Positions 1-64,000 of a stretch of 64,000 nt of DNA are shown here, in pieces. Origin of the DNA: Calothrix sp. NIES-4105 (GTDB taxonomy: Bacteria > Cyanobacteriota > Cyanobacteriia > Cyanobacteriales > Nostocaceae); the NCBI RefSeq assembly GCF_002368415.1, contig NZ_AP018290.1:9229717-9293716 (forward strand). Direction: 5' to 3'. The notes beneath the pieces are model-generated. The model saw nothing but the letters and a program-made list of their open reading frames with translations, had not been told where the DNA came from and made no database searches. A program made the position numbers and the translations under genes. Every line of letters begins with the position of its first letter. Position 1 is the first letter of the stretch.

Positions 1-3000
1 GTTTCAGATTTCAAGCTATTTAATTCTGCTGGTTTATTTTTCAATGCAGTAGATTTTATCTGAAGGGGTAATTTTAATCCTTCTATTTCTTTGTATGCTT
101 TAAAAATGTCAGATAATTGCTTTGCAATTTTTGCCTCTGCTAATTTACGTCTTGCAATATCAATTGTATAATTAATGTCATTCGCTTCTCTATCCTCATT
201 ATCACGCTCTAATATTATATCGTCCAATCGACTGGAAAGGTCATCCAATCTTTTTTTACAGGCTTCGTTTGTTAAACGTGGACTTAATCTATTTATCCTC
301 TTATTAAGATTAACTGCTAAAACTTTTGACATAGATGAAGAAAACGAGTTTTCACAATCAGAAATTTCTTGAAGGATAGTTTCTTTTTTTGCTTGTATTT
401 GTCTGATAATATTCTTATAAGTGTCTTTATCTCTTACAATAGGAACTTCTCTAACTAAATTTTCTATTTGAGCTTGGATGTCATCACACTCACTTTGTGT
501 AGCCAAAGCATTTAAAGAATTATAAAGTTTATGTACGTCATTTATACAACTATCGATTTTGCTTTGCTCTACAATTTCTGATAATCTACTATCACCAGCA
601 AGTGTTGCACTTTGTAGCTTTTCTAGAAATCTAGGTGGCAAGTAAGTTGTTTGAGAAACTTTAGATTGAAGTTTATTTATGTCAGCTTTATAAGTTTCAC
701 ACTCAACTTGGGTTTTTAATAAGTTGACGCGCGCACACTCCAAGTCTATAATTTGTTCAATTTTTGTGATGACTGCTTGTAAAGCATAAAGGCGCCTTTC
801 TTGTTGCTGCTGCGTAGGAGTTATAGATAATCTCCCTGCTACAACTGTAGACAAAGGTTTTTGTAAAGACTCAGAAATACTAAAGAAAGACTCAATATCT
901 ATATCTGTAGATAGATTATCTGCTTGAAGAATATCTTCTGCTTTTGCGATAGGTTCGATTAATTTATCAAGCTGTTCTATGCCCATTATCAGCATTTGCT
1001 CATCAACTCTTATTTTTTTAATCTTACTTGCATCTTGCTCGTTTGCTATGTAGTCAGTAATATCTTGAATAAATTGTTGTGCTTCGTCATAGTTAATAGA
1101 ATTTGGTACTTGAGGGTAAAGGGTTGGTTTACGACGAATTATAGAATTGCGTCCATTTTTCACCCATAAAGTAATAAAATCTCTTGGTTTTTCAAAAACG
1201 TTTATAGATGCCCAGCTTTTAACTGGTTCTCGACGTACTGTTACTTGTTCTGTTTTTTTCAGAGGAATACCAAACGCGCCATTAATTAATAGTTCTGAAC
1301 GATGATATGCAAGCCAACCTGCAAGTAAAATTGTAAAAGTATATGGATTATAGCCATAAGGTGGACTTGAAAGAGTTTCCCAAATTTTGCTAACTTCAAC
1401 AATTTTTTCTGATTTGTCATCAAATGCCATTAAATCAGAAATTTTATCCCAAGCTTCTTTAATATTGCGATGTGTTGGAACTGCAACAACATATTTTTGA
1501 TTGTCTAATTTAAATAAACCCCAAGAATTTGTAAAAACTTGGTCTACTACAGTTTTATAACTCTTGTCAAGAAATGCTTGAGGTAGAGTGTTGTCCTCTA
1601 AAAGGCATTTTGAAAGAGAACCGATAACCTTGGCGCCTGTGGCATGACCGAAATATAATTTGTCATTACTATTGACAGTTGGAACAAAAGGATATCTATC
1701 TTCAAGAGCTGCGCTAACAATTTTAGAAATATTATTATGTTCACCAGTTGGTATTTTATCTAAAATATGGCAATGATAAATACAAGACTTAAATAACTCT
1801 ATTGCACTATTATTTATTTCCTTTTCGTACAACTGCTTGACTTGAGCTACAGCAGTGCTATTATCTTGTCGCATAATTTCTAAGGCTTTGTACTCCATCA
1901 AAGCTATGGCAAGCTTATTGATAGGTTGAGATATAATTGCTACAACAATTTGACCTTTATTTGGAGAACGTTGTAGTAACTGGTTTATTTCATTACGTAG
2001 TTCCAGTAACTGTTCTTGAGTTTCTCCAACAACGTAAGCGACTATACCAGATGCGTTAACATCAAGAGTTTTGGAATTTAATAAAGCTTGCTTAAATTTC
2101 GGAACAGTATAAACCTGATTTTGGTATTTCCAATCTTCACTACGCAGACCATTTTTTGCTATAAATTGATTTGGTATTGTATTTTCGTCACCAGCAAATT
2201 TAGAAATATGAGTTTGACAAAAATTTACTACTGCTTCAATTGAAGGAAACTTATTAATAGTTTTTTCTTTGATTTGTCTTTTAATTTCATCAATTCCAAC
2301 CCCACCTGTAAAAAAGCGATAAGTATTATCTGCTTCATTTAAATATATAACTCCTCTAACTTTTTCAAGTTGGTCTAAGGTTTCTTTAGTTTTCTTAATA
2401 GATAATCCGGTTAGAAGACTTAAAAATTCTTCATGTTTTTCTTTATCTGATTTAACCAGCTTTCCATTACTAGTGTTAAAAAGTAATAAAGCTTTTAATA
2501 TTAACAGTTCTTCTGGTAGTGCATCTGCAGAAGCTTTTACCTTATTAATTGCAGAAATATAGTCAGAAAAGCTTGTTGAATAGTCTGAATCACTAGATTT
2601 ATAAAAATTGTTCTCTAACGCATCAACTAATTGGACAGGATAAAGAAAATTAATACTACCATTAACTTCAACAGGCTGTTGTTGAATAAAATTATTAACA
2701 GTTTCTTGGACGAACTGAATTGCTCCACGACCTTGAGTAAAATCTAAATTACATAGTAAGTAGGATGTTAGCGGGTGTAGTGGAAAACAGCCTAATGTTA
2801 TTTCTTTTCTAAACTTCTCTGCTTGCCAGTTACGGCTCTGATAGTAGTTTGCAGTGCGGTACTGAAACATTTTTGTATTAATATCATTTAATGTATCTCG
2901 CCACTTCTTCTCAAATTCTTGCCATGTAGACGTTTGAGTTTGCTGACTCAATAAATTATTTAGTACTGACTCTAGACTTGTAGCTGGTTCATAAGTGCTA

Positions 3001-4004
3001 GTTATTAGTTCAACTCTGGAAACTAATCTATTATAATCTTCAACATTCTTAGATGGACTAACTCGCCCAGGTCTTCGCTGTGTTAAGCTTAGTAAAGCTA
3101 TCTTACCCTTGTATCTTTCGCAAATATTAGTTATATTTTGTAAAGTTGTACTACCAGCAGCAGCAGGGTCAGTTGACCAATTTTGCAGGTAGTTATAAAG
3201 TTCATCAAATATAATTAATATTCCATTAAAACGTCTATCATCACCAGTACATAATTTATCTACTAACTCAGTTAAAATCTCTTCAACATCAATATCCGCT
3301 TCAAAGTCAGGCGTATATTTATTAATATGACGATATATTTGTTTAACACGATTAACAAGTTGATAATTATTTTCGCGTAAATTATTTATAATTTCATCTA
3401 CGTCTCCCTCTGGATTTCCAATTTCTTGCAAATAAGCTTCTGCTAATTCTCGATGCTCTGGACTTAGATTTTCTAAATAATCGAGAGGTTCGCTACAAAT
3501 CTTTTGAGCAATGACATCAGTTATTCCTTCAATATTTAAAGTTTTTTTAACAGCTTGTATAAACTGCCTTTTTAAATCTTTATCACTTTTGTCACCACTC
3601 AAACAAATTACTAAATTTCTGCCTTGCTGCTTATAATGCTTTAAAGCGTCTAATACTTGATTAGTGCTAGAAGTTGCATATTCAACTTGTCTTAAAACAC
3701 CTTCAACTTCTGGACTATTGTAATGTCTTTGAAAAAAGTTAGCAATCGCTAAGGCAAAATGAGATTTTCCCTTACCATAATCCTGTACCATTAAATGAAT
3801 ATTTGGCTCGTTTGGACTGTGGAAACTGCGTCTCAAAGCATCTAACACACCAACTGTAGAGCTTTTAGGTTTATTTGAATCGTAGTTGAAGACAAAACCT
3901 TCACATAATAATAAATTTTTCGCTGGGTCATCCATTAACCCAAAGTTCACTGCATTTGCAACTATTGCTTTTTCATTTATTGTAACAAGTTGACTTAAGT
4001 ACAT
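1..4004 (-). CDS. Large P-loop ATPase, SspC-like (partial, runs off left edge)
   Basis: An uninterrupted reading frame starts at ATG 4004 and is still open at base 1, giving at least 1334 residues. A P-loop-like motif QDYGKGKSHFA lies at residues 74-84; the first glycine of a canonical Walker A is replaced by Gln. A Walker B-like stretch (ILIIFDELYNYL) follows near residues 260-275. The C-terminal third is rich in Leu, Lys, Gln and Glu and looks coiled-coil. Very large ATPases with this kind of GKGKSH loop occur in defence systems such as BREX (BrxC/PglY) and phosphorothioation (SspC). Directly upstream on the same strand are a small unknown gene and a DUF4007 gene, the SspB-SspC arrangement, so I favour an SspC-like role in DNA sulfur modification. 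BrxC-like is the alternative. The 3' end and any SspD-like gene lie outside the window. Confidence 0.75.
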   Translation of the reverse strand, partial: MYLSQLVTINEKAIVANAVNFGLMDDPAKNLLLCEGFVFNYDSNKPKSSTVGVLDALRRSFHSPNEPNIHLMVQDYGKGKSHFALAIANFFQRHYNSPEVEGVLRQVEYATSSTNQVLDALKHYKQQGRNLVICLSGDKSDKDLKRQFIQAVKKTLNIEGITDVIAQKICSEPLDYLENLSPEHRELAEAYLQEIGNPEGDVDEIINNLRENNYQLVNRVKQIYRHINKYTPDFEADIDVEEILTELVDKLCTGDDRRFNGILIIFDELYNYLQNWSTDPAAAGSTTLQNITNICERYKGKIALLSLTQRRPGRVSPSKNVEDYNRLVSRVELITSTYEPATSLESVLNNLLSQQTQTSTWQEFEKKWRDTLNDINTKMFQYRTANYYQSRNWQAEKFRKEITLGCFPLHPLTSYLLCNLDFTQGRGAIQFVQETVNNFIQQQPVEVNGSINFLYPVQLVDALENNFYKSSDSDYSTSFSDYISAINKVKASADALPEELLILKALLLFNTSNGKLVKSDKEKHEEFLSLLTGLSIKKTKETLDQLEKVRGVIYLNEADNTYRFFTGGVGIDEIKRQIKEKTINKFPSIEAVVNFCQTHISKFAGDENTIPNQFIAKNGLRSEDWKYQNQVYTVPKFKQALLNSKTLDVNASGIVAYVVGETQEQLLELRNEINQLLQRSPNKGQIVVAIISQPINKLAIALMEYKALEIMRQDNSTAVAQVKQLYEKEINNSAIELFKSCIYHCHILDKIPTGEHNNISKIVSAALEDRYPFVPTVNSNDKLYFGHATGAKVIGSLSKCLLEDNTLPQAFLDKSYKTVVDQVFTNSWGLFKLDNQKYVVAVPTHRNIKEAWDKISDLMAFDDKSEKIVEVSKIWETLSSPPYGYNPYTFTILLAGWLAYHRSELLINGAFGIPLKKTEQVTVRREPVKSWASINVFEKPRDFITLWVKNGRNSIIRRKPTLYPQVPNSINYDEAQQFIQDITDYIANEQDASKIKKIRVDEQMLIMGIEQLDKLIEPIAKAEDILQADNLSTDIDIESFFSISESLQKPLSTVVAGRLSITPTQQQQERRLYALQAVITKIEQIIDLECARVNLLKTQVECETYKADINKLQSKVSQTTYLPPRFLEKLQSATLAGDSRLSEIVEQSKIDSCINDVHKLYNSLNALATQSECDDIQAQIENLVREVPIVRDKDTYKNIIRQIQAKKETILQEISDCENSFSSSMSKVLAVNLNKRINRLSPRLTNEACKKRLDDLSSRLDDIILERDNEDREANDINYTIDIARRKLAEAKIAKQLSDIFKAYKEIEGLKLPLQIKSTALKNKPAELNSLKSE

Positions 4005-4052
4005 TTGATTATATTACCTTTATAAAATAAATAAATTAGTTACTAATACTTT

Positions 4053-4481
4053 TTAAATATATTTAATACGGCTTTCGTCCCAATCGACAGGCGCCAATTT
4101 ACGAGGTAGTATTATCCAAAGAATACTTTGTAAATGTCGAGTTGTCTCAAGGTTTTTCCAGAAAAAAGTAACTTTTGTATCTGGTTCTGTATATATATAT
4201 GTAATTAAACAATCTAAGTCAGAGATAAGTACAACAGGTTTACTAACTTCTGTACATACATTTTTAATTGCTTCTAGTTCACGAGGAAGATGCAAATGCA
4301 ACTTCAAGAAGCGACTTGTTGCTGGTGTACGACTTATAAGATTATTCCGATAACTAATGCATTCAGCATTCTCGTATAAAGCAAGTTGTTTTAGTTCCAA
4401 ATCATTTGGAGTGTCCCAAAACAATAAGTGGGGACGGTCACTTGGTCGTGCTTCACGTAATTTTAAATCATTGATTTGCAT
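4053..4481 (-). CDS. Hypothetical 142-residue protein between DUF4007 and ATPase genes
   Basis: I do not recognise the family. The protein starts MQINDLKLREARPSDRP, is soluble and has no signal peptide or membrane segment. A hydrophobic beta-strand followed by acidic residues (VVLISDLDCLIT, near residues 83-94) resembles a core strand of a nucleotide-binding or Rossmann-like fold, but no P-loop is present. Its start overlaps the end of the DUF4007 gene by 14 bp, and the ATPase gene begins about 50 bp downstream, so the three genes are almost certainly co-transcribed and translationally coupled. The position suggests an accessory subunit of the same putative phosphorothioation complex. That is inference from context only. 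Confidence 0.75.
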   Translation of the reverse strand: MQINDLKLREARPSDRPHLLFWDTPNDLELKQLALYENAECISYRNNLISRTPATSRFLKLHLHLPRELEAIKNVCTEVSKPVVLISDLDCLITYIYTEPDTKVTFFWKNLETTRHLQSILWIILPRKLAPVDWDESRIKYI

Positions 4482-5295
4482 ATGCTTTCTCCAATAAAGT
4501 CATTGGGTCATCCCAGCGACGAATTATTTGTGCAGGAGAAACCGCACGTCTTTGTTCAATTATTGCTAATGTCTCCATCTGATTTAAATAACTTTGCAAA
4601 GTTGAAGCGTCTATTCCTAAAACAGGCGCCAGTCCCATTTTATGATTTAAAATATCATCAGTCAAAACTGAAGTAGTGGCGCCAAAATCACGTTCCCACA
4701 GTTTTGCTAGAAAATATCCAACCAAATAATAATTTTCTAAGTTATTGTTGTAAGCATAATACTGGTCGTCTTGCTTAGTCAGAAAACCACAAGTTGCTAA
4801 ACCCTGAGAGTCAGTATACGCGCGTAATATAAAAGCGAACCTTTCAGAAATTACTTTACTCTTTTCCTCAAAAATTGCTGAACCACAATTATGTAAATCT
4901 GTAGCTGTAAATACTTTATATTGTGGCAGAAAACTATAAACAAAATAAGACCAACCACCCCATTCAGCAGGTGTATTAGGTGGTTTTTGCAGTCCTTTAC
5001 TTCCAAAGGATAAATAAAAATGCATTAACCAACATGTTATATACAACTCAAGGTAAGGGTCTAATTTCCAAACTAGTTTTCCCTCTGGACTTAGATGCTT
5101 CCCTTTTACTAAACCTCCCCGTTCTGCCCAGCTTTTGATTTTTCCGACTTTCGCATTCCCTAAATTAGTTCTTTCCATTAAACTCTCAAGCGTATCATCT
5201 AATGCTTTTTCTTCACTAGCTGCTTTGAGGATTCTACTGACTTCTTCCCTTTTTAGAGCAAAGGTTCCATTGAAGTGCATTTCTAATCTAGCCAT
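4468..5295 (-). CDS. DUF4007 family protein, SspB-like
   Basis: The N-terminus (MHFNGTFALKREEVSRIL) followed by a helical segment ending in GGLVKGKHLSPEGKLVW and then DPYLELYITCWLMHFYL is recognisable as the DUF4007 family. That family is known from DNA phosphorothioation loci and includes SspB of the SspABCD system, described as a DNA-nicking component. The length, 275 residues, is compatible with a stand-alone DUF4007 protein. ATG 5295 has no clear Shine-Dalgarno sequence; an internal ATG five codons later is possible. It is the first gene of the tight trio with the 142-residue protein (14-bp overlap) and the large ATPase. Family assignment is from memory of the motif pattern. The role in sulfur modification is inferred from family and neighbours, and no PAPS-reductase or cysteine desulfurase gene is visible in the window. 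Confidence 0.7.
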   Translation of the reverse strand: MARLEMHFNGTFALKREEVSRILKAASEEKALDDTLESLMERTNLGNAKVGKIKSWAERGGLVKGKHLSPEGKLVWKLDPYLELYITCWLMHFYLSFGSKGLQKPPNTPAEWGGWSYFVYSFLPQYKVFTATDLHNCGSAIFEEKSKVISERFAFILRAYTDSQGLATCGFLTKQDDQYYAYNNNLENYYLVGYFLAKLWERDFGATTSVLTDDILNHKMGLAPVLGIDASTLQSYLNQMETLAIIEQRRAVSPAQIIRRWDDPMTLLEKAYANQ

Positions 5296-6019
5296 AAATA
5301 ATTAATTTATTTAGTGTATTTGTACTGGATATTTTTAGATTTAAGGTAATGGTCGATTATATACATTTAAAAAAGTATTAAATCCGGATTAAGTCTAGTA
5401 AACTTTTTGTAACATTAATTTTTCAAAGTTGCCAACCGTAATTTACGCAACCATTTTGAGAATGAGAACGGTACTAGAAGTCATATATTTAGAGCGGGCA
5501 AGAGCTTGTCCACTTCACAAGTATGAATTTATCTATATAAGTTATGCTCTAATAAAATAGGGAATACAAAATTTTATAGGAACCTCAAAGCACGCGCTAG
5601 TTATATTAATAAGGCAAATGTATTAAACTTGGCTTATTCAGTCTAAGTAATATCCGAATGCGCTCTTTTGCTAAGAAAAATTACTGTATTCCCAAGAGTC
5701 TAACATGTACTGTTGTAATTTTGCCACAAGGGTGACATCAGTAGTTAGTTATTTATAATTTCGATAAACGTATTGCTATGCATGGCTTTATAAGCATGGA
5801 AAAGGCGCCGTACTGCCTCTTTCCTCTCTGTGTTCTCGGCGCCTCTGTGGTAAAAAATTACAAATCAAGAAGTTTTGTAGGTTGGTGTAGATAATTCTCT
5901 CTTCTTAACTCTTCTTTGTGTACGAGCGTGACGGGCGTGGTAAAAATAATACATGCATTGCACAGCCTGGGAAGGCTGTGCCACAACAAATACATTATCC
6001 GTTACATCCGTTGCAGGAG
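5296..6019. other. Intergenic region between helicase and DUF4007 genes
   Basis: No convincing gene is visible in this 724-bp stretch. It must contain the promoter of the DUF4007-ATPase operon (minus strand) and the end of the helicase transcript. It holds degenerate copies of two dispersed repeats seen elsewhere in the window: a CTCTGTGTTCTC/CTCTGTGGT type near 5816-5855 and an ATCCGTTACATCCGTTGC type near 5997-6014. The gap means the helicase may be transcribed separately from the DUF4007 trio. Confidence 0.5.
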
Positions 6020-9000
6020 TTACCAGTCTTCGGTTTCTCCTCCAGTAACGGGAGGGCGCCCGGAAACGATAATAAAGCCAACGGAGTCAAGACGAATATT
6101 AGGGAGACGGATTCCTTCTATTATTGCTTGGTTTAGTTTGGCTTCTTCGATTACTTCTTGGGTTAGTGCTTTGTCGGTGAATTTTTCTTGTTGTTTGATA
6201 CGGTTGAGACGCAGACGCAGTTGTTCGAGTCGTCTACCTAGTTTTTGTTCTGCGTTTGAGGCTGTTTTTTCGCACATTTCTATAAAGTTAGCTTGGCTAA
6301 TTAGTAACTCTACAGAAGTGTTACGCGCGTCACGACAAAAACCTTCCCATTCGTCTGGGTCTACAAAATTATCAAGAATTGGCAAACGACTTTTTGCTAG
6401 GTTGTAATCTTGATTTGTGGCGCCTTTTGGAGGTGTTTTGCTAGCTGTTTTCGCGGCAGCTCTATCACTAGCTTTAATTGGAGGTTTGATTGGTGGTTTC
6501 CCTTTTCCTTTGTAAGGGCGTTGTAAAATTTCCAACAGTGCCTCATCCTCAACAATACTCATTGGCTCATTGCGCGCGTCAATAAAGATGCTTTGGATGA
6601 TTGGAGGAAATAAGCTATCTGCACGACGCTGTAGTGTTTTGTACTTGATTGCGTCTATTTTGTAGTCACTTAAATCGGTTTCGATTATATAATCAAATCG
6701 AAAACCATACCACTCCATACCTTCTCCTGTATCCCAAGAGTCATCAACTCTCCACATGGCGAATGCTTGACCTCGGTCATCCCAATGTATATAAGATGAT
6801 AGGGAATCTATTAAACCTTCGCCAATTCGATACAGGTTTATATTCGGTTTCTGATTCGCTACTCTCCGATTATAAGTACCTACATCATTTGTTAACCCAA
6901 CGAAATAAGTTCTTAAATCGTCAATGGGTATCAATGTTTTTGACGTAGGTTCATAACGCTGTGCTGCTGATACATTAGCATCATTTAGCTGTTTTAACCG
7001 CAAAGCGTTACATAACCAGTCTTCAGTGACTCGCTCGATTTCTTGATGTTGAGCATCAAAATTATCTAAGCTTTCAAAATACTCACTGGCAATTTCATCG
7101 AGAGCATTGATTTCATCAAGCGCGTTTTGTTCGTCAATTTTAACTAGCTCTAAGCCTATTTCTTGCTTAACTTGTTCTACACTCTCTAATAGTGCATTTG
7201 CTCCAGATTTAAATAAAGTCGCTTCTAACTGCGGCAACTTCTCATCGACGTAAAACTGGAAGCTCGCTATCGACTGTTCAAAGATATTAAACCCATCTTT
7301 CAACAATTGATACCACGCATCGTGCGGACTATCATCTATCTCGGCGCCTGCAAATACTGTAAATTCTACATTCAACTGGCGCCCGATACGGTCAATTCTA
7401 CCAATTCGTTGCTCCAAACGATTTGGCGACCAAGGCAAGTCAAAATGTATCATCGAGTCTGCGTATTGCAAATTACGACCTTCTTCACCCGAATAGTCGC
7501 AAACGAGAATAAAGCAGTTAGGGTCATTTTTGAATTTATCAAGACTCTTTTCTACTTGCGCGCGTGGTTCTCCTAGTTGATGACTTGCAATACACGTTTC
7601 ACCAAAGCTATCGCGTAAAAACTTGACGATTTGACCGCAAGCTTGCACATAACTGGTGAAGATGACGATTTTTGGCAGTTTATCCCCAGGTACTGGTCTT
7701 CGTAACCGTAATTGCACCTGTTCGAGTAACTTAGGTAAATTACTACGGAACGATTGGAGTTTAAAGTTTTCTGATAGCTTGTATAGTATTACTATTCTCA
7801 GTAACACTAAACGGTCGCCATCTTCTGAAGGTTTTGAGAGGATTTTCAGCAAACGAAGTAAAATTTCCTCTTCCTTGTCGAATTTGGCAGTTTTAACCAG
7901 AATATTCAAGCTATCAACATCAAACTCTTTCGTTAACTCAGTAGAAAAACTACCCTTTAAACGCGCTTGGATAACTTGCTGTAAAATACCTAACCAAGTA
8001 CCATTCGCACGGAACAATAGTAGAAAAATGCGGTGATATTCGGAAGTATCAGGCGCCAATCCACGCCATTCTTCGAGTAACTCGTGAATGTCGTAAACAC
8101 GCTCATCTATATCATACTCAGCTTTCGGCGCCACATTGCGGTCAAAAATTACATCCTCTACAGACGCGCGACGATTACGCAGCATTCGACGGTAAAGTCT
8201 ATAAGTATCGCTAATATGAGTCCGAATTGCTCTAACTATTTTATTTTCGTTACCAGTTTTCTCTTGTAAAGAAGTTTGTAGTTTTTCTGCCAAATCTGAT
8301 AAATATTTATCTTCGGGAAATAAACCGCAAAGTTGTGTAACCTGATTTTTAAGAACTTCCTGATTTGCACCTTCTTTGAACGACAGCAGCACCCTACCAA
8401 TATCTTGACGTTTTGCCACCCGTTCACGAAAACCTTCCAAATCATCTAATTTATAATTTGTTGGGTCGAGCAGATGCAACATTGCCAAGAAATCTTGCTC
8501 GTTGTTAACAACAGGAGTGGCAGAAAGTAGTAGCAACCGTTCTGACTGGTGAGCAAGCGTCTTGAAACTTCCAAAACTACTGCGCTTTGCTGCTTCCGTT
8601 GACCTTGCCATTGCCGCAACGTGGTGAGCTTCATCTATAATTAGTAGCCCAATATCCGCCTTCGCATTAACTTTGTGAACATCCTCAACTGCTGCTAATA
8701 CTACCCTATCGGGAAAATGCGACAGATAGAACTTATTCTTCAACTCAGTACGCCATTGTTCGAGTAAATACTGCGGCGCCAACACTACCGCGCGTCGCTC
8801 AGGGTCATCGAGTAAATATTGACGCAAAATGGCGCCTGCTTCTACAGTTTTTCCTAGTCCCACCTCATCAGCTAACAAATAACGTTGAATAGGGTCTTCA
8901 AGTACGCGACGCACAACTTCAACTTGGTGACGCAGCAACTCGATATTCGCAGAAATTAACCCCGTCATCCCTCGACTAACCGCACGCTGCGAAGTTAAGT

Positions 9001-9409
9001 TTTTCACGAGCGCAAAACGTCTTTGATGAAAATAAGGCGTTTCTTGACCCCTCATCGCTAATATATCAATCGGGTCTTCGATAGGCAAATTGCAGCGAAC
9101 GTATACGTCTCGCTCCCTAGCAAACAAAGTTTTACTATCGGGCAAATCAATTTGATAGGCGCCGTAACTCTCGTCCCAACCAAAAATGCGTCCAACTAAC
9201 CATCTATCAAGCTCTTCTGACTTGACGTAACACCGAGTTTGACGCTGAAGTGTAACCCGACGCAACTCGCTTAAAGGTACTGTTTCCTCAATACGCTGTC
9301 CTACTGAGCAGAAATACTCAACCACTACGTCTTGAGAACCTTGTTGAACTACCTTTCCTGTACCTAGTTCATTATCAAGCGAACGCACTAGTGAACCAAT
9401 TTGAACCAT
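6020..9409 (-). CDS. RapA/HepA-type SNF2-family DNA helicase
   Basis: The 1129-residue protein has a complete superfamily 2 ATPase core: Walker A ADEVGLGKTVEAG at residues 180-192, motif II IIDEAHH around 257-263, motif III LLLSATPV at 293-300, and a second RecA domain with IFTSYVQACGQIVKFL and the motif VI segment QRIGRIDRIGRQ. A small beta-rich N-terminal region (1-110) and a long C-terminal helical region with coiled-coil character near residues 1040-1090 resemble RapA/HepA. Such helicases are common in defence islands, for example DrmD of DISARM and the helicases of phosphorothioation-dependent restriction. There is no DrmA or DrmB neighbour, so DISARM is not supported. The gene lies on the same strand as the DUF4007 operon, 725 bp upstream, and diverges from an exonuclease gene. 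A role in the putative phosphorothioation defence is an inference. Confidence 0.85.
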   Translation of the reverse strand: MVQIGSLVRSLDNELGTGKVVQQGSQDVVVEYFCSVGQRIEETVPLSELRRVTLQRQTRCYVKSEELDRWLVGRIFGWDESYGAYQIDLPDSKTLFARERDVYVRCNLPIEDPIDILAMRGQETPYFHQRRFALVKNLTSQRAVSRGMTGLISANIELLRHQVEVVRRVLEDPIQRYLLADEVGLGKTVEAGAILRQYLLDDPERRAVVLAPQYLLEQWRTELKNKFYLSHFPDRVVLAAVEDVHKVNAKADIGLLIIDEAHHVAAMARSTEAAKRSSFGSFKTLAHQSERLLLLSATPVVNNEQDFLAMLHLLDPTNYKLDDLEGFRERVAKRQDIGRVLLSFKEGANQEVLKNQVTQLCGLFPEDKYLSDLAEKLQTSLQEKTGNENKIVRAIRTHISDTYRLYRRMLRNRRASVEDVIFDRNVAPKAEYDIDERVYDIHELLEEWRGLAPDTSEYHRIFLLLFRANGTWLGILQQVIQARLKGSFSTELTKEFDVDSLNILVKTAKFDKEEEILLRLLKILSKPSEDGDRLVLLRIVILYKLSENFKLQSFRSNLPKLLEQVQLRLRRPVPGDKLPKIVIFTSYVQACGQIVKFLRDSFGETCIASHQLGEPRAQVEKSLDKFKNDPNCFILVCDYSGEEGRNLQYADSMIHFDLPWSPNRLEQRIGRIDRIGRQLNVEFTVFAGAEIDDSPHDAWYQLLKDGFNIFEQSIASFQFYVDEKLPQLEATLFKSGANALLESVEQVKQEIGLELVKIDEQNALDEINALDEIASEYFESLDNFDAQHQEIERVTEDWLCNALRLKQLNDANVSAAQRYEPTSKTLIPIDDLRTYFVGLTNDVGTYNRRVANQKPNINLYRIGEGLIDSLSSYIHWDDRGQAFAMWRVDDSWDTGEGMEWYGFRFDYIIETDLSDYKIDAIKYKTLQRRADSLFPPIIQSIFIDARNEPMSIVEDEALLEILQRPYKGKGKPPIKPPIKASDRAAAKTASKTPPKGATNQDYNLAKSRLPILDNFVDPDEWEGFCRDARNTSVELLISQANFIEMCEKTASNAEQKLGRRLEQLRLRLNRIKQQEKFTDKALTQEVIEEAKLNQAIIEGIRLPNIRLDSVGFIIVSGRPPVTGGETEDW

Positions 9410-9660
9410 AGCGGTAGTCCCACATGTACTTTTGCATAAACCTTAAATAAGATATCTCTTTAAAATCACTTAATCAACTTGCACGCCCGCGCGCCATTCA
9501 CAAATCTTATTAACGCAACGTATTGTATCGTAGGATAGATATTAACCCTGCCCTACACACAGAATTATACTTTTAACTTTCCCTAAATTACTTTGTAGCT
9601 ATAAAAATTAAAATAAAATTAGTGCCGTTCGGAAGCATTAATTATAGGAATAGATACCGA

Positions 9661-10464
9661 ATGAAGTTAAATTTAACAAGTCCATTAGTATTTATTGATT
9701 TAGAGACGACAGGTATAGATATAAATCAAGATAGAATTGTACAACTTGCTATTTTAAAAGTATTGCCTAACGGAAGTGAAGAAAGGAAAAAAGTTCTACT
9801 TAATCCGACTATCCCCATACAGCCAGCAGCTTCAAATATGCATGGTATATATGATGAAGATGTAAAACAGGCGCCAACTTTTGCTCAAATAGCTACAAAT
9901 TTAGCTGAATATATTGATGATGCTGATTTTGCTGGATATAATTCTAATAAATTTGATATTCCTTTGTTAATAGTAGAATTCTTGCGCGTTGGTATTGAAT
10001 TTAAACTAGAAGGAAAGAAATTTATCGATGTAATGACAATATTCCACAAAATGGAACCGAGAACACTAAAAGCCGCATATAAATTATACTGTGGAAAAGA
10101 ATTAGTGGGCGCCCATGATGCGGAAAATGATATTGTTGCTACATATGAAGTTTTGAAAGCTCAACTTCTGCGTTATGAGAATGTAGCGTATGAAGACAAA
10201 GAAGGAAATATATCTTACCCTATAAGTAATAATGTTGATACTTTAGCTGACTTTACACCCTTTAATTTAATTGACCCTACCAATAAAATAATTTCTGATG
10301 AGCAGGGTAAAGTTATATTTAATTTTGGTCAGTACAAAGGACAAGCTGTAGTAGATGTGCTTTTGGAGAAACCAGGATATTACCACTGGATGATGGAAGC
10401 AAATTTTTCCATATTTACCAAAAAAATAATTACACATGTTTGGGAAGGGGTAAAGAGAGAGTAA
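9661..10464 (+). CDS. DnaQ-like DEDDh 3'-5' exonuclease with ExoX-like C-terminus
   Basis: The protein begins LVFIDLETTGIDINQDRIVQ, the ExoI motif (Asp and Glu) of DEDD exonucleases. GYNSNKFDIPLL supplies the ExoII region and HDAENDIVATYEVL the ExoIII H-x4-D signature of the DEDDh subclass. The C-terminus (FNFGQYKGQAVVDVL, GYYHWMMEANF) resembles the accessory domain found after the nuclease core in ExoX-like proteins. I prefer ATG 9661 over an in-frame start 13 codons upstream because family similarity begins here. It is transcribed divergently from the helicase across a roughly 250-bp spacer. It should remove nucleotides from DNA 3' ends; repair or accessory defence functions are both possible, and the sequence does not decide. 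Confidence 0.85.
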   Translation: MKLNLTSPLVFIDLETTGIDINQDRIVQLAILKVLPNGSEERKKVLLNPTIPIQPAASNMHGIYDEDVKQAPTFAQIATNLAEYIDDADFAGYNSNKFDIPLLIVEFLRVGIEFKLEGKKFIDVMTIFHKMEPRTLKAAYKLYCGKELVGAHDAENDIVATYEVLKAQLLRYENVAYEDKEGNISYPISNNVDTLADFTPFNLIDPTNKIISDEQGKVIFNFGQYKGQAVVDVLLEKPGYYHWMMEANFSIFTKKIITHVWEGVKRE

Positions 10465-10466
10465 GG

Positions 10467-10973
10467 CTAAATTGGTAAAGTTTTAGCCCTTCTCTCAAAG
10501 CTGTTGAAATCTACAACTTTCGACTTTCTTGCAGCTTCCCAAATTTCGTTGACAATATCTATCAATGGTGGGATCACAATTAAAACATATTGACCCACTT
10601 GCTTACCGCTTTTTCCTGCTACTTTCACGGCTGTGGGAAGGTTTTCGCCGAAATCCGACCAATCTTGCTTAACCCAGAAGATTTCTTCGCCAACAACAAC
10701 TAGCTGTTTATCCCGCAGACTGTTGTCGTAACCACTATCGTCCAAAAATTTAATTAACTTCCTAACCGTTTGTAGAGAGACATCTTTTCTCAGGTTTTTG
10801 ATTGCCCGTATTTCCAGAAGCTGCTCCCAGCTAAAAATGACGGTCGGTCTTGCATTATTACCGAACCGATAGGGAACAATGAGACCTACCTTTTCTAAAT
10901 AGGCAAGTCTGCTAGATGTGCAGCCAGCCAGATGCATTGTCTCTTGTCTTGTAAAACCTGACATCTGGTTCAT
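10467..10973 (-). CDS. MerR-like HTH protein
   Basis: The 168-residue protein starts MSGFTRQETMHLAGCTSSRLAYLEKVGLIVP within its first 40 residues, which fits a MerR-type winged helix-turn-helix (helix, turn, recognition helix, then a wing around RPTVIFSWEQLLEI). The following stretch (LRKDVSLQTVRKLIKFLDD) is the usual helical extension. The C-terminal half has no recognised effector domain and lacks the cysteines of metal-sensing MerR members. It converges on the exonuclease gene with a 2-bp gap and diverges from the methylase operon (219-bp spacer), so it could regulate that operon. Similar proteins in cyanobacteria sometimes act as antitoxin-like regulators, but no toxin is adjacent. Confidence 0.65.
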   Translation of the reverse strand: MNQMSGFTRQETMHLAGCTSSRLAYLEKVGLIVPYRFGNNARPTVIFSWEQLLEIRAIKNLRKDVSLQTVRKLIKFLDDSGYDNSLRDKQLVVVGEEIFWVKQDWSDFGENLPTAVKVAGKSGKQVGQYVLIVIPPLIDIVNEIWEAARKSKVVDFNSFERRAKTLPI

Positions 10974-11192
10974 ACCCGTTACCTGTCTACTTGCTTGCTC
11001 AAGTTAATGCTTTGGCTTTCTTTTGAGCTAAACGTTGCCTAATATTATACCAAAGCCCTAAATATATACAACCTAGTATGTTTTAACTTGTTTAAGTAAA
11101 ATTTTGTTGTAAAAAAAGCTAATTTTGTACAACAAAGTGATAATATTATGGCACGTCAATAATTGCTTCTGGTGTAGTACATTGGGATAAAC

Positions 11193-13952
11193 ATGGCTGG
11201 ACGGGGACTTGATTATGTAATTGAAACAGCTTGCCAGGTGTGGAACATGGAGCCACACCGAGATGTGCGTGTTCCCCCAGTTATAATCAGTGACAGCAAA
11301 CCAATACTTATTGATGCCTTATGGACGGATTACGCACTTCGTCCTAGCGCAACGAATTTGGCATTTATGGTGCAATCGGTTCAAGAGTCGAATGTTGAAC
11401 AGTGGAAACAAAGGCTAAGTCGTTATCCTATTCGTGCAGGACTGTTAGTTACAGAATCAGCTTATATCCTGCTCCAGTATCTCGACCCATCTGGTAAGTT
11501 GGAAGAACGGGAAATCGATCCAGAATCCTTAGCGGTTGAGCTTGCTGAACCAAGAAGCAAACTATTTACACCAAAAGCTTTAGCAGAATTTCGTACAGGT
11601 CAACTAACGCTTGCTGATTTAGAAGAATCAATTACCGAGCGTAGTTTATCTTTTTTACTTCGACAAAGGGCGGAGTTGGATAGAGCATTTCAAACAGCGA
11701 TTCAGGGAGTGCTTGAAGACATTGGCCTTCCACAGCAACAAAAACGTCCACAAAGTTATGTATCCTCTCGTGCAGAAATTGCAGCACATGGAATTCGCGT
11801 TGCCATCGCATTTATGGCTGCACGAATTTTAGAGGACAAAGGTTTTTTCGGTTCATCGCGTCCAACAAACGACCCTTATGCTTTACTAAATCGGACGGTT
11901 TCTCGTGTTAATGGTTTTTTTAAAAAGGCGTTGAAAGAATCTATGCCTTATTTAAGCGATAGGGTGTTGCAACGTCTAGCTGCTAACTTAGGGAGTCGAG
12001 TCAGTTTTGCGCTGGTAGATCATAAAGATGTTGGGTTGTTGTACGAGCGAGCTATTAAAGAACTGCCTAACGATGTTGATGGCGCAAACTGGACTGACTT
12101 ACAGCGACATTACACACCAGTTGCGATCGCTGAACGTATGCTCGAACTGCTTCCTTTGGAACGCCTGCGTCCAGAGGAACGTGTAATTTTTGATCCAGCT
12201 GCAGGTTCGGGTAGCCTCTTATTAGCTGCTACATCTCGTCTTGCAGGAATGCCTGATATTCCTGAAGATGTAGAAGCACGAAAATATTATCTTGCACAGC
12301 ATGTTGCAGGAAATGACTTAGATCAATATGCGGACTTAGTAACGCAACTGAGGTACACTTTAGCAAGAGAGTCTTTGGGTCAAGGTCTTCCATTCCCCTT
12401 TCCTTCTCACTTTTCCCACGAAAATTATGAGGACTTAAATAAGGAAAACTTGGGTATCAAACCGCGTGTTATTGTTGCAAATCCGCCATTTGGAAAAAAG
12501 GGCAATACTCAACAAGCAGCAACATTTATAGAAAAAGTTTTCAGTTGGTTGGAAAAAGATGCTCAATTTGCTTTTATCTTGCCTCAATCTTTTTTAACAG
12601 CTTCAACTTATGGCATACCAAATGTACGGAGATTGCTAACTGAAAATTGCCGTATATGTGAAGTATGGCAATTTCCGGAAGGTGCTGTTGGAATTGATGC
12701 AAGACAATCTGTATGCATTGTAATTGGAACCTTAGGTAAGTCTAGAATTATTGTTCCAACTGTTGCACGAGCAATTTTTTCAGGAGCGAAAATTTCTGAG
12801 GTACGAGATAATAGTTTTCTCGGTGCAACATGGATTACGCAATTAAATTCCGCTGATGATTGGGCATCAGTTACAGCACCACCCATCAGTATAAATGTTC
12901 CTACAATACCCCTTGAAAACCTTTTTTTCGTTTTTAATGGTGTCAAACCTGGCTATCTCAGTAAAACTTATCCACCAGTTTCTCAATGTCTGGATGGGAT
13001 TACATGTAAGCGCTACTGGAATTTAAAATGGCGTGACAAAAATCGACTATGGATAGATCCAGAACTAGTAGATGACAATGAACGTTGGATCCGTTACGGC
13101 TCAGAATTTCTTGAGGGTTCAAGGCTAGAAAATGCTGAGTTATTTGATAAGCCAAAAATATTAGTTAGTCGCAAAGTTAATCGTAGTTCTTTAGAACCGC
13201 TTGCAGTTCAACTGGATACTACAGGTTTTTGCCCTAACGATAGTTTATTTTGTGTTCTTCCAATTGGGGAAACAGCAAGGTGCAATAATGGTTATAACCT
13301 AAATGAAATCCCTGAAGGATGGAATGATCTAAATTATGAGCAGCAGAGACTTTGGCTGCTTGGCATTCTCGCCTCGAAAATAGGTAATTTGCTATCATTA
13401 ATTGGGCGTAGTACTCGTGGATTAACAAGAGAGACATTGTGTAAACTACAATTACCTCTAAAAATAGACTTTCGCATAATCGATATTACTCATCAGATTA
13501 TTGAGCGCGATCAAAATCGTGTTCCTATTCCTAAACCAGATGAGCTACGCAGGCAATTAGATGAAATTGTAGAAGAATCATATGGAAATCCACACTGTAT
13601 TGAGATAGCTCGCACAGGAGAACCGCCAGAATTAAAGGAATGGAAATCAGAGCAAACAAAGCCTACATTTGTTGTACGTGGTCAAGTTTTAGAAGTGTCT
13701 AAAGATAATAGTCAAATTCATTTATATTTGAGTGGATTAATGGATGACAATAAAGAAGAATGGGTACCAATGCTACCAGAAATACCTGGCTGGGCACTTG
13801 ATGGCACAGTTTTTGAAGCTGAATTAAGTGAAGATGTAGCAACATTTGAAGAAATTGCTCAACGTCCTTGGGCTATAAGACATTTTCGTCATACGCCTCG
13901 TCCTTATTTTACAGACGATGAGTTAAGGGAAGAACTGGGGATGGAGACGTAA
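11193..13952 (+). CDS. N6-adenine DNA methylase, HsdM-like, 919 residues
   Basis: The catalytic core has motif I DPAAGSGSLLLA at residues 334-345 and motif IV NPPFGKKG at 430-437, preceded by RHYTPVAIAERM, the usual lead-in of type I and type II gamma-class N6-adenine methylases. About 300 residues precede the core. They include a beta-rich start (residues 28-110) that could be a degenerate nuclease-like or adaptor domain, with no clear PD-(D/E)XK motif. About 450 residues follow and probably contain the target-recognition region. It is longer than a normal HsdM, and no HsdS or HsdR gene is near, so it may be a type IIG-like or stand-alone defence methylase. A metallo-beta-lactamase-fold gene starts 10 bp after its stop, which implies joint function. 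Confidence 0.8.
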   Translation: MAGRGLDYVIETACQVWNMEPHRDVRVPPVIISDSKPILIDALWTDYALRPSATNLAFMVQSVQESNVEQWKQRLSRYPIRAGLLVTESAYILLQYLDPSGKLEEREIDPESLAVELAEPRSKLFTPKALAEFRTGQLTLADLEESITERSLSFLLRQRAELDRAFQTAIQGVLEDIGLPQQQKRPQSYVSSRAEIAAHGIRVAIAFMAARILEDKGFFGSSRPTNDPYALLNRTVSRVNGFFKKALKESMPYLSDRVLQRLAANLGSRVSFALVDHKDVGLLYERAIKELPNDVDGANWTDLQRHYTPVAIAERMLELLPLERLRPEERVIFDPAAGSGSLLLAATSRLAGMPDIPEDVEARKYYLAQHVAGNDLDQYADLVTQLRYTLARESLGQGLPFPFPSHFSHENYEDLNKENLGIKPRVIVANPPFGKKGNTQQAATFIEKVFSWLEKDAQFAFILPQSFLTASTYGIPNVRRLLTENCRICEVWQFPEGAVGIDARQSVCIVIGTLGKSRIIVPTVARAIFSGAKISEVRDNSFLGATWITQLNSADDWASVTAPPISINVPTIPLENLFFVFNGVKPGYLSKTYPPVSQCLDGITCKRYWNLKWRDKNRLWIDPELVDDNERWIRYGSEFLEGSRLENAELFDKPKILVSRKVNRSSLEPLAVQLDTTGFCPNDSLFCVLPIGETARCNNGYNLNEIPEGWNDLNYEQQRLWLLGILASKIGNLLSLIGRSTRGLTRETLCKLQLPLKIDFRIIDITHQIIERDQNRVPIPKPDELRRQLDEIVEESYGNPHCIEIARTGEPPELKEWKSEQTKPTFVVRGQVLEVSKDNSQIHLYLSGLMDDNKEEWVPMLPEIPGWALDGTVFEAELSEDVATFEEIAQRPWAIRHFRHTPRPYFTDDELREELGMET

Positions 13953-13962
13953 AACAAATTCT

Positions 13963-14997
13963 ATGACTTGTGAGTTAGTTTTTTTACCTGTTGGAAATGC
14001 TGATAGTATCGTTATTAGTCCTAATGACGATTCTGTTGTTGTAGTCGATCTACATAAGATACCTATCCTTCTTAAGTGGTTGCAAACTAAAAAAGTAACT
14101 AACATTAGTAGAATCTATATAACTCACGAACATCGAGACCATTTTCCATCACTGGAAGATTTGGTTACATTTCTTGATAATTGGTTAAAACGTGGAAACA
14201 TCAGTACTCTTTGTCTTCCTCATGAAGTATATAAAGATGCAAAGAAAAAAGTGATATCTGATAGAGCAAAATATAAAAGCCTTGAAGATGCTTTATTACG
14301 CCTTAGACAATGGGAAAAGAAAAATATGATCAAATTTATAGAAGCGACTCGTGGTTCTAATCCCTATTTGCAAGGCGCCCTCTCAATTAGTATTTTACAC
14401 CCAGGACTTTTATACGCTCAAGATCATCTAGCAACAGTCAAAGGTAAAGATAACGAAATATCTGTTGTGTTACGTGTCAGTTATGGCAATTTTGTTGCAC
14501 TGCTACTGGCAGATATAGAAGGCACCGGACTAAAAGAATGTGTTGAAATTTGCCAACCAGATGAATTAAGCGCGAACATAGTAAAAATTCCGCATCATGG
14601 CGCCTATCCCAAAAATGGAGATGACCTCAAGCATTTACTTGAAAAAATTGATGCGGAACTAGCTGTTTTATCAGTAGGCAGTACTAATACATATGGACAT
14701 GTAGTCCCAGAGCTATTTAAAGTTTTATCGAATCAAAAAGATGATGAATTTAAGAAATTAGACAATTTTGTTTGCACAGAGGCAACTCGGGCGTGCGTTA
14801 ATTCAAATAAAGAACGTGCAGCAATGGGAAAATCTGGATTAGAGAAAGCTCAGAAATGTGCGGGAGAAATAACAATTAATGCTGAAACCTCTGGTAAATG
14901 GGATTTGAAAACAGAAACAGAGCATGAAAGTGTAATTTCTGAATTCAAATATCCCGCATGTAAAGGTAAAATTGACTTTGGTTCTATTTCCAAGTAA
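13963..14997 (+). CDS. Metallo-beta-lactamase-fold hydrolase, operonic with the methylase
   Basis: The 344-residue protein has the metal-binding signature THEHRDH with His55, His57, Asp59 and His60, a later ADIEG segment and a KIPHHG segment, which together resemble the ComEC/Rec2-type MBL subgroup. There are no membrane segments, so it is a soluble hydrolase, unlike full ComEC. The C-terminal 80 residues are lysine-rich with three scattered cysteines and match no domain I know. It starts 10 bp after the methylase stop and shares its strand, so the two are very likely one transcription unit. A nuclease or phosphodiesterase partner of the methylase is plausible, because MBL-fold enzymes can be nucleases, but the substrate is unknown. 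Confidence 0.8.
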   Translation: MTCELVFLPVGNADSIVISPNDDSVVVVDLHKIPILLKWLQTKKVTNISRIYITHEHRDHFPSLEDLVTFLDNWLKRGNISTLCLPHEVYKDAKKKVISDRAKYKSLEDALLRLRQWEKKNMIKFIEATRGSNPYLQGALSISILHPGLLYAQDHLATVKGKDNEISVVLRVSYGNFVALLLADIEGTGLKECVEICQPDELSANIVKIPHHGAYPKNGDDLKHLLEKIDAELAVLSVGSTNTYGHVVPELFKVLSNQKDDEFKKLDNFVCTEATRACVNSNKERAAMGKSGLEKAQKCAGEITINAETSGKWDLKTETEHESVISEFKYPACKGKIDFGSISK

Positions 14998-15189
14998 TCA
15001 ATTTTCCATAACTTATCTTAATAATCCTTTCTTTGTGCCCTTTGTGCCCTTTGTGGTTCATTCTCTTCCCTCTATGCCCTCTGCACCTCTGTGGTAAATA
15101 AAATTACATAACTGCACATCTGAGGACAGATATGCTACAACTACCCCCAAGATTTATTGTTGGGTCTTGTTCCTCGACCCAACCTACAA

Positions 15190-16254
15190 TTAAGTCCAGT
15201 ATAAGATTTTGGCGTTGGGGAAACGGCGCCCAATTTCACCCTCAAAAAACCTACGCAGTGTCTTCATAATGTCGTTATCGTACACATACTTGGTACCGCC
15301 AAACTTGTTACGCTTCACGCTACGCTTTTCTTCGTCCATATCTAACTTCGAGTGTGGATACCAAGTTTGTAAAACTTCCTTGGAACCAGGTGTAAAGCGG
15401 TGCGATATTAACTCGAACGTTAAATCACATTCAAAATCTAAAGCTTCGCTAATTTGGTCAAACAAATTACTATAGTGCATTTCCCAATCATCCATCGGCA
15501 TAATTGGCGCCACTACCAACCCAACTGGATACTTCGCCAATGCTAACTTTCGCAGTCCCATTAACCGAGATGCAACTGACGCAGTACCACCTTCAAACCT
15601 ACCAGAAATAGGCGCCGCATTTACACTGACTCTACAGCGAGTATGTCCGTTATGCGGTAAATCTAAAAGTGGTTCAACAGCATCAAACTTCGATACCCAA
15701 CGTAAATACCCATCTTCACGGGTACCAAAATAACGAATACATTCAGCTAAACTACCCGTTAAATGCTCAATACCTAGCGGGTCAGTATAACAGCTAACCT
15801 CATAACTGGTAGCCTTTCCTGGCTGCTCATATTTAGCTAAATTATCTAAGATTTGCGGTAAGTTGGCGTATGCTCTAATTACTGGTGGTCCACTTAAACT
15901 GCCTGCTAAATAACAATATTGACAGTGTGCAGGACAACCCTCAGCTAAATGAAACTGCCAGTCAGCAGAAGGTGGAATAGGACTAAGCTTAAACTGACTT
16001 GGTGGCGCCGTCACTACAGCAAGAGTACGTTTAGAAATATCATAAGTCTCGCGCTCAGTTTCTCCGCGTAAACCAGTCAAACGGTTACGTGGCAACTCCT
16101 CAATAGGTAAATTAAGCGCTTCGATACGCTGCTTAATCTTCTGTCCCCAAGGTTCATCAAGCGCTGCGGGTGTAAATATCACTCGTTCAGGCATCCAAAC
16201 GCGCGCTGGACGCGGTTGAGTGCTATCTGTACTAACTTTATCTGCAAGCATCAT
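15190..16254 (-). CDS. Spore photoproduct lyase (SplB)-family radical SAM enzyme
   Basis: The radical SAM cluster motif is present as GCPAHCQYCYLAG, with Cys107, Cys111 and Cys114 spaced C-x3-C-x2-C. A second conserved region, SCYTDPLGIEHLTGSL, places Cys155 where spore photoproduct lyase carries its hydrogen-donor cysteine. The alignment of Cys155 is by eye. The length, 354 residues, is normal for the family. In Bacillus the enzyme repairs the spore thymine dimer; cyanobacteria do not sporulate this way, so the substrate here may be another lesion or the name may be only a family label. The gene stands alone, convergent with the methylase operon. A second ATG directly after the first makes the exact start uncertain by one codon. 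Confidence 0.85.
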   Translation of the reverse strand: MMLADKVSTDSTQPRPARVWMPERVIFTPAALDEPWGQKIKQRIEALNLPIEELPRNRLTGLRGETERETYDISKRTLAVVTAPPSQFKLSPIPPSADWQFHLAEGCPAHCQYCYLAGSLSGPPVIRAYANLPQILDNLAKYEQPGKATSYEVSCYTDPLGIEHLTGSLAECIRYFGTREDGYLRWVSKFDAVEPLLDLPHNGHTRCRVSVNAAPISGRFEGGTASVASRLMGLRKLALAKYPVGLVVAPIMPMDDWEMHYSNLFDQISEALDFECDLTFELISHRFTPGSKEVLQTWYPHSKLDMDEEKRSVKRNKFGGTKYVYDNDIMKTLRRFFEGEIGRRFPNAKILYWT

Positions 16255-16400
16255 AATTATTCTTATATTAAGTTGTGTTCAAGGCTGTAGCAGAAGCGTT
16301 GCTGTATCTCTATACTTCTTATAATAATGCTTGACCAAATTAGTGAGCATACCGGATTTTACCCAATTAGATGTAGTGCTTTCCAATTGGGCACCTTTAG

Positions 16401-16461
16401 CAACGGATTACGTAACGGATGTAACGGATGGTTTATCCGTTACATCCGCTCTATCCGTTGC
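16401..16461. repeat. Inverted repeat of the AACGGATGTAACGGAT family
   Basis: A left arm of iterated AACGGAT units (near 16401-16429) faces a right arm of ATCCGTTACATCC and ATCCGTTG units (16434-16461) across a very short loop, so the RNA or single strand could fold into a strong hairpin. The same motif recurs near 5997-6014 and, several times, between 43881 and 44460. It is downstream of the coiled-coil gene and could serve as a terminator, or be a dispersed repeat. Confidence 0.6.
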
Positions 16462-16471
16462 CAGTTAATGT

Positions 16472-16876
16472 TTAAGCTTCTGAGTCACCCTCAGTGTTAC
16501 GATTTTGAAGGATATCGAAGATACGACGATTTTCTGTTTGCAAACCCCTTATCTCTAGTGTTATCTCCAACATATCCGCGCGTAAGTCTCGAATTTCATT
16601 TTGCACAATCTCGAAATTGCGCTGGGTTGTTTCAAAGTTGCGCTGATGCTGGGTGACGGTTTCCAGCAGTGCGCTTACTGCTAAACGCATATCAATTAAT
16701 TGGTCTTCCATCCGGTTGATGCGTTCTTCGTTACTCATGTTTTTACCAGTCTCTAAATTACGTTGATTTCTTTCAAAATTGCGCTGATGCTGGGTAGCGC
16801 TTTCCAATAGTGCTATTACTGCTATACGCATGTCTATTAAGTTCTCTATGCGGTTGATGCGTTCGGAGTTGCTCAT
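16472..16876 (-). CDS. Small coiled-coil protein with an internal duplication
   Basis: A hydrophilic protein of about 134 residues made almost wholly of heptad-like helices. Two successive segments, starting MSNSERINRIENLIDMRIAV and MSNEERINRMEDQLIDMRLA, each followed by a QHQRNFE..QRN stretch, show an internal duplication of about 50 residues. I place the start at ATG 16876, where the first repeat begins, not six codons upstream. There is no membrane segment or catalytic motif. Small coiled-coil proteins of this kind are frequent in cyanobacteria and their roles are unknown. An inverted repeat follows its stop. Confidence 0.65.
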   Translation of the reverse strand: MSNSERINRIENLIDMRIAVIALLESATQHQRNFERNQRNLETGKNMSNEERINRMEDQLIDMRLAVSALLETVTQHQRNFETTQRNFEIVQNEIRDLRADMLEITLEIRGLQTENRRIFDILQNRNTEGDSEA

Positions 16877-17062
16877 ATGGAAGCGCCAATACACAAGGTA
16901 TAAGTGTTCTAATTATAATTTATATACGTGAATTTTGTATTAATATTGGTCAAAGCTATTTAATAAAAATTAAAAAGCAGACGTTTTTTGTGATTTCAGG
17001 TACGATAACGCTTGCAGGTCTATATAATACAGGCTCTGGGCATCTAAACGCTGGTAATTTTT

Positions 17063-19171
17063 ATGACTCCTCGGATTAAGTTTTTGATGTGCGCTCCTGA
17101 CCACTATGATGTGGACTATGTGATTAACCCTTGGATGGAGGGAAATATTCACAAGTCTTCGCGCGACAAGGCTGTTGAGCAATGGGAAGGTTTACACCAT
17201 GTACTCAAGGAACACGCAATTGTTGATTTGGTGAAACCTGAAAAAGGTGTGCCTGATATGGTTTTTACCGCTAATGCTGGATTAGTATTAGGTAAAAATG
17301 TTGTTTTAAGCCGCTTTTTACATAAAGAACGGCAGGGTGAAGAACCATTTTTTAAAGCTTGGTTTGAGCAAAACGGTTACACTGTTTACGAACTTCCTAA
17401 AGATTTACCTTTTGAAGGCGCCGGTGATGCGCTTCTTGACCGGGAAGGACGCTGGCTTTGGGCTGGATATGGTTTTCGCTCAGAGTTAGACTCACACCCT
17501 TATTTGGCTAAGTGGTTAGATATTGAGGTGTTGTCTTTACGCTTAATTGACGATAGATTTTATCATCTTGATACGTGTTTTTGTCCTTTAGCTAACGGGT
17601 ATTTACTTTATTATCCAGGCGCCTTTGACTCATATTCAAATCGCCTTATTGAGATGCGCGTGGCAGCAGAAAAACGTATTGCTCTTGAAGAAGCTGACGC
17701 GGTTAACTTTGCTTGTAATGCGGTAAATATTGACCATATCGTCGTGATGAATAAAGCCTCTGATGGCTTGAAAGCACGACTCGCAGAAGTTGGTTTTCAA
17801 GTCCTCGAAACTCCACTGAACGAATTTCTCAAAGCAGGTGGCGCCGCTAAATGTTTGACTTTACGCACCACCGAACCTGTACGCGACGAAGTTCATGCAA
17901 GTGTGTACGTTGAAAGTCGTATACTTAAACTTGAAGGACATTTACTTGATTCAGGTTTAATTAACCGCGCGCTCGATTTAATTATCGATAACGGTGGTAG
18001 CTTCCAGGTATTAAACTTTAACTTAGGCGAACAGCGTCAAAGTACTTCGGCAGCAGAAGTAAAAGTTTCTGCACCTTCCCACGAAGTCATGGAAAGTATT
18101 CTTTCGCACTTAATTGATTTAGGTGCTGTAGATTTACCCCAAGATGAACGCGATGCTAAACTTGAGCCTGTTGAGCAAAACGGTGTGGCACCTGATGATT
18201 TCTACGTCACTACTATATACCCAACAGAAGTGCGCGTTAGTGGTGAGTGGGTGCAAGTGCAAAATCAACGTATGGATGGCGCCATTGCAATTACTCGAAA
18301 TCAAGGTATTGTTGCTAAGTGTAAATTATTACGCGATTTAGAAGTTGGCGAAGAAGTAATTGTTGATGTTCAAGGTATCCGCACTATTCGTAAACCTGAA
18401 TTGCGCGAGAAACGCAATGCTGAGGAATTCAGCTTTATGTCGGCAGGTGTTTCTAGCGAACGCCGTGTAGAATTAGTTGTTGAACAGGTAGCTTGGGAAT
18501 TACGTAAAATTCGTGATGCAGGTGGTAAAGTTGTTGTCACCGCAGGTCCAGTTGTAATTCATACTGGTGGTGGCGAACATTTATCGCGTTTAATTCGTGA
18601 AGGCTATGTACAAGCATTGCTAGGTGGTAATGCCATAGCTGTTCACGATATCGAACAGTCAATGATGGGTACATCATTAGGTGTTGATATGAAACGCGGT
18701 ATTTCAGTACGTGGAGGACATCGCCACCATCTCAAAGCAATAAATACAATTCGCCGTCATGGTAGCATTGCCAAAGCCGTAGAAGCGGGAATTATTAAAG
18801 GTGGGATAATGTACGAGTGCGTTAAAAATAACGTACCTTTCGTACTTGCAGGCTCAATTCGTGATGATGGTCCACTGCCTGATACTCAGATGGATTTGAT
18901 TAAAGCACAAGTTGAGTATACAGAACATATTCGCGGCGCCGAAATGATATTGATGCTATCCTCAATGCTGCACTCAATAGGTGTGGGTAACATGACACCT
19001 GCGGGAGTCAAAATGGTTTGCGTCGATATTAACCCAGCAGTAGTAACCAAGTTAAGTGACAGAGGTTCAATAGAGTCAGTTGGTGTAGTCACAGACGTAG
19101 GGTTATTCCTAAGTTTATTAATACAGCAACTCGATAAACTAACCAGCCCTTATATAACCAAAGCAAGGTAA
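17063..19171 (+). CDS. agrE: Arginine dihydrolase / ornithine cyclodeaminase fusion (AgrE)
   Basis: The N-terminal half is an amidinotransferase-fold arginine dihydrolase: FTANAGLV with Asn71, HLDTCFC with His168, and GGAAKCLTL with nucleophile Cys264. These positions agree with the residues reported for cyanobacterial ArgZ/AgrE. A linker follows, and the C-terminal region from about residue 370 matches the LOR/SDH-type and ornithine cyclodeaminase-like part (for example VTAGPVVIHTGGGEHLSRLI). The length, 702 residues, fits AgrE of Anabaena. The first domain converts arginine to ornithine, CO2 and ammonium, and the second converts ornithine to proline and ammonium, which releases nitrogen from arginine and cyanophycin. 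In heterocystous strains the product feeds vegetative-cell metabolism. The gene stands alone with about 170 bp of upstream DNA. Confidence 0.95.
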   Translation: MTPRIKFLMCAPDHYDVDYVINPWMEGNIHKSSRDKAVEQWEGLHHVLKEHAIVDLVKPEKGVPDMVFTANAGLVLGKNVVLSRFLHKERQGEEPFFKAWFEQNGYTVYELPKDLPFEGAGDALLDREGRWLWAGYGFRSELDSHPYLAKWLDIEVLSLRLIDDRFYHLDTCFCPLANGYLLYYPGAFDSYSNRLIEMRVAAEKRIALEEADAVNFACNAVNIDHIVVMNKASDGLKARLAEVGFQVLETPLNEFLKAGGAAKCLTLRTTEPVRDEVHASVYVESRILKLEGHLLDSGLINRALDLIIDNGGSFQVLNFNLGEQRQSTSAAEVKVSAPSHEVMESILSHLIDLGAVDLPQDERDAKLEPVEQNGVAPDDFYVTTIYPTEVRVSGEWVQVQNQRMDGAIAITRNQGIVAKCKLLRDLEVGEEVIVDVQGIRTIRKPELREKRNAEEFSFMSAGVSSERRVELVVEQVAWELRKIRDAGGKVVVTAGPVVIHTGGGEHLSRLIREGYVQALLGGNAIAVHDIEQSMMGTSLGVDMKRGISVRGGHRHHLKAINTIRRHGSIAKAVEAGIIKGGIMYECVKNNVPFVLAGSIRDDGPLPDTQMDLIKAQVEYTEHIRGAEMILMLSSMLHSIGVGNMTPAGVKMVCVDINPAVVTKLSDRGSIESVGVVTDVGLFLSLLIQQLDKLTSPYITKAR

Positions 19172-19232
19172 TATAACCTTGTAGGGTAGGCATCCTGCCT
19201 GCCCTTAAAATCGTAGGTTGGGTGAAACACTA

Positions 19233-19649
19233 CTATTTAATCATGGCTACAGGGTAATTCGGGTTAGCAGGGTTTGGAATTAGTTTTTGATTTTTACAAT
19301 CGACCAGTAAGTCTAATTTTTCTAATATAACCTGACCAATTAACACTTCATTACCAACGACTAATGCTTCGTCGGTTGTTGCGCGGTTTTCACATTCTAC
19401 TATTATTGCCCCTGTTACACTTATTGTTTGTTGGTCACCATTTGCAAATTCTGCTACCCTTTGAGTTAAAATACGTAAACCTAGCTGTGTAACAATATAT
19501 TGCGGAATTATTAAAGAAACTGCACCTGTATCTACTAGTCCTGTAACTTCTACTTCTCGTAGTAAACGTGGTGCTAGTAGACCACGACTTACTAACTCTT
19601 CATCTACAGCGTTTTTTAGTTTGATTGATACCCGAACTGCTCCCATCAT
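19233..19649 (-). CDS. Retropepsin-like (clan AA) aspartic protease family protein
   Basis: The 138-residue protein has the LVDTGAVSLIIP active-site strand typical of single-domain clan AA aspartic proteases, which work as dimers. The second half has the expected beta-rich pattern, with a glycine-containing turn near ALVVGNEVLIGQVILEKLDL. There is no signal peptide. Cyanobacteria carry many such small proteins, often near toxin-antitoxin or regulatory genes, with unknown substrates. It is convergent with agrE and has no operon partner. Start is taken at the first of two adjacent ATGs. Confidence 0.75.
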   Translation of the reverse strand: MMGAVRVSIKLKNAVDEELVSRGLLAPRLLREVEVTGLVDTGAVSLIIPQYIVTQLGLRILTQRVAEFANGDQQTISVTGAIIVECENRATTDEALVVGNEVLIGQVILEKLDLLVDCKNQKLIPNPANPNYPVAMIK

Positions 19650-19716
19650 TTTAACTATCTTATTAAATATTTCTATAAGTTCGTAGATTATAGTTGACTA
19701 TAACATTATCTTATAT

Positions 19717-19815
19717 ACTAGTACTACAAGGCAAAAGTAAAAAGAAAGAAATCTTATTTTATAAGCTTTGCTTGCTTTTCTAAATGGTAAGTTATTTTAG
19801 CTATGCTGTACTAGT
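19717..19815. mobile_element. MITE-like element with ACTAGTAC ends
   Basis: A 99-bp segment begins ACTAGTAC and ends GTACTAGT, and its left side continues with TACAAGGCAAAAGTAAAAAG. A related segment lies at about 32943-33057. The inverted ends, small size and absence of coding capacity fit a non-autonomous miniature element. I cannot see a transposase source in this window. Confidence 0.5.
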
Positions 19816-20223
19816 TAGAATAATGTTTATATTGGTTTTCGTTACCCACCAACATAGAGTAATTTAAATAACATAACTACTATAATTTCAGTGTTTATAT
19901 TGACCAAAACACTTCATTTTATTGTTGCCACAAGTAATTAATTTTACTAAATCTCAACTAGATTGTCTTGGCGCCGCACATAAATGTTAAGCATTGGTTA
20001 AGATTTTGTCTATGTGATTTTTCAATAGATGATAAATATTCCACTCTTCGGTTAAGGTAAAGTATAATGATTTCCAACAATTAGCCACATCAGAAACATG
20101 CTTTAGTTCCTGTAGATGCATCTTATCTTAACGTCTCTACATCTAAAAAACGTTTGTCGAAGAATTTCACAGCTTGCGGACAAGTTTAGTGCTGCTTCCC
20201 TTATCTGTAAAAAATTTATACAA

Positions 20224-20254
20224 CAAAAATGTGAACCAATGGTTCACATTTTTG
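20224..20254. promoter_or_regulatory. Extended 15+1+15 palindrome (operator-like or hairpin)
   Basis: The arms CAAAAATGTGAACCA and TGGTTCACATTTTTG are perfect complements around a single central A. The core AATGTGAACCA...TGGTTCACATT recurs at 22405-22427 and 33856-33878. It lies 160 bp upstream of the methylase gene. A dimeric repressor site fits the symmetry; a terminator-like hairpin with a T-tract is the alternative. Confidence 0.55.
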
Positions 20255-20413
20255 TGTCAGATTGTCCAAATAGTTCATTTGTATTTATTAAAGGCTTCTA
20301 TACAAGGCACTATTTCAAATAAACGATTTAATTAAATTAATTTAAGAACATAGTTAAAGTGTTCTATATTATGCAATAATCAGGCAAAGTTACAACACAC
20401 AAGAAATCATAGA

Positions 20414-21508
20414 ATGTTGAATACATCAAGTTTAAGTAGTATTCTAGATGTAATACAGAATAAGCAATTAAGTATTTCTAATCGCCTTGGCACCTACGAA
20501 AAATCAAATAGCCTGCATCCAATTTTTATACAGAGTGATGCATTATACGCATTAAAGCAAATACCTGATGATTGTTTTGACGTTTGTATGACGAGTCCTC
20601 CATATTGGAGTCATCGTGAGTATTCCGGTTTAGGTATTGGTCTTGAAGATACGTATGATGAATACATTGACAATTTAATCAAAATTCTACTTGAGGTAAA
20701 ACGAGTTTTAAAACCGACTGGCTCTTTGTGGCTTAATATTGGGGATACTTATATTAATAAGCATTTAATTGGTATACCCTGGAGAGTTGCGTTAAGGCTA
20801 GCAGATGAATGCGGATTTATACTTCGTAACAGTGTAATTTGGAATAAAGTCAAAGGCGCCCCTGATAATTCTAAAGATAAGCTAAGATGTGTACATGAAC
20901 ATTTGTTTCATTTTGTTAAGTCAAAAAACTATTATTACAACGTAGATGCAATAAGAAATTCCTCACGTTCAGCTAAAGTTGAAAACGGTAAAGTTATTTC
21001 GGCAACAGGAGTTTCAGGGATAAAATATAGGCGCCAAATAGAATTGTCAACAGCTTTAACAGAAATAGAAAAACACAATGCTTTTACATCCCTAGAAAAT
21101 ATTTTAAATGACGTGAAAGAAGGAAGACTTTCTGACTTTCGTATGATTATTCGCGGTCAACAACGCATTACACATTCTGGTGGAGAAAAAGTATCAGGAC
21201 GAGCTAGAGAGTTGAAGGAGCGAGGCTTTTATTTTTTGAAATATCATCCCAAAGGCGCCAAACCAGGCGATGTTTGGGATATTTTACCTGAAGATACACA
21301 AAAACGAGAAGGTCATTATGCTGCTTACCCAGAAGATTTATGTAAAGTTCCTATACTCGCTTCTTGCCCAGAAAATGGTATTGTCTTAGACCCTTTTTGT
21401 GGAACTGGTTCTACTATGAAAGTAGCTAAAGCTTTAGGACGTAAATCCTTGGGTATAGATATATGTCAAGATTATATTGAAATGGCTGAAAAGCGTTGTG
21501 GATTATGA
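20414..21508 (+). CDS. Site-specific DNA methyltransferase, beta class, m4C-type
   Basis: Motif IV is TSPPYWS at residues 60-66, the form typical of N4-cytosine methylases, and motif I is DPFCGTGST near residues 326-334. Motif IV before motif I marks the beta class. The middle region carries the target-recognition part (about residues 130-290). Length is 364 residues. Its stop overlaps the start of the restriction gene as ATGA (21505-21508), the usual translational coupling of restriction-modification pairs. The partner is a frameshifted NotI-family nuclease. The recognition sequence cannot be read from the protein. Confidence 0.9.
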   Translation: MLNTSSLSSILDVIQNKQLSISNRLGTYEKSNSLHPIFIQSDALYALKQIPDDCFDVCMTSPPYWSHREYSGLGIGLEDTYDEYIDNLIKILLEVKRVLKPTGSLWLNIGDTYINKHLIGIPWRVALRLADECGFILRNSVIWNKVKGAPDNSKDKLRCVHEHLFHFVKSKNYYYNVDAIRNSSRSAKVENGKVISATGVSGIKYRRQIELSTALTEIEKHNAFTSLENILNDVKEGRLSDFRMIIRGQQRITHSGGEKVSGRARELKERGFYFLKYHPKGAKPGDVWDILPEDTQKREGHYAAYPEDLCKVPILASCPENGIVLDPFCGTGSTMKVAKALGRKSLGIDICQDYIEMAEKRCGL

Positions 21509-22348
21509 GTAAAATAGTAGAGTTATTCGGACATTATAAAAATGCACAAGTTGATTGGCAAGAAGTTGTTACTCAACAGCAATGTCCGTTTCTATCTAAA
21601 AAATGTATCAAAGTACGTAAGAGCCAACCTGAAATTTCAATAGGAACATGCACTGTTCAATATGGTAAAAATGAGCAACAAGTAATAATTTGCCCGCACA
21701 GGTTTCGCGAACGTAAACAAGTCTTTATAGACTGCATTCATTTACTAACCCAGCACGAACCAGGAAACGAGCTACACTTAATCTCGGAAGTTGCTATTCC
21801 AGGAGGAAGCGTAGATTATTTTTTGGTATCATCTTTAAAGCGTCGCGTGCGAGATTTTGTAGGAATTGAACTACAAACATTAGATACAACAGGGACTGTA
21901 TGGCCTGAAAGACAAAAATTCCTATCCGAGCATAATGTCGAAGTATCAGATAACTTAGTATCGCCAAAAGCTTTCGGTATGAATTGGATTCCGGACCGCG
22001 AAAACTATTCTTGTGCAGTTACATCATAAAATCCAGACATTTGAACATTTAAATAAGCATTTTGTGTTAGTGGTACAAAGCGTGTTCGCCAATTACATGA
22101 AACGTGAGTTCAATTTTTCCCATATTGATAAAGTTAGATTAGGCGACCCTATGCATTTTCATACGTATGAACTAACTTTTAGCAATGGAGAGCTAAGAAT
22201 TGAGCTAGCTGAACGCTTTAGTACGGATACTGATGGTCTTGCGAGGTGCTTAGGGCTTCAGGCTGAAGCAAGAGTTGAGCTAGACGTAATTATTGGACAA
22301 CTAGAAGCTAAAATGTCCGACCGGACATTACTAGGAATTGTTGAGTAG
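21505..22348 (+). pseudogene. NotI-family restriction endonuclease, frameshifted
   Basis: The first frame (from ATG 21505, overlapping the methylase stop) carries Cys27, Cys34, Cys49 and Cys63, which could form the metal-binding cluster of NotI-like enzymes, and a D104...E122-x-Q124 arrangement matching the NotI active site. It ends at 22029 in unrelated residues. The family-like C-terminal part (VQLHHKIQTFEHLNKHF, then LGDPMHFHTYEL) continues to 22348 in another frame. Reading backward, that frame gives KTILVQLHH straight after about 21995, so one extra base near 21986-21998 explains the break. Either the nuclease is dead and the methylase is an orphan, or this is a sequencing error. No slippery heptamer suggests programmed frameshifting. 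Confidence 0.75.
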
Positions 22349-22404
22349 CAGTTATAAATTTAGAATCTTAAGGTAATGCTGGTGCCGACTTACTCCTCGT
22401 ATCA

Positions 22405-22427
22405 AATGTGAACCAATGGTTCACATT
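22405..22427. promoter_or_regulatory. 11+1+11 palindrome upstream of DUF2085 gene
   Basis: The arms AATGTGAACCA and TGGTTCACATT flank one central A. The site is about 100 bp upstream of the DUF2085 start, with an AT-rich stretch between them that is also conserved at the 30686 and 33856 sites. Symmetry and position fit an operator for a dimeric regulator. Confidence 0.5.
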
Positions 22428-22528
22428 GTGCTGGTCAGAAGTTAAAGTAGTTAAAATGTATTATGATTTTGAGTGAAATTAAATATTACAATATCTTTAC
22501 AATCAACTTTAATTTTCGCAAACAGGCT

Positions 22529-23041
22529 ATGCAAGGCGCCATTTTAGATAAACGGTTACGTATCAACTGGGTTAGCTTTATTGGAGACTTTCTACTTTCA
22601 GGGATGGTAGTCGGCCCTCTAGTCGCTCCTTTCCTTGCGGCATCTGGTTTACCGATGTTGCCGATAATTGCCAATATTATCTATTTTATGGGTGATCATG
22701 TGTGTCCACAGCCTGATATGGGAGTTATGCTGGCGCCACCTTTTATTATGGCTGTGTGTATGCGCTGCTATGGTACTGTTACAGGATTACTATTAACGCG
22801 CGTTTTATTTGCTGTTACGGGTGGTAAAGGTTTTTACTGGTTGAGTCAGTATGGTTGGAACGGCGCCGCTATCGCTGCTGTTTTGATGATGGCTTATCCT
22901 TTTGAGTTAGCTGTGCAAGTGTTGGGATGGTACTCGTTTAATAATTATTTTGTGGCGCCGTTTGGTTTGGTTACTGGGTTAGCATGGGGTTTATTTATGA
23001 TGCCTATATTGCATGGAAGCCAAGTGTTGCGGCTAAAATAG
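22529..23041 (+). CDS. DUF2085 family membrane protein
   Basis: I choose ATG 22529 (MQGAILDKRLRINW), not the upstream in-frame start at 22463, because the preceding residues look untranslated. The protein has a hydrophobic segment around GMVVGPLVAPFLAASGLPML, the motif MGDHVCPQPD, and MRCYGTVTGLL, the paired CPQ and CxRCxG motifs that define DUF2085. Three to four further membrane spans follow. The cysteines could bind a metal; the function of the family is not known. Fragments of this gene are found near 24319-24400, 31010-31050 and 34108-34152, so it has been copied and lost several times locally. Confidence 0.8.
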   Translation: MQGAILDKRLRINWVSFIGDFLLSGMVVGPLVAPFLAASGLPMLPIIANIIYFMGDHVCPQPDMGVMLAPPFIMAVCMRCYGTVTGLLLTRVLFAVTGGKGFYWLSQYGWNGAAIAAVLMMAYPFELAVQVLGWYSFNNYFVAPFGLVTGLAWGLFMMPILHGSQVLRLK

Positions 23042-23118
23042 AAGGTAGTTCGCTTTAAATTGAAAACAAGTAATAGCGCGTTACAATGGCTAAAATATAA
23101 CCATGTGCGGATTGGAAA

Positions 23119-23924
23119 ATGGCGGAAGATAAGGGATACACACTAGCTACTGGAGAGTCAGGAGCATACCGTTTACAAATTCGATTGGGCAATCCACCAG
23201 CCGTATACAGAGTTTTTAATGCAACGAGTAGGATTAAAAGAAGGAATGCGTGTAGCTGATATCGGTTGCGGCACAGGAAATGTTTCTTCTATGATGGCTT
23301 CTATTGTTGGACTTAGTGGTTTGGTACATGGTATAGATATGAGTTCCGAACAGCTAGATATCGCGCGCTCCCAAGCTACAGTTCTCAACCTTAAAAATGT
23401 AGAATTTACCTGTGGCAGTGCCTATGATACTAAATTACCTAAAGAATTTTTTGATTTAGTTTACTGCCGCTTTTTATTGATGCATCTCCATCAACCTGTC
23501 CATGCACTTCTGGAAATGCGCGCGCTTCTTAAACCAGGTGGGTTGCTTGTGTGTGAGGAAGCAGATTTTAGTACCGCGTTTTGTCAACCATCTTATAAAG
23601 CCCATGACCGTTGTTATGAAATGCTTATTGCCCTTGCCAAAGAAAGAGGTAGTAAATGAATGCATGGGCACTGTACTCTACCAGATTTTCCAAAATGCTG
23701 GGTTTAGCACTCCAGAAATGTCTTTCGTACAGCCTGTTGTAGTACGTGGAGAAAGTAAGCGTCTTGTAGATTTGTCACTCTTGGAAGCTTTATCGGCTGT
23801 AATTGATGCTAGGCTGGCAACAAAAGAAGAAATGGAGCAAACAACCACTCAATTAAAAGCACTTGCAAGTGACGAAACTACAATATTTGGTATTGCCCGT
23901 GTCACTCAAAGAAAGGGCACGTAA
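23119..23924 (+). pseudogene. Class I SAM-dependent methyltransferase, two frameshifts
   Basis: Three frames together make one methyltransferase. Frame one, from ATG 23119, gives YTLATGESGAYRL. Frame two, entered between about 23175 and 23210, gives the core with motif I VADIGCGTGN, the acidic residue of HGIDMS, and a motif near DLVYCRFLLMHL; it stops at 23659. Frame three, entered near 23645-23655, gives GTVLYQIFQNAGFSTPEM and runs to 23924. The substrate is unknown. Two separate frame changes favour a true pseudogene over a single sequencing error. Confidence 0.75.
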
Positions 23925-24031
23925 ATAGGGGTACTTTGATATGGCGCCACTTTATTCCAAGGTACTGAAAGCGAACGCCCCTTCCACTCGTCATTTTCTA
24001 AAACTTCATACGAATATGGCATATCATTCAT
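23906..24031 (-). CDS. Possible 41-residue protein
   Basis: A short frame starts MNDMPYSYEVLENDEWKG and ends PIYVPFL. Its composition (charged, two tryptophans) looks protein-like, but it overlaps the end of the methyltransferase pseudogene, and I recognise no family. It may be a remnant of a longer gene. Confidence 0.25.
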   Translation of the reverse strand: MNDMPYSYEVLENDEWKGRSLSVPWNKVAPYQSTPIYVPFL

Positions 24032-25009
24032 ATTTTATAATTCTCTAGCAAGTTCGAGGCACCTTTATATATGGTATAGACTTTTACCCGATAATCTGCA
24101 TTTACTATAAATTTACCCAATATATAAAATTCCAGACTGTTCATATGAGATTGGCGCCTGCAATATCCTGTACACGAACCTTACCAACATTAGTCATCAT
24201 CACCCGACGCCCATCCATCATCAGGAAAATCTTTCAATCCTATCATGTCTAAATACTGCCCAGTAGTTACAACTAAGCCTACATGTGTTTTATCAATACG
24301 TAACCTGCTGTAATATTACTGCTGTGGATGCGATGGTAAAGGTTTTTATAGGTAGTTGAGCCAGCTCGCGTTGGAACGGTGCTTTTGCGAAAGCTATTTT
24401 TCTACCTTCAGCTAAACCTAGTAGTCTGTGTCATTAAATTTGGACGGTTGGAAGAATAAACCACATAATCCGGAGGATTTCCCGCAGGGTAGACACAAAG
24501 GACACACTCGTAAGAATTATTAAGAAGTACACCTACCAAAACTATTGACATAGACCACTAGGCGCCTTGCCCAGTAATAATTTCAAAATTCCTTAACAAA
24601 ACTAAACAACGGAAACTTCTGTCCGGTAAGTATTGCAAAAGGTGCGGCGCTGTTACGCAGTATTGGCGCCTCTGCCTCTATTGGACATGCGGAGCAAACG
24701 CACAAAAATTTATTCCCTACTCCCTAAAGTTCCTTCACTGACTAAGCTTTAGCTAAACATGCCTTTATTTACGCCCGTTGGTTTCATGTTGTTTACTGCA
24801 TAAGTTGATTTTCGTGTTTTCTATAACTTTGAGGAAGAGTTCAAACGGAGCAGCTACCTTTGTAAGTGCATAAGTTGATTCTTTCAAATTCTAAGACTAA
24901 TTAGAAAAACGTGGCTTCCCAAACTGAAAGAAGCATAACTTCTAATTACGACAACTAAGTGATAATCAAATCCAAAACTCAACTATTCAAAACACAAAGG
25001 AGTAACAAC
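24032..25009. other. Gene-poor region with a DUF2085 remnant
   Basis: No intact gene is visible. Around 24319-24400 the DNA resembles the DUF2085 gene near 22811-22880 (GGTAAAGGTTTTTA, then TTGAG..AG and GTTGGAACGG) but the frame is interrupted. The last 50 bp before 25010 match the leader that precedes each copy of the small tandem genes, including the strong AAAGGAG ribosome site. Confidence 0.5.
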
Positions 25010-25273
25010 ATGACTTACGCTAACCAAACGAATCAAAACTACTGCGAATGTGAATTTACTGTTCCGATTAAGCTCAATATTCCAATTACGATTAATTCTC
25101 AGGTTCGTATCAATGCTGTACCTGTTACTAAGCAAAAACTACCTATCTTTATTGAGCCAGACTTATTGTTAGAACCAGAAGTAAGAGCAAACGCGCCTGT
25201 TTGTTATCCCCAAGACGGTTGTGACGTTCAACAGCCATATCAACCCAAAGAAATACTACCTGCTTCTAATTAA
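25010..25273 (+). CDS. Tandem small protein, copy 1 of 5 (unknown family)
   Basis: The 87-residue protein starts MTYANQTNQNYCECEF and contains alternating hydrophobic strands (IKLNIPITI, LPIFIEPDLLLEPE) and four cysteines at 12, 14, 65 and 71, in CEC and CYPQDGC settings. There is no signal peptide or membrane span. ATG 25010 follows AAAGGAG at ideal spacing; the upstream in-frame start at 24959 is unlikely. Four near-identical copies follow with the same leader. The paired cysteines could bind a metal or form disulfides. I do not recognise the family. Confidence 0.8.
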   Translation: MTYANQTNQNYCECEFTVPIKLNIPITINSQVRINAVPVTKQKLPIFIEPDLLLEPEVRANAPVCYPQDGCDVQQPYQPKEILPASN

Positions 25274-25336
25274 TTCGCTGATCAGTTTCATCAATAATCC
25301 AAGACTAACATATTCAAAACATAAAGGAGTAACAAC

Positions 25337-25600
25337 ATGACTTACGCTAACCAAACGAATCAAAACTACTGCGAATGTGAATTTACTGTTCCGATTAAAC
25401 TCAATATTCCAATTACGATTAATTCTCAGGTTCGTGTCAATGCAGTACCTGTTACTAAGCAAAAGCTGCCTATCTTTATTGAGCCAGATTTGTTGTTAGA
25501 ACCAGAAGTAAGAGCGAAGGCGCCTGTTTGTTATGCCCAAGAAGGTTGTGACGTTCAACAGCCATATCAACCCAAAGAAATACTACCTGCTTCTAATTAA
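25337..25600 (+). CDS. Tandem small protein, copy 2 of 5
   Basis: It differs from copy 1 only at a few residues: valine for isoleucine in QVRVNA, RAKAP for RANAP and CYAQEGC for CYPQDGC. The ribosome site AAAGGAG and the leader are retained. Its 3' flank (GCTCATCAG) matches that of copy 4, not those of copies 1 and 3. The four cysteines are conserved. Function is unknown. Confidence 0.8.
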   Translation: MTYANQTNQNYCECEFTVPIKLNIPITINSQVRVNAVPVTKQKLPIFIEPDLLLEPEVRAKAPVCYAQEGCDVQQPYQPKEILPASN

Positions 25601-25666
25601 TTTGCTCATCAGTTTCATCAATAATCCAAGACTAACATATTCAAAACACAAAGGAGTAATAAAACC

Positions 25667-25930
25667 ATGACTTACGCTAACCAAACCAATCAAAACTACT
25701 GCGAATGTGAATTTACTGTTCCGATTAAACTCAATATTCCAATTACGATTAATTCTCAGGTTCGTGTCAATGCAGTACCTGTTACTAAGCAAAAGCTGCC
25801 TATCTTTATTCAGCCAGATTTGTTGTTAGAACCAGAAGTAAGAGCGAAGGCGCCTGTTTGTTATCCCCAAGAAGGTTGTGACGTTCAACAGCCATATCAA
25901 CCTAAAGAAATACTACCTGCCTCTAATTAA
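25667..25930 (+). CDS. Tandem small protein, copy 3 of 5
   Basis: It has the copy-2 type sequence but with IQPDLL in place of IEPDLL and CYPQEGC in place of CYAQEGC. Its leader has the longer ATAAAACC spacing before ATG, as in copy 5, while copies 1, 2 and 4 have ACAAC. The four cysteines are conserved. Function is unknown. Confidence 0.8.
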   Translation: MTYANQTNQNYCECEFTVPIKLNIPITINSQVRVNAVPVTKQKLPIFIQPDLLLEPEVRAKAPVCYPQEGCDVQQPYQPKEILPASN

Positions 25931-25993
25931 TTTGCTGATCAGTTTCATCAATAATCCAAGACTAACATATTCAAAACATAAAGGAGTAACAAC

Positions 25994-26257
25994 ATGACTT
26001 ACGCTAACCAAACGAATCAAAACTACTGCGAATGTGAATTTACTGTTCCGATTAAACTCAATATTCCAATTACGATTAATTCTCAGGTTCGTGTCAATGC
26101 AGTACCTGTTACTAAGCAAAAGCTGCCTATCTTTATTCAGCCAGATTTGTTGTTAGAACCAGAAGTAAGAGCGAAGGCGCCTGTTTGTTATGCCCAAGAA
26201 GGTTGTGACGTTCAACAGCCATATCAACCCAAAGAAATACTACCTGCTTCTAATTAA
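25994..26257 (+). CDS. Tandem small protein, copy 4 of 5
   Basis: It combines the IQPDLL of copy 3 with the CYAQEGC of copy 2, and the short leader. This mosaic of variants points to gene conversion or unequal crossing over within the array. The four cysteines are conserved. Function is unknown. Confidence 0.8.
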   Translation: MTYANQTNQNYCECEFTVPIKLNIPITINSQVRVNAVPVTKQKLPIFIQPDLLLEPEVRAKAPVCYAQEGCDVQQPYQPKEILPASN

Positions 26258-26323
26258 TTTGCTCATCAGTTTCATCAATAATCCAAGACTCAACTATTCA
26301 AAACACAAAGGAGTAATAAAACC

Positions 26324-26590
26324 ATGACTTACGCTAACCAAACTAATCAAAACTACTGCGAATGCGAATTTTATATTCCCATTAAGCTTAATATTCCAAT
26401 TACGATTAATTCTCAAGTTCGTATTAATGCTGTACCTGTTACTAAGCAAAAACTGCCTATCTTCATTGAGCCAGACCTATTGTTAGAACCAGAAGTAAGA
26501 GCAAACGCGCCTGTTTGTTATCCCCAAGACGGTTGTGACTATAAGAGTTTACAATATGAAAATGTGATGCAATCAGCAGAGATTGAATAG
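26324..26590 (+). CDS. Tandem small protein, copy 5 of 5, divergent C-terminus
   Basis: The first 72 residues match the family, closest to copy 1 (RANAP, CYPQDGC), with FYIPIKL instead of FTVPIKL. After GCD the tail changes to YKSLQYENVMQSAEIE, so the last copy ends in unrelated sequence. As the terminal unit it may mark the original array boundary. The four cysteines are kept. The stop is followed by an inverted repeat (CACACCATC ... GATGGTGTG, near 26637-26664) that could terminate the array transcript. Confidence 0.8.
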   Translation: MTYANQTNQNYCECEFYIPIKLNIPITINSQVRINAVPVTKQKLPIFIEPDLLLEPEVRANAPVCYPQDGCDYKSLQYENVMQSAEIE

Positions 26591-26636
26591 TTAATTATCT
26601 GTAGTGAGTGTGCAGGATTGTAAGAAGCTCGATATT

Positions 26637-26664
26637 CACACCATCCTGATTTATAGATGGTGTG
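26637..26664 (+). terminator. Putative hairpin terminator after the small-gene array
   Basis: CACACCATC and GATGGTGTG form inverted arms of nine bases around a short AT-rich loop, 46 bp after the stop of copy 5. AATTATTT follows, not a clean T-tract, so termination is plausible but not certain. Confidence 0.5.
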
Positions 26665-26717
26665 AATTATTTCCATGCAAAATACAAAAATTATGTAACC
26701 AAAAGGAATCTTGAGTT

Positions 26718-27263
26718 ATGTCTACTATGCCAGAGTTAAATTATAAATTAGAAAACAATAAAGTTTTAGTATCTTTAACTTTAAAAGTTCCAATCCAGTT
26801 TGAGATAGAAATGCAAACAATGGCAAATAGAGACTATTTTTCAGTCGATGATTCAGCAAAGATAGAAAAAGTAAATATTGAAAACGCCGTTAATGCAGGC
26901 GCAAATTTCATCATAAACGAAATCAATAATTTTAAAATTAATGAACAGCTAGAATTTTTATCAAGTCAAATAGCTACTCAAATATCAACAGATAATTCCA
27001 ATCAATTTGAGTCTGATATCTATGATGTTAAATCGCCATTCAATAATTTTGAACATGAAGAGAAGTTAACAGCATTACCGATAGATAATCGTGAAGAACA
27101 ACGAAATAATCAGCAAATAGAATATTATAATCAAGAAAATTTAACTAATAAAAAACGAAAATTGCGTTTTAGTGAATCATTAAATGATAGTTTGAGCTTG
27201 ATGGTAAATTGTGTGGGAGGTATGCTATTTATCGGTAAAATAGCTAACTATAGCTGGGAATAG
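26718..27263 (+). CDS. Hypothetical 181-residue protein downstream of the array
   Basis: The N-terminal 45 residues (LNYKLENNKVLVSLTLKVPIQFEIEMQ) have alternating hydrophobic strands and a VPI element similar in style to the small array proteins, but clear homology is not shown. The rest is acidic, Asn/Gln-rich and probably disordered, ending with a weakly hydrophobic stretch (SLSLMVNCVGGMLFIGKIA). AAAAGGAA precedes ATG 26718. A degraded copy lies at about 33949-34107, which shows that it belongs to the local pool of duplicated genes. The family is not recognised. Confidence 0.65.
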   Translation: MSTMPELNYKLENNKVLVSLTLKVPIQFEIEMQTMANRDYFSVDDSAKIEKVNIENAVNAGANFIINEINNFKINEQLEFLSSQIATQISTDNSNQFESDIYDVKSPFNNFEHEEKLTALPIDNREEQRNNQQIEYYNQENLTNKKRKLRFSESLNDSLSLMVNCVGGMLFIGKIANYSWE

Positions 27264-27364
27264 AACTCATATATTAATGAAAATGCAACCAGTATTAATA
27301 GTATGATGTCTATATTGCACGGCGCCGCTGATGTTTATCCTCGTGCCAAAAAATTCACAAGCTT

Positions 27365-27634
27365 TTAGTCTAAAGCTAATTTCCCACTAAAACGAGGTAC
27401 CAAAGCTGTGAGAGGTTCATTTGTAATTGGACAATTACCGCGAGTTCCTGCGCCTTTTCTGTCTCTTGGGGCACCGCGATTTTCTGGTTGCCTTTCTAAG
27501 GCTGGCTGAACAAAATGTATTGTTGCAGTATTTGATTGCTGAGATTGTGCTAATAATGGCATACTATTAACTATTAAAAAAGTTGCAGACAATGTTAAAG
27601 CTTTTTGTAGTGAAATAAAGTTAATTTTAGTCAT
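27365..27634 (-). pseudogene. DUF928 family protein, truncated
   Basis: A signal peptide (residues 1-29, hydrophobic ALTLSATFLIVNSMPLLAQS) is followed by the DUF928 opening, RGAPRDRKGAGTRGNCP, then PLTALVP. DUF928 proteins are usually above 200 residues, but this frame stops after 89, just after the first conserved block. The gene lies downstream of a CHAT-CHASE2 gene, the usual cyanobacterial neighbourhood of DUF928. It is probably a decayed gene, although secretion of a short product cannot be excluded. Confidence 0.65.
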
Positions 27635-28181
27635 AATTCAACTCTAAATTATTTATAGTTAAGTACTTTGACATAATTAATTACACAAATTTGTTTCCTG
27701 TTGACTGTCTCCTCTAATGAAATTAGAAATTACGCTTTGACAGGAATTTGCTTATGTAATATTAGCTATATAGCAAGCCTAAATCATTTATAAACAGTAG
27801 ATGATTTTGTAAAGTAGACTGAAGCCCACTACTTCTTATATAGGGATAAGCGAAATTAATTTATGCACTGGCAGCAGATGGAATATGTATGGTATCTCAA
27901 CTCGATACTTTTTAACTTGCCTACAAACGAAAAAATGGTAAGAAAAATTTTTAATTTAGCTATATGTTAAGCAGATATTTTAATAAACTACACTTGATTA
28001 AAGTTAAGTTGTTAACCCAGTAATTATTAAAAATTGTAAATAAGAAAAACATTATGAGTGTCTGCTGTTATCTCAGTGGACACCCTATACTGCTAGAAGC
28101 AAAAAATTTACATAAATTTATAGCATCTATCTGGAATCATATACAGTACCTAAGTTCTAGAAATTAATTTTGTCTCTCTAC
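27635..28181. other. Intergenic region with a one-ended MITE relic
   Basis: At 27662-27686 lies a sequence of the form AGTACTTTGACATAATTAAT, closely matching the terminal repeat of the 90-bp element at 44317-44406 and preceded by TA. No matching right end was found. Around 27765-27800 is a TATAGCAAGCCTAAATCATT motif resembling a dispersed sequence near 59505-59540. No gene is visible. Confidence 0.45.
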
Positions 28182-30506
28182 TTATTTTCTGAAAAATTTT
28201 TCGTATTCTTTTACACTAATTGCCGTAAGGATTAATCCCAGTGCAGAGGGAAGGAATGGCATCCAACCTCCATACAGCAGAAGAATAAAGCAGCAACCGT
28301 AGAGGGTGAGTAATTCAGCACTAATGAAAATAGTTAGTTTTAATTTTGACTGACTGTATACAGTTAATATTCCGGCTAGCAAAGACGAACTGAAAATCCA
28401 CAGCATTTCACCCCATGCAGGTAAAACCCACAGCAACGGTCGATGGTCTAAAACAGCACTCAAAAGTTGACTAACCATATGTGCTTGAAGCACTACCCCA
28501 GGAATTTCTTTTTGAGGGGTAGTTGCCATACTGTAGGGTGTGAGAAAATAATCTTTAACGCTTTGTGAGTCAACGCCAATCAAAACAATCTTATCTTTTA
28601 CCCAGTTGGGGTTGAATTGACTATTCAGGATTTGTGCGACACTGACAACTTTGGCAACCTGCCGCGAAGAGCGATAATTAAGCAGTATTTGGTGTCCGCC
28701 TGCATCAAATTGTTGGTAAGCACCCATTGGGAAATCTATGGGTTTAAAAACGACTTTGCCAAGCTGCAAGTAGCCTAAGTCAGTAATATGGAATTGGATG
28801 CCACTAGCCGCTAGATATTGTCGCGCGACTTGGAAGTTGAAGGAGTAGCGCGACAAGCAATTTGATTCCGGGTCTGGTGTCATAGATAGTAGATGACGAC
28901 GGATTACCAAATCGCCATCAAATACAACATCGCTAAAACCGATACGGTCTGTGCGATTCGTTGCAATTTCCGGTGGTGGTGCAATCCCGGCTGAAAGTTG
29001 TTTGCTATCGCTGGGTTGACAAATAGCAATAAAGTTGTTACTAGTTCGTAAACGAGTTGCTAAATCTGGATATTGAGAATCTACCGGAAAATCTCGATAG
29101 ATATCCAAACCAATAACTCTTGGTTTGTATAGTGACAATTTCTGCAATAATTGTTGTAGTGTACTATCTGATAATGATGATTTTTGTCTTTGTTTTTGAG
29201 CCTGAATATCTGCTTCTGTGATAGTAATCACCAAAAGTCGTTTATCTGCACCTTCCTTTGGTCGCATCCGCATCATTGAGTCGAAAGCTGACAGTTCCCA
29301 TTGTTGCATAAAGCCAAGCGATCGCACTCCCGCAATTAAGCTAGTTACAATAGCACTTATTACCAATGCGGTTTGCAGATGCCGTACTGTCAATTTAGGG
29401 AAATGTTTTGTGTTCGTTTTACCGCATAATTGAAGCCAAGTTATAGTATCTTCCGCTGGGTTTTGGCAAATTACAGGTAGCCAAGAAGCACCGGGAAATC
29501 TATCTTCCAAACCCTGCAATCTTAAACGCGCATAACGCACCGCTAAATAGAAAGATTGACCGCTTGAAAAAGCACCCAGGAAATGTTTCACAAACTCTTG
29601 CGCTACCAAATCCGGGATTTTTTCCCGCATGACAATAATTTGGTTAATTTGCAAATCCGTTAACTGCCGAGCTAATCCCAACCCATCACACGAATTGAAA
29701 ATTGCTATTTTTAATCCGCGTGAAATTGCGTAAGTTAGCGCATTTTTTAACTCGCTTATTGTTAAACTACTAGTTTTATTTATATGTATCTGACCCTTAT
29801 TGTTATGGCTGTGACTGTGACCTGCAAAAAACAGAATATCCCAGCCTTGTTCGTCCCAAAGGCACTTATCTAGCTCCTGACGTGTCGGCTCTACTAAAAA
29901 TACTGTTGATGCGTGGGGTAATTGTTCTAGAATATTTCTATCTTGCTGAATATTAATTCCTTTACTATTACCCAATACTGCTAATATTCTAACTTTATTT
30001 GTTTTCTGTTTGGGTAATGGTGTTACTCGCTCATATTTAGGGATACTTACAGCTACTTCGCATAACTGGTAATTCTCAACAAAATTCCACAAATACCAAG
30101 GTAGCTGTTGCAAGAGGGGATCGCTTGCTTCAATAATAATCTGAAACTCTTCATCTAAAGCTAATTTCTCTCGTAATTTTTGGTCGATTGGGCGAAATAA
30201 ATCGGAGTTTAACCACTCATTGATAGCAAAATATAACTGTTCTTGAACTTCGCTACAATCTACTTCACTAACGTTAGTTAAACCTGTCGAATCTATTTCC
30301 AGGTCGTCACAACGCAGTATAAGTTGTTGGAGCGCATCATATATTAATTGAAAGCGTTTATAGAGTTCAGCGATTTCTGGTGCAGGAGGTAAACTACCTG
30401 TAAATTTTATTGGACGAGAGTTGTTATCCCACAATTGTGCAGTCACCGGGGAAAAGCCATCGTTTAAGTTACCTTTTTCTAAATTGATAACAATTAACTT
30501 ACTCAT
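28182..30506 (-). CDS. CHAT-CHASE2 sensor protein
   Basis: The 774-residue protein has an N-terminal CHAT (caspase-like peptidase) domain up to about residue 355, with catalytic-type His230 in FFAGHSHSH and Cys273 in IFNSCDGLG. After a membrane anchor (about residues 378-396) comes an extracytoplasmic CHASE2 sensory domain, recognised by WELSAFDSMMRMRP, VIGLDIYRDFP and DKIVLIGVDSQSVKDYF. Three closely spaced membrane helices end the protein. CHAT-CHASE2 fusions are typical of cyanobacteria and probably link an external signal to a cytoplasmic peptidase. A DUF928 remnant lies downstream. The substrate is unknown. Confidence 0.9.
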   Translation of the reverse strand: MSKLIVINLEKGNLNDGFSPVTAQLWDNNSRPIKFTGSLPPAPEIAELYKRFQLIYDALQQLILRCDDLEIDSTGLTNVSEVDCSEVQEQLYFAINEWLNSDLFRPIDQKLREKLALDEEFQIIIEASDPLLQQLPWYLWNFVENYQLCEVAVSIPKYERVTPLPKQKTNKVRILAVLGNSKGINIQQDRNILEQLPHASTVFLVEPTRQELDKCLWDEQGWDILFFAGHSHSHNNKGQIHINKTSSLTISELKNALTYAISRGLKIAIFNSCDGLGLARQLTDLQINQIIVMREKIPDLVAQEFVKHFLGAFSSGQSFYLAVRYARLRLQGLEDRFPGASWLPVICQNPAEDTITWLQLCGKTNTKHFPKLTVRHLQTALVISAIVTSLIAGVRSLGFMQQWELSAFDSMMRMRPKEGADKRLLVITITEADIQAQKQRQKSSLSDSTLQQLLQKLSLYKPRVIGLDIYRDFPVDSQYPDLATRLRTSNNFIAICQPSDSKQLSAGIAPPPEIATNRTDRIGFSDVVFDGDLVIRRHLLSMTPDPESNCLSRYSFNFQVARQYLAASGIQFHITDLGYLQLGKVVFKPIDFPMGAYQQFDAGGHQILLNYRSSRQVAKVVSVAQILNSQFNPNWVKDKIVLIGVDSQSVKDYFLTPYSMATTPQKEIPGVVLQAHMVSQLLSAVLDHRPLLWVLPAWGEMLWIFSSSLLAGILTVYSQSKLKLTIFISAELLTLYGCCFILLLYGGWMPFLPSALGLILTAISVKEYEKFFRK

Positions 30507-31178
30507 CTTTAATTATAAGGCACTTATAAGGATGCTAACATTTAAGTATGGCAAGATGGTGCGTTTAACCTTGAACCTAGAGGTATGACAGTAGGTTAAT
30601 TAGCTGGCATCATTTTGATTATTTATTAGATATTTCTATTAATTAGTCAATTTTAATTAATTTTAACATTTTATGACCGATTGTAAATGTACACCATTGG
30701 TGTACATTCGAGTAATTAGATTGTTTTTTAGTTCTTAAGTATTAATTAGTAAAACAATCAAATATTATAATATTGTTATAATTAATTAAGGTTTTTACAT
30801 AGAGCGGTAGCAAGGCGCCTACATATCGCGCGAACAAGTGACAGATAAATCTAAAATTTAATGAGTCGCTGGCAACCGCGCGATTTAATTCTAAGTGAAC
30901 CTGCTTCCGAATACGATGATTGGGTAGCTAGTCAAGTTCTAATCAAAACAATTAGACCTGCAACGCCGGTATTTTGAAGTGTTTATAGTATAGTGGCCGA
31001 AGCCACCTTACTTTTATCACGGCGCCGTTTCGTTTGATTACTGGGGAGCGCATAAGGTGGTATGAGTAATTCGGGATAAACCGGACACTCGCTTTGTGAT
31101 CCTGTTTGATACACCAATCGGAAAGACGACGGAACTAGCCGCTACTTTATACGATGGTATCTCGTTACCCATGTAACA
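30507..31178. other. Region of gene remnants between CHAT-CHASE2 and the TnpB-like gene
   Basis: It contains the palindrome 30686-30708, an AT-rich segment like that upstream of DUF2085, a possible 38-codon remnant (30861-30977, starting MSRWQPRDLILSEP), a DUF2085-like stretch near 31010-31050 (GGCGCCGTTT, then TTTGATTACTGGG), and a plus-strand C-terminal fragment at 31072-31176 (RFVILFDTPIGKTTELAATL) that I cannot name. No intact gene is visible. Confidence 0.5.
30686..30708. promoter_or_regulatory. Variant 11+1+11 palindrome
   Basis: The arms AATGTACACCA and TGGTGTACATT flank a central T. Compared with the other sites, two positions in each arm differ, and both arms changed together, so symmetry is kept. 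The downstream flank (CGAGTAATTAGAT) matches that of the 33856 site (CGGGTAATTAGAT). Confidence 0.5.
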
Positions 31179-32636
31179 CTACGCACAAGACCAAGCAGGA
31201 ATCACCACATTCCCTTTACCCATAGGCTTCGGTAGCCAAACAACACAACCTGTGGGCAAACCTGCACGCTTTAATACTACAGGCTTTTCAAACTTTGCAG
31301 CTAGGTATTTTAAACCAATGTTCCGAGCTGCGTTCTCACCAGAGCATAATATTTTATTATCCGGTGTTTTAACTAATTTTCCATTACCGGAATCTTTCCA
31401 TAAATAAAGATTCAGTGAGCCAACTTGTGAACCTCTTAAACATTTACCACTCCCGTGCGAATCTGTAATGCTTGTGAATGCTGGGTTGACTCTAACAGTA
31501 TAAATAGAGTGCCTGTTTAAAGCTTTTTGTTCAACTCGTTTTTGTATTTTCTTCGCGACCCAAAACGAACGTTTGGCATTGCTACGACGCGAGTATTTAC
31601 CACGTTGAGCCTTTAAACTTTTGAGGTTTTCAAAAACAATTACATTACAATTGTTGTCATTAGCAATTTCCACAATTGAGTGCGAAATTGTTTCAACGAG
31701 TTCCTTTTCTAAACTTTTGATTCGCTTCCATAGCTTGGCACATAAGTTTTCAGGAGGTAATACACCTAATTCAGTTCTAGTATTAGTTAAACTTTTCGCT
31801 TTGGCAATTCTACCTAGATAACGCTTCCTAAGATGGTGGAGTCGATTGTTTCCTTTTATGCGTAGGTTGGCTAACTCTACAACAACGCTCGTATCTTCGT
31901 ATCCTTCTAATACCTTGCCTACAACTATCGGGTCATCTAAGTTAAGGTCAATGCTTAAAATTCGGAGTTTACCTAATCGCTTTATATGGTCTACTAACTT
32001 TCCCTTTGATGGTGTATTTTTCTGAATTACCCAAACCAGTTTTAATTTACTTTCATCAGAAATTAAAGAGAAAGTTCCTTTGGCGTAATCGGGTGGTAAT
32101 TCTCGACATTTGTAACTAACTTTCTGGAATTGCCATGTTTTCCCTGTCCATAGTTTCACAACTAGGGAGTCTCCAGTATCGTCTTTAAACATACCAGAAT
32201 AAACCTGAATCGGGAAATTAGTCGATTGTGGTAAAACTGGCGGTTTGCCTGCCTTCTTTTTTAACCTTGTACGTTTTTTGAGTGTATGACAAGTCTTTGA
32301 CCTTTCAATTCGCTTCATCCATCGCTCAAAATTCGTGTGCCAAGACTTAACGACACCTGCGGCTTTTTTTATTGCAGCACGTCTCAAGTCTTGAGGAATA
32401 CGAGCAGCATTAAGAATCTGATCGCTTCTTATTAGTTTTTCATAAACATTGTAAAGTGTTTCTGTTGATGTGTCCAGAAATAATTTTAGATTCGATGACA
32501 TTTGAGAAACATAAAACATCACACAGTCGTTAAAAAGTAACTGTGTCAGCTTCACATATTCAGGTGTTGCTGTTTCAACAGTTGCTAGAATTGACTCATT
32601 TATCTGAAAGTGACCTTTTTGTTTCTTCAATGCCAT
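31179..32636 (-). CDS. TnpB/OrfB-like protein with altered RuvC motif III
   Basis: The 485-residue protein aligns by eye with IS200/IS605-type TnpB: RuvC-I LRILSIDLNLDD with Asp230, RuvC-II VIVFENLKSL with Glu336, and RuvC-III SGENAARNIG, where the expected Asp is Gly433 (codon GGT; GAT would restore Asp). The C-terminal zinc ribbon that normally has two CxxC pairs is reduced to Cys399 and Cys431. The N-terminal part is helical and basic. No TnpA gene is nearby. It may be a decayed nuclease or a nuclease-inactive, RNA-guided regulator. Confidence 0.75.
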   Translation of the reverse strand: MALKKQKGHFQINESILATVETATPEYVKLTQLLFNDCVMFYVSQMSSNLKLFLDTSTETLYNVYEKLIRSDQILNAARIPQDLRRAAIKKAAGVVKSWHTNFERWMKRIERSKTCHTLKKRTRLKKKAGKPPVLPQSTNFPIQVYSGMFKDDTGDSLVVKLWTGKTWQFQKVSYKCRELPPDYAKGTFSLISDESKLKLVWVIQKNTPSKGKLVDHIKRLGKLRILSIDLNLDDPIVVGKVLEGYEDTSVVVELANLRIKGNNRLHHLRKRYLGRIAKAKSLTNTRTELGVLPPENLCAKLWKRIKSLEKELVETISHSIVEIANDNNCNVIVFENLKSLKAQRGKYSRRSNAKRSFWVAKKIQKRVEQKALNRHSIYTVRVNPAFTSITDSHGSGKCLRGSQVGSLNLYLWKDSGNGKLVKTPDNKILCSGENAARNIGLKYLAAKFEKPVVLKRAGLPTGCVVWLPKPMGKGNVVIPAWSCA

Positions 32637-33275
32637 AAATTAATCACCTCTATGTCTAAACATTTATTACATTTTTTTGAGCATTTAAAATTAATTATAC
32701 CCTTTCTCCACAAAAAATCAAGAATCTGATATTTGAAGTTCTGATTTTCATCATCAATTATTTATAACTTTTATTGATTTATAATAACAATGCACTTGCT
32801 TTAATACTTCATTATATAAAATCCAAATTAGAAGTTTAAAAATTTACACTACGACTGTTGATTCTATCAAATTGAGAGAAGATTTTAGGCATTTTTTGTA
32901 TAATGCACAATAAGCATAAGTAAGTGAGCGCTAAAAAAGACAACTAGTGCAACCAGGCAAAAGTAAAAAGGCAAAATTAAAAACAAAGAAATTCTTATAT
33001 ACCAGGATTTCAAGTGCAAACTTACTGGCTAGTTATTTCTGCTTTTTACTACACTAGATTAAGAAATGTGAATCCCCTAAAAGCTTGTCTTTAAAGCATT
33101 TACGACACTTTACATCAGTTTACATAGTTCGGTATAATTGTGCCTACCTACTAATCAATTTTATTCAAAGCAATGTAACAAGTGTAATCTTGTATTACAA
33201 GTTGTCCGCTTTACTCTGATATTGTCTAATATGTACAAATAAAGCTCCATCTAGTACTACGTCTATTCAATATGA
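32637..33275. other. Intergenic region with a second CTAGTG-ended MITE-like element
   Basis: Around 32943-33057 a segment begins ACTAGTGCAACCAGGCAAAA and ends CTTTTTACTACACTAG, related to the element at 19717-19815. The rest is AT-rich without open frames. Confidence 0.45.
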
Positions 33276-33683
33276 CTATACTGCACCAGAAACAAGTTTT
33301 GTAATAATACCAATAATGGCGCCAACCAGTAAAATCATACCTGAAAGAGAGCTAATGCCAAAACCAAGCGTCCGTTTTTCTGCTGCTTGGTAATATCCCC
33401 AAGCGTAAACTATACGACCAACCAGCCAAACGGCGCCGATAATAGCTCCCCACAAAGGGCTAACATAGAAAGAAAACAACCATAAACTTGGTAAAAAGAA
33501 AATTAATTGTTCCAAAGTATTTTGCTGTACACGCAATACTCGCTCAAAATTTGCGTCTCCACTCATTTGCGGTACTGGTACTTTATATTTAGCTCTAGCT
33601 CTACCAACATTTATCGTTAATACCAAATAAACAAGAAGCGTAAGAGATGTAACAAGACTTGTCAAAGTAAACATATTTAACAT
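33276..33683 (-). CDS. MAPEG family membrane protein
   Basis: The 135-residue protein has four membrane helices and the MAPEG signature region (NFERVLRVQQNTLEQLIFFL, with the FERVxRxxxNxxE pattern; then GRIVYAWGYY). MAPEG members are glutathione S-transferase or peroxidase-like enzymes and eicosanoid-metabolism relatives. In cyanobacteria the substrate is unknown. It stands alone, with a TTTAACAT-rich upstream region. Confidence 0.9.
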   Translation of the reverse strand: MLNMFTLTSLVTSLTLLVYLVLTINVGRARAKYKVPVPQMSGDANFERVLRVQQNTLEQLIFFLPSLWLFSFYVSPLWGAIIGAVWLVGRIVYAWGYYQAAEKRTLGFGISSLSGMILLVGAIIGIITKLVSGAV

Positions 33684-33855
33684 TATTATGTAACTATACT
33701 TTTAACATACTCAATATTAACAGACAATCAAGTATTTTTAGTAACATGAATAATCAAATTTAAGTATTTATTGACTTAAATGCGAAATTTTATCTTGACG
33801 GGAAGTAATTTATTTAACTAATACTCACTTAGAACTGCCTTAACACCATAACTTA

Positions 33856-33878
33856 AATGTGAACCAATGGTTCACATT
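33856..33878. promoter_or_regulatory. 11+1+11 palindrome upstream of a composite remnant
   Basis: The arms AATGTGAACCA and TGGTTCACATT with central A are identical to the site before DUF2085. It precedes gene fragments at 33949-34152, so it seems to have been copied together with gene promoters. Confidence 0.5.
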
Positions 33879-33948
33879 CGGGTAATTAGATGATTTTTAG
33901 TATAATTGTATTAAATAGTAAGGTAAGTCAAATATTATATTATAGTTA

Positions 33949-34152
33949 TATTCTAAATTAGAAAGCAATAAAGTCCTAGAATCTTTAACTGATAACTACG
34001 ATATCCAATCGCCATTAAATAATTTCTCTAATTACGAAGAGAAGTTAAGAGCATTACCAATAGATAATGGTGAACAACGAAATAATCAGCAAATAGAATA
34101 TTATAATAGTGTTGCGGCTAAAATAGAAAGTAGTTCGCTTTAAATTGAAAAG
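33949..34152 (+). pseudogene. Composite remnant: 181-residue-protein gene plus DUF2085 3' end
   Basis: From about 33949 to 34107 the DNA matches two separated parts of the gene at 26718-27263 (AAATTAGAAA.CAATAAAGT and then AGAGAAGTTAA.AGCATTACC). From 34108 to 34152 it matches the last codons and 3' flank of the DUF2085 gene (GTGTTGCGGCTAAAATAGAA, then GTAGTTCGCTTTAAATTGAA). No intact frame remains. Confidence 0.7.
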
Positions 34153-34218
34153 CGACGCCGAATTTGAATTTCAATAAACATGAATTGATTGCAATTTATA
34201 CAACTATTAAACACTATT

Positions 34219-34830
34219 ATGAATCGTCCCCGGATTCTTCAACCCAATCAAACCTATACCTTCAGTGAATATTTTAAGCTAGCTTTCTCTCCAGAAGATA
34301 TCCTAGCCGAATTAGGGTGTACCTACAACAGAGAAAGGTTGCAATTACCAACAAAAAAGTCTAATTTAAATACGGTAGCTGAACTTACTGCCATTATAGA
34401 GCGCAACCTGAGACGAGTTAAACTATTGAGTGAAGATGCTCGCAAACAAGTAATTATTGCTCCAATTCTTCTAGAAGTTTGCGAAATCACCCAAACCCAA
34501 CTAAATATTGAATATCCAATCAGTGTTAACGAAAGACTCAAAGGTAGTTTAAACTACTACATAAATAAAGGTAAAGGATTACTGGTAGTAGAAGCTAAAC
34601 AAGCTGATTTAAGCAAAGGATTTACCCAACTTGCTGTTGAATTAATTGCTCTAGACCTTTGGACTGATTCAGACACTCCTATTTTATATGGAGCAGTGAC
34701 AACGGGGGAAGATTGGCGATTTGGTACGTATAATCGTCAAGGAAAACTAATCACTGAAGACTTAAAATTATATCGAGTACCAGAAGAAATAGCAACATTA
34801 CTAAGTATTTTAGTGGAAATAGTAGCTTGA
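34219..34830 (+). CDS. PD-(D/E)XK nuclease-like protein, cyanobacterial family
   Basis: I place the start at ATG 34219 (MNRPRILQPNQTYTFSEYF). The central part has an alpha-beta order like the restriction-endonuclease fold: a helix, a strand around YPISVNERLKGSLNYYI, then LLVVEAKQADLSKGFTQL with the E-x-K element, and a following long helix. The first catalytic acid would be in or before the strand preceding EAK, but I cannot fix it. No methylase is adjacent, so this is likely one of the many stand-alone cyanobacterial proteins of this fold, function unknown. Confidence 0.7.
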   Translation: MNRPRILQPNQTYTFSEYFKLAFSPEDILAELGCTYNRERLQLPTKKSNLNTVAELTAIIERNLRRVKLLSEDARKQVIIAPILLEVCEITQTQLNIEYPISVNERLKGSLNYYINKGKGLLVVEAKQADLSKGFTQLAVELIALDLWTDSDTPILYGAVTTGEDWRFGTYNRQGKLITEDLKLYRVPEEIATLLSILVEIVA

Positions 34831-34884
34831 TAAACTAAACCCATTCACAAGGTTTGCTATAGATATTTTTATAGGGAACCTAGA

Positions 34885-35943
34885 TTACAAGTTACTCATT
34901 ATTTTAACAAACTTTTCTATATATAATTTGTGATTATAATGTTGTAATATTAATTCATAACCTTTGAGTGCTAACATATCTGCTTTTTGAGGGTTGTTTA
35001 ATAATTCTGTTATGGCTTGACGTAATTCTAAAGCATCACCTTGAGTTACTGTTTGAATTGCTCCTGCTTGTTCTAATTCTGTGATAATTCCTGGGGATTT
35101 TGTGATTATAACCGGGCGCCGACATGCTAGTGCTTCAAACATTGTACTTAGTCCGGCTTGATAGTTGTTTTGGAATAAGGGTATTACTACAATATCGGCA
35201 TCTCTATATAATTGTACTAATTCTTGCCAATCGTAATAGCGACACGACATGTTATTTGGCACGACTTCGGGAAACGCGCGTGATTGTTCTTTGGCATTTG
35301 GTGATGCTACACATATTTTGACTTCGATATCTAATAAGTCTTGAGTCGCAGCAGCAAGGGTACGATAGTCTCGCTGTTCTAACCCCGCACTTGCTATTAT
35401 TGGACGTGTTTTAGTAGAAGAGACTTTTCCGGGTTTGAAGAATGAAATATCTGTGGGTTGTTCTACAAATAATTTGACTTTACTTTCTGGTAGGTTTAAG
35501 TACTCGCGTAAAAAGTTCGCACTCTTCTGTGTGTATGTTATGAACAAGTCTATTTTGTCTTGAACTTGAAATAATTTTAATGCCAAGCGTCCGCGCAGTC
35601 TATTGATATTATGAATAAATACTGCTATTTTTGGACGGTTTGAATTGGCGCCACATAAACTAGCTACTGGTATTCCAATATCTTCGCCTGTACAAAATAC
35701 TACTGAGTCTTCAGTTAATTGCTGTGATAATGCGCGCGCTAATGCCCAGTGTTGTTTGTTACCTATAACCAGCGCGCGAATTTTGTCTGATGGTATAAAT
35801 ATTTGTTCGTGCGGTTGATGTATTTTAGCTCTTAAGATTTGACTTGCCTCCCACATTACGTGGCAAGGAGATTTACCTGCTTGTGAGTTTTGAGCTATAG
35901 ACTCTAGGTCAAATGCACGACTAAGAACGATATGGTACTTCAC
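34885..35943 (-). CDS. Glycosyltransferase, GT4-like
   Basis: A GT-B-fold protein of 352 residues. The C-terminal half contains the donor-binding segment LSTMFEALACRRPVIITKSPG and an acidic residue following the glycine-rich part, as in GT4 enzymes. The N-terminal half carries VFIHNINRLRGRLALKLF, a plausible acceptor region. It ends the exopolysaccharide cluster on the minus strand, 490 bp downstream of the next glycosyltransferase. Donor and acceptor sugars are unknown. Confidence 0.85.
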   Translation of the reverse strand: MKYHIVLSRAFDLESIAQNSQAGKSPCHVMWEASQILRAKIHQPHEQIFIPSDKIRALVIGNKQHWALARALSQQLTEDSVVFCTGEDIGIPVASLCGANSNRPKIAVFIHNINRLRGRLALKLFQVQDKIDLFITYTQKSANFLREYLNLPESKVKLFVEQPTDISFFKPGKVSSTKTRPIIASAGLEQRDYRTLAAATQDLLDIEVKICVASPNAKEQSRAFPEVVPNNMSCRYYDWQELVQLYRDADIVVIPLFQNNYQAGLSTMFEALACRRPVIITKSPGIITELEQAGAIQTVTQGDALELRQAITELLNNPQKADMLALKGYELILQHYNHKLYIEKFVKIMSNL

Positions 35944-36008
35944 AGTAAGCCCTGCGATGCTTGTAATATTATATTATCATAGGTGCGTAATATTACTTCC
36001 TCACAAGC

Positions 36009-36228
36009 GGTGTATGTCATTAATTTTGGCTAGTTGGCGCCTGTCGTTATGGTATGGTAGGGTGTGTGACGCTACGAAAAAACTCCACTCAAGACTATTA
36101 GACTATTAGCCTTCACGCACCGGCATTTTCGATGGTGCTCCGGGCGCATTTAAATTTTTCGTTTCAAATGAAGATTGTAACGGCGCCCTCCACACCCTAC
36201 GAACCGACCAAAATTAATGACATACACC
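36009..36228. mobile_element. MITE-like element with perfect 21-bp terminal inverted repeats
   Basis: The left end 36009-36029 (begins GGTGTATGTCATT) is the exact complement of 36208-36228. Inner segments also pair (TAGGGTGTG near 36057 and CACACCCTA near 36191). A related, more divergent unit follows at about 36236-36435, sharing GGCGCCTGTCGTTA, TATGGTAGGGTGTGTGAC and ATTAGCCTTCACGCACC. There is no coding capacity. Confidence 0.7.
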
Positions 36229-36235
36229 AAAGCGT

Positions 36236-36435
36236 GGTCTATGTCAATAATTTTGGGGTGTAGGCGCCTGTCGTTACCGTATGGTAGGGTGTGTGACCTG
36301 AGCGGAAAAATTCCACTCAAGACGAAAAGATTATTAGCCTTCACGCACCACCATGACGAATGTCGGTGCTAGTAAGCTGATTAATTTTTCTATCAATTGA
36401 AGATAGTAATAGCTTTGACGCACCCTACGGTAGCG
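36236..36435. repeat. Second, degenerate copy of the 36-kb repeat
   Basis: It shares the blocks GGCGCCTGTCGTTA, GGTATGGTAGGGTGTGTGAC and TTATTAGCCTTCACGCACC with the preceding element and overlaps the 3' flank of the next glycosyltransferase gene. The outer inverted end is not intact. Confidence 0.55.
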
Positions 36436-37461
36436 TTACATACTATATCCAAATACTTTATCAAATTTGACGGCGCCGTCGCTAAGAATGGAAACTTTTT
36501 CTTCGTCTAAAAGTTTACTTTCGATCAGGGTTTGCATTTTGCTTCGGAACTGTGAGTAATTTTGTCTTGTTTGCGGTTGGATGTAGGTGACAGGGTTTGC
36601 TGAGTCGGTGATACCTTTGATTAGTTCATCTATTTCTGGTACTTGGTACTTCCAGTCTGTGTCAAATGCTTCGATAAGTAGTCGAATTAAAACAATTCGG
36701 AAGCATTCGTCTTCAAATGGTGTTTTACTTTTTTGAAACCAACGATAAGTACAGATGACATAATTAAAGTGAATGAATCCCCATTCTCGCTGGTGATATC
36801 TAATTAGGTCTGGTTTAGTTTGACATTGCGGAAACAGAGTTGTGTCGAATGTGTGCAATACACCCGCAATTTCACCATCATGACCTCGATGTTGCCAAGG
36901 TTGAAAATTTCTTACCCAGTCTACGTTTAACATCATTTCCCATGTTGCTGTCAGATGTGTAAGCCCCTGCTCTTTATACCAACTATCCCACACAGGACTG
37001 ACCCCAAGACATGCTAAATTTTCTGATTCGCAAGTCTCGTAGTGAGTCTTCATGAATGTATCTTCGGTAATAAACAAGTCAGCATCATGTAAAAGTGCAT
37101 GTTTCGTTCGAGTTGCATTCACTCCACGCACCAGTTGCAACCAGTGGTTGTTATGAGGATTGTTTTGGTAACGAGAAATGAGTTGTTCCAGGGGGTTGGG
37201 ATTGATTAACCGAATTGGATGGTAGTATTTATCTTGCCAGTTCGTAAGCAATTCACCGAAACCTGGCACAAACTGGTCGGGAATTACAAGTGTTTCAACC
37301 AAACCATCCGGTTTCTGAGTTGAACAAATTTCTAGAGCAATTTTAAGAAAAACGGGTAAGTCTCCCGGAACAGGTAGTAAGATTGTGTAGCCTGAGATTT
37401 CATCAATTGGTTTATCCCAATGTGAATATTGCAACTTCCAAAGAGATGCTGTTTTTAACAT
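36436..37461 (-). CDS. Glycosyltransferase-like protein, GT-A type (unclassified)
   Basis: The 341-residue protein has a Rossmann-like start (YTILLPVPGDLPVFLKIAL) and a DxD-type site, LLHDADLFI, near residue 128, that would bind the metal and nucleotide sugar. The C-terminal region has many aromatic residues and no membrane span. I cannot assign a CAZy family. It lies about 50 bp downstream of the flippase gene on the same strand and so probably acts in the same polysaccharide pathway. Confidence 0.65.
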   Translation of the reverse strand: MLKTASLWKLQYSHWDKPIDEISGYTILLPVPGDLPVFLKIALEICSTQKPDGLVETLVIPDQFVPGFGELLTNWQDKYYHPIRLINPNPLEQLISRYQNNPHNNHWLQLVRGVNATRTKHALLHDADLFITEDTFMKTHYETCESENLACLGVSPVWDSWYKEQGLTHLTATWEMMLNVDWVRNFQPWQHRGHDGEIAGVLHTFDTTLFPQCQTKPDLIRYHQREWGFIHFNYVICTYRWFQKSKTPFEDECFRIVLIRLLIEAFDTDWKYQVPEIDELIKGITDSANPVTYIQPQTRQNYSQFRSKMQTLIESKLLDEEKVSILSDGAVKFDKVFGYSM

Positions 37462-37513
37462 GATATTTTAAAAGCATGTGTTTCAGTAGGGTTGCCAATG
37501 GCGACCTTACGGT

Positions 37514-38869
37514 TTATTGAAGAAAAATCTTGAATGGACTTCCTAAACCAATAGAGGTGCGAATCAAAACTAATAATGTTACCATCCCCACAAATATTGC
37601 TGTTGCTTGAACATCTTGAATGAGTGAGAAAAACTTTTCACGCCATAATCCATAAAGGTTGGCAAGGTACAATGGAAAGTCTGAAAGCGCAATTATAACG
37701 ATTACTCCTAATGTTCCTTGTGTGGTAAATGCTAAAGGCATACCGATACTAATCATTAGAAATCTAAGCAAATTACTTTGTGCTGCGTACATTGGCTTCC
37801 CTACCGCTAGTAAAGCCGGACTTGTTGTATAAAATAGGACTGAGAACCAAATTCCACAACAAAGTATTGGCATCATCCATGTTGCTTCTATGTATCTTTG
37901 GTCATACAGTTTGCCTATGATTAAGTCACCCGTATTTACAAGCATTGCTAATAAAACTGCACTTCCAAATACTATTAACCGACGCTGACGAAGGATTTTT
38001 GCCCTCAGCGTTTCTCTTGGTAAGTCAGTCTGGTTTGATATCGTTGGAAATATGACTCGGTAGCTTAAATGTTTTATAACTTCGCGCGGCATGTTGGCTA
38101 ATGTCGCGGCTATCGTGTAAACCCCCACTAATTGAAATGAAAGCAACCTACCTAATATCAATCGGTCTGCTTGCTCCGCTAAAAACATTAGCGCTGTAGC
38201 AACGAACATCCATCTACCAAAAGATAGAAGCTCTTTAACTACTGTTTTATCCCAAGTCAATTTGGGTTTTTGAGGTATTAGAAAGTAAGTACCAATCGCA
38301 CGAATTGTTCCTCCTAATAGTCCACTAATCGCAAATGCCCATAAGTTACGAAGCCACCAAGCTAAGAATATCAGTGTTATAAGCGAAAGTGTCTGAACGA
38401 TAAAGTCGAAAATAATTAATTTACCAATTTCCATGCGCCGATTTAGTAGCGCTGGCGCCGGCGAAGCAAACCCCAAAATGATTGACGTTAGTCCCATTAT
38501 CGGTACTAACCATAACAGTCGAGGTTCTTTGTAGAACATCGCTGCGGGATAGGTAATAAATAAACAAATCAACCAGACCCAAAACCCACGGGTAATTTGT
38601 AGTGTCCACGCTGTGTTAAAAAATTCCGGTTCTTCACCACGCTTGTTCTGAATAATACTCTGACCGATACCAAGGTCTGAAAATAATTCAATACCCATCA
38701 AAAGTGTGTTTACTACTGCCATTAACCCAAAGTACTCTGGTACTAATAACCGAGTCAAAATAATATTGCCTATCAACCGTGCAAATTGACTGGCGCCATA
38801 ACCAAAGATTGTCCATACTGCACCACGGATGGCAAGCTTTTTTAGAGTCGGTTTTTTAAGGGTTGTCAT
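37514..38869 (-). CDS. Wzx-like polysaccharide flippase
   Basis: The 451-residue protein has about twelve membrane helices and opens with LAIRGAVWTIFGYGASQFARL and ILTRLLVPEYFGLMAV, the usual start of PST-type (Wzx) lipid-linked oligosaccharide transporters. It should flip undecaprenyl-linked repeat units to the periplasm. A glycosyltransferase gene ends 8 bp before its start, so the two are an operon. The C-terminal helices end near the stop without a cytoplasmic tail. Confidence 0.9.
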   Translation of the reverse strand: MTTLKKPTLKKLAIRGAVWTIFGYGASQFARLIGNIILTRLLVPEYFGLMAVVNTLLMGIELFSDLGIGQSIIQNKRGEEPEFFNTAWTLQITRGFWVWLICLFITYPAAMFYKEPRLLWLVPIMGLTSIILGFASPAPALLNRRMEIGKLIIFDFIVQTLSLITLIFLAWWLRNLWAFAISGLLGGTIRAIGTYFLIPQKPKLTWDKTVVKELLSFGRWMFVATALMFLAEQADRLILGRLLSFQLVGVYTIAATLANMPREVIKHLSYRVIFPTISNQTDLPRETLRAKILRQRRLIVFGSAVLLAMLVNTGDLIIGKLYDQRYIEATWMMPILCCGIWFSVLFYTTSPALLAVGKPMYAAQSNLLRFLMISIGMPLAFTTQGTLGVIVIIALSDFPLYLANLYGLWREKFFSLIQDVQATAIFVGMVTLLVLIRTSIGLGSPFKIFLQ

Positions 38870-38877
38870 GAGAGTAT

Positions 38878-40122
38878 CTAATGCGTTACTGGCTGTAATT
38901 GCTGCTGTTGGATTTCGATGTTATTTTGGTTGTCAGCAAGTAATGCTGCTAACTTATAAGCTTCAGTAGTGACGTTATGTTGCTTTCTTACCGTTACAAC
39001 TCCTTGGACTCCCATTTGCATTAAGGTTTCAGCAGGAAGAACTAAAACTTTTTTAATCGCAGCAACTAAAGCTTCAACTGAACCTGCCGGTACTAACCAG
39101 CCATTAACATCAGATTGAACAAGTTCTGGAATACCCGCAACGTAAGTACTAATGACTGGGCGCCGAAGTGCTAATGCTTCCATCAGCACAACTGGCAACC
39201 CTTCAGCAAAACTTGGCAAGATTAAAGCACGAGCATCCTCTATATAGTGTTGCACTTCAGTACCAGTTGCCCATCCCGTAATTTTGACGCAGTTGTGCAA
39301 ACCATAATCTTGGATAATCGTTTCAAGTTGACTTCGCATCTCCCCATCTCCAACTAAAGTCAACTGTAAATCCCATCCCTCATCACGAAGTTGCTTAATC
39401 GCTTCTAATAATAGGATTTGTCCTTTCTGTTCGCATAACCTTCCTACACAAACTAAATTATTCACATTACGAATATTCGTTTGCGGTTGGTCAAAATAAT
39501 CATCATCAACCCCACAGCGAATTATATGGATTTTTTGCCATTGCTCGTAATCACACCAACGATACAACTGACTTAAACCAAAAGAGCAAATCGCAATCAC
39601 GAACTTGGCACGATTTATCTTTTCTGTTAAGGCAATATTAGACGCGCGGTCAAACTCTTCGGGACCATGAACTGTAAAACTATATTCTGGACCACCCATT
39701 ACATGACATAACATTGCCACAGTAGTCGAATTAGTTCCGAAGTGGACGTGAAGATGAGTTGCTTCACATGAGTAAAGCCAACGTTTAAGCGTACAAGCTT
39801 CTGCTAGATAAATAATATGACGCAAAAGTCCTGCATCAGACTTTATACCCACCTTGAGTGCGACATACAAACCAGAAAGAAATGAAACTGGCTTTACTAT
39901 CGCACTAACTAAGCTCAATAATAAGCCCCATACTCCGACATCTAATATTACCCGCGTTTTCTTATATTCAAGCTTGTCTTCTGGGTCTACTAATTCAGAA
40001 AAAGAAGAACGTATTGAAAATCGAGTTACTGATAAACCAGCCGCTTCAAGCGCCGATATTTCACGTCGAATGAAGCTATGACTTACCTTCGGGTATTGAT
40101 TGACCAGGTATGCTATTTTCAT
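38878..40122 (-). CDS. Glycosyltransferase, GT4, colanic-acid-type
   Basis: A GT-B enzyme of 414 residues starting MKIAYLVNQYPKVSHSFIRREI. The donor site is FAEGLPVVLMEALALRRPVI (about residues 311-330), followed by GIPELV, typical for the GT4 family. A middle segment, FTVHGPEEFDR, is the acceptor-side glycine/histidine motif. It is 8 bp upstream of the flippase gene. It probably adds one sugar of the repeat unit; the sugar is unknown. Confidence 0.9.
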   Translation of the reverse strand: MKIAYLVNQYPKVSHSFIRREISALEAAGLSVTRFSIRSSFSELVDPEDKLEYKKTRVILDVGVWGLLLSLVSAIVKPVSFLSGLYVALKVGIKSDAGLLRHIIYLAEACTLKRWLYSCEATHLHVHFGTNSTTVAMLCHVMGGPEYSFTVHGPEEFDRASNIALTEKINRAKFVIAICSFGLSQLYRWCDYEQWQKIHIIRCGVDDDYFDQPQTNIRNVNNLVCVGRLCEQKGQILLLEAIKQLRDEGWDLQLTLVGDGEMRSQLETIIQDYGLHNCVKITGWATGTEVQHYIEDARALILPSFAEGLPVVLMEALALRRPVISTYVAGIPELVQSDVNGWLVPAGSVEALVAAIKKVLVLPAETLMQMGVQGVVTVRKQHNVTTEAYKLAALLADNQNNIEIQQQQLQPVTH

Positions 40123-40534
40123 TTTTGCTTTATGGAGCCAGAATATTGCAATTGGTTAGTATGTGTGTGCCTAAACCAACTGTGTAGGCGCCGTGAGTAG
40201 AAACTTTGTAATGACTGTCTTGATAACCGACAGTTCTACATGCTAAGGAGCATATAAACTGCAAGAAACTGTACTATTTATTAGTAAAAGTAATATTTTT
40301 CCAGAGCAAAATCAACTACTTATGTGAAGTTAATCTTTAAATTCATGTTTTTTTTGTAAAGTTACTGTAAAGATGACTGTAAAGTTTCGGAATTAGCCTT
40401 TTTTTTGATGTTCTTAACATATGTTTCTCATTGAGGTGTATGGTTGCTTTACATAAATTTACTATTTGTAACCTCTATCTGAATGCAGATATCAAAAATG
40501 TAGAGACGCGATATATTGCGTCTCTGCTAGAAAG
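40123..40534. other. Intergenic region with GAGACGC hairpin
   Basis: AGAGACGC at 40502-40509 pairs with GCGTCTCT at 40518-40525. Downstream of the GT2 gene (minus strand) it could be a terminator; the same motif appears at 59471-59500, so it is also a dispersed repeat. The operon promoter for the GT4-flippase genes must lie within the preceding AT-rich part. Confidence 0.5.
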
Positions 40535-41533
40535 TTAAGATGTGGCATTTTTATATTCAACCAAGGTTGATTGACGTTTGAGTAAGCGTGACAGGTGAAA
40601 TTGAATTTGACCTTGTACTTGGGGAAATTTACTCAGTACGCAGTTTATAGCGTATAATGTAGCGTCTTGTGACTTAAAAGAGCGCGTTTTTCCATATTTA
40701 TAAATTCGATAGATTAATAGTATATAAGCCAATACCAGCAGTAGTAAGCTGATACCCGAAGTTAAAAAGCTAGTAGTGACTGCAATTAGCGGTAATACTA
40801 AACCCCATAACCAAATGCTGCGAGACTCTCTCACCCAGTACCGCTCAGAATTATGACCATGCATCCGAGCTCCTTGTGCGTATGCATGACCCGCGCGTAG
40901 TGAACGCTTCCACCATTGTTTTATATTTGTAATTTGAGCGTCGTGCAGCGTCATTTCTTCATCAAGACGCACTATCTTACCTCCTAGCGCGCGCAGTCGC
41001 AAGCATAATTCTGGTTCTTCTCCAGCTATTAAAGATGGATTAAAACCTCCCACTGCTTTAAATGCGCTCACACGCATCATCGAGTCACCACCACAAGCAT
41101 TTGTTTCTCCGATTGGTGTATCCCACTCGATATCGCACAGCCGATTGTAAACTGAATCGTTAGGAAACTCTTCACGGCGCCGACCACACACCACTACAAC
41201 CTGTTCCCAAGCTTTTAAATAGTCTGCTGCAATATTAAGCCAAGATGGCATTATTTGACAGTCTCCATCTACAAACTGAACGTACTCGAGATTTGGCGCC
41301 AATTTCATTAACATTTCAAACCCAGCATTACGAGCGCGCGCGGCAGTAAACGGAATTGATAAATCAAGTGTAATAACATGAACTCCGAGCGAAGTAGCCA
41401 TTGCCACACTATCATCAGTTGAACCAGAATCGACATATACTACAATCACTCCTTCGGATATCACCGAGCGTAAACACTGCTGGAGACGTTTGCCTTCATT
41501 TCTTCCAATTACTACCACCCCTATTGATTGCAT
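40535..41533 (-). CDS. Glycosyltransferase family 2
   Basis: The 332-residue protein begins IGVVVIGRNEGKRLQQCL, with VYVDSGSTDDS (nucleotide-binding Asp) and VQFVDGDCQI, which is the DxD motif. GGFNPSLIAGEEPELCLRL supplies the expected catalytic Glu region. Two C-terminal membrane helices (SIWLWGLVLPLIAV and LLLLVLAYILLIY) anchor it to the membrane. It probably elongates the polysaccharide repeat unit. Confidence 0.9.
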   Translation of the reverse strand: MQSIGVVVIGRNEGKRLQQCLRSVISEGVIVVYVDSGSTDDSVAMATSLGVHVITLDLSIPFTAARARNAGFEMLMKLAPNLEYVQFVDGDCQIMPSWLNIAADYLKAWEQVVVVCGRRREEFPNDSVYNRLCDIEWDTPIGETNACGGDSMMRVSAFKAVGGFNPSLIAGEEPELCLRLRALGGKIVRLDEEMTLHDAQITNIKQWWKRSLRAGHAYAQGARMHGHNSERYWVRESRSIWLWGLVLPLIAVTTSFLTSGISLLLLVLAYILLIYRIYKYGKTRSFKSQDATLYAINCVLSKFPQVQGQIQFHLSRLLKRQSTLVEYKNATS

Positions 41534-41812
41534 ACCAAAATCCCTTACTACACAGAACCATCAGACAATTATCAAGTATTCTCCACACTCAGGAAGAAGG
41601 ACAATACCCCTTGGACTCTATCATGTTTCCATATTTTTACTTTTACACCTATCTCCGCAGAAATAATTAAGTGTTTATTTTTTAGCAATTAGCCTTTATA
41701 CTTAAAACATCATACTCAAGATAGATAATATTACACATCTTAGAAAAAATAATATTTTTACGCGAAATAATCAATATTTTGAATTTAAATTCTATTCTCA
41801 ATAAGGTATAAA

Positions 41813-42805
41813 ATGGACACAACGCAAACCACTTTTGTTTGTTGTATTGAATCTGGCTGGCTTGAAGCACAAACGCTACGTATGATTGAAAGTCTACGTC
41901 GCTGGGGAGGTCGTTATGCGGAGGCACCTGTATACGCTATCACACCCCGTTTTGGGGCGCCTATCTCTAAGAGTACACGTCTAAAATTGGAACAACTTCA
42001 GGTTCAGTACATTAGTTTTATAAATAAACATAAATATTCTTGGAATAAGTTTTTGAATAAACTTTTATCTTTAACAACAGTTGAAAAAATAGCTAAAACT
42101 GAATATATAGCCTGGTTAGACAGTGATTTACTAATCGTTGATGAACCTTTGGAATTTATAATGGACTCGGATAAAAGCTTTCTGGCTTGTCCCTCTGACA
42201 AACTTAGTAACGCAACAGGAGGAACAAACGACCCAAATGAACCTTACTGGCGTGAGATTTGTAAATGTGTTGGTCTAGATATAGAAGCTTTACCTTGGAT
42301 AAACAGTGAACCAGAGCATTTACCAATCCGTTTCTGCTTTAATAGTGGTGTTTTTATTTATCGTCGCAGCACAAATTTTGCTCAATATTATTTAGACACT
42401 TTTACACGGTTGTGTGATAGCCATATTATATCTAATCAATCAGGTCTTTTTTTCAACGACCAACTGGCATTAGGATTGACTGTTGCAAAAGTTGGAATTC
42501 CTTGGGACACGCTTTCGTATTCACACAATTTTGCTATTGGCTCAGTTGTTCCACCTGCATGGTACAATCCAGAACATCTTCAAACTGCCAAAATTATTCA
42601 CTACCATGATGCAATGTGGCCTCAGTTTTGGGACACTTTCTATAAGTCTGTTAATGATAGCCATCCTGCGGTTGGAGAATGGTTAGCGCCACTTGGTTCT
42701 ATGAAAACCTCTTCGAGTATTGGGGCGCGCGCGATGAAGAAGATGCTAGATTTGATTAGGAAGCGAAAAGAAGTAGCTTATTGTAAACTTTGCCAAAGCT
42801 ATTAA
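41813..42805 (+). CDS. GT-A glycosyltransferase (GT8-like DxD)
   Basis: The 330-residue protein has YIAWLDSDLLIVDEP (DxD near residues 103-105) and FNSGVFIYRR, an arrangement seen in GT8-like and related enzymes. HYHDAMWPQFWDTFYKS near the C-terminus supplies a histidine that often binds the metal. It is on the plus strand, opposite to most of the cluster, with its partner 42809 immediately downstream, so these two form an inverted two-gene operon. Confidence 0.75.
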   Translation: MDTTQTTFVCCIESGWLEAQTLRMIESLRRWGGRYAEAPVYAITPRFGAPISKSTRLKLEQLQVQYISFINKHKYSWNKFLNKLLSLTTVEKIAKTEYIAWLDSDLLIVDEPLEFIMDSDKSFLACPSDKLSNATGGTNDPNEPYWREICKCVGLDIEALPWINSEPEHLPIRFCFNSGVFIYRRSTNFAQYYLDTFTRLCDSHIISNQSGLFFNDQLALGLTVAKVGIPWDTLSYSHNFAIGSVVPPAWYNPEHLQTAKIIHYHDAMWPQFWDTFYKSVNDSHPAVGEWLAPLGSMKTSSSIGARAMKKMLDLIRKRKEVAYCKLCQSY

Positions 42806-42808
42806 TAA

Positions 42809-43876
42809 ATGCAATCCCAACAATTGAAAAACAGTTTTACCTCTTTGCCTTACCCCGTCACGTTTGTATGTCGCTATTTAGAAAAATGGCCTGATTTATT
42901 ATCCAACGATATCCAGCATCTACCTGACCCCAACACAATTCCTGAACGAATTATTACGAATGAGGAATGCTGGATTATTATGACTTATTTACACCTGAAG
43001 CGAAGAAACCTCAATGTGCATTTATCTAACCAATTTGTTAAAGGTTCTATATGTATTGCAAGCGCTTTAGATTTTGGAATTAAGCAAAAAACTTTTTCAT
43101 CTTTTGTTGTCGGTTGTCGTTCGGATGGTCCAAAACCTGCTTTGTGTGATATTGCAATTGTTCAAAATCAAGCAAATATCAAGTCAATTACAGATATATT
43201 TATACCCCACTGGCCACAACCAGGTTTAATCAAACGAGACAGCGCGCGTAAAAATCGTATTAGTAATATTGTTTTCAAAGGTTCCGAAATTAATCTATAT
43301 GAGTCATTTCGCTCACCAGAGTTTATTCAAGAACTAGAGAATCTTGGCATCAAGTTACAAATTAATGGTTTATATAAAGATAAACCAGTACAATGGCATG
43401 ATTACAGCGAAGCTGATTTAGTTTTAGCTGTACGCGACTTAACTGAAAAAGATGCTTTAGTCAAACCCGCGAGTAAGTTAATCAACGCTTGGGCAGCAGG
43501 GGTACCAGCACTTTTAGGACCAGAACCAGCTTTTCAAAACTTACGACAATCGCATCTTGATTATATCGAGGTAAAAACTCCTACTGAAGCACTTTCATCA
43601 ATTCGGCGCCTTCTTAATGACCCTAGTCTTTACGAACAAATGGTAATCAACGGTCAAAAACGCGCGGTTGAATTTTCATGTGAACAAATAGCAATGCGTT
43701 GGCATGAAGTTTTGTCTACACAAGTTGCTTCATCATATTCACACTGGTGCAAGCAGAGCTATTTAAATCGAATTGGTAATTTTTTCGTGCGAGCAATTAA
43801 TCAGAAACTAGCAGTACGGGAAGCTGACTACCATCGCGCTCATGGATATCGTCCCATCTCTAATAGGTGGACTTAA
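42809..43876 (+). CDS. GT-B glycosyltransferase, divergent GT4-like
   Basis: The 355-residue protein starts 3 bp after the previous stop, so translation is probably coupled. A C-terminal segment KPASKLINAWAAGVPALLG corresponds to the donor-binding region of GT-B enzymes, with a glutamate shortly after. The N-terminal half is poorly conserved. Substrates are unknown. Confidence 0.65.
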   Translation: MQSQQLKNSFTSLPYPVTFVCRYLEKWPDLLSNDIQHLPDPNTIPERIITNEECWIIMTYLHLKRRNLNVHLSNQFVKGSICIASALDFGIKQKTFSSFVVGCRSDGPKPALCDIAIVQNQANIKSITDIFIPHWPQPGLIKRDSARKNRISNIVFKGSEINLYESFRSPEFIQELENLGIKLQINGLYKDKPVQWHDYSEADLVLAVRDLTEKDALVKPASKLINAWAAGVPALLGPEPAFQNLRQSHLDYIEVKTPTEALSSIRRLLNDPSLYEQMVINGQKRAVEFSCEQIAMRWHEVLSTQVASSYSHWCKQSYLNRIGNFFVRAINQKLAVREADYHRAHGYRPISNRWT

Positions 43877-43890
43877 TTTGCAACGGATAC

Positions 43891-44458
43891 AACGGATGTA
43901 ACGGATAGGTTATTTTAAATAAATAGAACTTGTTTGTAACCAATAACTCATCCGTTACATCCTAGAGTCATCCGTTGCCACTCTTTTTCCCTAGCGATAA
44001 AGCTAACATTACATATAATGTCCAATCAATATTGGTCTTAAACAACATTAAGCTTTCAGTCATATTGTTCATGAAAAAAAAGATTAGAACGGATGTAACG
44101 GATAGGTTATTTTAAATAAATAGAACTTGTTTGTAACCAATAACTCATCCGTTACATCCTAGAGTCATCCGTTGCCATTTTTCCCTAGCGATCAAGCTAA
44201 CATTACATATAATGTCCAATCAATATTGGTCTTAAACAACATTAAGCTTTCAGTCATATTGTTCATGAAAAAAAACATTAGAACGGATGTAACGGATAGG
44301 TTATTTTAAATAAATAAGTAGTCAGACAAAATTAATTACACAAAATTGGGCTTAAATCCCCTGCCCAGCCTAGAAAGCAACGTGTAATTATTTCTGTCCA
44401 GGTACTTAGAACTTGTTTGTAACCAATAACTCATCCGTTACATCCGTTGATCATCCGT
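43891..44458. repeat. Tandem 194-197 bp units carrying copies of a polymerase gene 3' end
   Basis: Units begin at 43891, 44088 and 44282, each starting AACGGATGTAACGGATAGG. Each contains an AACTTGTTTGTAACCAATAA spacer, ATCCGTTACATCC repeats, and about 105 bp that encode a remnant of the C-terminus of the Wzy-like gene on the minus strand (FFFMNNMTESLMLFKTNI). The third unit contains the real gene end. A 90-bp element sits inside unit three. Confidence 0.8.
44317..44406. mobile_element. 90-bp MITE with 25-bp inverted repeats and TA target duplication
   Basis: The element begins AGTAGTCAGACAAAATTAAT and its right end is the complement of AGTACCTGGACAGAAATAAT, so the ends are imperfect 25-bp inverted repeats. 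It is flanked by TA at 44315-44316 and 44407-44408. The two other tandem units show the empty site (AAATAAATAGAAC), which proves insertion with a TA duplication, as for IS630/Tc1-mariner-type transposases. Confidence 0.85.
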
Positions 44459-45644
44459 TGCCATTTTTCCCTAATGATAGTGCTGATGTTATGTATAGTG
44501 TCCAATAAATATTGGTTTTGAACAACATCAAGCTTTCGGTCATGTTGTTCATGAAAAAAAACATTAGAAAGGCTAAATACCACATTCTATATGGCGCCTT
44601 AGTCGCATAAGCTAGTTTCAAGGCTCTGAAGTAAGCGATTAAAAAACTAATTGCAAACAATACAATGCCAATCAACCCAACGTCAAGAGCTAAGTCTATA
44701 AATCCATTATGCCCATGTGGAGGAATAAAACCAGGCGCCACAGCTTGACCTGCTTCTAATGCATATGAACTACCAGGTGCCCAAAAAGCACCACGTCCAA
44801 AACCTAGTAAAGGTCTATCCATTAGTCGGGTTATGGCAATACCCCACATTGGTGTTCTTCCTGTTAATGTTGGATCTCTACCAAGAGCTGTTAAAAGTTC
44901 TGTCCAGTTAGTTAAAACGACGGTGAGTGCTGCACCAACGACTAATATAACTAAATCTAAAAAAATAATCGCGGTTTTACTTGCCAAACGAAAATAACGG
45001 TAGAAAAACAAAATCAAAAATAATAATGCTGTAACTACTAGCGAGGTTTTTGACGTTGAGAGCAACATGAGTATTATCCCAAACACCAAACCAGTCCATT
45101 TATAGATTTTTTGTAGCTGACTACCGTTAGTAGGTAACAATAAAAACGTAAATGAACTGACTACCATTATTGCTCCTAGCAAGTTTTTATACCCGAATAC
45201 CCCTTTCCAGGCGCCTGGGTGGTCGCTACCATGAATGGCAAGTGTAGGCATTACAACAGCTGCAACCAAACTCATTAATTCCCCAATAAAAAAAGCAATA
45301 CCTAGTGTTTCTACTTGCTCTTTGACTGTAAAGCGTGCGGCAATATACAAACCAAATGCAGTCATCTGTAAAATTTCACGACTGTCTTTCATCGTGCTAA
45401 CAAATACATCTGACCATAAAAACGATACAAATGCGATTATACTCAGAAAAACTAAGAATATATCTGATTTTATTACCCGTAACGAATCTTTCCAGCGTAA
45501 ACAAGCTAAAACAGTTGCACCACCCCAAACGATATATCGTAGCAGCGTAATTGGCGCCCCTGGAAATAATTCTGAAAAAGCTCCAGAAAAAAATAACACC
45601 CCGATAATGACAAATATTTTTTCAAAAATCGTAATATTAAACAC
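44451..45644 (-). CDS. Wzy / O-antigen ligase-like polymerase
   Basis: An integral membrane protein with about ten helices. The characteristic large loop TGRTPMWGIAITRLMDRPLLGFGRGAFW, followed by PPHGHNGFIDLALDVG, marks the O-antigen ligase/Wzy family. The open frame extends to a TTG at 45707, but GTG 45644 avoids overlap with the preceding glycosyltransferase stop (45668) and leaves the first helix intact; either is possible. It should polymerise flipped repeat units in the periplasm or transfer the polymer to an acceptor. Its 3' end has been tandemly duplicated downstream. Confidence 0.85.
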   Translation of the reverse strand: MFNITIFEKIFVIIGVLFFSGAFSELFPGAPITLLRYIVWGGATVLACLRWKDSLRVIKSDIFLVFLSIIAFVSFLWSDVFVSTMKDSREILQMTAFGLYIAARFTVKEQVETLGIAFFIGELMSLVAAVVMPTLAIHGSDHPGAWKGVFGYKNLLGAIMVVSSFTFLLLPTNGSQLQKIYKWTGLVFGIILMLLSTSKTSLVVTALLFLILFFYRYFRLASKTAIIFLDLVILVVGAALTVVLTNWTELLTALGRDPTLTGRTPMWGIAITRLMDRPLLGFGRGAFWAPGSSYALEAGQAVAPGFIPPHGHNGFIDLALDVGLIGIVLFAISFLIAYFRALKLAYATKAPYRMWYLAFLMFFFMNNMTESLMLFKTNIYWTLYITSALSLGKNGNG

Positions 45645-45667
45645 AGTATTAATCAGAGTATAAGTGT

Positions 45668-46846
45668 TTATAAGGCAGAAAGAGTAGACTTTAATACAGT
45701 AGCCCAACTTTTATTAATATCGTAGAACTGTTCCTGTAGCTTTAAACAAGCAAGTCGCTTTTTTTCACCAATTGTCGGGTCTTCATATATTTGAAGTATA
45801 GCTGTTACATATACTTCTATGTCATTTGGTGGTACTTCAATTACAGCTTCACGAACGTAAGACAAAGCTGGACAAACGTCAGAAGTTATTACCGGACGAC
45901 CTGATAAAACACTTTCAGCGACAACACGGTTAAAACCTTCAATAAAATCAGTACGTGTTGGTACAATTACAGCGTGTGATTTACCGAACATAAAACACAT
46001 TTTTTGTTTGTTGCAATATCCGTGAAATACGAAGAAGTCTTCTATACCTTCAGATTTGACAGATGCTTGTAGAGGTTGTAGCGCTGCACCATCTCCACAA
46101 ACATCGAAAACAATATCTTTTATACCAATAGAAGCTATACGCTTGGCAATCTTTAGTAAGTCGAAGGCGCCTTTATCATACTCGACTCGACCCGCGAATA
46201 AAATTCGTAATGGTAGTTGTTGGGGTGGAGGTGGGATATCAGCGAAGTCGCTTCTTTTATATATTGGTAAAAATTCATAGATAGGTGGATGTGTATGACC
46301 AGTTAATACATAAACTTGTTCAGTGATATCATGCGATACCGCGTGTATACTATGACATTTAGTAAACAAACTACGACTCAAATAAAGAATAATTTTTTCG
46401 CCTAGAGTTTGCTTGGAATACTTACGCCACAAGGTACAGTGCAGCGATGGAATCACCTTGATACCAATCCAATTCAAAGGTAATAAAAGAAACCAGTAAG
46501 TTGTACCACTATCGGCAATCACAACGTTGGCGCCGAAACTAATTGCTGAAATAAATAGCTGTATTCCTAGCAGAACTTGTTTCACATGATAAAAAACACC
46601 CTTGGCGCCATGCAGCAGAACTCGGCGCCGTTCAATTCGAAAACGACCTTGAAGCAGAACTTCAGTTTTTCTAGCTAATCCAATAACATACCCAACCGCA
46701 TCTAAATCTGTACAGACAGAATAGAAATAAGTTGAAAAGGTCATCGACACCTGGGACGATACATCCTCGCCCTTCATCCAACATTTATATGCCTCAATTA
46801 CATCTTCCGTACCAATTGCGTATACAATCCGCAGTTGCTTGGACAT
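45668..46846 (-). CDS. Glycosyltransferase, GT4, paralogue A
   Basis: A GT-B enzyme of 392 residues with FAGRVEYDKGAFDLL (core strand and loop) and TRTDFIEGFNRVVAESVLSG as donor-site signature. It is closely similar over its whole length to the gene at 49858-51045, for example in the opening MxKQLRIVYxIG. The two are recent duplicates separated by three genes. It lies just upstream of the polymerase, on the same strand. Confidence 0.9.
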   Translation of the reverse strand: MSKQLRIVYAIGTEDVIEAYKCWMKGEDVSSQVSMTFSTYFYSVCTDLDAVGYVIGLARKTEVLLQGRFRIERRRVLLHGAKGVFYHVKQVLLGIQLFISAISFGANVVIADSGTTYWFLLLPLNWIGIKVIPSLHCTLWRKYSKQTLGEKIILYLSRSLFTKCHSIHAVSHDITEQVYVLTGHTHPPIYEFLPIYKRSDFADIPPPPQQLPLRILFAGRVEYDKGAFDLLKIAKRIASIGIKDIVFDVCGDGAALQPLQASVKSEGIEDFFVFHGYCNKQKMCFMFGKSHAVIVPTRTDFIEGFNRVVAESVLSGRPVITSDVCPALSYVREAVIEVPPNDIEVYVTAILQIYEDPTIGEKKRLACLKLQEQFYDINKSWATVLKSTLSAL

Positions 46847-46982
46847 TTTATAACTTCGGTTTTGAATACTATAGTAATTATCAGATTATATTCATTTCTC
46901 GTATATTTACTTAAAGTGTGAAGCATTCCTTACATAGTACAGCAGTAATCAGGTTAGTTGCTGGATATAAAATGTAACAACT

Positions 46983-48194
46983 TTACTTTTTGTACTGACC
47001 CGATTCAATCGTGATACGCTCAAATAATGTCGCGGCGCCAATTTGACTGTCAAAATGCTCAATAATTGAGGAGCGTCCGTTAAGTCCTAGCTGTATTCTA
47101 AATGCAGGATTTTCAATAAGTTGTATGAGCGCGCGCGTCAAGGCTGTAACATCTCTCGGTGGAATTAGTAACCCGTTTTTTCCATCAGTAATTATTTCAG
47201 GAACACCACCAGCATTAGTTCCAATTGTTGCTACTTCCATTGCCATCGCTTCCATGTAAACTACACCTAAAGGTTCAGCGTGACTTGCAAGTACAAATGC
47301 ATCAGCTTGAAGCATTTTTTCGATAATTTGGTCTTCTGATAAAGAACCTGTGAATTCTACTAAATGTGATATTTCAAGCTTTGCTGCTAATGTTTTTAAG
47401 TTTTCTAATTCTGAACCAGCACCGATGATGGTTAGATTAACCAATTTGCCTGCATCAACAAGACATTTCACAGCTTGAATTACAGTATCGTGACCTTTGC
47501 TTGTATGTAAACGACCAACGGTAAGAATTTGAAACGTTTGATTGGTTAAATTATTTAATTTATAAAGCTGTGGATTCCACTTAGCTGTATCAACACCAAT
47601 ACGTCCCAACACAACTTGGTTTGGATGCAGTGGGTAATTAAGTCTTACTTCTTCTTCTAGCTTTTGGGTTATAGCAATAATAAAAGCAGCATTACTAAAC
47701 TTTGCTGTAAGTCCACCTCCCCACCATTCCAAATTTGCGTTTAGTGTCAGCGAGTATGAAATGCCAGTTAGCTGTTTGAGCATCATTGCTAATATTGCCG
47801 AATTTGCACAGCTATGACAGTGTATATGCTCTATTGAACGTGCGATACTAGAGCGAGCTAGTACACAAGCAATTGGCACTAAAGCGATAATACGCCAACG
47901 AGGCGCCTCAACATCGATAGTTACTAGCTTTATTGCCTTATACAAACCAATTGGACGAGTCACAGCCCAGCATAAACTAACAAAAATGTCAAATATATTC
48001 TTTAAAATATTTTGCTTCCACAAATAGTAAGTTTGTGCGTCTGCAAAATCGTGTTTAGCTTTGACTTCTTTTGAAGGATGCTTAGTAGAAAAAATATCAA
48101 TTTGAGTACCCCACGCGCGCAGATGGGTAATTTCTCGCCAAATCCAGATGTGTGTTTGTCCAGGAAATTCAGGAATTAAATAGCCGATTCGCAT
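46983..48194 (-). CDS. Glycosyltransferase, GT4
   Basis: The 403-residue protein starts MRIGYLIPEFPGQTHIWIWR. LTVGRLHTSKGHDTVIQAV and HAEPLGVVYMEAMAMEVATI provide the GT4 nucleotide-sugar site, and GVPEII the following acidic position. It abuts the Uma2-family gene (gap of zero bases), so both belong to one transcript. Target sugar is unknown. Confidence 0.9.
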   Translation of the reverse strand: MRIGYLIPEFPGQTHIWIWREITHLRAWGTQIDIFSTKHPSKEVKAKHDFADAQTYYLWKQNILKNIFDIFVSLCWAVTRPIGLYKAIKLVTIDVEAPRWRIIALVPIACVLARSSIARSIEHIHCHSCANSAILAMMLKQLTGISYSLTLNANLEWWGGGLTAKFSNAAFIIAITQKLEEEVRLNYPLHPNQVVLGRIGVDTAKWNPQLYKLNNLTNQTFQILTVGRLHTSKGHDTVIQAVKCLVDAGKLVNLTIIGAGSELENLKTLAAKLEISHLVEFTGSLSEDQIIEKMLQADAFVLASHAEPLGVVYMEAMAMEVATIGTNAGGVPEIITDGKNGLLIPPRDVTALTRALIQLIENPAFRIQLGLNGRSSIIEHFDSQIGAATLFERITIESGQYKK

Positions 48195-48755
48195 TTAAAA
48201 AAATTGCTTAACTTGACAGCTAAAACCAGGAAGTAAGGGTGAGGTGATTACATCGTTAACAAATAACGTTGCAACTTGAACCAATTGAGCATTTTGACGC
48301 TGGTAAACTTCGATTTGTTGCGCGCGCCAATCCACTATCCAATACTCTTGTACGCCTTTGATTGAATAAAGCTTTAACTTTGCTTCTCGATCGCGTCGTT
48401 GATTAATAACACCTTCAGAGAGAATTTCGACGATTAATTCTGGGGCGCCTGTTAAATGACCTTCGGCATCTACAACTTGTGCTAGTCGCCCATTGCTAAT
48501 CCAAATTACATCAGGAATAACGTTATCAGCATCAGAGAAAATTAGTCCTGGAGCTAGAATTGGCTCACCATTACCGGTAGACTCCGACCAAGCCAGCAAT
48601 CTTGCGTGAATTTTTCCACCAGCACTCTGATGTTTAATATGAGGCGCACGTGTCACAAACAATTCTCCATCAATAATTTCGTAACGCTTCCATTCATCGG
48701 TAGCGATAAGCTCTAAATCAGCTATTGTCCAGCGAATATCTGTTGCTTGAGTCAT
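48195..48755 (-). CDS. Uma2-family (DUF820) putative endonuclease
   Basis: The 186-residue protein has the Uma2 pattern: an N-terminal helix pair, YEIIDGELFVTRAPHIKHQ, the acid VIPDVIWIS, and APELIVEILS with the E-x strand, then KLKLYSIKGVQEYWIVD. This is a PD-(D/E)XK-like fold that has expanded greatly in cyanobacteria; nuclease activity is rarely proven. It sits between glycosyltransferase genes without a gap to the downstream one, an unexpected passenger of the polysaccharide operon. Confidence 0.9.
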   Translation of the reverse strand: MTQATDIRWTIADLELIATDEWKRYEIIDGELFVTRAPHIKHQSAGGKIHARLLAWSESTGNGEPILAPGLIFSDADNVIPDVIWISNGRLAQVVDAEGHLTGAPELIVEILSEGVINQRRDREAKLKLYSIKGVQEYWIVDWRAQQIEVYQRQNAQLVQVATLFVNDVITSPLLPGFSCQVKQFF

Positions 48756-48846
48756 GACAATACAATGCCTTGGCGTAGTGCGTTTTAATATTATAAACTA
48801 TTGAACACAACTTTTTATAAGTTACTTTTCTTCTCTTTCTTTGTGT

Positions 48847-48900
48847 CCTTTGTGACCTTTGTGGTTCATTAATAAAGGAAAAACCACAAAGACACAAAGG
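48847..48900. repeat. Inverted repeat of the CTTTGTG type
   Basis: CCTTTGTGACCTTTGTGGTT at 48847-48866 faces AACCACAAAGACACAAAGG at 48882-48900 around an AT-rich loop. Related but unpaired copies occur near 15028-15095 and 5816-5855. Such repeats are widespread in cyanobacterial spacers; it may also act as a terminator after the gene at 48953. Confidence 0.6.
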
Positions 48901-48952
48901 GCACAAAGGGAATACAATTTCAGATTATTCCGATGTGTGCGTAGTAGCCTTA

Positions 48953-49828
48953 TTAGGGGGGATTTTCCAAGCTTTGATGAAAATTTTTGACTAAGTTCTC
49001 ATATTTTTGCACTGAAATACCTGCTTTGGCTGATATCATCACAGCAATATTATGTTCTGGGATACTGCTAAAGAAGTCTTGCAACTGAACATCAGACATT
49101 TGTTTATTAAACCAGTATTCATGACAAATGCACTCGGAATCATAATAATGTCCTGATGCTTTAAGTACTTCCTCAACAAAAACCCCGTATATTACGTACT
49201 CTGATAAATTCCAGTAACTACATACAGTTTCAAGCCATCCGCGTCCTGATACTGTTTCGATATGTTTATACAGTTGTTTTAAATTATCACTTCTCCATGT
49301 CATGATTTGACTTATATAACCAGTGACTGGAGTAGTGCCACTTGGTAAATTGAGTAAACGACGAGCATTATAATTCCATTTTTCACCGATAGGCGCCTGT
49401 GGACAGAGATTTCCGGGAATACGGTATAAACGAACTTCACCGTCACGGATAAAGTAATTCCAGTCAAAAGGACGAATAAAGGCAATATCAGAGTCTACAA
49501 ACACAAATACATTACTCGTTATAAATTCTGCTGCTGCGAGTTTGATAAGTTGTTGAATTATCCATCCTCGAATGACTGGATGCTTGAAACTAAACCAGCA
49601 ATTTTTAATCAAGGGTAATTGGCGCCAAGGCAAGATAGATTCAACGGTAATTATTCGGGTATTTCTATATTTGATTTGATTGAAAAGATGTAAATCGCGC
49701 TTTGGAACAATTATATAATGCTTTGCCGTTTTGGGTGCAAATGCGTCTATACTCCAAGCTAGCAACTGACATCGATGATAGTCTGGTGCATAGCTAGGAG
49801 TAATTAAACAAAAATCAAATTCTTGCAT
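48953..49828 (-). CDS. DUF6492-like glycosyltransferase
   Basis: The 291-residue protein has a VFVFVDSDIAFIRPF DxD motif near residue 112 and an N-terminal FCLITPSYAPDYHRCQLLAW, a pattern I associate with the DUF6492 group of GT-A-like enzymes. The C-terminal region (residues 220-290) is rich in tyrosine and histidine. It lies between the two GT4 paralogues, 29 bp from the upstream one, on the same strand. Confidence 0.7.
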   Translation of the reverse strand: MQEFDFCLITPSYAPDYHRCQLLAWSIDAFAPKTAKHYIIVPKRDLHLFNQIKYRNTRIITVESILPWRQLPLIKNCWFSFKHPVIRGWIIQQLIKLAAAEFITSNVFVFVDSDIAFIRPFDWNYFIRDGEVRLYRIPGNLCPQAPIGEKWNYNARRLLNLPSGTTPVTGYISQIMTWRSDNLKQLYKHIETVSGRGWLETVCSYWNLSEYVIYGVFVEEVLKASGHYYDSECICHEYWFNKQMSDVQLQDFFSSIPEHNIAVMISAKAGISVQKYENLVKNFHQSLENPP

Positions 49829-49857
49829 TCGTAGATTTGAGCTTGGCGCCCCAACTT

Positions 49858-51045
49858 TTATTTAATTGTAGAAAGACTCTTATTGAGCGCGGCAGCCCAA
49901 CTATTATTAATATCGTAAAACTGTTCCTGTAATTCTAAACAGGCAAGTTGCTTTCGTTCATAAATACTCTGGTCATAATATAATTGGAGTATAGCTGCTG
50001 CATATGCTTCGATGTCATTAGGTGGTACTTCAATAACAGCGTCGCGCACGTAAGACAGAGCCGGACATACAGCGGAAGTAATTACTGGACGACCAGATAA
50101 AATGCTTTCTGCAACAACCCGATTGAACCCCTCAATAAAATCGGTACGAGTTGGTACAATTACAGCGTGCGACTTTCCAAACATTTCCCGCATTTGCTGT
50201 TTATTGCAATATCCATGAAATGCAAAAAATTCCCCAACTCCTTCAAGTTGTACAGAGGTTTGCAAAGGTTGTAAAGCTGTACCATCTCCACAAATATCAA
50301 AAACAACGTCAGATAAACCACTTTCTTTCAAGAGCTTGGCGATCAACAGCAAGTCGAAGGCGCCTTTGTCATATTCAACTCGACCAGCAAATAAAACCCG
50401 TAAAGGCATCTTGAAAGCAGATGGAGCTAGAATATCGGCGAAGTCGCTTCTTTTATAGATTGGTAAAAATTCGTAAATTGGTTGGTGTATACCTCCTGTC
50501 AACTGTGAAATTTGTTCTGAAATATCACGTGAGACAGCTTGTATACTATGACACGCTGTTTTAAACAAACCCTGACTCAATTTCAGAGTAATTCTCTCTC
50601 CTAGAGTTTGCTTTGAATACTTACGCCACAATGTACATTGCAGCGATGGAATTACTTTAATACCAATCCAAGTTAAAGGCAATAAAGCAAACCAGTAAGT
50701 TGTGCCACTATCGGCGATTACAATATCGGCGCCAAACTTAACTGCGGAAACAAATAATTGTAATCCTCGCAAAATTTGTCGTAGATGGTAAAAAATACCC
50801 TTTGCTTTACTGAATGGAACTGGGCGCCGCTCAATAATAAAGCGCTCGTCCCGAATAACCTCTTTAGAGCTTGCTTCAGCAATAACATATCCAAAGGCAT
50901 CCACAGCAGCACATACTTCGTAGAAATGACCTGAGAAGGTCATCGAAACTTGAGAAGAAGCATCTTCACCTTTTTTCCAAGACTTGTATGCCTCAATAAC
51001 ATCTTCTGGTCCAATTGTATATACAATCCGTAGTTGTTTGGGCAT
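49858..51045 (-). CDS. Glycosyltransferase, GT4, paralogue B
   Basis: A GT-B enzyme of 395 residues that closely resembles paralogue A (45668-46846). The donor site TRTDFIEGFNRVVAESILSG and the middle motif FAGRVEYDKGAFDLL are nearly identical in the two, while the first 90 residues differ more, suggesting different acceptors. It follows the membrane GT2 gene by 38 bp on the same strand. Confidence 0.9.
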   Translation of the reverse strand: MPKQLRIVYTIGPEDVIEAYKSWKKGEDASSQVSMTFSGHFYEVCAAVDAFGYVIAEASSKEVIRDERFIIERRPVPFSKAKGIFYHLRQILRGLQLFVSAVKFGADIVIADSGTTYWFALLPLTWIGIKVIPSLQCTLWRKYSKQTLGERITLKLSQGLFKTACHSIQAVSRDISEQISQLTGGIHQPIYEFLPIYKRSDFADILAPSAFKMPLRVLFAGRVEYDKGAFDLLLIAKLLKESGLSDVVFDICGDGTALQPLQTSVQLEGVGEFFAFHGYCNKQQMREMFGKSHAVIVPTRTDFIEGFNRVVAESILSGRPVITSAVCPALSYVRDAVIEVPPNDIEAYAAAILQLYYDQSIYERKQLACLELQEQFYDINNSWAAALNKSLSTIK

Positions 51046-51083
51046 GTGGTGACTTAGGTTTTTATAATCAAGCTAATAACTAG

Positions 51084-52277
51084 CTACTCGCGCTCAGTAC
51101 GAACCCATGTTTTTTGAGGTTGAACTAAGAACTTGAAGTACAAAGGAATTTTCCAGAGTATATAAAATGGTACAGCAAGTAGTTCAAGCAAGGGTAAATC
51201 GGAACGCCCGAAGTTTGCCCAAGCGATCAAAATTGCTGTCAAGATAAACATTCCCGCTACTACTGTAATCCAAACTGGTATCCATATTGACATCAAAAAT
51301 GCAAATAACAGTGAGATACACATTACTCCAAACCATATCGCAACAAATAATGATAGTGGTGGAATACACAAGTCCAGTGCGCTGCAAAATAAGTCAAATC
51401 GTTTTTGATTAATCGAAGCTCGAATTAATTTGGGTACATAAGTAAGCAAGGTTTGAATATGACCATGTTCCCATCGAGTGCGCTGATTTTTCGCAGTTTT
51501 AGAGCTTTGAGGTAGACTGCCAATAACGCGCGCTTCTGGGCAAAAAATCGGTGGATATCCTGCAATAGTCAAATCTAACCCTAGTTTCATATCCTCAACA
51601 ATATCAGAGTTTGCAAGGTCAATTGAACGAATTACCGACCAAGGGAATGCCATTCCTGTACCTGCCAACAAACATGGTAAATTCATCCGTACCAGACCGC
51701 ACGAGCGAACAAAGTTTTTAACTTTGAATGCAAAAGCTGATATTGAGTCACGAGGAGTGGGTTGTAATGGTTTTTCCATCAAGTAAGTTGCTTGTACTGG
51801 TCTTGATGTAGTCATTGCCTTAGAAGTCAAAAGTGTTATTGCGTTTCTTTCAACTAGACAATCTGCATCAACGAAAACAACTACTTCCGGAGGGTTTAAG
51901 TCGAGAAATTGTAAACCGTAGTCTAAAGCGTATCCTTTACCTTTGTTTTGTGAATCTTGTCTTTCAATAACTGTCACTCCTGCATCCCGCGCGATTTGGG
52001 CAGTTGCATCAGTACAGTTATCCGCAATTACTATAATTTTATACTGCGGTGATGTAGACTTTAAATTTTTGAGTGTATTACCAATTACTGATTCTTCATT
52101 ATGAGCAGGAACTAAAATAGCAACGTTACTAGCTTGAATTTTATTAATAGTTGAAGTCACTGGAAACAGCGCAGCTATGCATTCGATTAGTAAAACCGAA
52201 CACAGAACAAGCAAAAAAAAAGCACTTATCAGCAGAATTATTTCCATTGATAGATGCATAAAATGATTTATATACAT
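51084..52277 (-). CDS. Membrane glycosyltransferase family 2 (processive-like)
   Basis: The protein has an N-terminal membrane helix, a GT2 core with VAILVPAHNEESVIGNTLKN, VVVFVDADCLVE (DxD) and KNQRTRWEHGHIQTLL, which is the QxxRW motif of processive enzymes, and several C-terminal helices. Length is 397 residues. AAGGAA stands nine bases before ATG 52277. It could build polymer backbone or add a single sugar at the membrane. Confidence 0.9.
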   Translation of the reverse strand: MYINHFMHLSMEIILLISAFFLLVLCSVLLIECIAALFPVTSTINKIQASNVAILVPAHNEESVIGNTLKNLKSTSPQYKIIVIADNCTDATAQIARDAGVTVIERQDSQNKGKGYALDYGLQFLDLNPPEVVVFVDADCLVERNAITLLTSKAMTTSRPVQATYLMEKPLQPTPRDSISAFAFKVKNFVRSCGLVRMNLPCLLAGTGMAFPWSVIRSIDLANSDIVEDMKLGLDLTIAGYPPIFCPEARVIGSLPQSSKTAKNQRTRWEHGHIQTLLTYVPKLIRASINQKRFDLFCSALDLCIPPLSLFVAIWFGVMCISLLFAFLMSIWIPVWITVVAGMFILTAILIAWANFGRSDLPLLELLAVPFYILWKIPLYFKFLVQPQKTWVRTERE

Positions 52278-52308
52278 ATTTTAGATTCCTTAATAATAGA
52301 ACCGGGTT

Positions 52309-52851
52309 TTAATAAACCAATGACTTATTAATAACTTTTGCAGGAATACCCACAGCAGTTGCTTTAGAAGGAATATGGCATAATACAACTGCATTGGCAC
52401 CGATATTGACATCATCCCCAATAGTAATATTACCGAATATTTTGGCGCCAGCACCAACGTTAACACGCTTACCTAACTTCGGTGCATCTAACGGACGGTC
52501 GAGATAACGATTTCCTAAAGTTACACCTTGACGAATAATACATTCATCACCAATTGTGCTGTAGCCATGAATAACAATTCCTCCTTGATGTTCAATAACT
52601 ACACGGCGCCCTAAATTAACTGTATAAGGTAGCTCGATACCATAACCATTACGAATTTTACGGTACAGCATCCGGTAAAGAATACTCAAAGGAGCGCGCA
52701 AAAGCTTTGGTTGCACTTTCATACGCCAAACACCAAATCTATGTACTACAACCGCACGAAAACCAGGAAGAGTCCAGTCACATCCATGTGCCCGCCAATC
52801 TTCTTGAATTTGCTGCCAAAAACTTAATTCTGTTTGAATCCTATTATCCAT
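52309..52851 (-). CDS. Serine O-acetyltransferase-like hexapeptide acyltransferase
   Basis: The C-terminal half has left-handed beta-helix hexapeptide repeats (IGDECIIRQGVTLGN, VGAGAKIFGNITIGDD, IGANAVVL) and the closing element AVGIPAKVI. The N-terminal 80 residues resemble the CysE-type helical part. Inside a polysaccharide cluster it more likely acetylates a sugar than makes O-acetylserine. It starts 8 bp after the stop of the autokinase gene. Confidence 0.85.
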   Translation of the reverse strand: MDNRIQTELSFWQQIQEDWRAHGCDWTLPGFRAVVVHRFGVWRMKVQPKLLRAPLSILYRMLYRKIRNGYGIELPYTVNLGRRVVIEHQGGIVIHGYSTIGDECIIRQGVTLGNRYLDRPLDAPKLGKRVNVGAGAKIFGNITIGDDVNIGANAVVLCHIPSKATAVGIPAKVINKSLVY

Positions 52852-52859
52852 AGCGGCGC

Positions 52860-55049
52860 CTACACTTTGGTTTTACTATTAGATGCTTGAGTCACTAATG
52901 AGCTATTATCGGTATCACGAGTACTGTTGTAATAGAAATATCTATCAGGCTCGTGTTTGATATTGACACCATTTGCTACCATACCCAAAACATTTGCTTC
53001 TGAACGCATCAACAAAGTTTTGGCGGCGAGTGCGCTGGCTGAATCTGCAACACCAGGACGAACTACAACTAAAACACCGTCTACAACTTTTCCCAAGACT
53101 GCCGCATCCGCAGTTCCCGCTAAAGGTGGAGTATCAAAGATGATGTAGTCGTAATGTTGTGATAAAGCTTGAATCAAAGCACTCATGCTTTCAGAGTCTA
53201 GCAATGCTTGAGGATTAGGCGGTATTACCCCAGCAGTTAGTACTGATAGATTTCGTGTTACCGATTGAATACAACTGCGAATTCGGTCTTGCCCAACTAT
53301 CACATTACTCAATCCGGTCAAATTCATTACTCCCCACAAATGATGTTGGGCAGGATTACGCATGTCTCCATCTACGAGTAAAACACGTTTCCCGGCTTGG
53401 GCAATTACAGCCGCTAAATTCGCACTTACCTCAGATTTTCCTTCACCTGGAACTGAACTAGTAATCACGATAGTGCGAACTTTTTTATGACTGATAAATT
53501 TCAAGTTAGCTTGTAGCATTTGATACGCTTCGTGAATTACAGAGCGTGGCAAAGTGCCTACAACTATTCTTGGAGAGGCGCCTTCAATTGTTTGTTCAAT
53601 AGTAGGAGCGTTTTCAAACTTGGGAATTAAGCCAAGCATTGTGTAGCCAAATACATCTTGAGCTTCTTTGACAGTCTTGATTGATTTATCAATAACATCG
53701 ACAAGGAACGCAGCTGCAACTCCCAATAAGGCGCCGATAAAAATTCCACCTGCTCCTAAAAGGAACATCATTCTTAACCGTGCTGGGTTTGGTGAAACAA
53801 CGGCATTTTGAATTACGCGCGCGTTGCCAACGGTTTGGTTTTCGGCGACGCGAATTTCTTGAAGACGACCAAGTAACGTTTCGTAGGATTTCTGAGCTAC
53901 CATTAGGCGCCGTTCTAAGTCACCTTGTTTTTTCTCTAAATTCGGTAGAACTTCAGCGCGTTGCTTAAACTGTTCGTGCAAACCTGATAAAGTTTGGACT
54001 TTATTTTCTAAGCCCAAACGCTGCGCTTGAAGTCTAACTGACTCTCCAACAAGCTGTTCTTTGAGTTGACCTAACTGTAATTTATTTGGTGAAACTTTAA
54101 CGTTTGTACCTAAAGACTGACTTGCTCGCTGCTGTAATAAGTTATTGAGCGCAGCTTCTTTCTGCCTTAAAGAAATTATCTTTGGGTGGTTACTTGTATA
54201 TGTCGTTGCCTCAGTAGCTAGTTGACTTTGAATTTTTTGCAGTTCACCCAACGATTCTTGCACACCTGGTATTAATGACAGTGATGTTCTATCTACTGCT
54301 TCATTACTTGGTATTTTAATTTGAGCGCGAAGTTCTGCTTGTTGCGATGTTACTTCTGCCAGTTGTCCTTTAACTTCATTTAGTTGCTTATCAAGTTCGC
54401 CAATATTTTTAACGGTTTCCTCGGTTTCTTTGTCTAGGTTAATGACTTTGTTGTTTGTCTTGAATGAGCGTAACTCTTCGGTTGTTTTGTTTAATTCCTG
54501 TTCCGCGCGCGGGAGTTGATTCTCGATAAACTTGCGTGCGGAAACTGCTTCCAAGCGGTTAGTTTGAATGTTGTTTTCTACATACGACCGCATCACGTAA
54601 TTTATAACATCCGCAGCTAATCTAGAGTCGCTAGATATATGCGACACATTTAGAACATCTGCACCAATAATTGGCTCGACTTTAATATTTAAAGACTCTG
54701 GTTTTACAAGGTTACCATTTTTATCGCGCAGGTCAAGTTTTTTTATCACTGCTTCTAAAATCGGACGTGACTGCAAAATCTCCGCTTGAGTTGAAAGAGG
54801 GTTTGCTTCGCGTCTAACAGTTTCTAAATCTCCTATTTTTTCTCCCACTCCAGTTAAAAATGACGCACGGTTTGTTTGAAACAGTAGTTTTCCTGAAGCT
54901 TGATAGGTGGGTCGTTGCAGCGATATCGCAAACCCTGATAGTGCAACGGTTGTGATAAAAATCCCTGATGCAACTAACCAGCGTCGTTTTAAAGCTAACC
55001 AGTAATTGCGAATATCAATATCTTCAGAACGATTATTTTGCTGCTCCAT
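52860..55049 (-). CDS. Wzc-like polysaccharide biosynthesis tyrosine autokinase
   Basis: The 729-residue protein begins with a Wzz-type chain-length domain with two membrane helices (about residues 30-50 and 430-450) and a long coiled coil between them. The cytoplasmic BY-kinase domain has Walker A SSVPGEGKSEVSANLA, Walker A' LLVDGDMRNP and Walker B IIFDTPPLAG. The short tail has a tyrosine cluster (DRYFYYN), though it is less rich than in Escherichia coli Wzc. It controls chain length and export of the polysaccharide. No Wza outer-membrane gene is in this window. Confidence 0.95.
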   Translation of the reverse strand: MEQQNNRSEDIDIRNYWLALKRRWLVASGIFITTVALSGFAISLQRPTYQASGKLLFQTNRASFLTGVGEKIGDLETVRREANPLSTQAEILQSRPILEAVIKKLDLRDKNGNLVKPESLNIKVEPIIGADVLNVSHISSDSRLAADVINYVMRSYVENNIQTNRLEAVSARKFIENQLPRAEQELNKTTEELRSFKTNNKVINLDKETEETVKNIGELDKQLNEVKGQLAEVTSQQAELRAQIKIPSNEAVDRTSLSLIPGVQESLGELQKIQSQLATEATTYTSNHPKIISLRQKEAALNNLLQQRASQSLGTNVKVSPNKLQLGQLKEQLVGESVRLQAQRLGLENKVQTLSGLHEQFKQRAEVLPNLEKKQGDLERRLMVAQKSYETLLGRLQEIRVAENQTVGNARVIQNAVVSPNPARLRMMFLLGAGGIFIGALLGVAAAFLVDVIDKSIKTVKEAQDVFGYTMLGLIPKFENAPTIEQTIEGASPRIVVGTLPRSVIHEAYQMLQANLKFISHKKVRTIVITSSVPGEGKSEVSANLAAVIAQAGKRVLLVDGDMRNPAQHHLWGVMNLTGLSNVIVGQDRIRSCIQSVTRNLSVLTAGVIPPNPQALLDSESMSALIQALSQHYDYIIFDTPPLAGTADAAVLGKVVDGVLVVVRPGVADSASALAAKTLLMRSEANVLGMVANGVNIKHEPDRYFYYNSTRDTDNSSLVTQASNSKTKV

Positions 55050-55098
55050 ACAAGTTATTTATTTTACTAATGATTGAACACACACGCGGACAAGTTTG

Positions 55099-55947
55099 TT
55101 AAATGATACTCCTGGGAATAGATATTAGTTTCTTTCCTACTGGTTCTATCGGCTTTTCAGACGCTGATTTTTGTGATATTGCTTTAACTTTAGTTTCAGA
55201 CCAAGGATTTTTGTACAGTTGAATTCGCTGCTTCAAAATCAACCAAAAAAACGGCAAAGCACTTAATACATACCGTTTCCAAAGTCTTTTCGGTTCGAGT
55301 ATCAGCCGATATAACCATTCCAAACCAACTTCGCTCATCCATTTAGGAGAACGCTGAATATTTCCAGCTTCAAAATCGATTGTGGCTCCAATTGCAAGGA
55401 ATATTCTGACATTTTTTAATTTATGTCGATACTTTGCAATCCACATTTCCTGCTTAGGGGCGCCAACACCAATTGCTAGAACTGTGGCATCGGAATTATT
55501 AATCAAATCAACGATTTCTCGACACTCTTGCTCGTTAGCCTCAAATCCATATGATGGAGAATGTGCTGCAACAATTATGTCTCGACCTACCTTAGTATTT
55601 ATACTAATTTGAGCTTGCTTGACAACTTTCGGTTCTGAGCCAAGCAAAAAAATCTTGATATTTTTATCATTACGATAGTAATCGTAGAACGCAGGAAACA
55701 AATCTGAACCAGAGATTTTTTCTCGGATAGGTGTTCCCAAAAAGTTTGATACGTATATCAAAACCTTGCTATCGCAAACTCGGTAATCTGCTTCCTGATA
55801 AACGTCATAGAACTCGTAGCTTTGTTGCAGTTTCATAACATGGTCTACGTTTGGAGTAAAGACTACTCCACCGCCGTAGAGCTTTTCAAGAAGCTCCATC
55901 ATTGTAATGTTATGAATCTTAATATTTAGTAAGTTTATTTGCCTCAT
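55099..55947 (-). CDS. WecG/TagA/CpsF-family glycosyltransferase (GT26)
   Basis: The 282-residue protein has FTPNVDHVMKLQ near the N-terminus, DSKVLIYVSNFLGTPIREKISGSD, and VGAPKQEMWIAKYRHKL, the three defining blocks of GT26. I start at ATG 55947 rather than the TTG two codons upstream. The enzyme adds the second sugar, often ManNAc or a related residue, to a lipid-linked first sugar. It precedes the autokinase by about 50 bp and probably heads the operon. Confidence 0.9.
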   Translation of the reverse strand: MRQINLLNIKIHNITMMELLEKLYGGGVVFTPNVDHVMKLQQSYEFYDVYQEADYRVCDSKVLIYVSNFLGTPIREKISGSDLFPAFYDYYRNDKNIKIFLLGSEPKVVKQAQISINTKVGRDIIVAAHSPSYGFEANEQECREIVDLINNSDATVLAIGVGAPKQEMWIAKYRHKLKNVRIFLAIGATIDFEAGNIQRSPKWMSEVGLEWLYRLILEPKRLWKRYVLSALPFFWLILKQRIQLYKNPWSETKVKAISQKSASEKPIEPVGKKLISIPRSII

Positions 55948-55953
55948 CACCAA

Positions 55954-56789
55954 TTAAAACAAGTGAAATCTAATGTATACGTAATTGAGTCTCACTAATC
56001 TAGCCACTTGCTTTCAACACGGGAACACAAAATAATTTACAAAAAATCAACTTAGTTGCTGTTTAAAATTTTATTTCTCTAAACTAAAAACTTCCTCCTT
56101 TTGATTGCTCAACTTGAAATTCATCATTAATGTTACGTCAATATTTAGTTAATGTTTATCATATTATTTAACTTGATTTTTTTTACTTATACTTCAATCA
56201 ATAGGTAGACTTTTTCTTAATTATTATTACCTTTTATTTTTGACATGGATGATATAGATAAACGAACAAATTAGCTAGCAATAATTAAATCAAGATTGAT
56301 TTTAACTTCAAAGATAATTTGTATAGCCTGCACATCGACAAGTGAATGCATCTACACGTACTATCAGCCCATATATAGACTTATTCAATGAAGAACTGCG
56401 AAAATTTTTACCTCCCATCGCACTTACGCAGTAATGCAACTGAGTAAATAAACGAATTATTAAACTTTAATATATCTTTTATTTTGAATAATTTTAAATA
56501 GTTACGTAAAGCTATTATGTAGAAAAAAACAATTTTTTGTAAAGAATTGATGAAGCAAGCGTTTTTCTACGGATTTAGTAAGGAAAATTTGATTGATTGC
56601 ATAAATTACTATCAACAATAGTCAAATTTGATTAAAGAATGTAATAAAGTGTCTGAAAATACATTTTTATTGACAAAGATATGCATAGTGATTAAGCGAA
56701 GCCCGCGCGTGATATCATGCCCGGTTGATTGCCCACCCCGGTAGAGACTAAACATGTTTAGTCTCTACTTATTACACGTGCATTTGCAT
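55954..56789. other. Intergenic region upstream of the exopolysaccharide operon
   Basis: No gene is visible in 836 bp of AT-rich DNA. It must hold the promoter of the GT26-autokinase operon. A perfect 28-bp palindrome (56741-56768) closes its right end near the stop of the first repeat-protein gene. Confidence 0.6.
56741..56768. terminator. Perfect 28-bp palindrome near the VCBS gene stop
   Basis: GTAGAGACTAAACA is followed directly by its complement TGTTTAGTCTCTAC. It lies 21 bp downstream of the stop of the repeat-protein gene at 56790 and could form a strong hairpin terminator. Members of the GTAGAGAC family recur near 40502, 59471 and 59575, so it is also a dispersed repeat. Confidence 0.6.
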
Positions 56790-58994
56790 TCAACTGTACT
56801 GTCTTGGCAGAAAATCACCCCCAGGTCTAGGGCCTTCAATTTCCCAAGCTAATTCTGGTAAATCTGGAGCAGAACCGAGGAAGAATCCTTGATCAAGTGC
56901 ATACTGGTTGTTTTGAACCTTCATCCGCCAAATTGCATTTTCACCTGTAGTGTAGTTGCGCCATACCAAGTCAGGTATACCATCTCCTGTATAGTCGGCA
57001 CTTCCTTCAAGTACCCAGTTAATGTCTGGTATAGGGTTGAAGTAACCTGTCTGCGCTGGGTTATAATCACCTCCGCTTTGCATTCCCCAATAAGCGTTTT
57101 CGCCTGTTCTGTAGTTGCGCCAAACAATATCTGCTACACCATCTTTGTTGAAGTCAATAACATCTGCTATTTTCCAAGAAGTGTCTGCAACTGGATTAAT
57201 GTAATAGCCATCAGCGGCATTAAAGTAAGGATTGGCGCCAGTTGCATTTGTGTTCAACTTCCAAATCGCATTTAGACCAGTATTGTAATTACGCCAGAGG
57301 ATATCAGGAACATTGTCATTGTTAAAGTCAGCCCAACCTTCGACTTTCCAGTCAGTACTTACTACAGTACTAAGATTTTGAGTTCGGCTTAAGTCACGGG
57401 TAAAGGCGCTTTGTCCACTAATGCTGGCATCAAATTTATATCCCCATATAGCTGTTTGACCAGTTGTGTAATTATGCCAAAGAATCGAAGGACCGCCAGC
57501 ATTATCAAAGTTTGCAACACCTTCCATTCTCCAACTTGTATCACTAATTGGGTCTAGGAACTGAGTTCTAGCTAAATCGAGTTCAACGCCAGTGTTAGCG
57601 TCAAATCTCATAAACCAAACAGCATTTTCACCTGTTCTGTAGTTGCGCCAAAAGATATCAGTAATACCGTTGCCATCCACGTCATACAAACCTTCTATGT
57701 CCCAACCAGATTCCCTCCCGTCCCGAAGATACTTGGTTAGTTTTGGGTCTGTACTCCGGGTAAAGGCGTTTGTTGTATTGGCAGCGTCGTAATTAATACC
57801 CCAAACAGCACTTAAACCACTATTGGTTGGGTCTGTACCGTAATTACGCCAGAGAATTTGTGGTACATTAACGTTATTAAAATTAGGAACATTTGTGGTA
57901 CCAGGATTTGTAACAGTATTGAAGCTGAGTGTTACGCTTGCGCGAGTTATTACAGAAGAATTTGCTGGTAAACCACTGAACTCGACGACGTAACCTTGGG
58001 GTTGGTAATCACTAACTTCTGACTTTGTATAATCTTGCTGGTCAGGAAGATCGTTCCACTTACCTATATTCCCAGCTCCCGAATTTCCAACGATGTGGGC
58101 ATAATCTTCGCCGCTAAGATTATTAATACCGCCAGTCAGATTGTTCGGTTCATTCCTTGCTAAATCCCAGTTGTTGTAATTATTTCCAACTGCTCCAAGT
58201 CCAGGTACATTATTATTGAAGTCGGCGCCTGTACCCCGCCAAAATAATCTTCCAGTACCTCCGTCCTCAGCACCCTCCGGACCAGTAACCCATCTCCACT
58301 CTCCTTCAACTGCTGAGTCACTGGCGCCAATCCAACCGTTACCGTTAATTCGTACTTGAACGTTGTTTTGCTCCGCTTGAGAGGTAATTGTTGCTAAATA
58401 TCCTTGGCGCCCAAATTCGTCTATCTGCGTAGCAGCAGCGTCTCTAGCAGCAGTCCAAGAAATGCCTTGAGCATCTACAAACCTATAACCATTCCCGGTG
58501 TTTGCATCTATCAGCGCATTACCTAGCGAAAACTGAATCGTGCGCGTTGGTCCAGGATTATTGGGGTCAGTATTGGCATATGTAGCTCGACGTAATAAGC
58601 TTTGGTAAATATCCGGACTAACATTAGTCGCTGAATTTGAAGGGTCTAAGGTCAGAACACCTGCTGACTGGTTATAGTTCCAACTAACTCCGTTTTCGCT
58701 ACCACTTGCAACTCCATTAATTCCTAAAATGTCTCTATTGGCATCGAAGTTGTCAATTAGCACCCGCGCGCCACTTAGCGTAGAAATATTTGTGATAGTT
58801 AAATCAGAGTCAATAACTATTGGAGCAGTTCCTGTGTAACTTACATTCCCTGATATTCCTCCTAGTCCAGAACTTACATCTGCAGGGACAGGATTTGATG
58901 AAGCACTTTGGGGTATTAAAGATTCTAGAGGGTCTTTTTGTACGGTTTGAAATTCTGTTGTCAGTGACTGGCTTTGGCTTTGTTCAAAAGACAC
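56790..58994 (-). CDS. VCBS/FG-GAP-like repeat protein with C-type-lectin domain, paralogue 1
   Basis: The 734-residue protein starts at GTG 58994 after AAGGGGG. Residues 1-40 (MSFEQSQSQSLTTEFQ) form a leader shared by the three paralogues. Residues 45-160 are beta-rich and cadherin-like. At about 165-340 lies a C-type-lectin-like domain with EPN at 282-284 and WND at 313-315, the Ca2+/sugar-binding motifs, but without the usual cysteines. From 365 on, about six repeats with WRNYxTGxNAIW and DFNxDxxxD calcium-loop motifs suggest a beta-propeller. It is probably exported by a type I-like route and sugar-binding at the cell surface. Confidence 0.85.
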   Translation of the reverse strand: MSFEQSQSQSLTTEFQTVQKDPLESLIPQSASSNPVPADVSSGLGGISGNVSYTGTAPIVIDSDLTITNISTLSGARVLIDNFDANRDILGINGVASGSENGVSWNYNQSAGVLTLDPSNSATNVSPDIYQSLLRRATYANTDPNNPGPTRTIQFSLGNALIDANTGNGYRFVDAQGISWTAARDAAATQIDEFGRQGYLATITSQAEQNNVQVRINGNGWIGASDSAVEGEWRWVTGPEGAEDGGTGRLFWRGTGADFNNNVPGLGAVGNNYNNWDLARNEPNNLTGGINNLSGEDYAHIVGNSGAGNIGKWNDLPDQQDYTKSEVSDYQPQGYVVEFSGLPANSSVITRASVTLSFNTVTNPGTTNVPNFNNVNVPQILWRNYGTDPTNSGLSAVWGINYDAANTTNAFTRSTDPKLTKYLRDGRESGWDIEGLYDVDGNGITDIFWRNYRTGENAVWFMRFDANTGVELDLARTQFLDPISDTSWRMEGVANFDNAGGPSILWHNYTTGQTAIWGYKFDASISGQSAFTRDLSRTQNLSTVVSTDWKVEGWADFNNDNVPDILWRNYNTGLNAIWKLNTNATGANPYFNAADGYYINPVADTSWKIADVIDFNKDGVADIVWRNYRTGENAYWGMQSGGDYNPAQTGYFNPIPDINWVLEGSADYTGDGIPDLVWRNYTTGENAIWRMKVQNNQYALDQGFFLGSAPDLPELAWEIEGPRPGGDFLPRQYS

Positions 58995-59632
58995 TTTTTT
59001 CCCCCTTGGTAGATTATTAAACAGGTTTAGTTATAGTGCGTACAAACTTTGATTATGCTAGTTAAAAATTTGCACATGTACTCGGTATGAGTATCAATTT
59101 TGATAGCTTCTCTGTAAATGCACCACCCTTGTACATAGAAACCATTAAGTTGGCAAAAAGGTATAATACGCTTACTTCATCACATGTACTATACTTCTGT
59201 TATCTATGATACAGGTAATATTATTAACCTAAAGCCACTACATAGTCAAATTTTTTATTGTGGCTAGAAAATTACACTCAAGTACTTACGTTATCTGATT
59301 ATCTGTAGATTATTTATGAAGTAAAGATTAAATTTTGGGTTGAGAGTAAATTTGACTAATACAGCTAAATAAGGTATTTCAAGCACTTTTCGTTCTGGAG
59401 CGTCTTACTTATAAAAGCTTAATATTTTCTTTATATAGCAATCCTATATGAGTTGTAAAAATTGCCTAAATGTAGAGACGCGAAATTTCGCGTCTCTACA
59501 GTGCGTGGATTTTACAAATGATTTAGGACTGCTATATATACCTTTTCTAGATTATTTGTAACAATTATATCTACGTAGAGACGCGTTCACGGAGTGTACC
59601 GCAGGTAAATTTCGCGTCTCTACACATCCGAA
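58995..59632. other. Spacer between paralogues 1 and 2 with GAGACGCG hairpins
   Basis: A perfect 30-bp palindrome (59471-59500, TGTAGAGACGCGAAA and its complement) and a looped version (arms 59575-59585 and 59613-59623) lie here. The part next to paralogue 1 is conserved with the spacers before paralogues 2 and 3 and must be its promoter. No gene is visible. Confidence 0.6.
59471..59500. repeat. Perfect 30-bp palindrome, GTAGAGACGCGA family
   Basis: TGTAGAGACGCGAAA is followed directly by its complement. Related half-sites occur at 40502-40525, 56741-56768 and 59575-59623. This sort of element is typical of cyanobacterial spacers and can act as a terminator hairpin. Confidence 0.7.
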
Positions 59633-61861
59633 TTACGCGAAATCACGTGTGGGGCTAGGACCTTCAATTTCCCAACCTAAATCTTCAACAGAATTGATGA
59701 AGAATCCTGCGTCGAGAACAAGCTTGCTATTTTCAATCTTCATCCGCCAAATTGCATCTTGACCTGTTTCGTAATTGCGCCATAAAAGGTCAGGTATATT
59801 ATCACCCGTAAAGTCGGCGCTTCCTTCAAGTTCCCAGTTAATGTTCAATACTTCGTTGATGTAACCTGTTTGCGCTGGGTTAAGATCACCTCCGCTTTGC
59901 ATTCCCCAAACAGCGTTTTCACCTGTGCTGTAGTTGCGCCAAATAATATCTGCTACACCATCTCTATTGAAGTCGATAACATCTGATATTTCCCAGTCCC
60001 TATCTGCAACTGGGTTAATAAAGTAGCCATCCGCGACATTAAAGTAAGGATTGTTACCACTAACATTTGTATTCAACTTCCAGATTGCATTCTCACCAGT
60101 ATTATAATTACGCCAGAGGATATCAGCAATTTGATCATTGTTAAAGTCAGCCCAACCTTCTATTCTCCAATCGCTACTTACCGCAGGACCAACAAATTTA
60201 GTTCTGTTTGCGTCACGGGTGAGGGCACCTGTTCCACTAACGTTAGCATCAAAGTTATATCCCCATATAGCCGTTTCACCAGATATGCGGTTATGCCAGA
60301 GAATCTCAAATCCGCCAGCATTATCAAAGTTTGTAACACCTTCGATTTCCCAACTTCTATCACTTACCGAGTCGAGGAACTGAGTTCTAGATGTATCTAT
60401 TTCAACGCCTGTATTTTGGTTAAACGTCATGAACCAAACAGCATTTTCACCTGTTGAGTAGTTACGCCAAAAGATATCAGTAATACCGTTGCTATCAATG
60501 TCAAACAAACCTTCGATTTCCCAATTTAGGTCTTTTTGCTCTTGAATATACTTAGTTAGTCTTGAGTCTGTGTTCACCGTAAAGGCATTAGTTGCATTTG
60601 TCGCATCATAATTGAGAGTCCAAACAGCATTCAAACCGCTTTGAGGTGAATCTTCACCATAATTACGCCACAGAAGTTCTGGTACATTAAAGCTGCCATC
60701 GCCAGCATTCGGATTAAAATTCGGAACTGTTGTAGTAGTACCAACTGCAGCAGTACCACCAGTACCACCGCCACCAGTACCACCGCCACCAGTACCACCA
60801 AAGCTCAGTGTTACCGAAGCGGTAATTGTTGGGGAAGTATCTCCTGATAAACCACCATACTCAACGATGAAACCTTGAGGTTGGTAAGCGCCAATATCAC
60901 CTGCATAATTTTGCTGGTCAGGAAGGTCGTTCCACTTACCTATATTCCCTGCACCTGCATTTCCTACGATGTGAGCATAATCTTCGCCATTAGGAATATT
61001 TGCGTTGGTAGAGTTGTTAGGTTCATTATTTTGTAAATCCCAGTTATTGTAAAAACCTCCAACTGGCCCAGCACCGTTGACATTATTGTTAAAATCGGCG
61101 CCTGTTCTGAGCCAATATAGTCTTCCAGTACCTCCATCTTCTGTACCTTCAGGCCCACTAACCCATCTCCACTCTCCTTCAACTGCTGAGTCACTGGCGC
61201 CTATCCAACCATTACCGCTAACTCGGCTTTGAACGAAATCTTGTTCAGTTTGTGAGGTAAGTGTTACTAAATACCCTTGGCGCCCTAAATAGTTACGACT
61301 GTTTGTCCTGGTTGTAGCGTCAGTCCAAGAAATACCAACATTATCTCCACCAGTAACAAACTCATAAAAATGCCCATTTTCTGGATTTGCCAGCAGATTC
61401 CCTAGCGAAAATTGAATCGTGCGCGCGGCGCCAGGATTACTAGCATCAGTATTACTATATGTTGCTCGACGTAATAAACCTTGGTAAACATCTGAACTAA
61501 CAGCACTAGCTGAATCTAAAGTTAGAACACCCCTTGTGGAGTCATAATTCCAACTAACTCCGTTTTCGCTACCACTTGCAATTCCATTGATACCTAAAAT
61601 GTCTTTATTGGCATCAAAGTTGCCAATTAGTACCCGCGCGCCATTGAGTGTAGGAACATTCGTGATAGTTAAATCAGAGTCAATAACTATTGGAGTTGTA
61701 CCTGTGTAACTAATATTCCCTGATACTCCTCCTAAACCTCCACTTGCATCAGCAGGGGCAGGAATTGATGAAGCACTTAAGGCTATCGGAGATAGAGGGT
61801 CTTTTTGTACGGTTTGAAATTCTGTTGTCAGTGACTGGCTTTGGCTTTGTTCAAAAGACAC
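59633..61861 (-). CDS. VCBS/FG-GAP-like repeat protein with C-type-lectin domain, paralogue 2
   Basis: The 742-residue protein starts at GTG 61861 after AAGGGGA. It has the same order as paralogue 1: shared leader, cadherin-like domain, lectin-like domain with EPNN and WND motifs, then a glycine-rich linker (GGTGGGGTGGGGTGG type) absent from the other two, and six WRNY repeats with DxNxDxxxD loops. It is closest to paralogue 3 in the repeat half and to paralogue 1 in the lectin half, so the trio looks mosaic. Probable cell-surface or sheath sugar-binding role. Confidence 0.85.
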   Translation of the reverse strand: MSFEQSQSQSLTTEFQTVQKDPLSPIALSASSIPAPADASGGLGGVSGNISYTGTTPIVIDSDLTITNVPTLNGARVLIGNFDANKDILGINGIASGSENGVSWNYDSTRGVLTLDSASAVSSDVYQGLLRRATYSNTDASNPGAARTIQFSLGNLLANPENGHFYEFVTGGDNVGISWTDATTRTNSRNYLGRQGYLVTLTSQTEQDFVQSRVSGNGWIGASDSAVEGEWRWVSGPEGTEDGGTGRLYWLRTGADFNNNVNGAGPVGGFYNNWDLQNNEPNNSTNANIPNGEDYAHIVGNAGAGNIGKWNDLPDQQNYAGDIGAYQPQGFIVEYGGLSGDTSPTITASVTLSFGGTGGGGTGGGGTGGTAAVGTTTTVPNFNPNAGDGSFNVPELLWRNYGEDSPQSGLNAVWTLNYDATNATNAFTVNTDSRLTKYIQEQKDLNWEIEGLFDIDSNGITDIFWRNYSTGENAVWFMTFNQNTGVEIDTSRTQFLDSVSDRSWEIEGVTNFDNAGGFEILWHNRISGETAIWGYNFDANVSGTGALTRDANRTKFVGPAVSSDWRIEGWADFNNDQIADILWRNYNTGENAIWKLNTNVSGNNPYFNVADGYFINPVADRDWEISDVIDFNRDGVADIIWRNYSTGENAVWGMQSGGDLNPAQTGYINEVLNINWELEGSADFTGDNIPDLLWRNYETGQDAIWRMKIENSKLVLDAGFFINSVEDLGWEIEGPSPTRDFA

Positions 61862-62400
61862 TTTGTTTTCCCCTTGGTAGATTATTAAACAGCTTTAGTT
61901 CTAGCGCGTACAAACGTTGATTATGTTAGTTGTAAATTTGCACATGTACTCGGTATGAGTATTAATTTGTGAGCTTCTCTGTAGATTCACCACTGTACAT
62001 AGAGGCTATTAAATTTGCATAATACACGCACTACAATCTAGCATTATACTTTTGTTCCCTATGATACAAGTGATATTATTTACCGAAAGCCAATATATAG
62101 TCAAATGCTTTATTATGCCCAGAAATATTTTCTAGATAACATTTAATCACAATTTTGCTGAAATGTAACATCCGTCATGAATAAAAACGAAACATAGTTA
62201 CACTTAAGTACTTACGTTATCTGATTATTTATGAGGTAAAGATTAATTTATTGTTTGACAGTAAATTTGACTAATACAGCGAGCGCACGATTTCAAGGAC
62301 TTTCCCGCTCATTCAAGTCAGGCGCCCCGTGAAAGATTAGCTATAATCACTGGCTATATAAGTAACAATACAGGCGCATTGCAGTTTAATAGTACTGTAG
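61862..62400. other. Spacer between paralogues 2 and 3
   Basis: The part upstream of paralogue 2 (about 61862-62280) is highly similar to the DNA upstream of paralogue 3 (63646-63990), including ATACAAGTGATATTATTTAC and TGAAATGTAACATCCGTCAT. The shared DNA should hold the promoter. No gene is visible. Confidence 0.6.
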
Positions 62401-63645
62401 CTACGTGAAATCACGTGTAGGGCTAGGGCCTTCAATTTGCCAACCTAAACCTTCAACAGAATTAATAAAGAATCCTGCGTCAAGCACAAGCCTGCTATTT
62501 TCAATCTTCATCCGCCAAATCGCATTTTCATCTGTATCATAATTGCGCCATAAAAGGTCAGGTATATTATCACCCGTAAAATCGGCGCTTCCTTCAAGTT
62601 CCCAGTTAATGTCTGGAACAGAGTTAATAAAACCTGTCAGCGCTGGGTTAAAATTACCTCCACTTTGCATTCCCCAAACAGCGTTTTCACCTGTACGGTA
62701 GTTGCGCCAAACAATATCTGCTACACCATCTCTATTGAAGTCAATAACATCTAATACTTCCCAGTCCCTATCTGCAACTGAGTTAATAAAATAGCCATCC
62801 ACGACATTAAAGTAAGGATTGTTACCACTAACATTTGTATTTAACTTCCAGATTGCATTCTCACCAGTATTATAATTACGCCAGAGAATATCAGCAATCT
62901 GATCATTGTTAAAGTCAGCCCAACCTTCTATTCTCCAATCACTACTTACTACAGGCCCAACAAGTTTAGTTCTGTTTGCGTCACGGGTCAGGGCGCTTTG
63001 TCCACTAACGTTATTGTCAAAGTTATATCCCCATATAGCTGTTTGACCAGTTGTTTGGTTATGCCAGAGAATTTCAAATCCGCCAGCATTATCAAAGTTT
63101 GTAACACCTTCCATTTCCCAACTTCTATCACTTACCGAGTCGAGGAACTGAGTTCTAGATGTATCTATTTCAACGCCTGTATTTTGGTTAAACGTCATGA
63201 ACCAAACAGCATTTTCACCTGTTGAGTAGTTACGCCAAAAGATATCAGTAATACCGTTGCTATCAACGTCAAACAAACCTTCGATTTCCCAATTAAGGTC
63301 TTCTACCTCTTGAATATATTTAGTTAGTCTTGAGTCTGTGTTCACCGTAAAGGCATTAGTTGCATTTGTCGCATCATAATTAAGAGTCAAAACAGCATTG
63401 AAACCACTTTCGAGTGAATCTTCACTATAATTACGCCACAGAATTTCTGGTACATTAAAGCTGCCATTGCGTGGATTCGGATTAAAATTCGGAACTGTTG
63501 TAGTAGTACCAACTGCAGCAAGTCCCCCACTCGTATCAGCAGGGACAGGATTTGATGAAGCACTTAAGGGTATTGAAGATTGTAGAGGGTCTTTTTGTAC
63601 GGATTGAAATTCTGTTGTTAGTGACTGGCTTTGTTCTAAAGGCAC
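62401..63645 (-). CDS. VCBS/FG-GAP-like repeat protein, paralogue 3, lectin domain absent
   Basis: The 414-residue protein keeps the leader (MPLEQSQSLTTEFQ, GTG start 63645) and goes directly, after about 45 residues, into AAVGTTTTVPNFNPN and six WRNY repeats. The cadherin-like and lectin domains present in paralogues 1 and 2 are missing, which looks like an in-frame internal deletion of about 330 codons. The repeat half is nearly identical to paralogue 2. Confidence 0.85.
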   Translation of the reverse strand: MPLEQSQSLTTEFQSVQKDPLQSSIPLSASSNPVPADTSGGLAAVGTTTTVPNFNPNPRNGSFNVPEILWRNYSEDSLESGFNAVLTLNYDATNATNAFTVNTDSRLTKYIQEVEDLNWEIEGLFDVDSNGITDIFWRNYSTGENAVWFMTFNQNTGVEIDTSRTQFLDSVSDRSWEMEGVTNFDNAGGFEILWHNQTTGQTAIWGYNFDNNVSGQSALTRDANRTKLVGPVVSSDWRIEGWADFNNDQIADILWRNYNTGENAIWKLNTNVSGNNPYFNVVDGYFINSVADRDWEVLDVIDFNRDGVADIVWRNYRTGENAVWGMQSGGNFNPALTGFINSVPDINWELEGSADFTGDNIPDLLWRNYDTDENAIWRMKIENSRLVLDAGFFINSVEGLGWQIEGPSPTRDFT

Positions 63646-64000
63646 TTTGTTTCCCCTTGGTAGATTATTGTTCGCACATGCATTCGGTATGGGGGCAAAA
63701 AATATAATACACTTACTACAGAATATGTACTATATTTTTGTTCTTTATAATACAAGTGATATTATTTACCGAAAGCCACTATATAGTCAAATGCTTTATT
63801 GTGTCCATAAATATTCTCTAGATAAAATTTAATCAAAATTTTACTGAAATGTAACATCCGTCATGAATAAAATGCAACATAGTTACACTTAAGTACCTAC
63901 CTTACCTAATTATTTCTAAATTATTCTGAAGTAAAGATTAATTTTTTGCTCGACAGTAAATTTGACTAATACAGTTGAATTAAGCGATTTCAAGCACTTT
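63646..64000. other. Upstream region of paralogue 3, to window end
   Basis: AT-rich DNA that is similar to the upstream DNA of paralogue 2 and, less so, paralogue 1. It presumably carries the promoter. No gene is visible before the right edge. Confidence 0.6.

What the first reader, a model, noticed from the sequence alone, without database searches (positions are those of the whole stretch)
24976..26590. Five-copy tandem array of an unknown four-cysteine small protein
Five 87- to 88-residue genes, each with its own strong ribosome site, are almost identical in protein and DNA. Four cysteines are invariant. Such amplification suggests a need for high dose, or a structural, metal-binding or secreted role. 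I know no described family with this sequence.
Basis: seen in the sequence. Interest (0 to 1): 0.7.

Follow-up and report, generated by a model that had tools for sequence, protein, structure and literature searches.

The report
Cyanobacterial tandem small-protein array cassette
A large filamentous cyanobacterium carries five side-by-side copies of a tiny uncharacterised protein gene, and some of its relatives carry the same kind of array, usually with a partner gene next to it, which looks like an undescribed protein-assembly cassette whose function is still unproven.

Summary
Five co-oriented genes (25010-26590), each with AAAGGAGTAA before its ATG, encode 87, 87, 87, 87 and 88 residues. Copies 1-4 are near-identical; copy 5 differs, chiefly in its tail. 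No Pfam, NCBIfam, PHROGs or PDB-sequence match. The array belongs to a patchy family of heterocystous cyanobacteria: 38 of 217 genomes of the window's family match at E<=0.1. In all 32 multi-copy loci tabulated the copies are co-oriented, and 28 of 32 have a companion gene directly downstream (here 26718-27263; at least one organism counted twice). Only two cysteines are invariant in the family, not four. dN/dS between species at matching positions is 0.10-0.19 in 11 of 13 calculable pairs. The companion ends in a module that also occurs as a separate small-protein family. A promoter-like element, TGCATAAGTTRATT plus a TATA-like box, precedes 11 of 23 arrays and a small set of other genes; it is not the hormogonium J-box. 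In two genera a sigma-like gene follows the companion. Best reading: a dosage-amplified, self-associating strand protein tethered to a membrane by its companion under an alternative sigma factor. Assembly, location and signal are inferred; AlphaFold gave no usable model.

The parts
24797..24827 (+). promoter-like element 1: TGCATAAGTTGATT (24797-24810) with TATAAC at 24822-24827
   Evidence: Sequence; position; conserved upstream of 11 of 23 arrays at <=2 mismatches, shuffles mean 0.24, maximum 3 in 300
24867..24880 (+). second copy of the element TGCATAAGTTGATT, 70 bp downstream; its TATA-like box is poor
   Evidence: doubled also in Rivularia MS3 and Iningainema
25010..25273 (+). array copy 1, 87 aa; shares protein features with copy 5 in its body and with copies 2-4 in its tail
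25337..25600 (+). array copy 2, 87 aa
25667..25930 (+). array copy 3, 87 aa
25994..26257 (+). array copy 4, 87 aa (no synonymous difference from copy 2)
26324..26590 (+). array copy 5, 88 aa; distinct tail ..VMQSAEIE, like the last copy in Calothrix MO_192, Rivularia MS3 and Tolypothrix
26718..27263 (+). companion gene, 181 aa: N-terminal strand-like stretch, variable linker, C-terminal hydrophobic module ending ..GKIANYSWE

Best explanation
A two-gene assembly cassette. Shown: a multi-copy array of a short, strongly constrained protein, followed by a single companion whose C-terminal ~35 residues are a separate hydrophobic module, with a conserved promoter-like element in front of many arrays. 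Inferred: an alternative (ECF-like) sigma factor fires the element; several copies supply dose; the small proteins associate through their two amphipathic strand segments (CxFTVPIKLNIPI and KLPIFIEPDLLLEPEV), possibly locked by the two invariant cysteines; the last copy and the companion are minor subunits, and the companion tethers the assembly to a membrane from the cytoplasmic side. It thus works like other major-subunit-plus-anchored-minor-subunit systems, without belonging to any tested family.
For: 32 of 32 multi-copy loci co-oriented, 28 of 32 with a same-strand companion directly downstream. dN/dS 0.10-0.19 between species in 11 of 13 pairs; in the two pairs tested at all three positions (Mastigocoleus MO/BC, Hassallia/Tolypothrix) same-position dS between species (0.24-0.48) is mostly below within-array dS (0.32-1.28). 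Position-specific tails of the last copy. Strand-like hydrophobic alternation in columns 16-28 (permutation p 0.0001) and 44-58 (0.004), segments chosen after viewing; unbiased best 13-residue window p 0.0005. Companion C-terminal module homologous to a stand-alone family: hhalign probability 96.5, E 7e-10. Same logic in another cyanobacterial family: small CVFQVPIKLEVPIVL proteins (two copies in L152 and L153, one in L145) beside a 245-246-aa protein carrying CEFEIPINFLVP at its N-terminus (A4 versus these small proteins probability 95.4). Promoter element.
Against: AlphaFold gave no structure: small protein pLDDT 59, pTM 0.24, no secondary structure; companion pLDDT 44. Hydropathy of the companion's C-terminal segment is borderline (best 19-residue mean 1.2-1.7; in 13 of 14 at the C-terminus, in one at the N-terminus). 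Homology of the companion's N-terminus to the small protein is weak (probability 24.6, E 8e-4). Companion absent beside the array in L071/L117 (one organism) and on the opposite strand in L061 and L120; companion without array in L194 and L195. 12 of 23 upstream regions lack the element at <=2 mismatches. No expression or localisation data.
Confidence: 0.32

Rival explanations
1. Output of a conflict or cell-death response. A CHAT/caspase-type sensor releases an ECF-like sigma factor, which switches on the array; the small amphipathic proteins act on the cell's own membranes or septa and the companion guides or restrains them.
For: Sigma-like gene directly after the companion in Rivularia MS3 (L072) and G561 (one genus, g45; L130 looks like the same sequence as L072) and in G461, followed in Rivularia by DUF1822 (E 5.5e-64). 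CHAT-CHASE2 gene 0.9 kb from the companion in the window (CHASE2 1e-66, CHAT 5e-12). Caspase, CHAT, sigma-like or DUF1822 genes within 6 kb in 6 of 23 array loci versus 0 of 43 control loci (159 kb). Kaur et al. 2021 describe caspase/CHASE2 proteins with an ECF sigma factor and DUF1822 (passages). Element also precedes a caspase gene and a sigma-like gene.
Against: The queries came partly from these same flanks, so the contrast is biased. 17 of 23 loci have no such gene in the stretch held. G461 has the companion but no array. No element was seen within 250 bp upstream of the adjacent sigma-like genes. Sigma assignment is sub-threshold. No toxicity data.
Confidence: 0.17
2. Precursor peptides: the conserved N-terminal stretch is a leader and the C-terminal tails are matured or released.
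For: Conserved front, variable tails. The same element precedes three short Cys-rich-tailed peptides in G049, G056 and G005.
Against: No modification or export enzyme seen by eye next to the array; neighbours are not shared between lineages beyond close relatives. The second half, up to C65, is also conserved. The three peptides matched nothing in NCBIfam and the two scanned in Pfam matched nothing.
Confidence: 0.14
3. Metal-binding or redox protein of the metallothionein type, amplified for capacity.
For: Four cysteines per 87 residues in this array; multi-copy.
Against: Only two cysteines are invariant in 50 rows; the third and fourth are lineage-specific; no Pfam match.
Confidence: 0.07
4. 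Recently amplified gene with no dose requirement; copy number drifts.
For: Copies 2 and 4 have no synonymous difference; unequal crossing-over signs (leaders of units 2 and 4, 3 and 5 alike). Array lost with companion kept in G481 (L195); truncated single copy in L090.
Against: At least two copies in 32 of 36 loci that hold any copy, and matching positions preserved between sister species under purifying selection.
Confidence: 0.1

Closest known systems
EACC2-caspase / CHASE2 / ECF sigma factor / DUF1822 neighbourhoods (Kaur et al. 2021, PMC8195603; passages seen)
   Same: DUF1822 and a sigma-like gene follow the companion in Rivularia MS3; a CHAT-CHASE2 gene lies near the window array.
   Different: The array and companion are not mentioned in the passages seen; no shared neighbour in 17 of 23 loci held.
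Gas vesicle protein GvpA (recalled: small, often several tandem copies in cyanobacteria)
   Same: Small protein, tandem copies, likely assembly.
   Different: No Pfam match; no gvp-like partner genes noticed.
Chaplins of Streptomyces and CsgA/CsgB curli (recalled)
   Same: Small strand-rich proteins, two cysteines (chaplins), major plus anchored minor subunit (curli).
   Different: Those are exported with signal peptides; here none is apparent, and no sequence match was found.
Stand-alone NYSWE small proteins (alignment A9, this work)
   Same: Homologous to the companion's C-terminal module.
   Different: Not tandem, lack the strand motif, variable polar tail after the module.

Membership tests
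Any Pfam / NCBIfam / PHROGs family | Profile match of the small protein | tested here: not met
   No family for the window copies; PHROGs none of 26, Pfam only a frog peptide at E 0.26 in 2 of 26
Any protein with a solved structure | Sequence-profile match in PDB | tested here: not met
   No chain at E<=10
Hormogonium SigJ regulon | J-box GGGAATACT at the -10 region | tested here: not met
   The conserved element is TGCATAAGTTRATT with a TATA-like box; J-box as given in PMC6495340 and PMC11407516 (passages). I compared consensus sequences and read the upstream regions by eye; no J-box scan was run
Caspase/CHASE2 - ECF sigma - DUF1822 systems | Caspase or CHAT protein with CHASE2 nearby | tested here: met
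   Window 28182-30506: CHASE2 and CHAT; L071 likewise
Caspase/CHASE2 - ECF sigma - DUF1822 systems | ECF sigma factor and DUF1822 next to it | tested here: inconclusive
   DUF1822 confirmed in Rivularia; sigma assignment sub-threshold: TIGR02937 E 0.0085, Sigma70_r4 E 0.078, none for L072. Not found beside the window array
Metallothionein-like proteins | Conserved multi-cysteine metal site | tested here: not met
   Two invariant cysteines in 50 rows
RiPP precursor peptides | Adjacent modification enzyme and leader/core division | tested here: inconclusive
   No shared neighbour enzyme; conservation extends through both halves; maturation not testable
Self-assembling multi-copy structural proteins | Polymerisation and localisation | not testable with these tools
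   AlphaFold models too poor to use

The most novel reading that the evidence does not exclude
The array is the dose-amplified effector of a caspase/CHAT-sensed, ECF-sigma-driven response of multicellular cyanobacteria: cytoplasmic strand proteins polymerise and are nailed to a membrane or septum by the companion, sealing, coating or killing cells of the filament. The CxFxVPIxLxVPI segment would be a portable assembly tag, reused in another cyanobacterial family on a 245-residue protein whose relatives instead carry signal-peptide-like fronts.
Probability: 0.13. Interest if true: 0.85.

Novelty: new variant of a known kind. Interest (0 to 1): 0.55.

Why it matters
It defines an undescribed cyanobacterial small-protein family with an unusually regular layout (n body copies, one distinct last copy, one companion), a second undescribed small family that shares the companion's end, and a promoter-like element that marks a small gene set including peroxidases, a caspase, a beta/gamma-crystallin and a sigma-like gene. 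If the element is fired by the sigma-like protein, it makes the outputs of a predicted cell-death or conflict system directly testable.

Tried and rejected
Phage or plasmid origin: no match in phages, plasmids or viral contigs. Structured RNA: none at Rfam gathering thresholds in 22000-30000. Simple sigma-70 promoters and terminators: no more than shuffles give. Known J-box promoter: not matched. Conserved neighbours: none across lineages except the loosely linked caspase/CHAT group. Literature: peptide strings 0 papers; DNA strings 42 papers, 20 listed, none of those 20 on cyanobacteria by title; keyword search 0 papers.

Full report
WHAT IS THERE. The window is part of an 11.06-Mb contig of a 12.04-Mb genome. 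Five ORFs of 87, 87, 87, 87 and 88 aa run from 25010 to 26590 on the + strand, period 327 bp, 94% matches, each with AAAGGAGTAA upstream. In the own genome no sixth copy was found: the two further hits have E above 2. DNA comparison shows that units 2 and 4, and the leaders of units 3 and 5, resemble each other, as unequal crossing-over would leave. Copies 1-4 differ little (dN 0.005-0.025); copy 5 is more distant (dN 0.13-0.16).

THE FAMILY. No Pfam or NCBIfam family matches the window copies; over 26 members PHROGs gives none and Pfam only a frog peptide at E 0.26 in 2 members; no PDB chain at E<=10. In 100 relatives, 38 have some match at E<=1, but strong ones (E<1e-10) lie in 8 besides the own genome, each with at least two copies. 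A profile of 50 proteins finds 38 of 217 genomes of the same family at E<=0.1 (one of these, G260, is a stop-riddled weak hit). Across the phylum 4 of 386 genomes match at E<=0.01. Named members from one scan (20 loci) are Calothrix, Rivularia, Hassallia, Tolypothrix, Mastigocoleus, Brasilonema, Scytonema, Iningainema, Scytonematopsis, a Nostoc and one unnamed cyanobacterium bin. Phages, plasmids and viral contigs give none.

Two size classes exist. The long type (about 70-89 aa) is that of the window; a short type (58-62 aa in most) lacks about 26 middle residues (A4 versus A3: probability 98.9) and forms arrays in G005 and G006 (5 copies each) and G025 (4). G005 and G006 are of the window's own genus, so the window's long type is closer to other genera than to these congeners: 72% identity to G015. 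Of the six congeners, G002 and G003 have only single weak remnants, and G001 and G004 have no match to the long profile.

In the 50-row alignment C14, F16, P19, L22, P25 and C65 are invariant. Hydrophobic and polar residues alternate in columns 16-28 and 44-58 (permutation p 0.0001 and 0.004, segments chosen after viewing; best window anywhere p 0.0005). That is what an amphipathic strand would show; AlphaFold, however, returned no secondary structure at pLDDT 59.

SELECTION AND ORDER. Between species, same-position copies give dN/dS 0.10-0.19 in 11 of 13 pairs; two pairs were saturated. In Mastigocoleus and in Hassallia/Tolypothrix the three positions are each closer to the same position in the sister species than, in most comparisons, to their array neighbours. 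The last copy has its own tail..VMQSAEIE in the window..LMQSVEIE in Calothrix MO_192..MMQSVEI in Rivularia MS3..LQSAEMS in Tolypothrix, where earlier copies with a long tail end ..LPASN..LPANN or ..LPSA.

THE COMPANION. I tabulated 39 loci with profiles: 32 hold two or more copies, always on one strand; 28 of these 32 have the companion directly downstream on the same strand (in L088 it is split into two ORFs). The four without are L071 and L117 (the same sequence from two sources, no companion found), L060 (contig ends) and L068 (companion cut by the contig end; found by the other profile). Of four loci with a single copy, L087 has the companion downstream, L061 and L120 have it on the opposite strand, and L090 has none. 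Three loci have a companion without array: L195; L194, beside an IS66 transposase; and L134, where a truncated small-protein start runs into the companion's rest in one ORF. Another full-genome scan with the companion profile gave 52 of 208 genomes at E<=0.01, many through the C-terminal part alone.

The companion's C-terminal ~35 residues (..NDGxxLxxNxxGTxLFLGKxANYSWE) are homologous to stand-alone small proteins MINRxxDxIFxDSFAFxINxTxGTLLxTKICNYSWEGK (A9; probability 96.5, E 7e-10). A9 matches 73 of 211 genomes at E<=0.001; by coordinates 13 of these 73 are matched only at their companion, the window's genome among them, so 60 have a separate place. Neither Pfam nor NCBIfam names five A9 members tested (best NCBIfam E 0.17). 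The N-terminus (..SLxLKVPIxIExE..) resembles the small protein's first strand only weakly (probability 24.6, E 8e-4; A1 profile E 6e-4 to 2e-3 in the three short-type companions).

A PARALLEL IN ANOTHER FAMILY. In genus g105 of family f15 (four genomes) small proteins MPYKYxxPCVFQVPIKLEVPIVLDLAVAAK.. occur (A4 versus A8 probability 95.4 over 24 columns). In L152 and L153 two copies, and in L145 one, precede a 245-246-aa protein with CEFEIPINFLVPxSFKP at its N-terminus; L151 shows the large protein without small copies in the stretch held, and L144 two small ones up to the contig end. Relatives of that protein's domain in L154, L155, L157 and L158 carry signal-peptide-like fronts and VPEP-type ends, read by eye. 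So the strand segment looks like a portable module on an otherwise exported-type domain.

THE PROMOTER-LIKE ELEMENT. Aligning four upstream regions showed TGCATAAGTTGATT, twice in the window. At <=2 mismatches to TGCATAAGTTRATT it is upstream of 11 of 23 arrays; shuffles give 0.24 on average and 3 at most in 300; the reversed and complemented forms give 0. Excluding the four regions from which it was read, it is 8 of 19, some from sister species. With the TATA-like box (GCATAAGTYRAWT-N8-14-TAYNA) there are 7 sites in the own genome against 0 reversed and 25 in eight relatives against 0; 4 of these 25 precede arrays (G005, G006, G015, G566), so in the other four genomes the array is not among the exact matches. 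Genes after the other sites include a D-Ala-D-Ala carboxypeptidase, a beta/gamma crystallin, a caspase, a DyP peroxidase, an animal-type haem peroxidase, a baseplate-J-like protein, an anthranilate synthase, cupin-like proteins (sub-threshold), three Cys-tailed peptides without a family, and others not named. In L203 and L208 the site overlaps the longest ORF's start, so the gene start or the site is uncertain. The element is not the J-box (passages).

THE SIGMA-LIKE NEIGHBOUR. A 476-488-aa protein, weakly sigma-like (TIGR02937 E 0.0085 for L223, below its cut-off; Sigma70_r4 E 0.078 for L194, none for L072; none for L223 at E<=0.1; no PDB match), follows the companion in Rivularia MS3 (L072), G561 (L132) and G461 (L194); L130 (G564) carries the same sequence as L072. 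In Mastigocoleus (L223) its homologue has the element in front. But no element was seen within 250 bp before the adjacent sigma-like genes. In Rivularia DUF1822 comes next (E 5.5e-64). Kaur et al. (PMC8195603, passages) describe caspase/CHASE2 proteins with an ECF sigma factor and DUF1822. The window has a CHAT-CHASE2 gene at 28182-30506. Within 6 kb, 6 of 23 array loci have a caspase, CHAT, sigma-like or DUF1822 gene, against 0 of 43 control loci totalling 159 kb; since queries came partly from those flanks, this is suggestive only.

READING. I take the cassette to be a dosage-amplified, self-associating protein with a membrane-tethering companion, under an alternative sigma factor. The cassette, the constraint, the module and the element are shown by sequence; polymerisation, location and control are inferred. 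The bolder reading makes it an output of a caspase/ECF-sigma response.

Noticed in passing
window 33955-34185 (+): Decayed second companion: about 73% identity over 41 residues plus a short N-terminal piece, with stops; suggests an earlier duplicate of the cassette.
   Followed up: partly
window 28182-30506 (-): CHAT-CHASE2 protein, 774 aa, 0.9 kb downstream of the companion.
   Followed up: partly
L182, L183, L184, L186, L187, L188, L190, L191, L192, L193, L196: Stand-alone small protein family with the conserved module DSFAFxINxTxGTLLxTKICNYSWE, undescribed in Pfam and NCBIfam as tested on five members.
   Followed up: partly
L215:1661-1930, L216:967-1248, L227:1595-1858: Short peptides with conserved front and Cys-rich tail (e.g. 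..NCDWCACWGCCS) behind the same promoter-like element; look like peptide natural-product precursors; no family match.
   Followed up: partly
L208:1210-1470 (-), own genome C1: Beta/gamma crystallin gene behind the same element (Pfam E 3e-17).
   Followed up: no
L152, L153, L145, L144 (family f15, genus g105): Tandem small proteins with the same strand motif, beside a 245-246-aa protein with the motif at its N-terminus.
   Followed up: partly
window 56790-58994, 59633-61861, 62401-63645 (-): Three successive large paralogues beginning MSFEQSQSQSLTTEFQ or MPLEQSQSLTTEFQ, all from GTG starts, with repeated ILWRNYxTGENAVW-type motifs.
   Followed up: no
window 31179-32636 (-): TnpB-like transposon protein (recalled resemblance, not searched) between the CHAT-CHASE2 gene and the decayed companion.
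   Followed up: no
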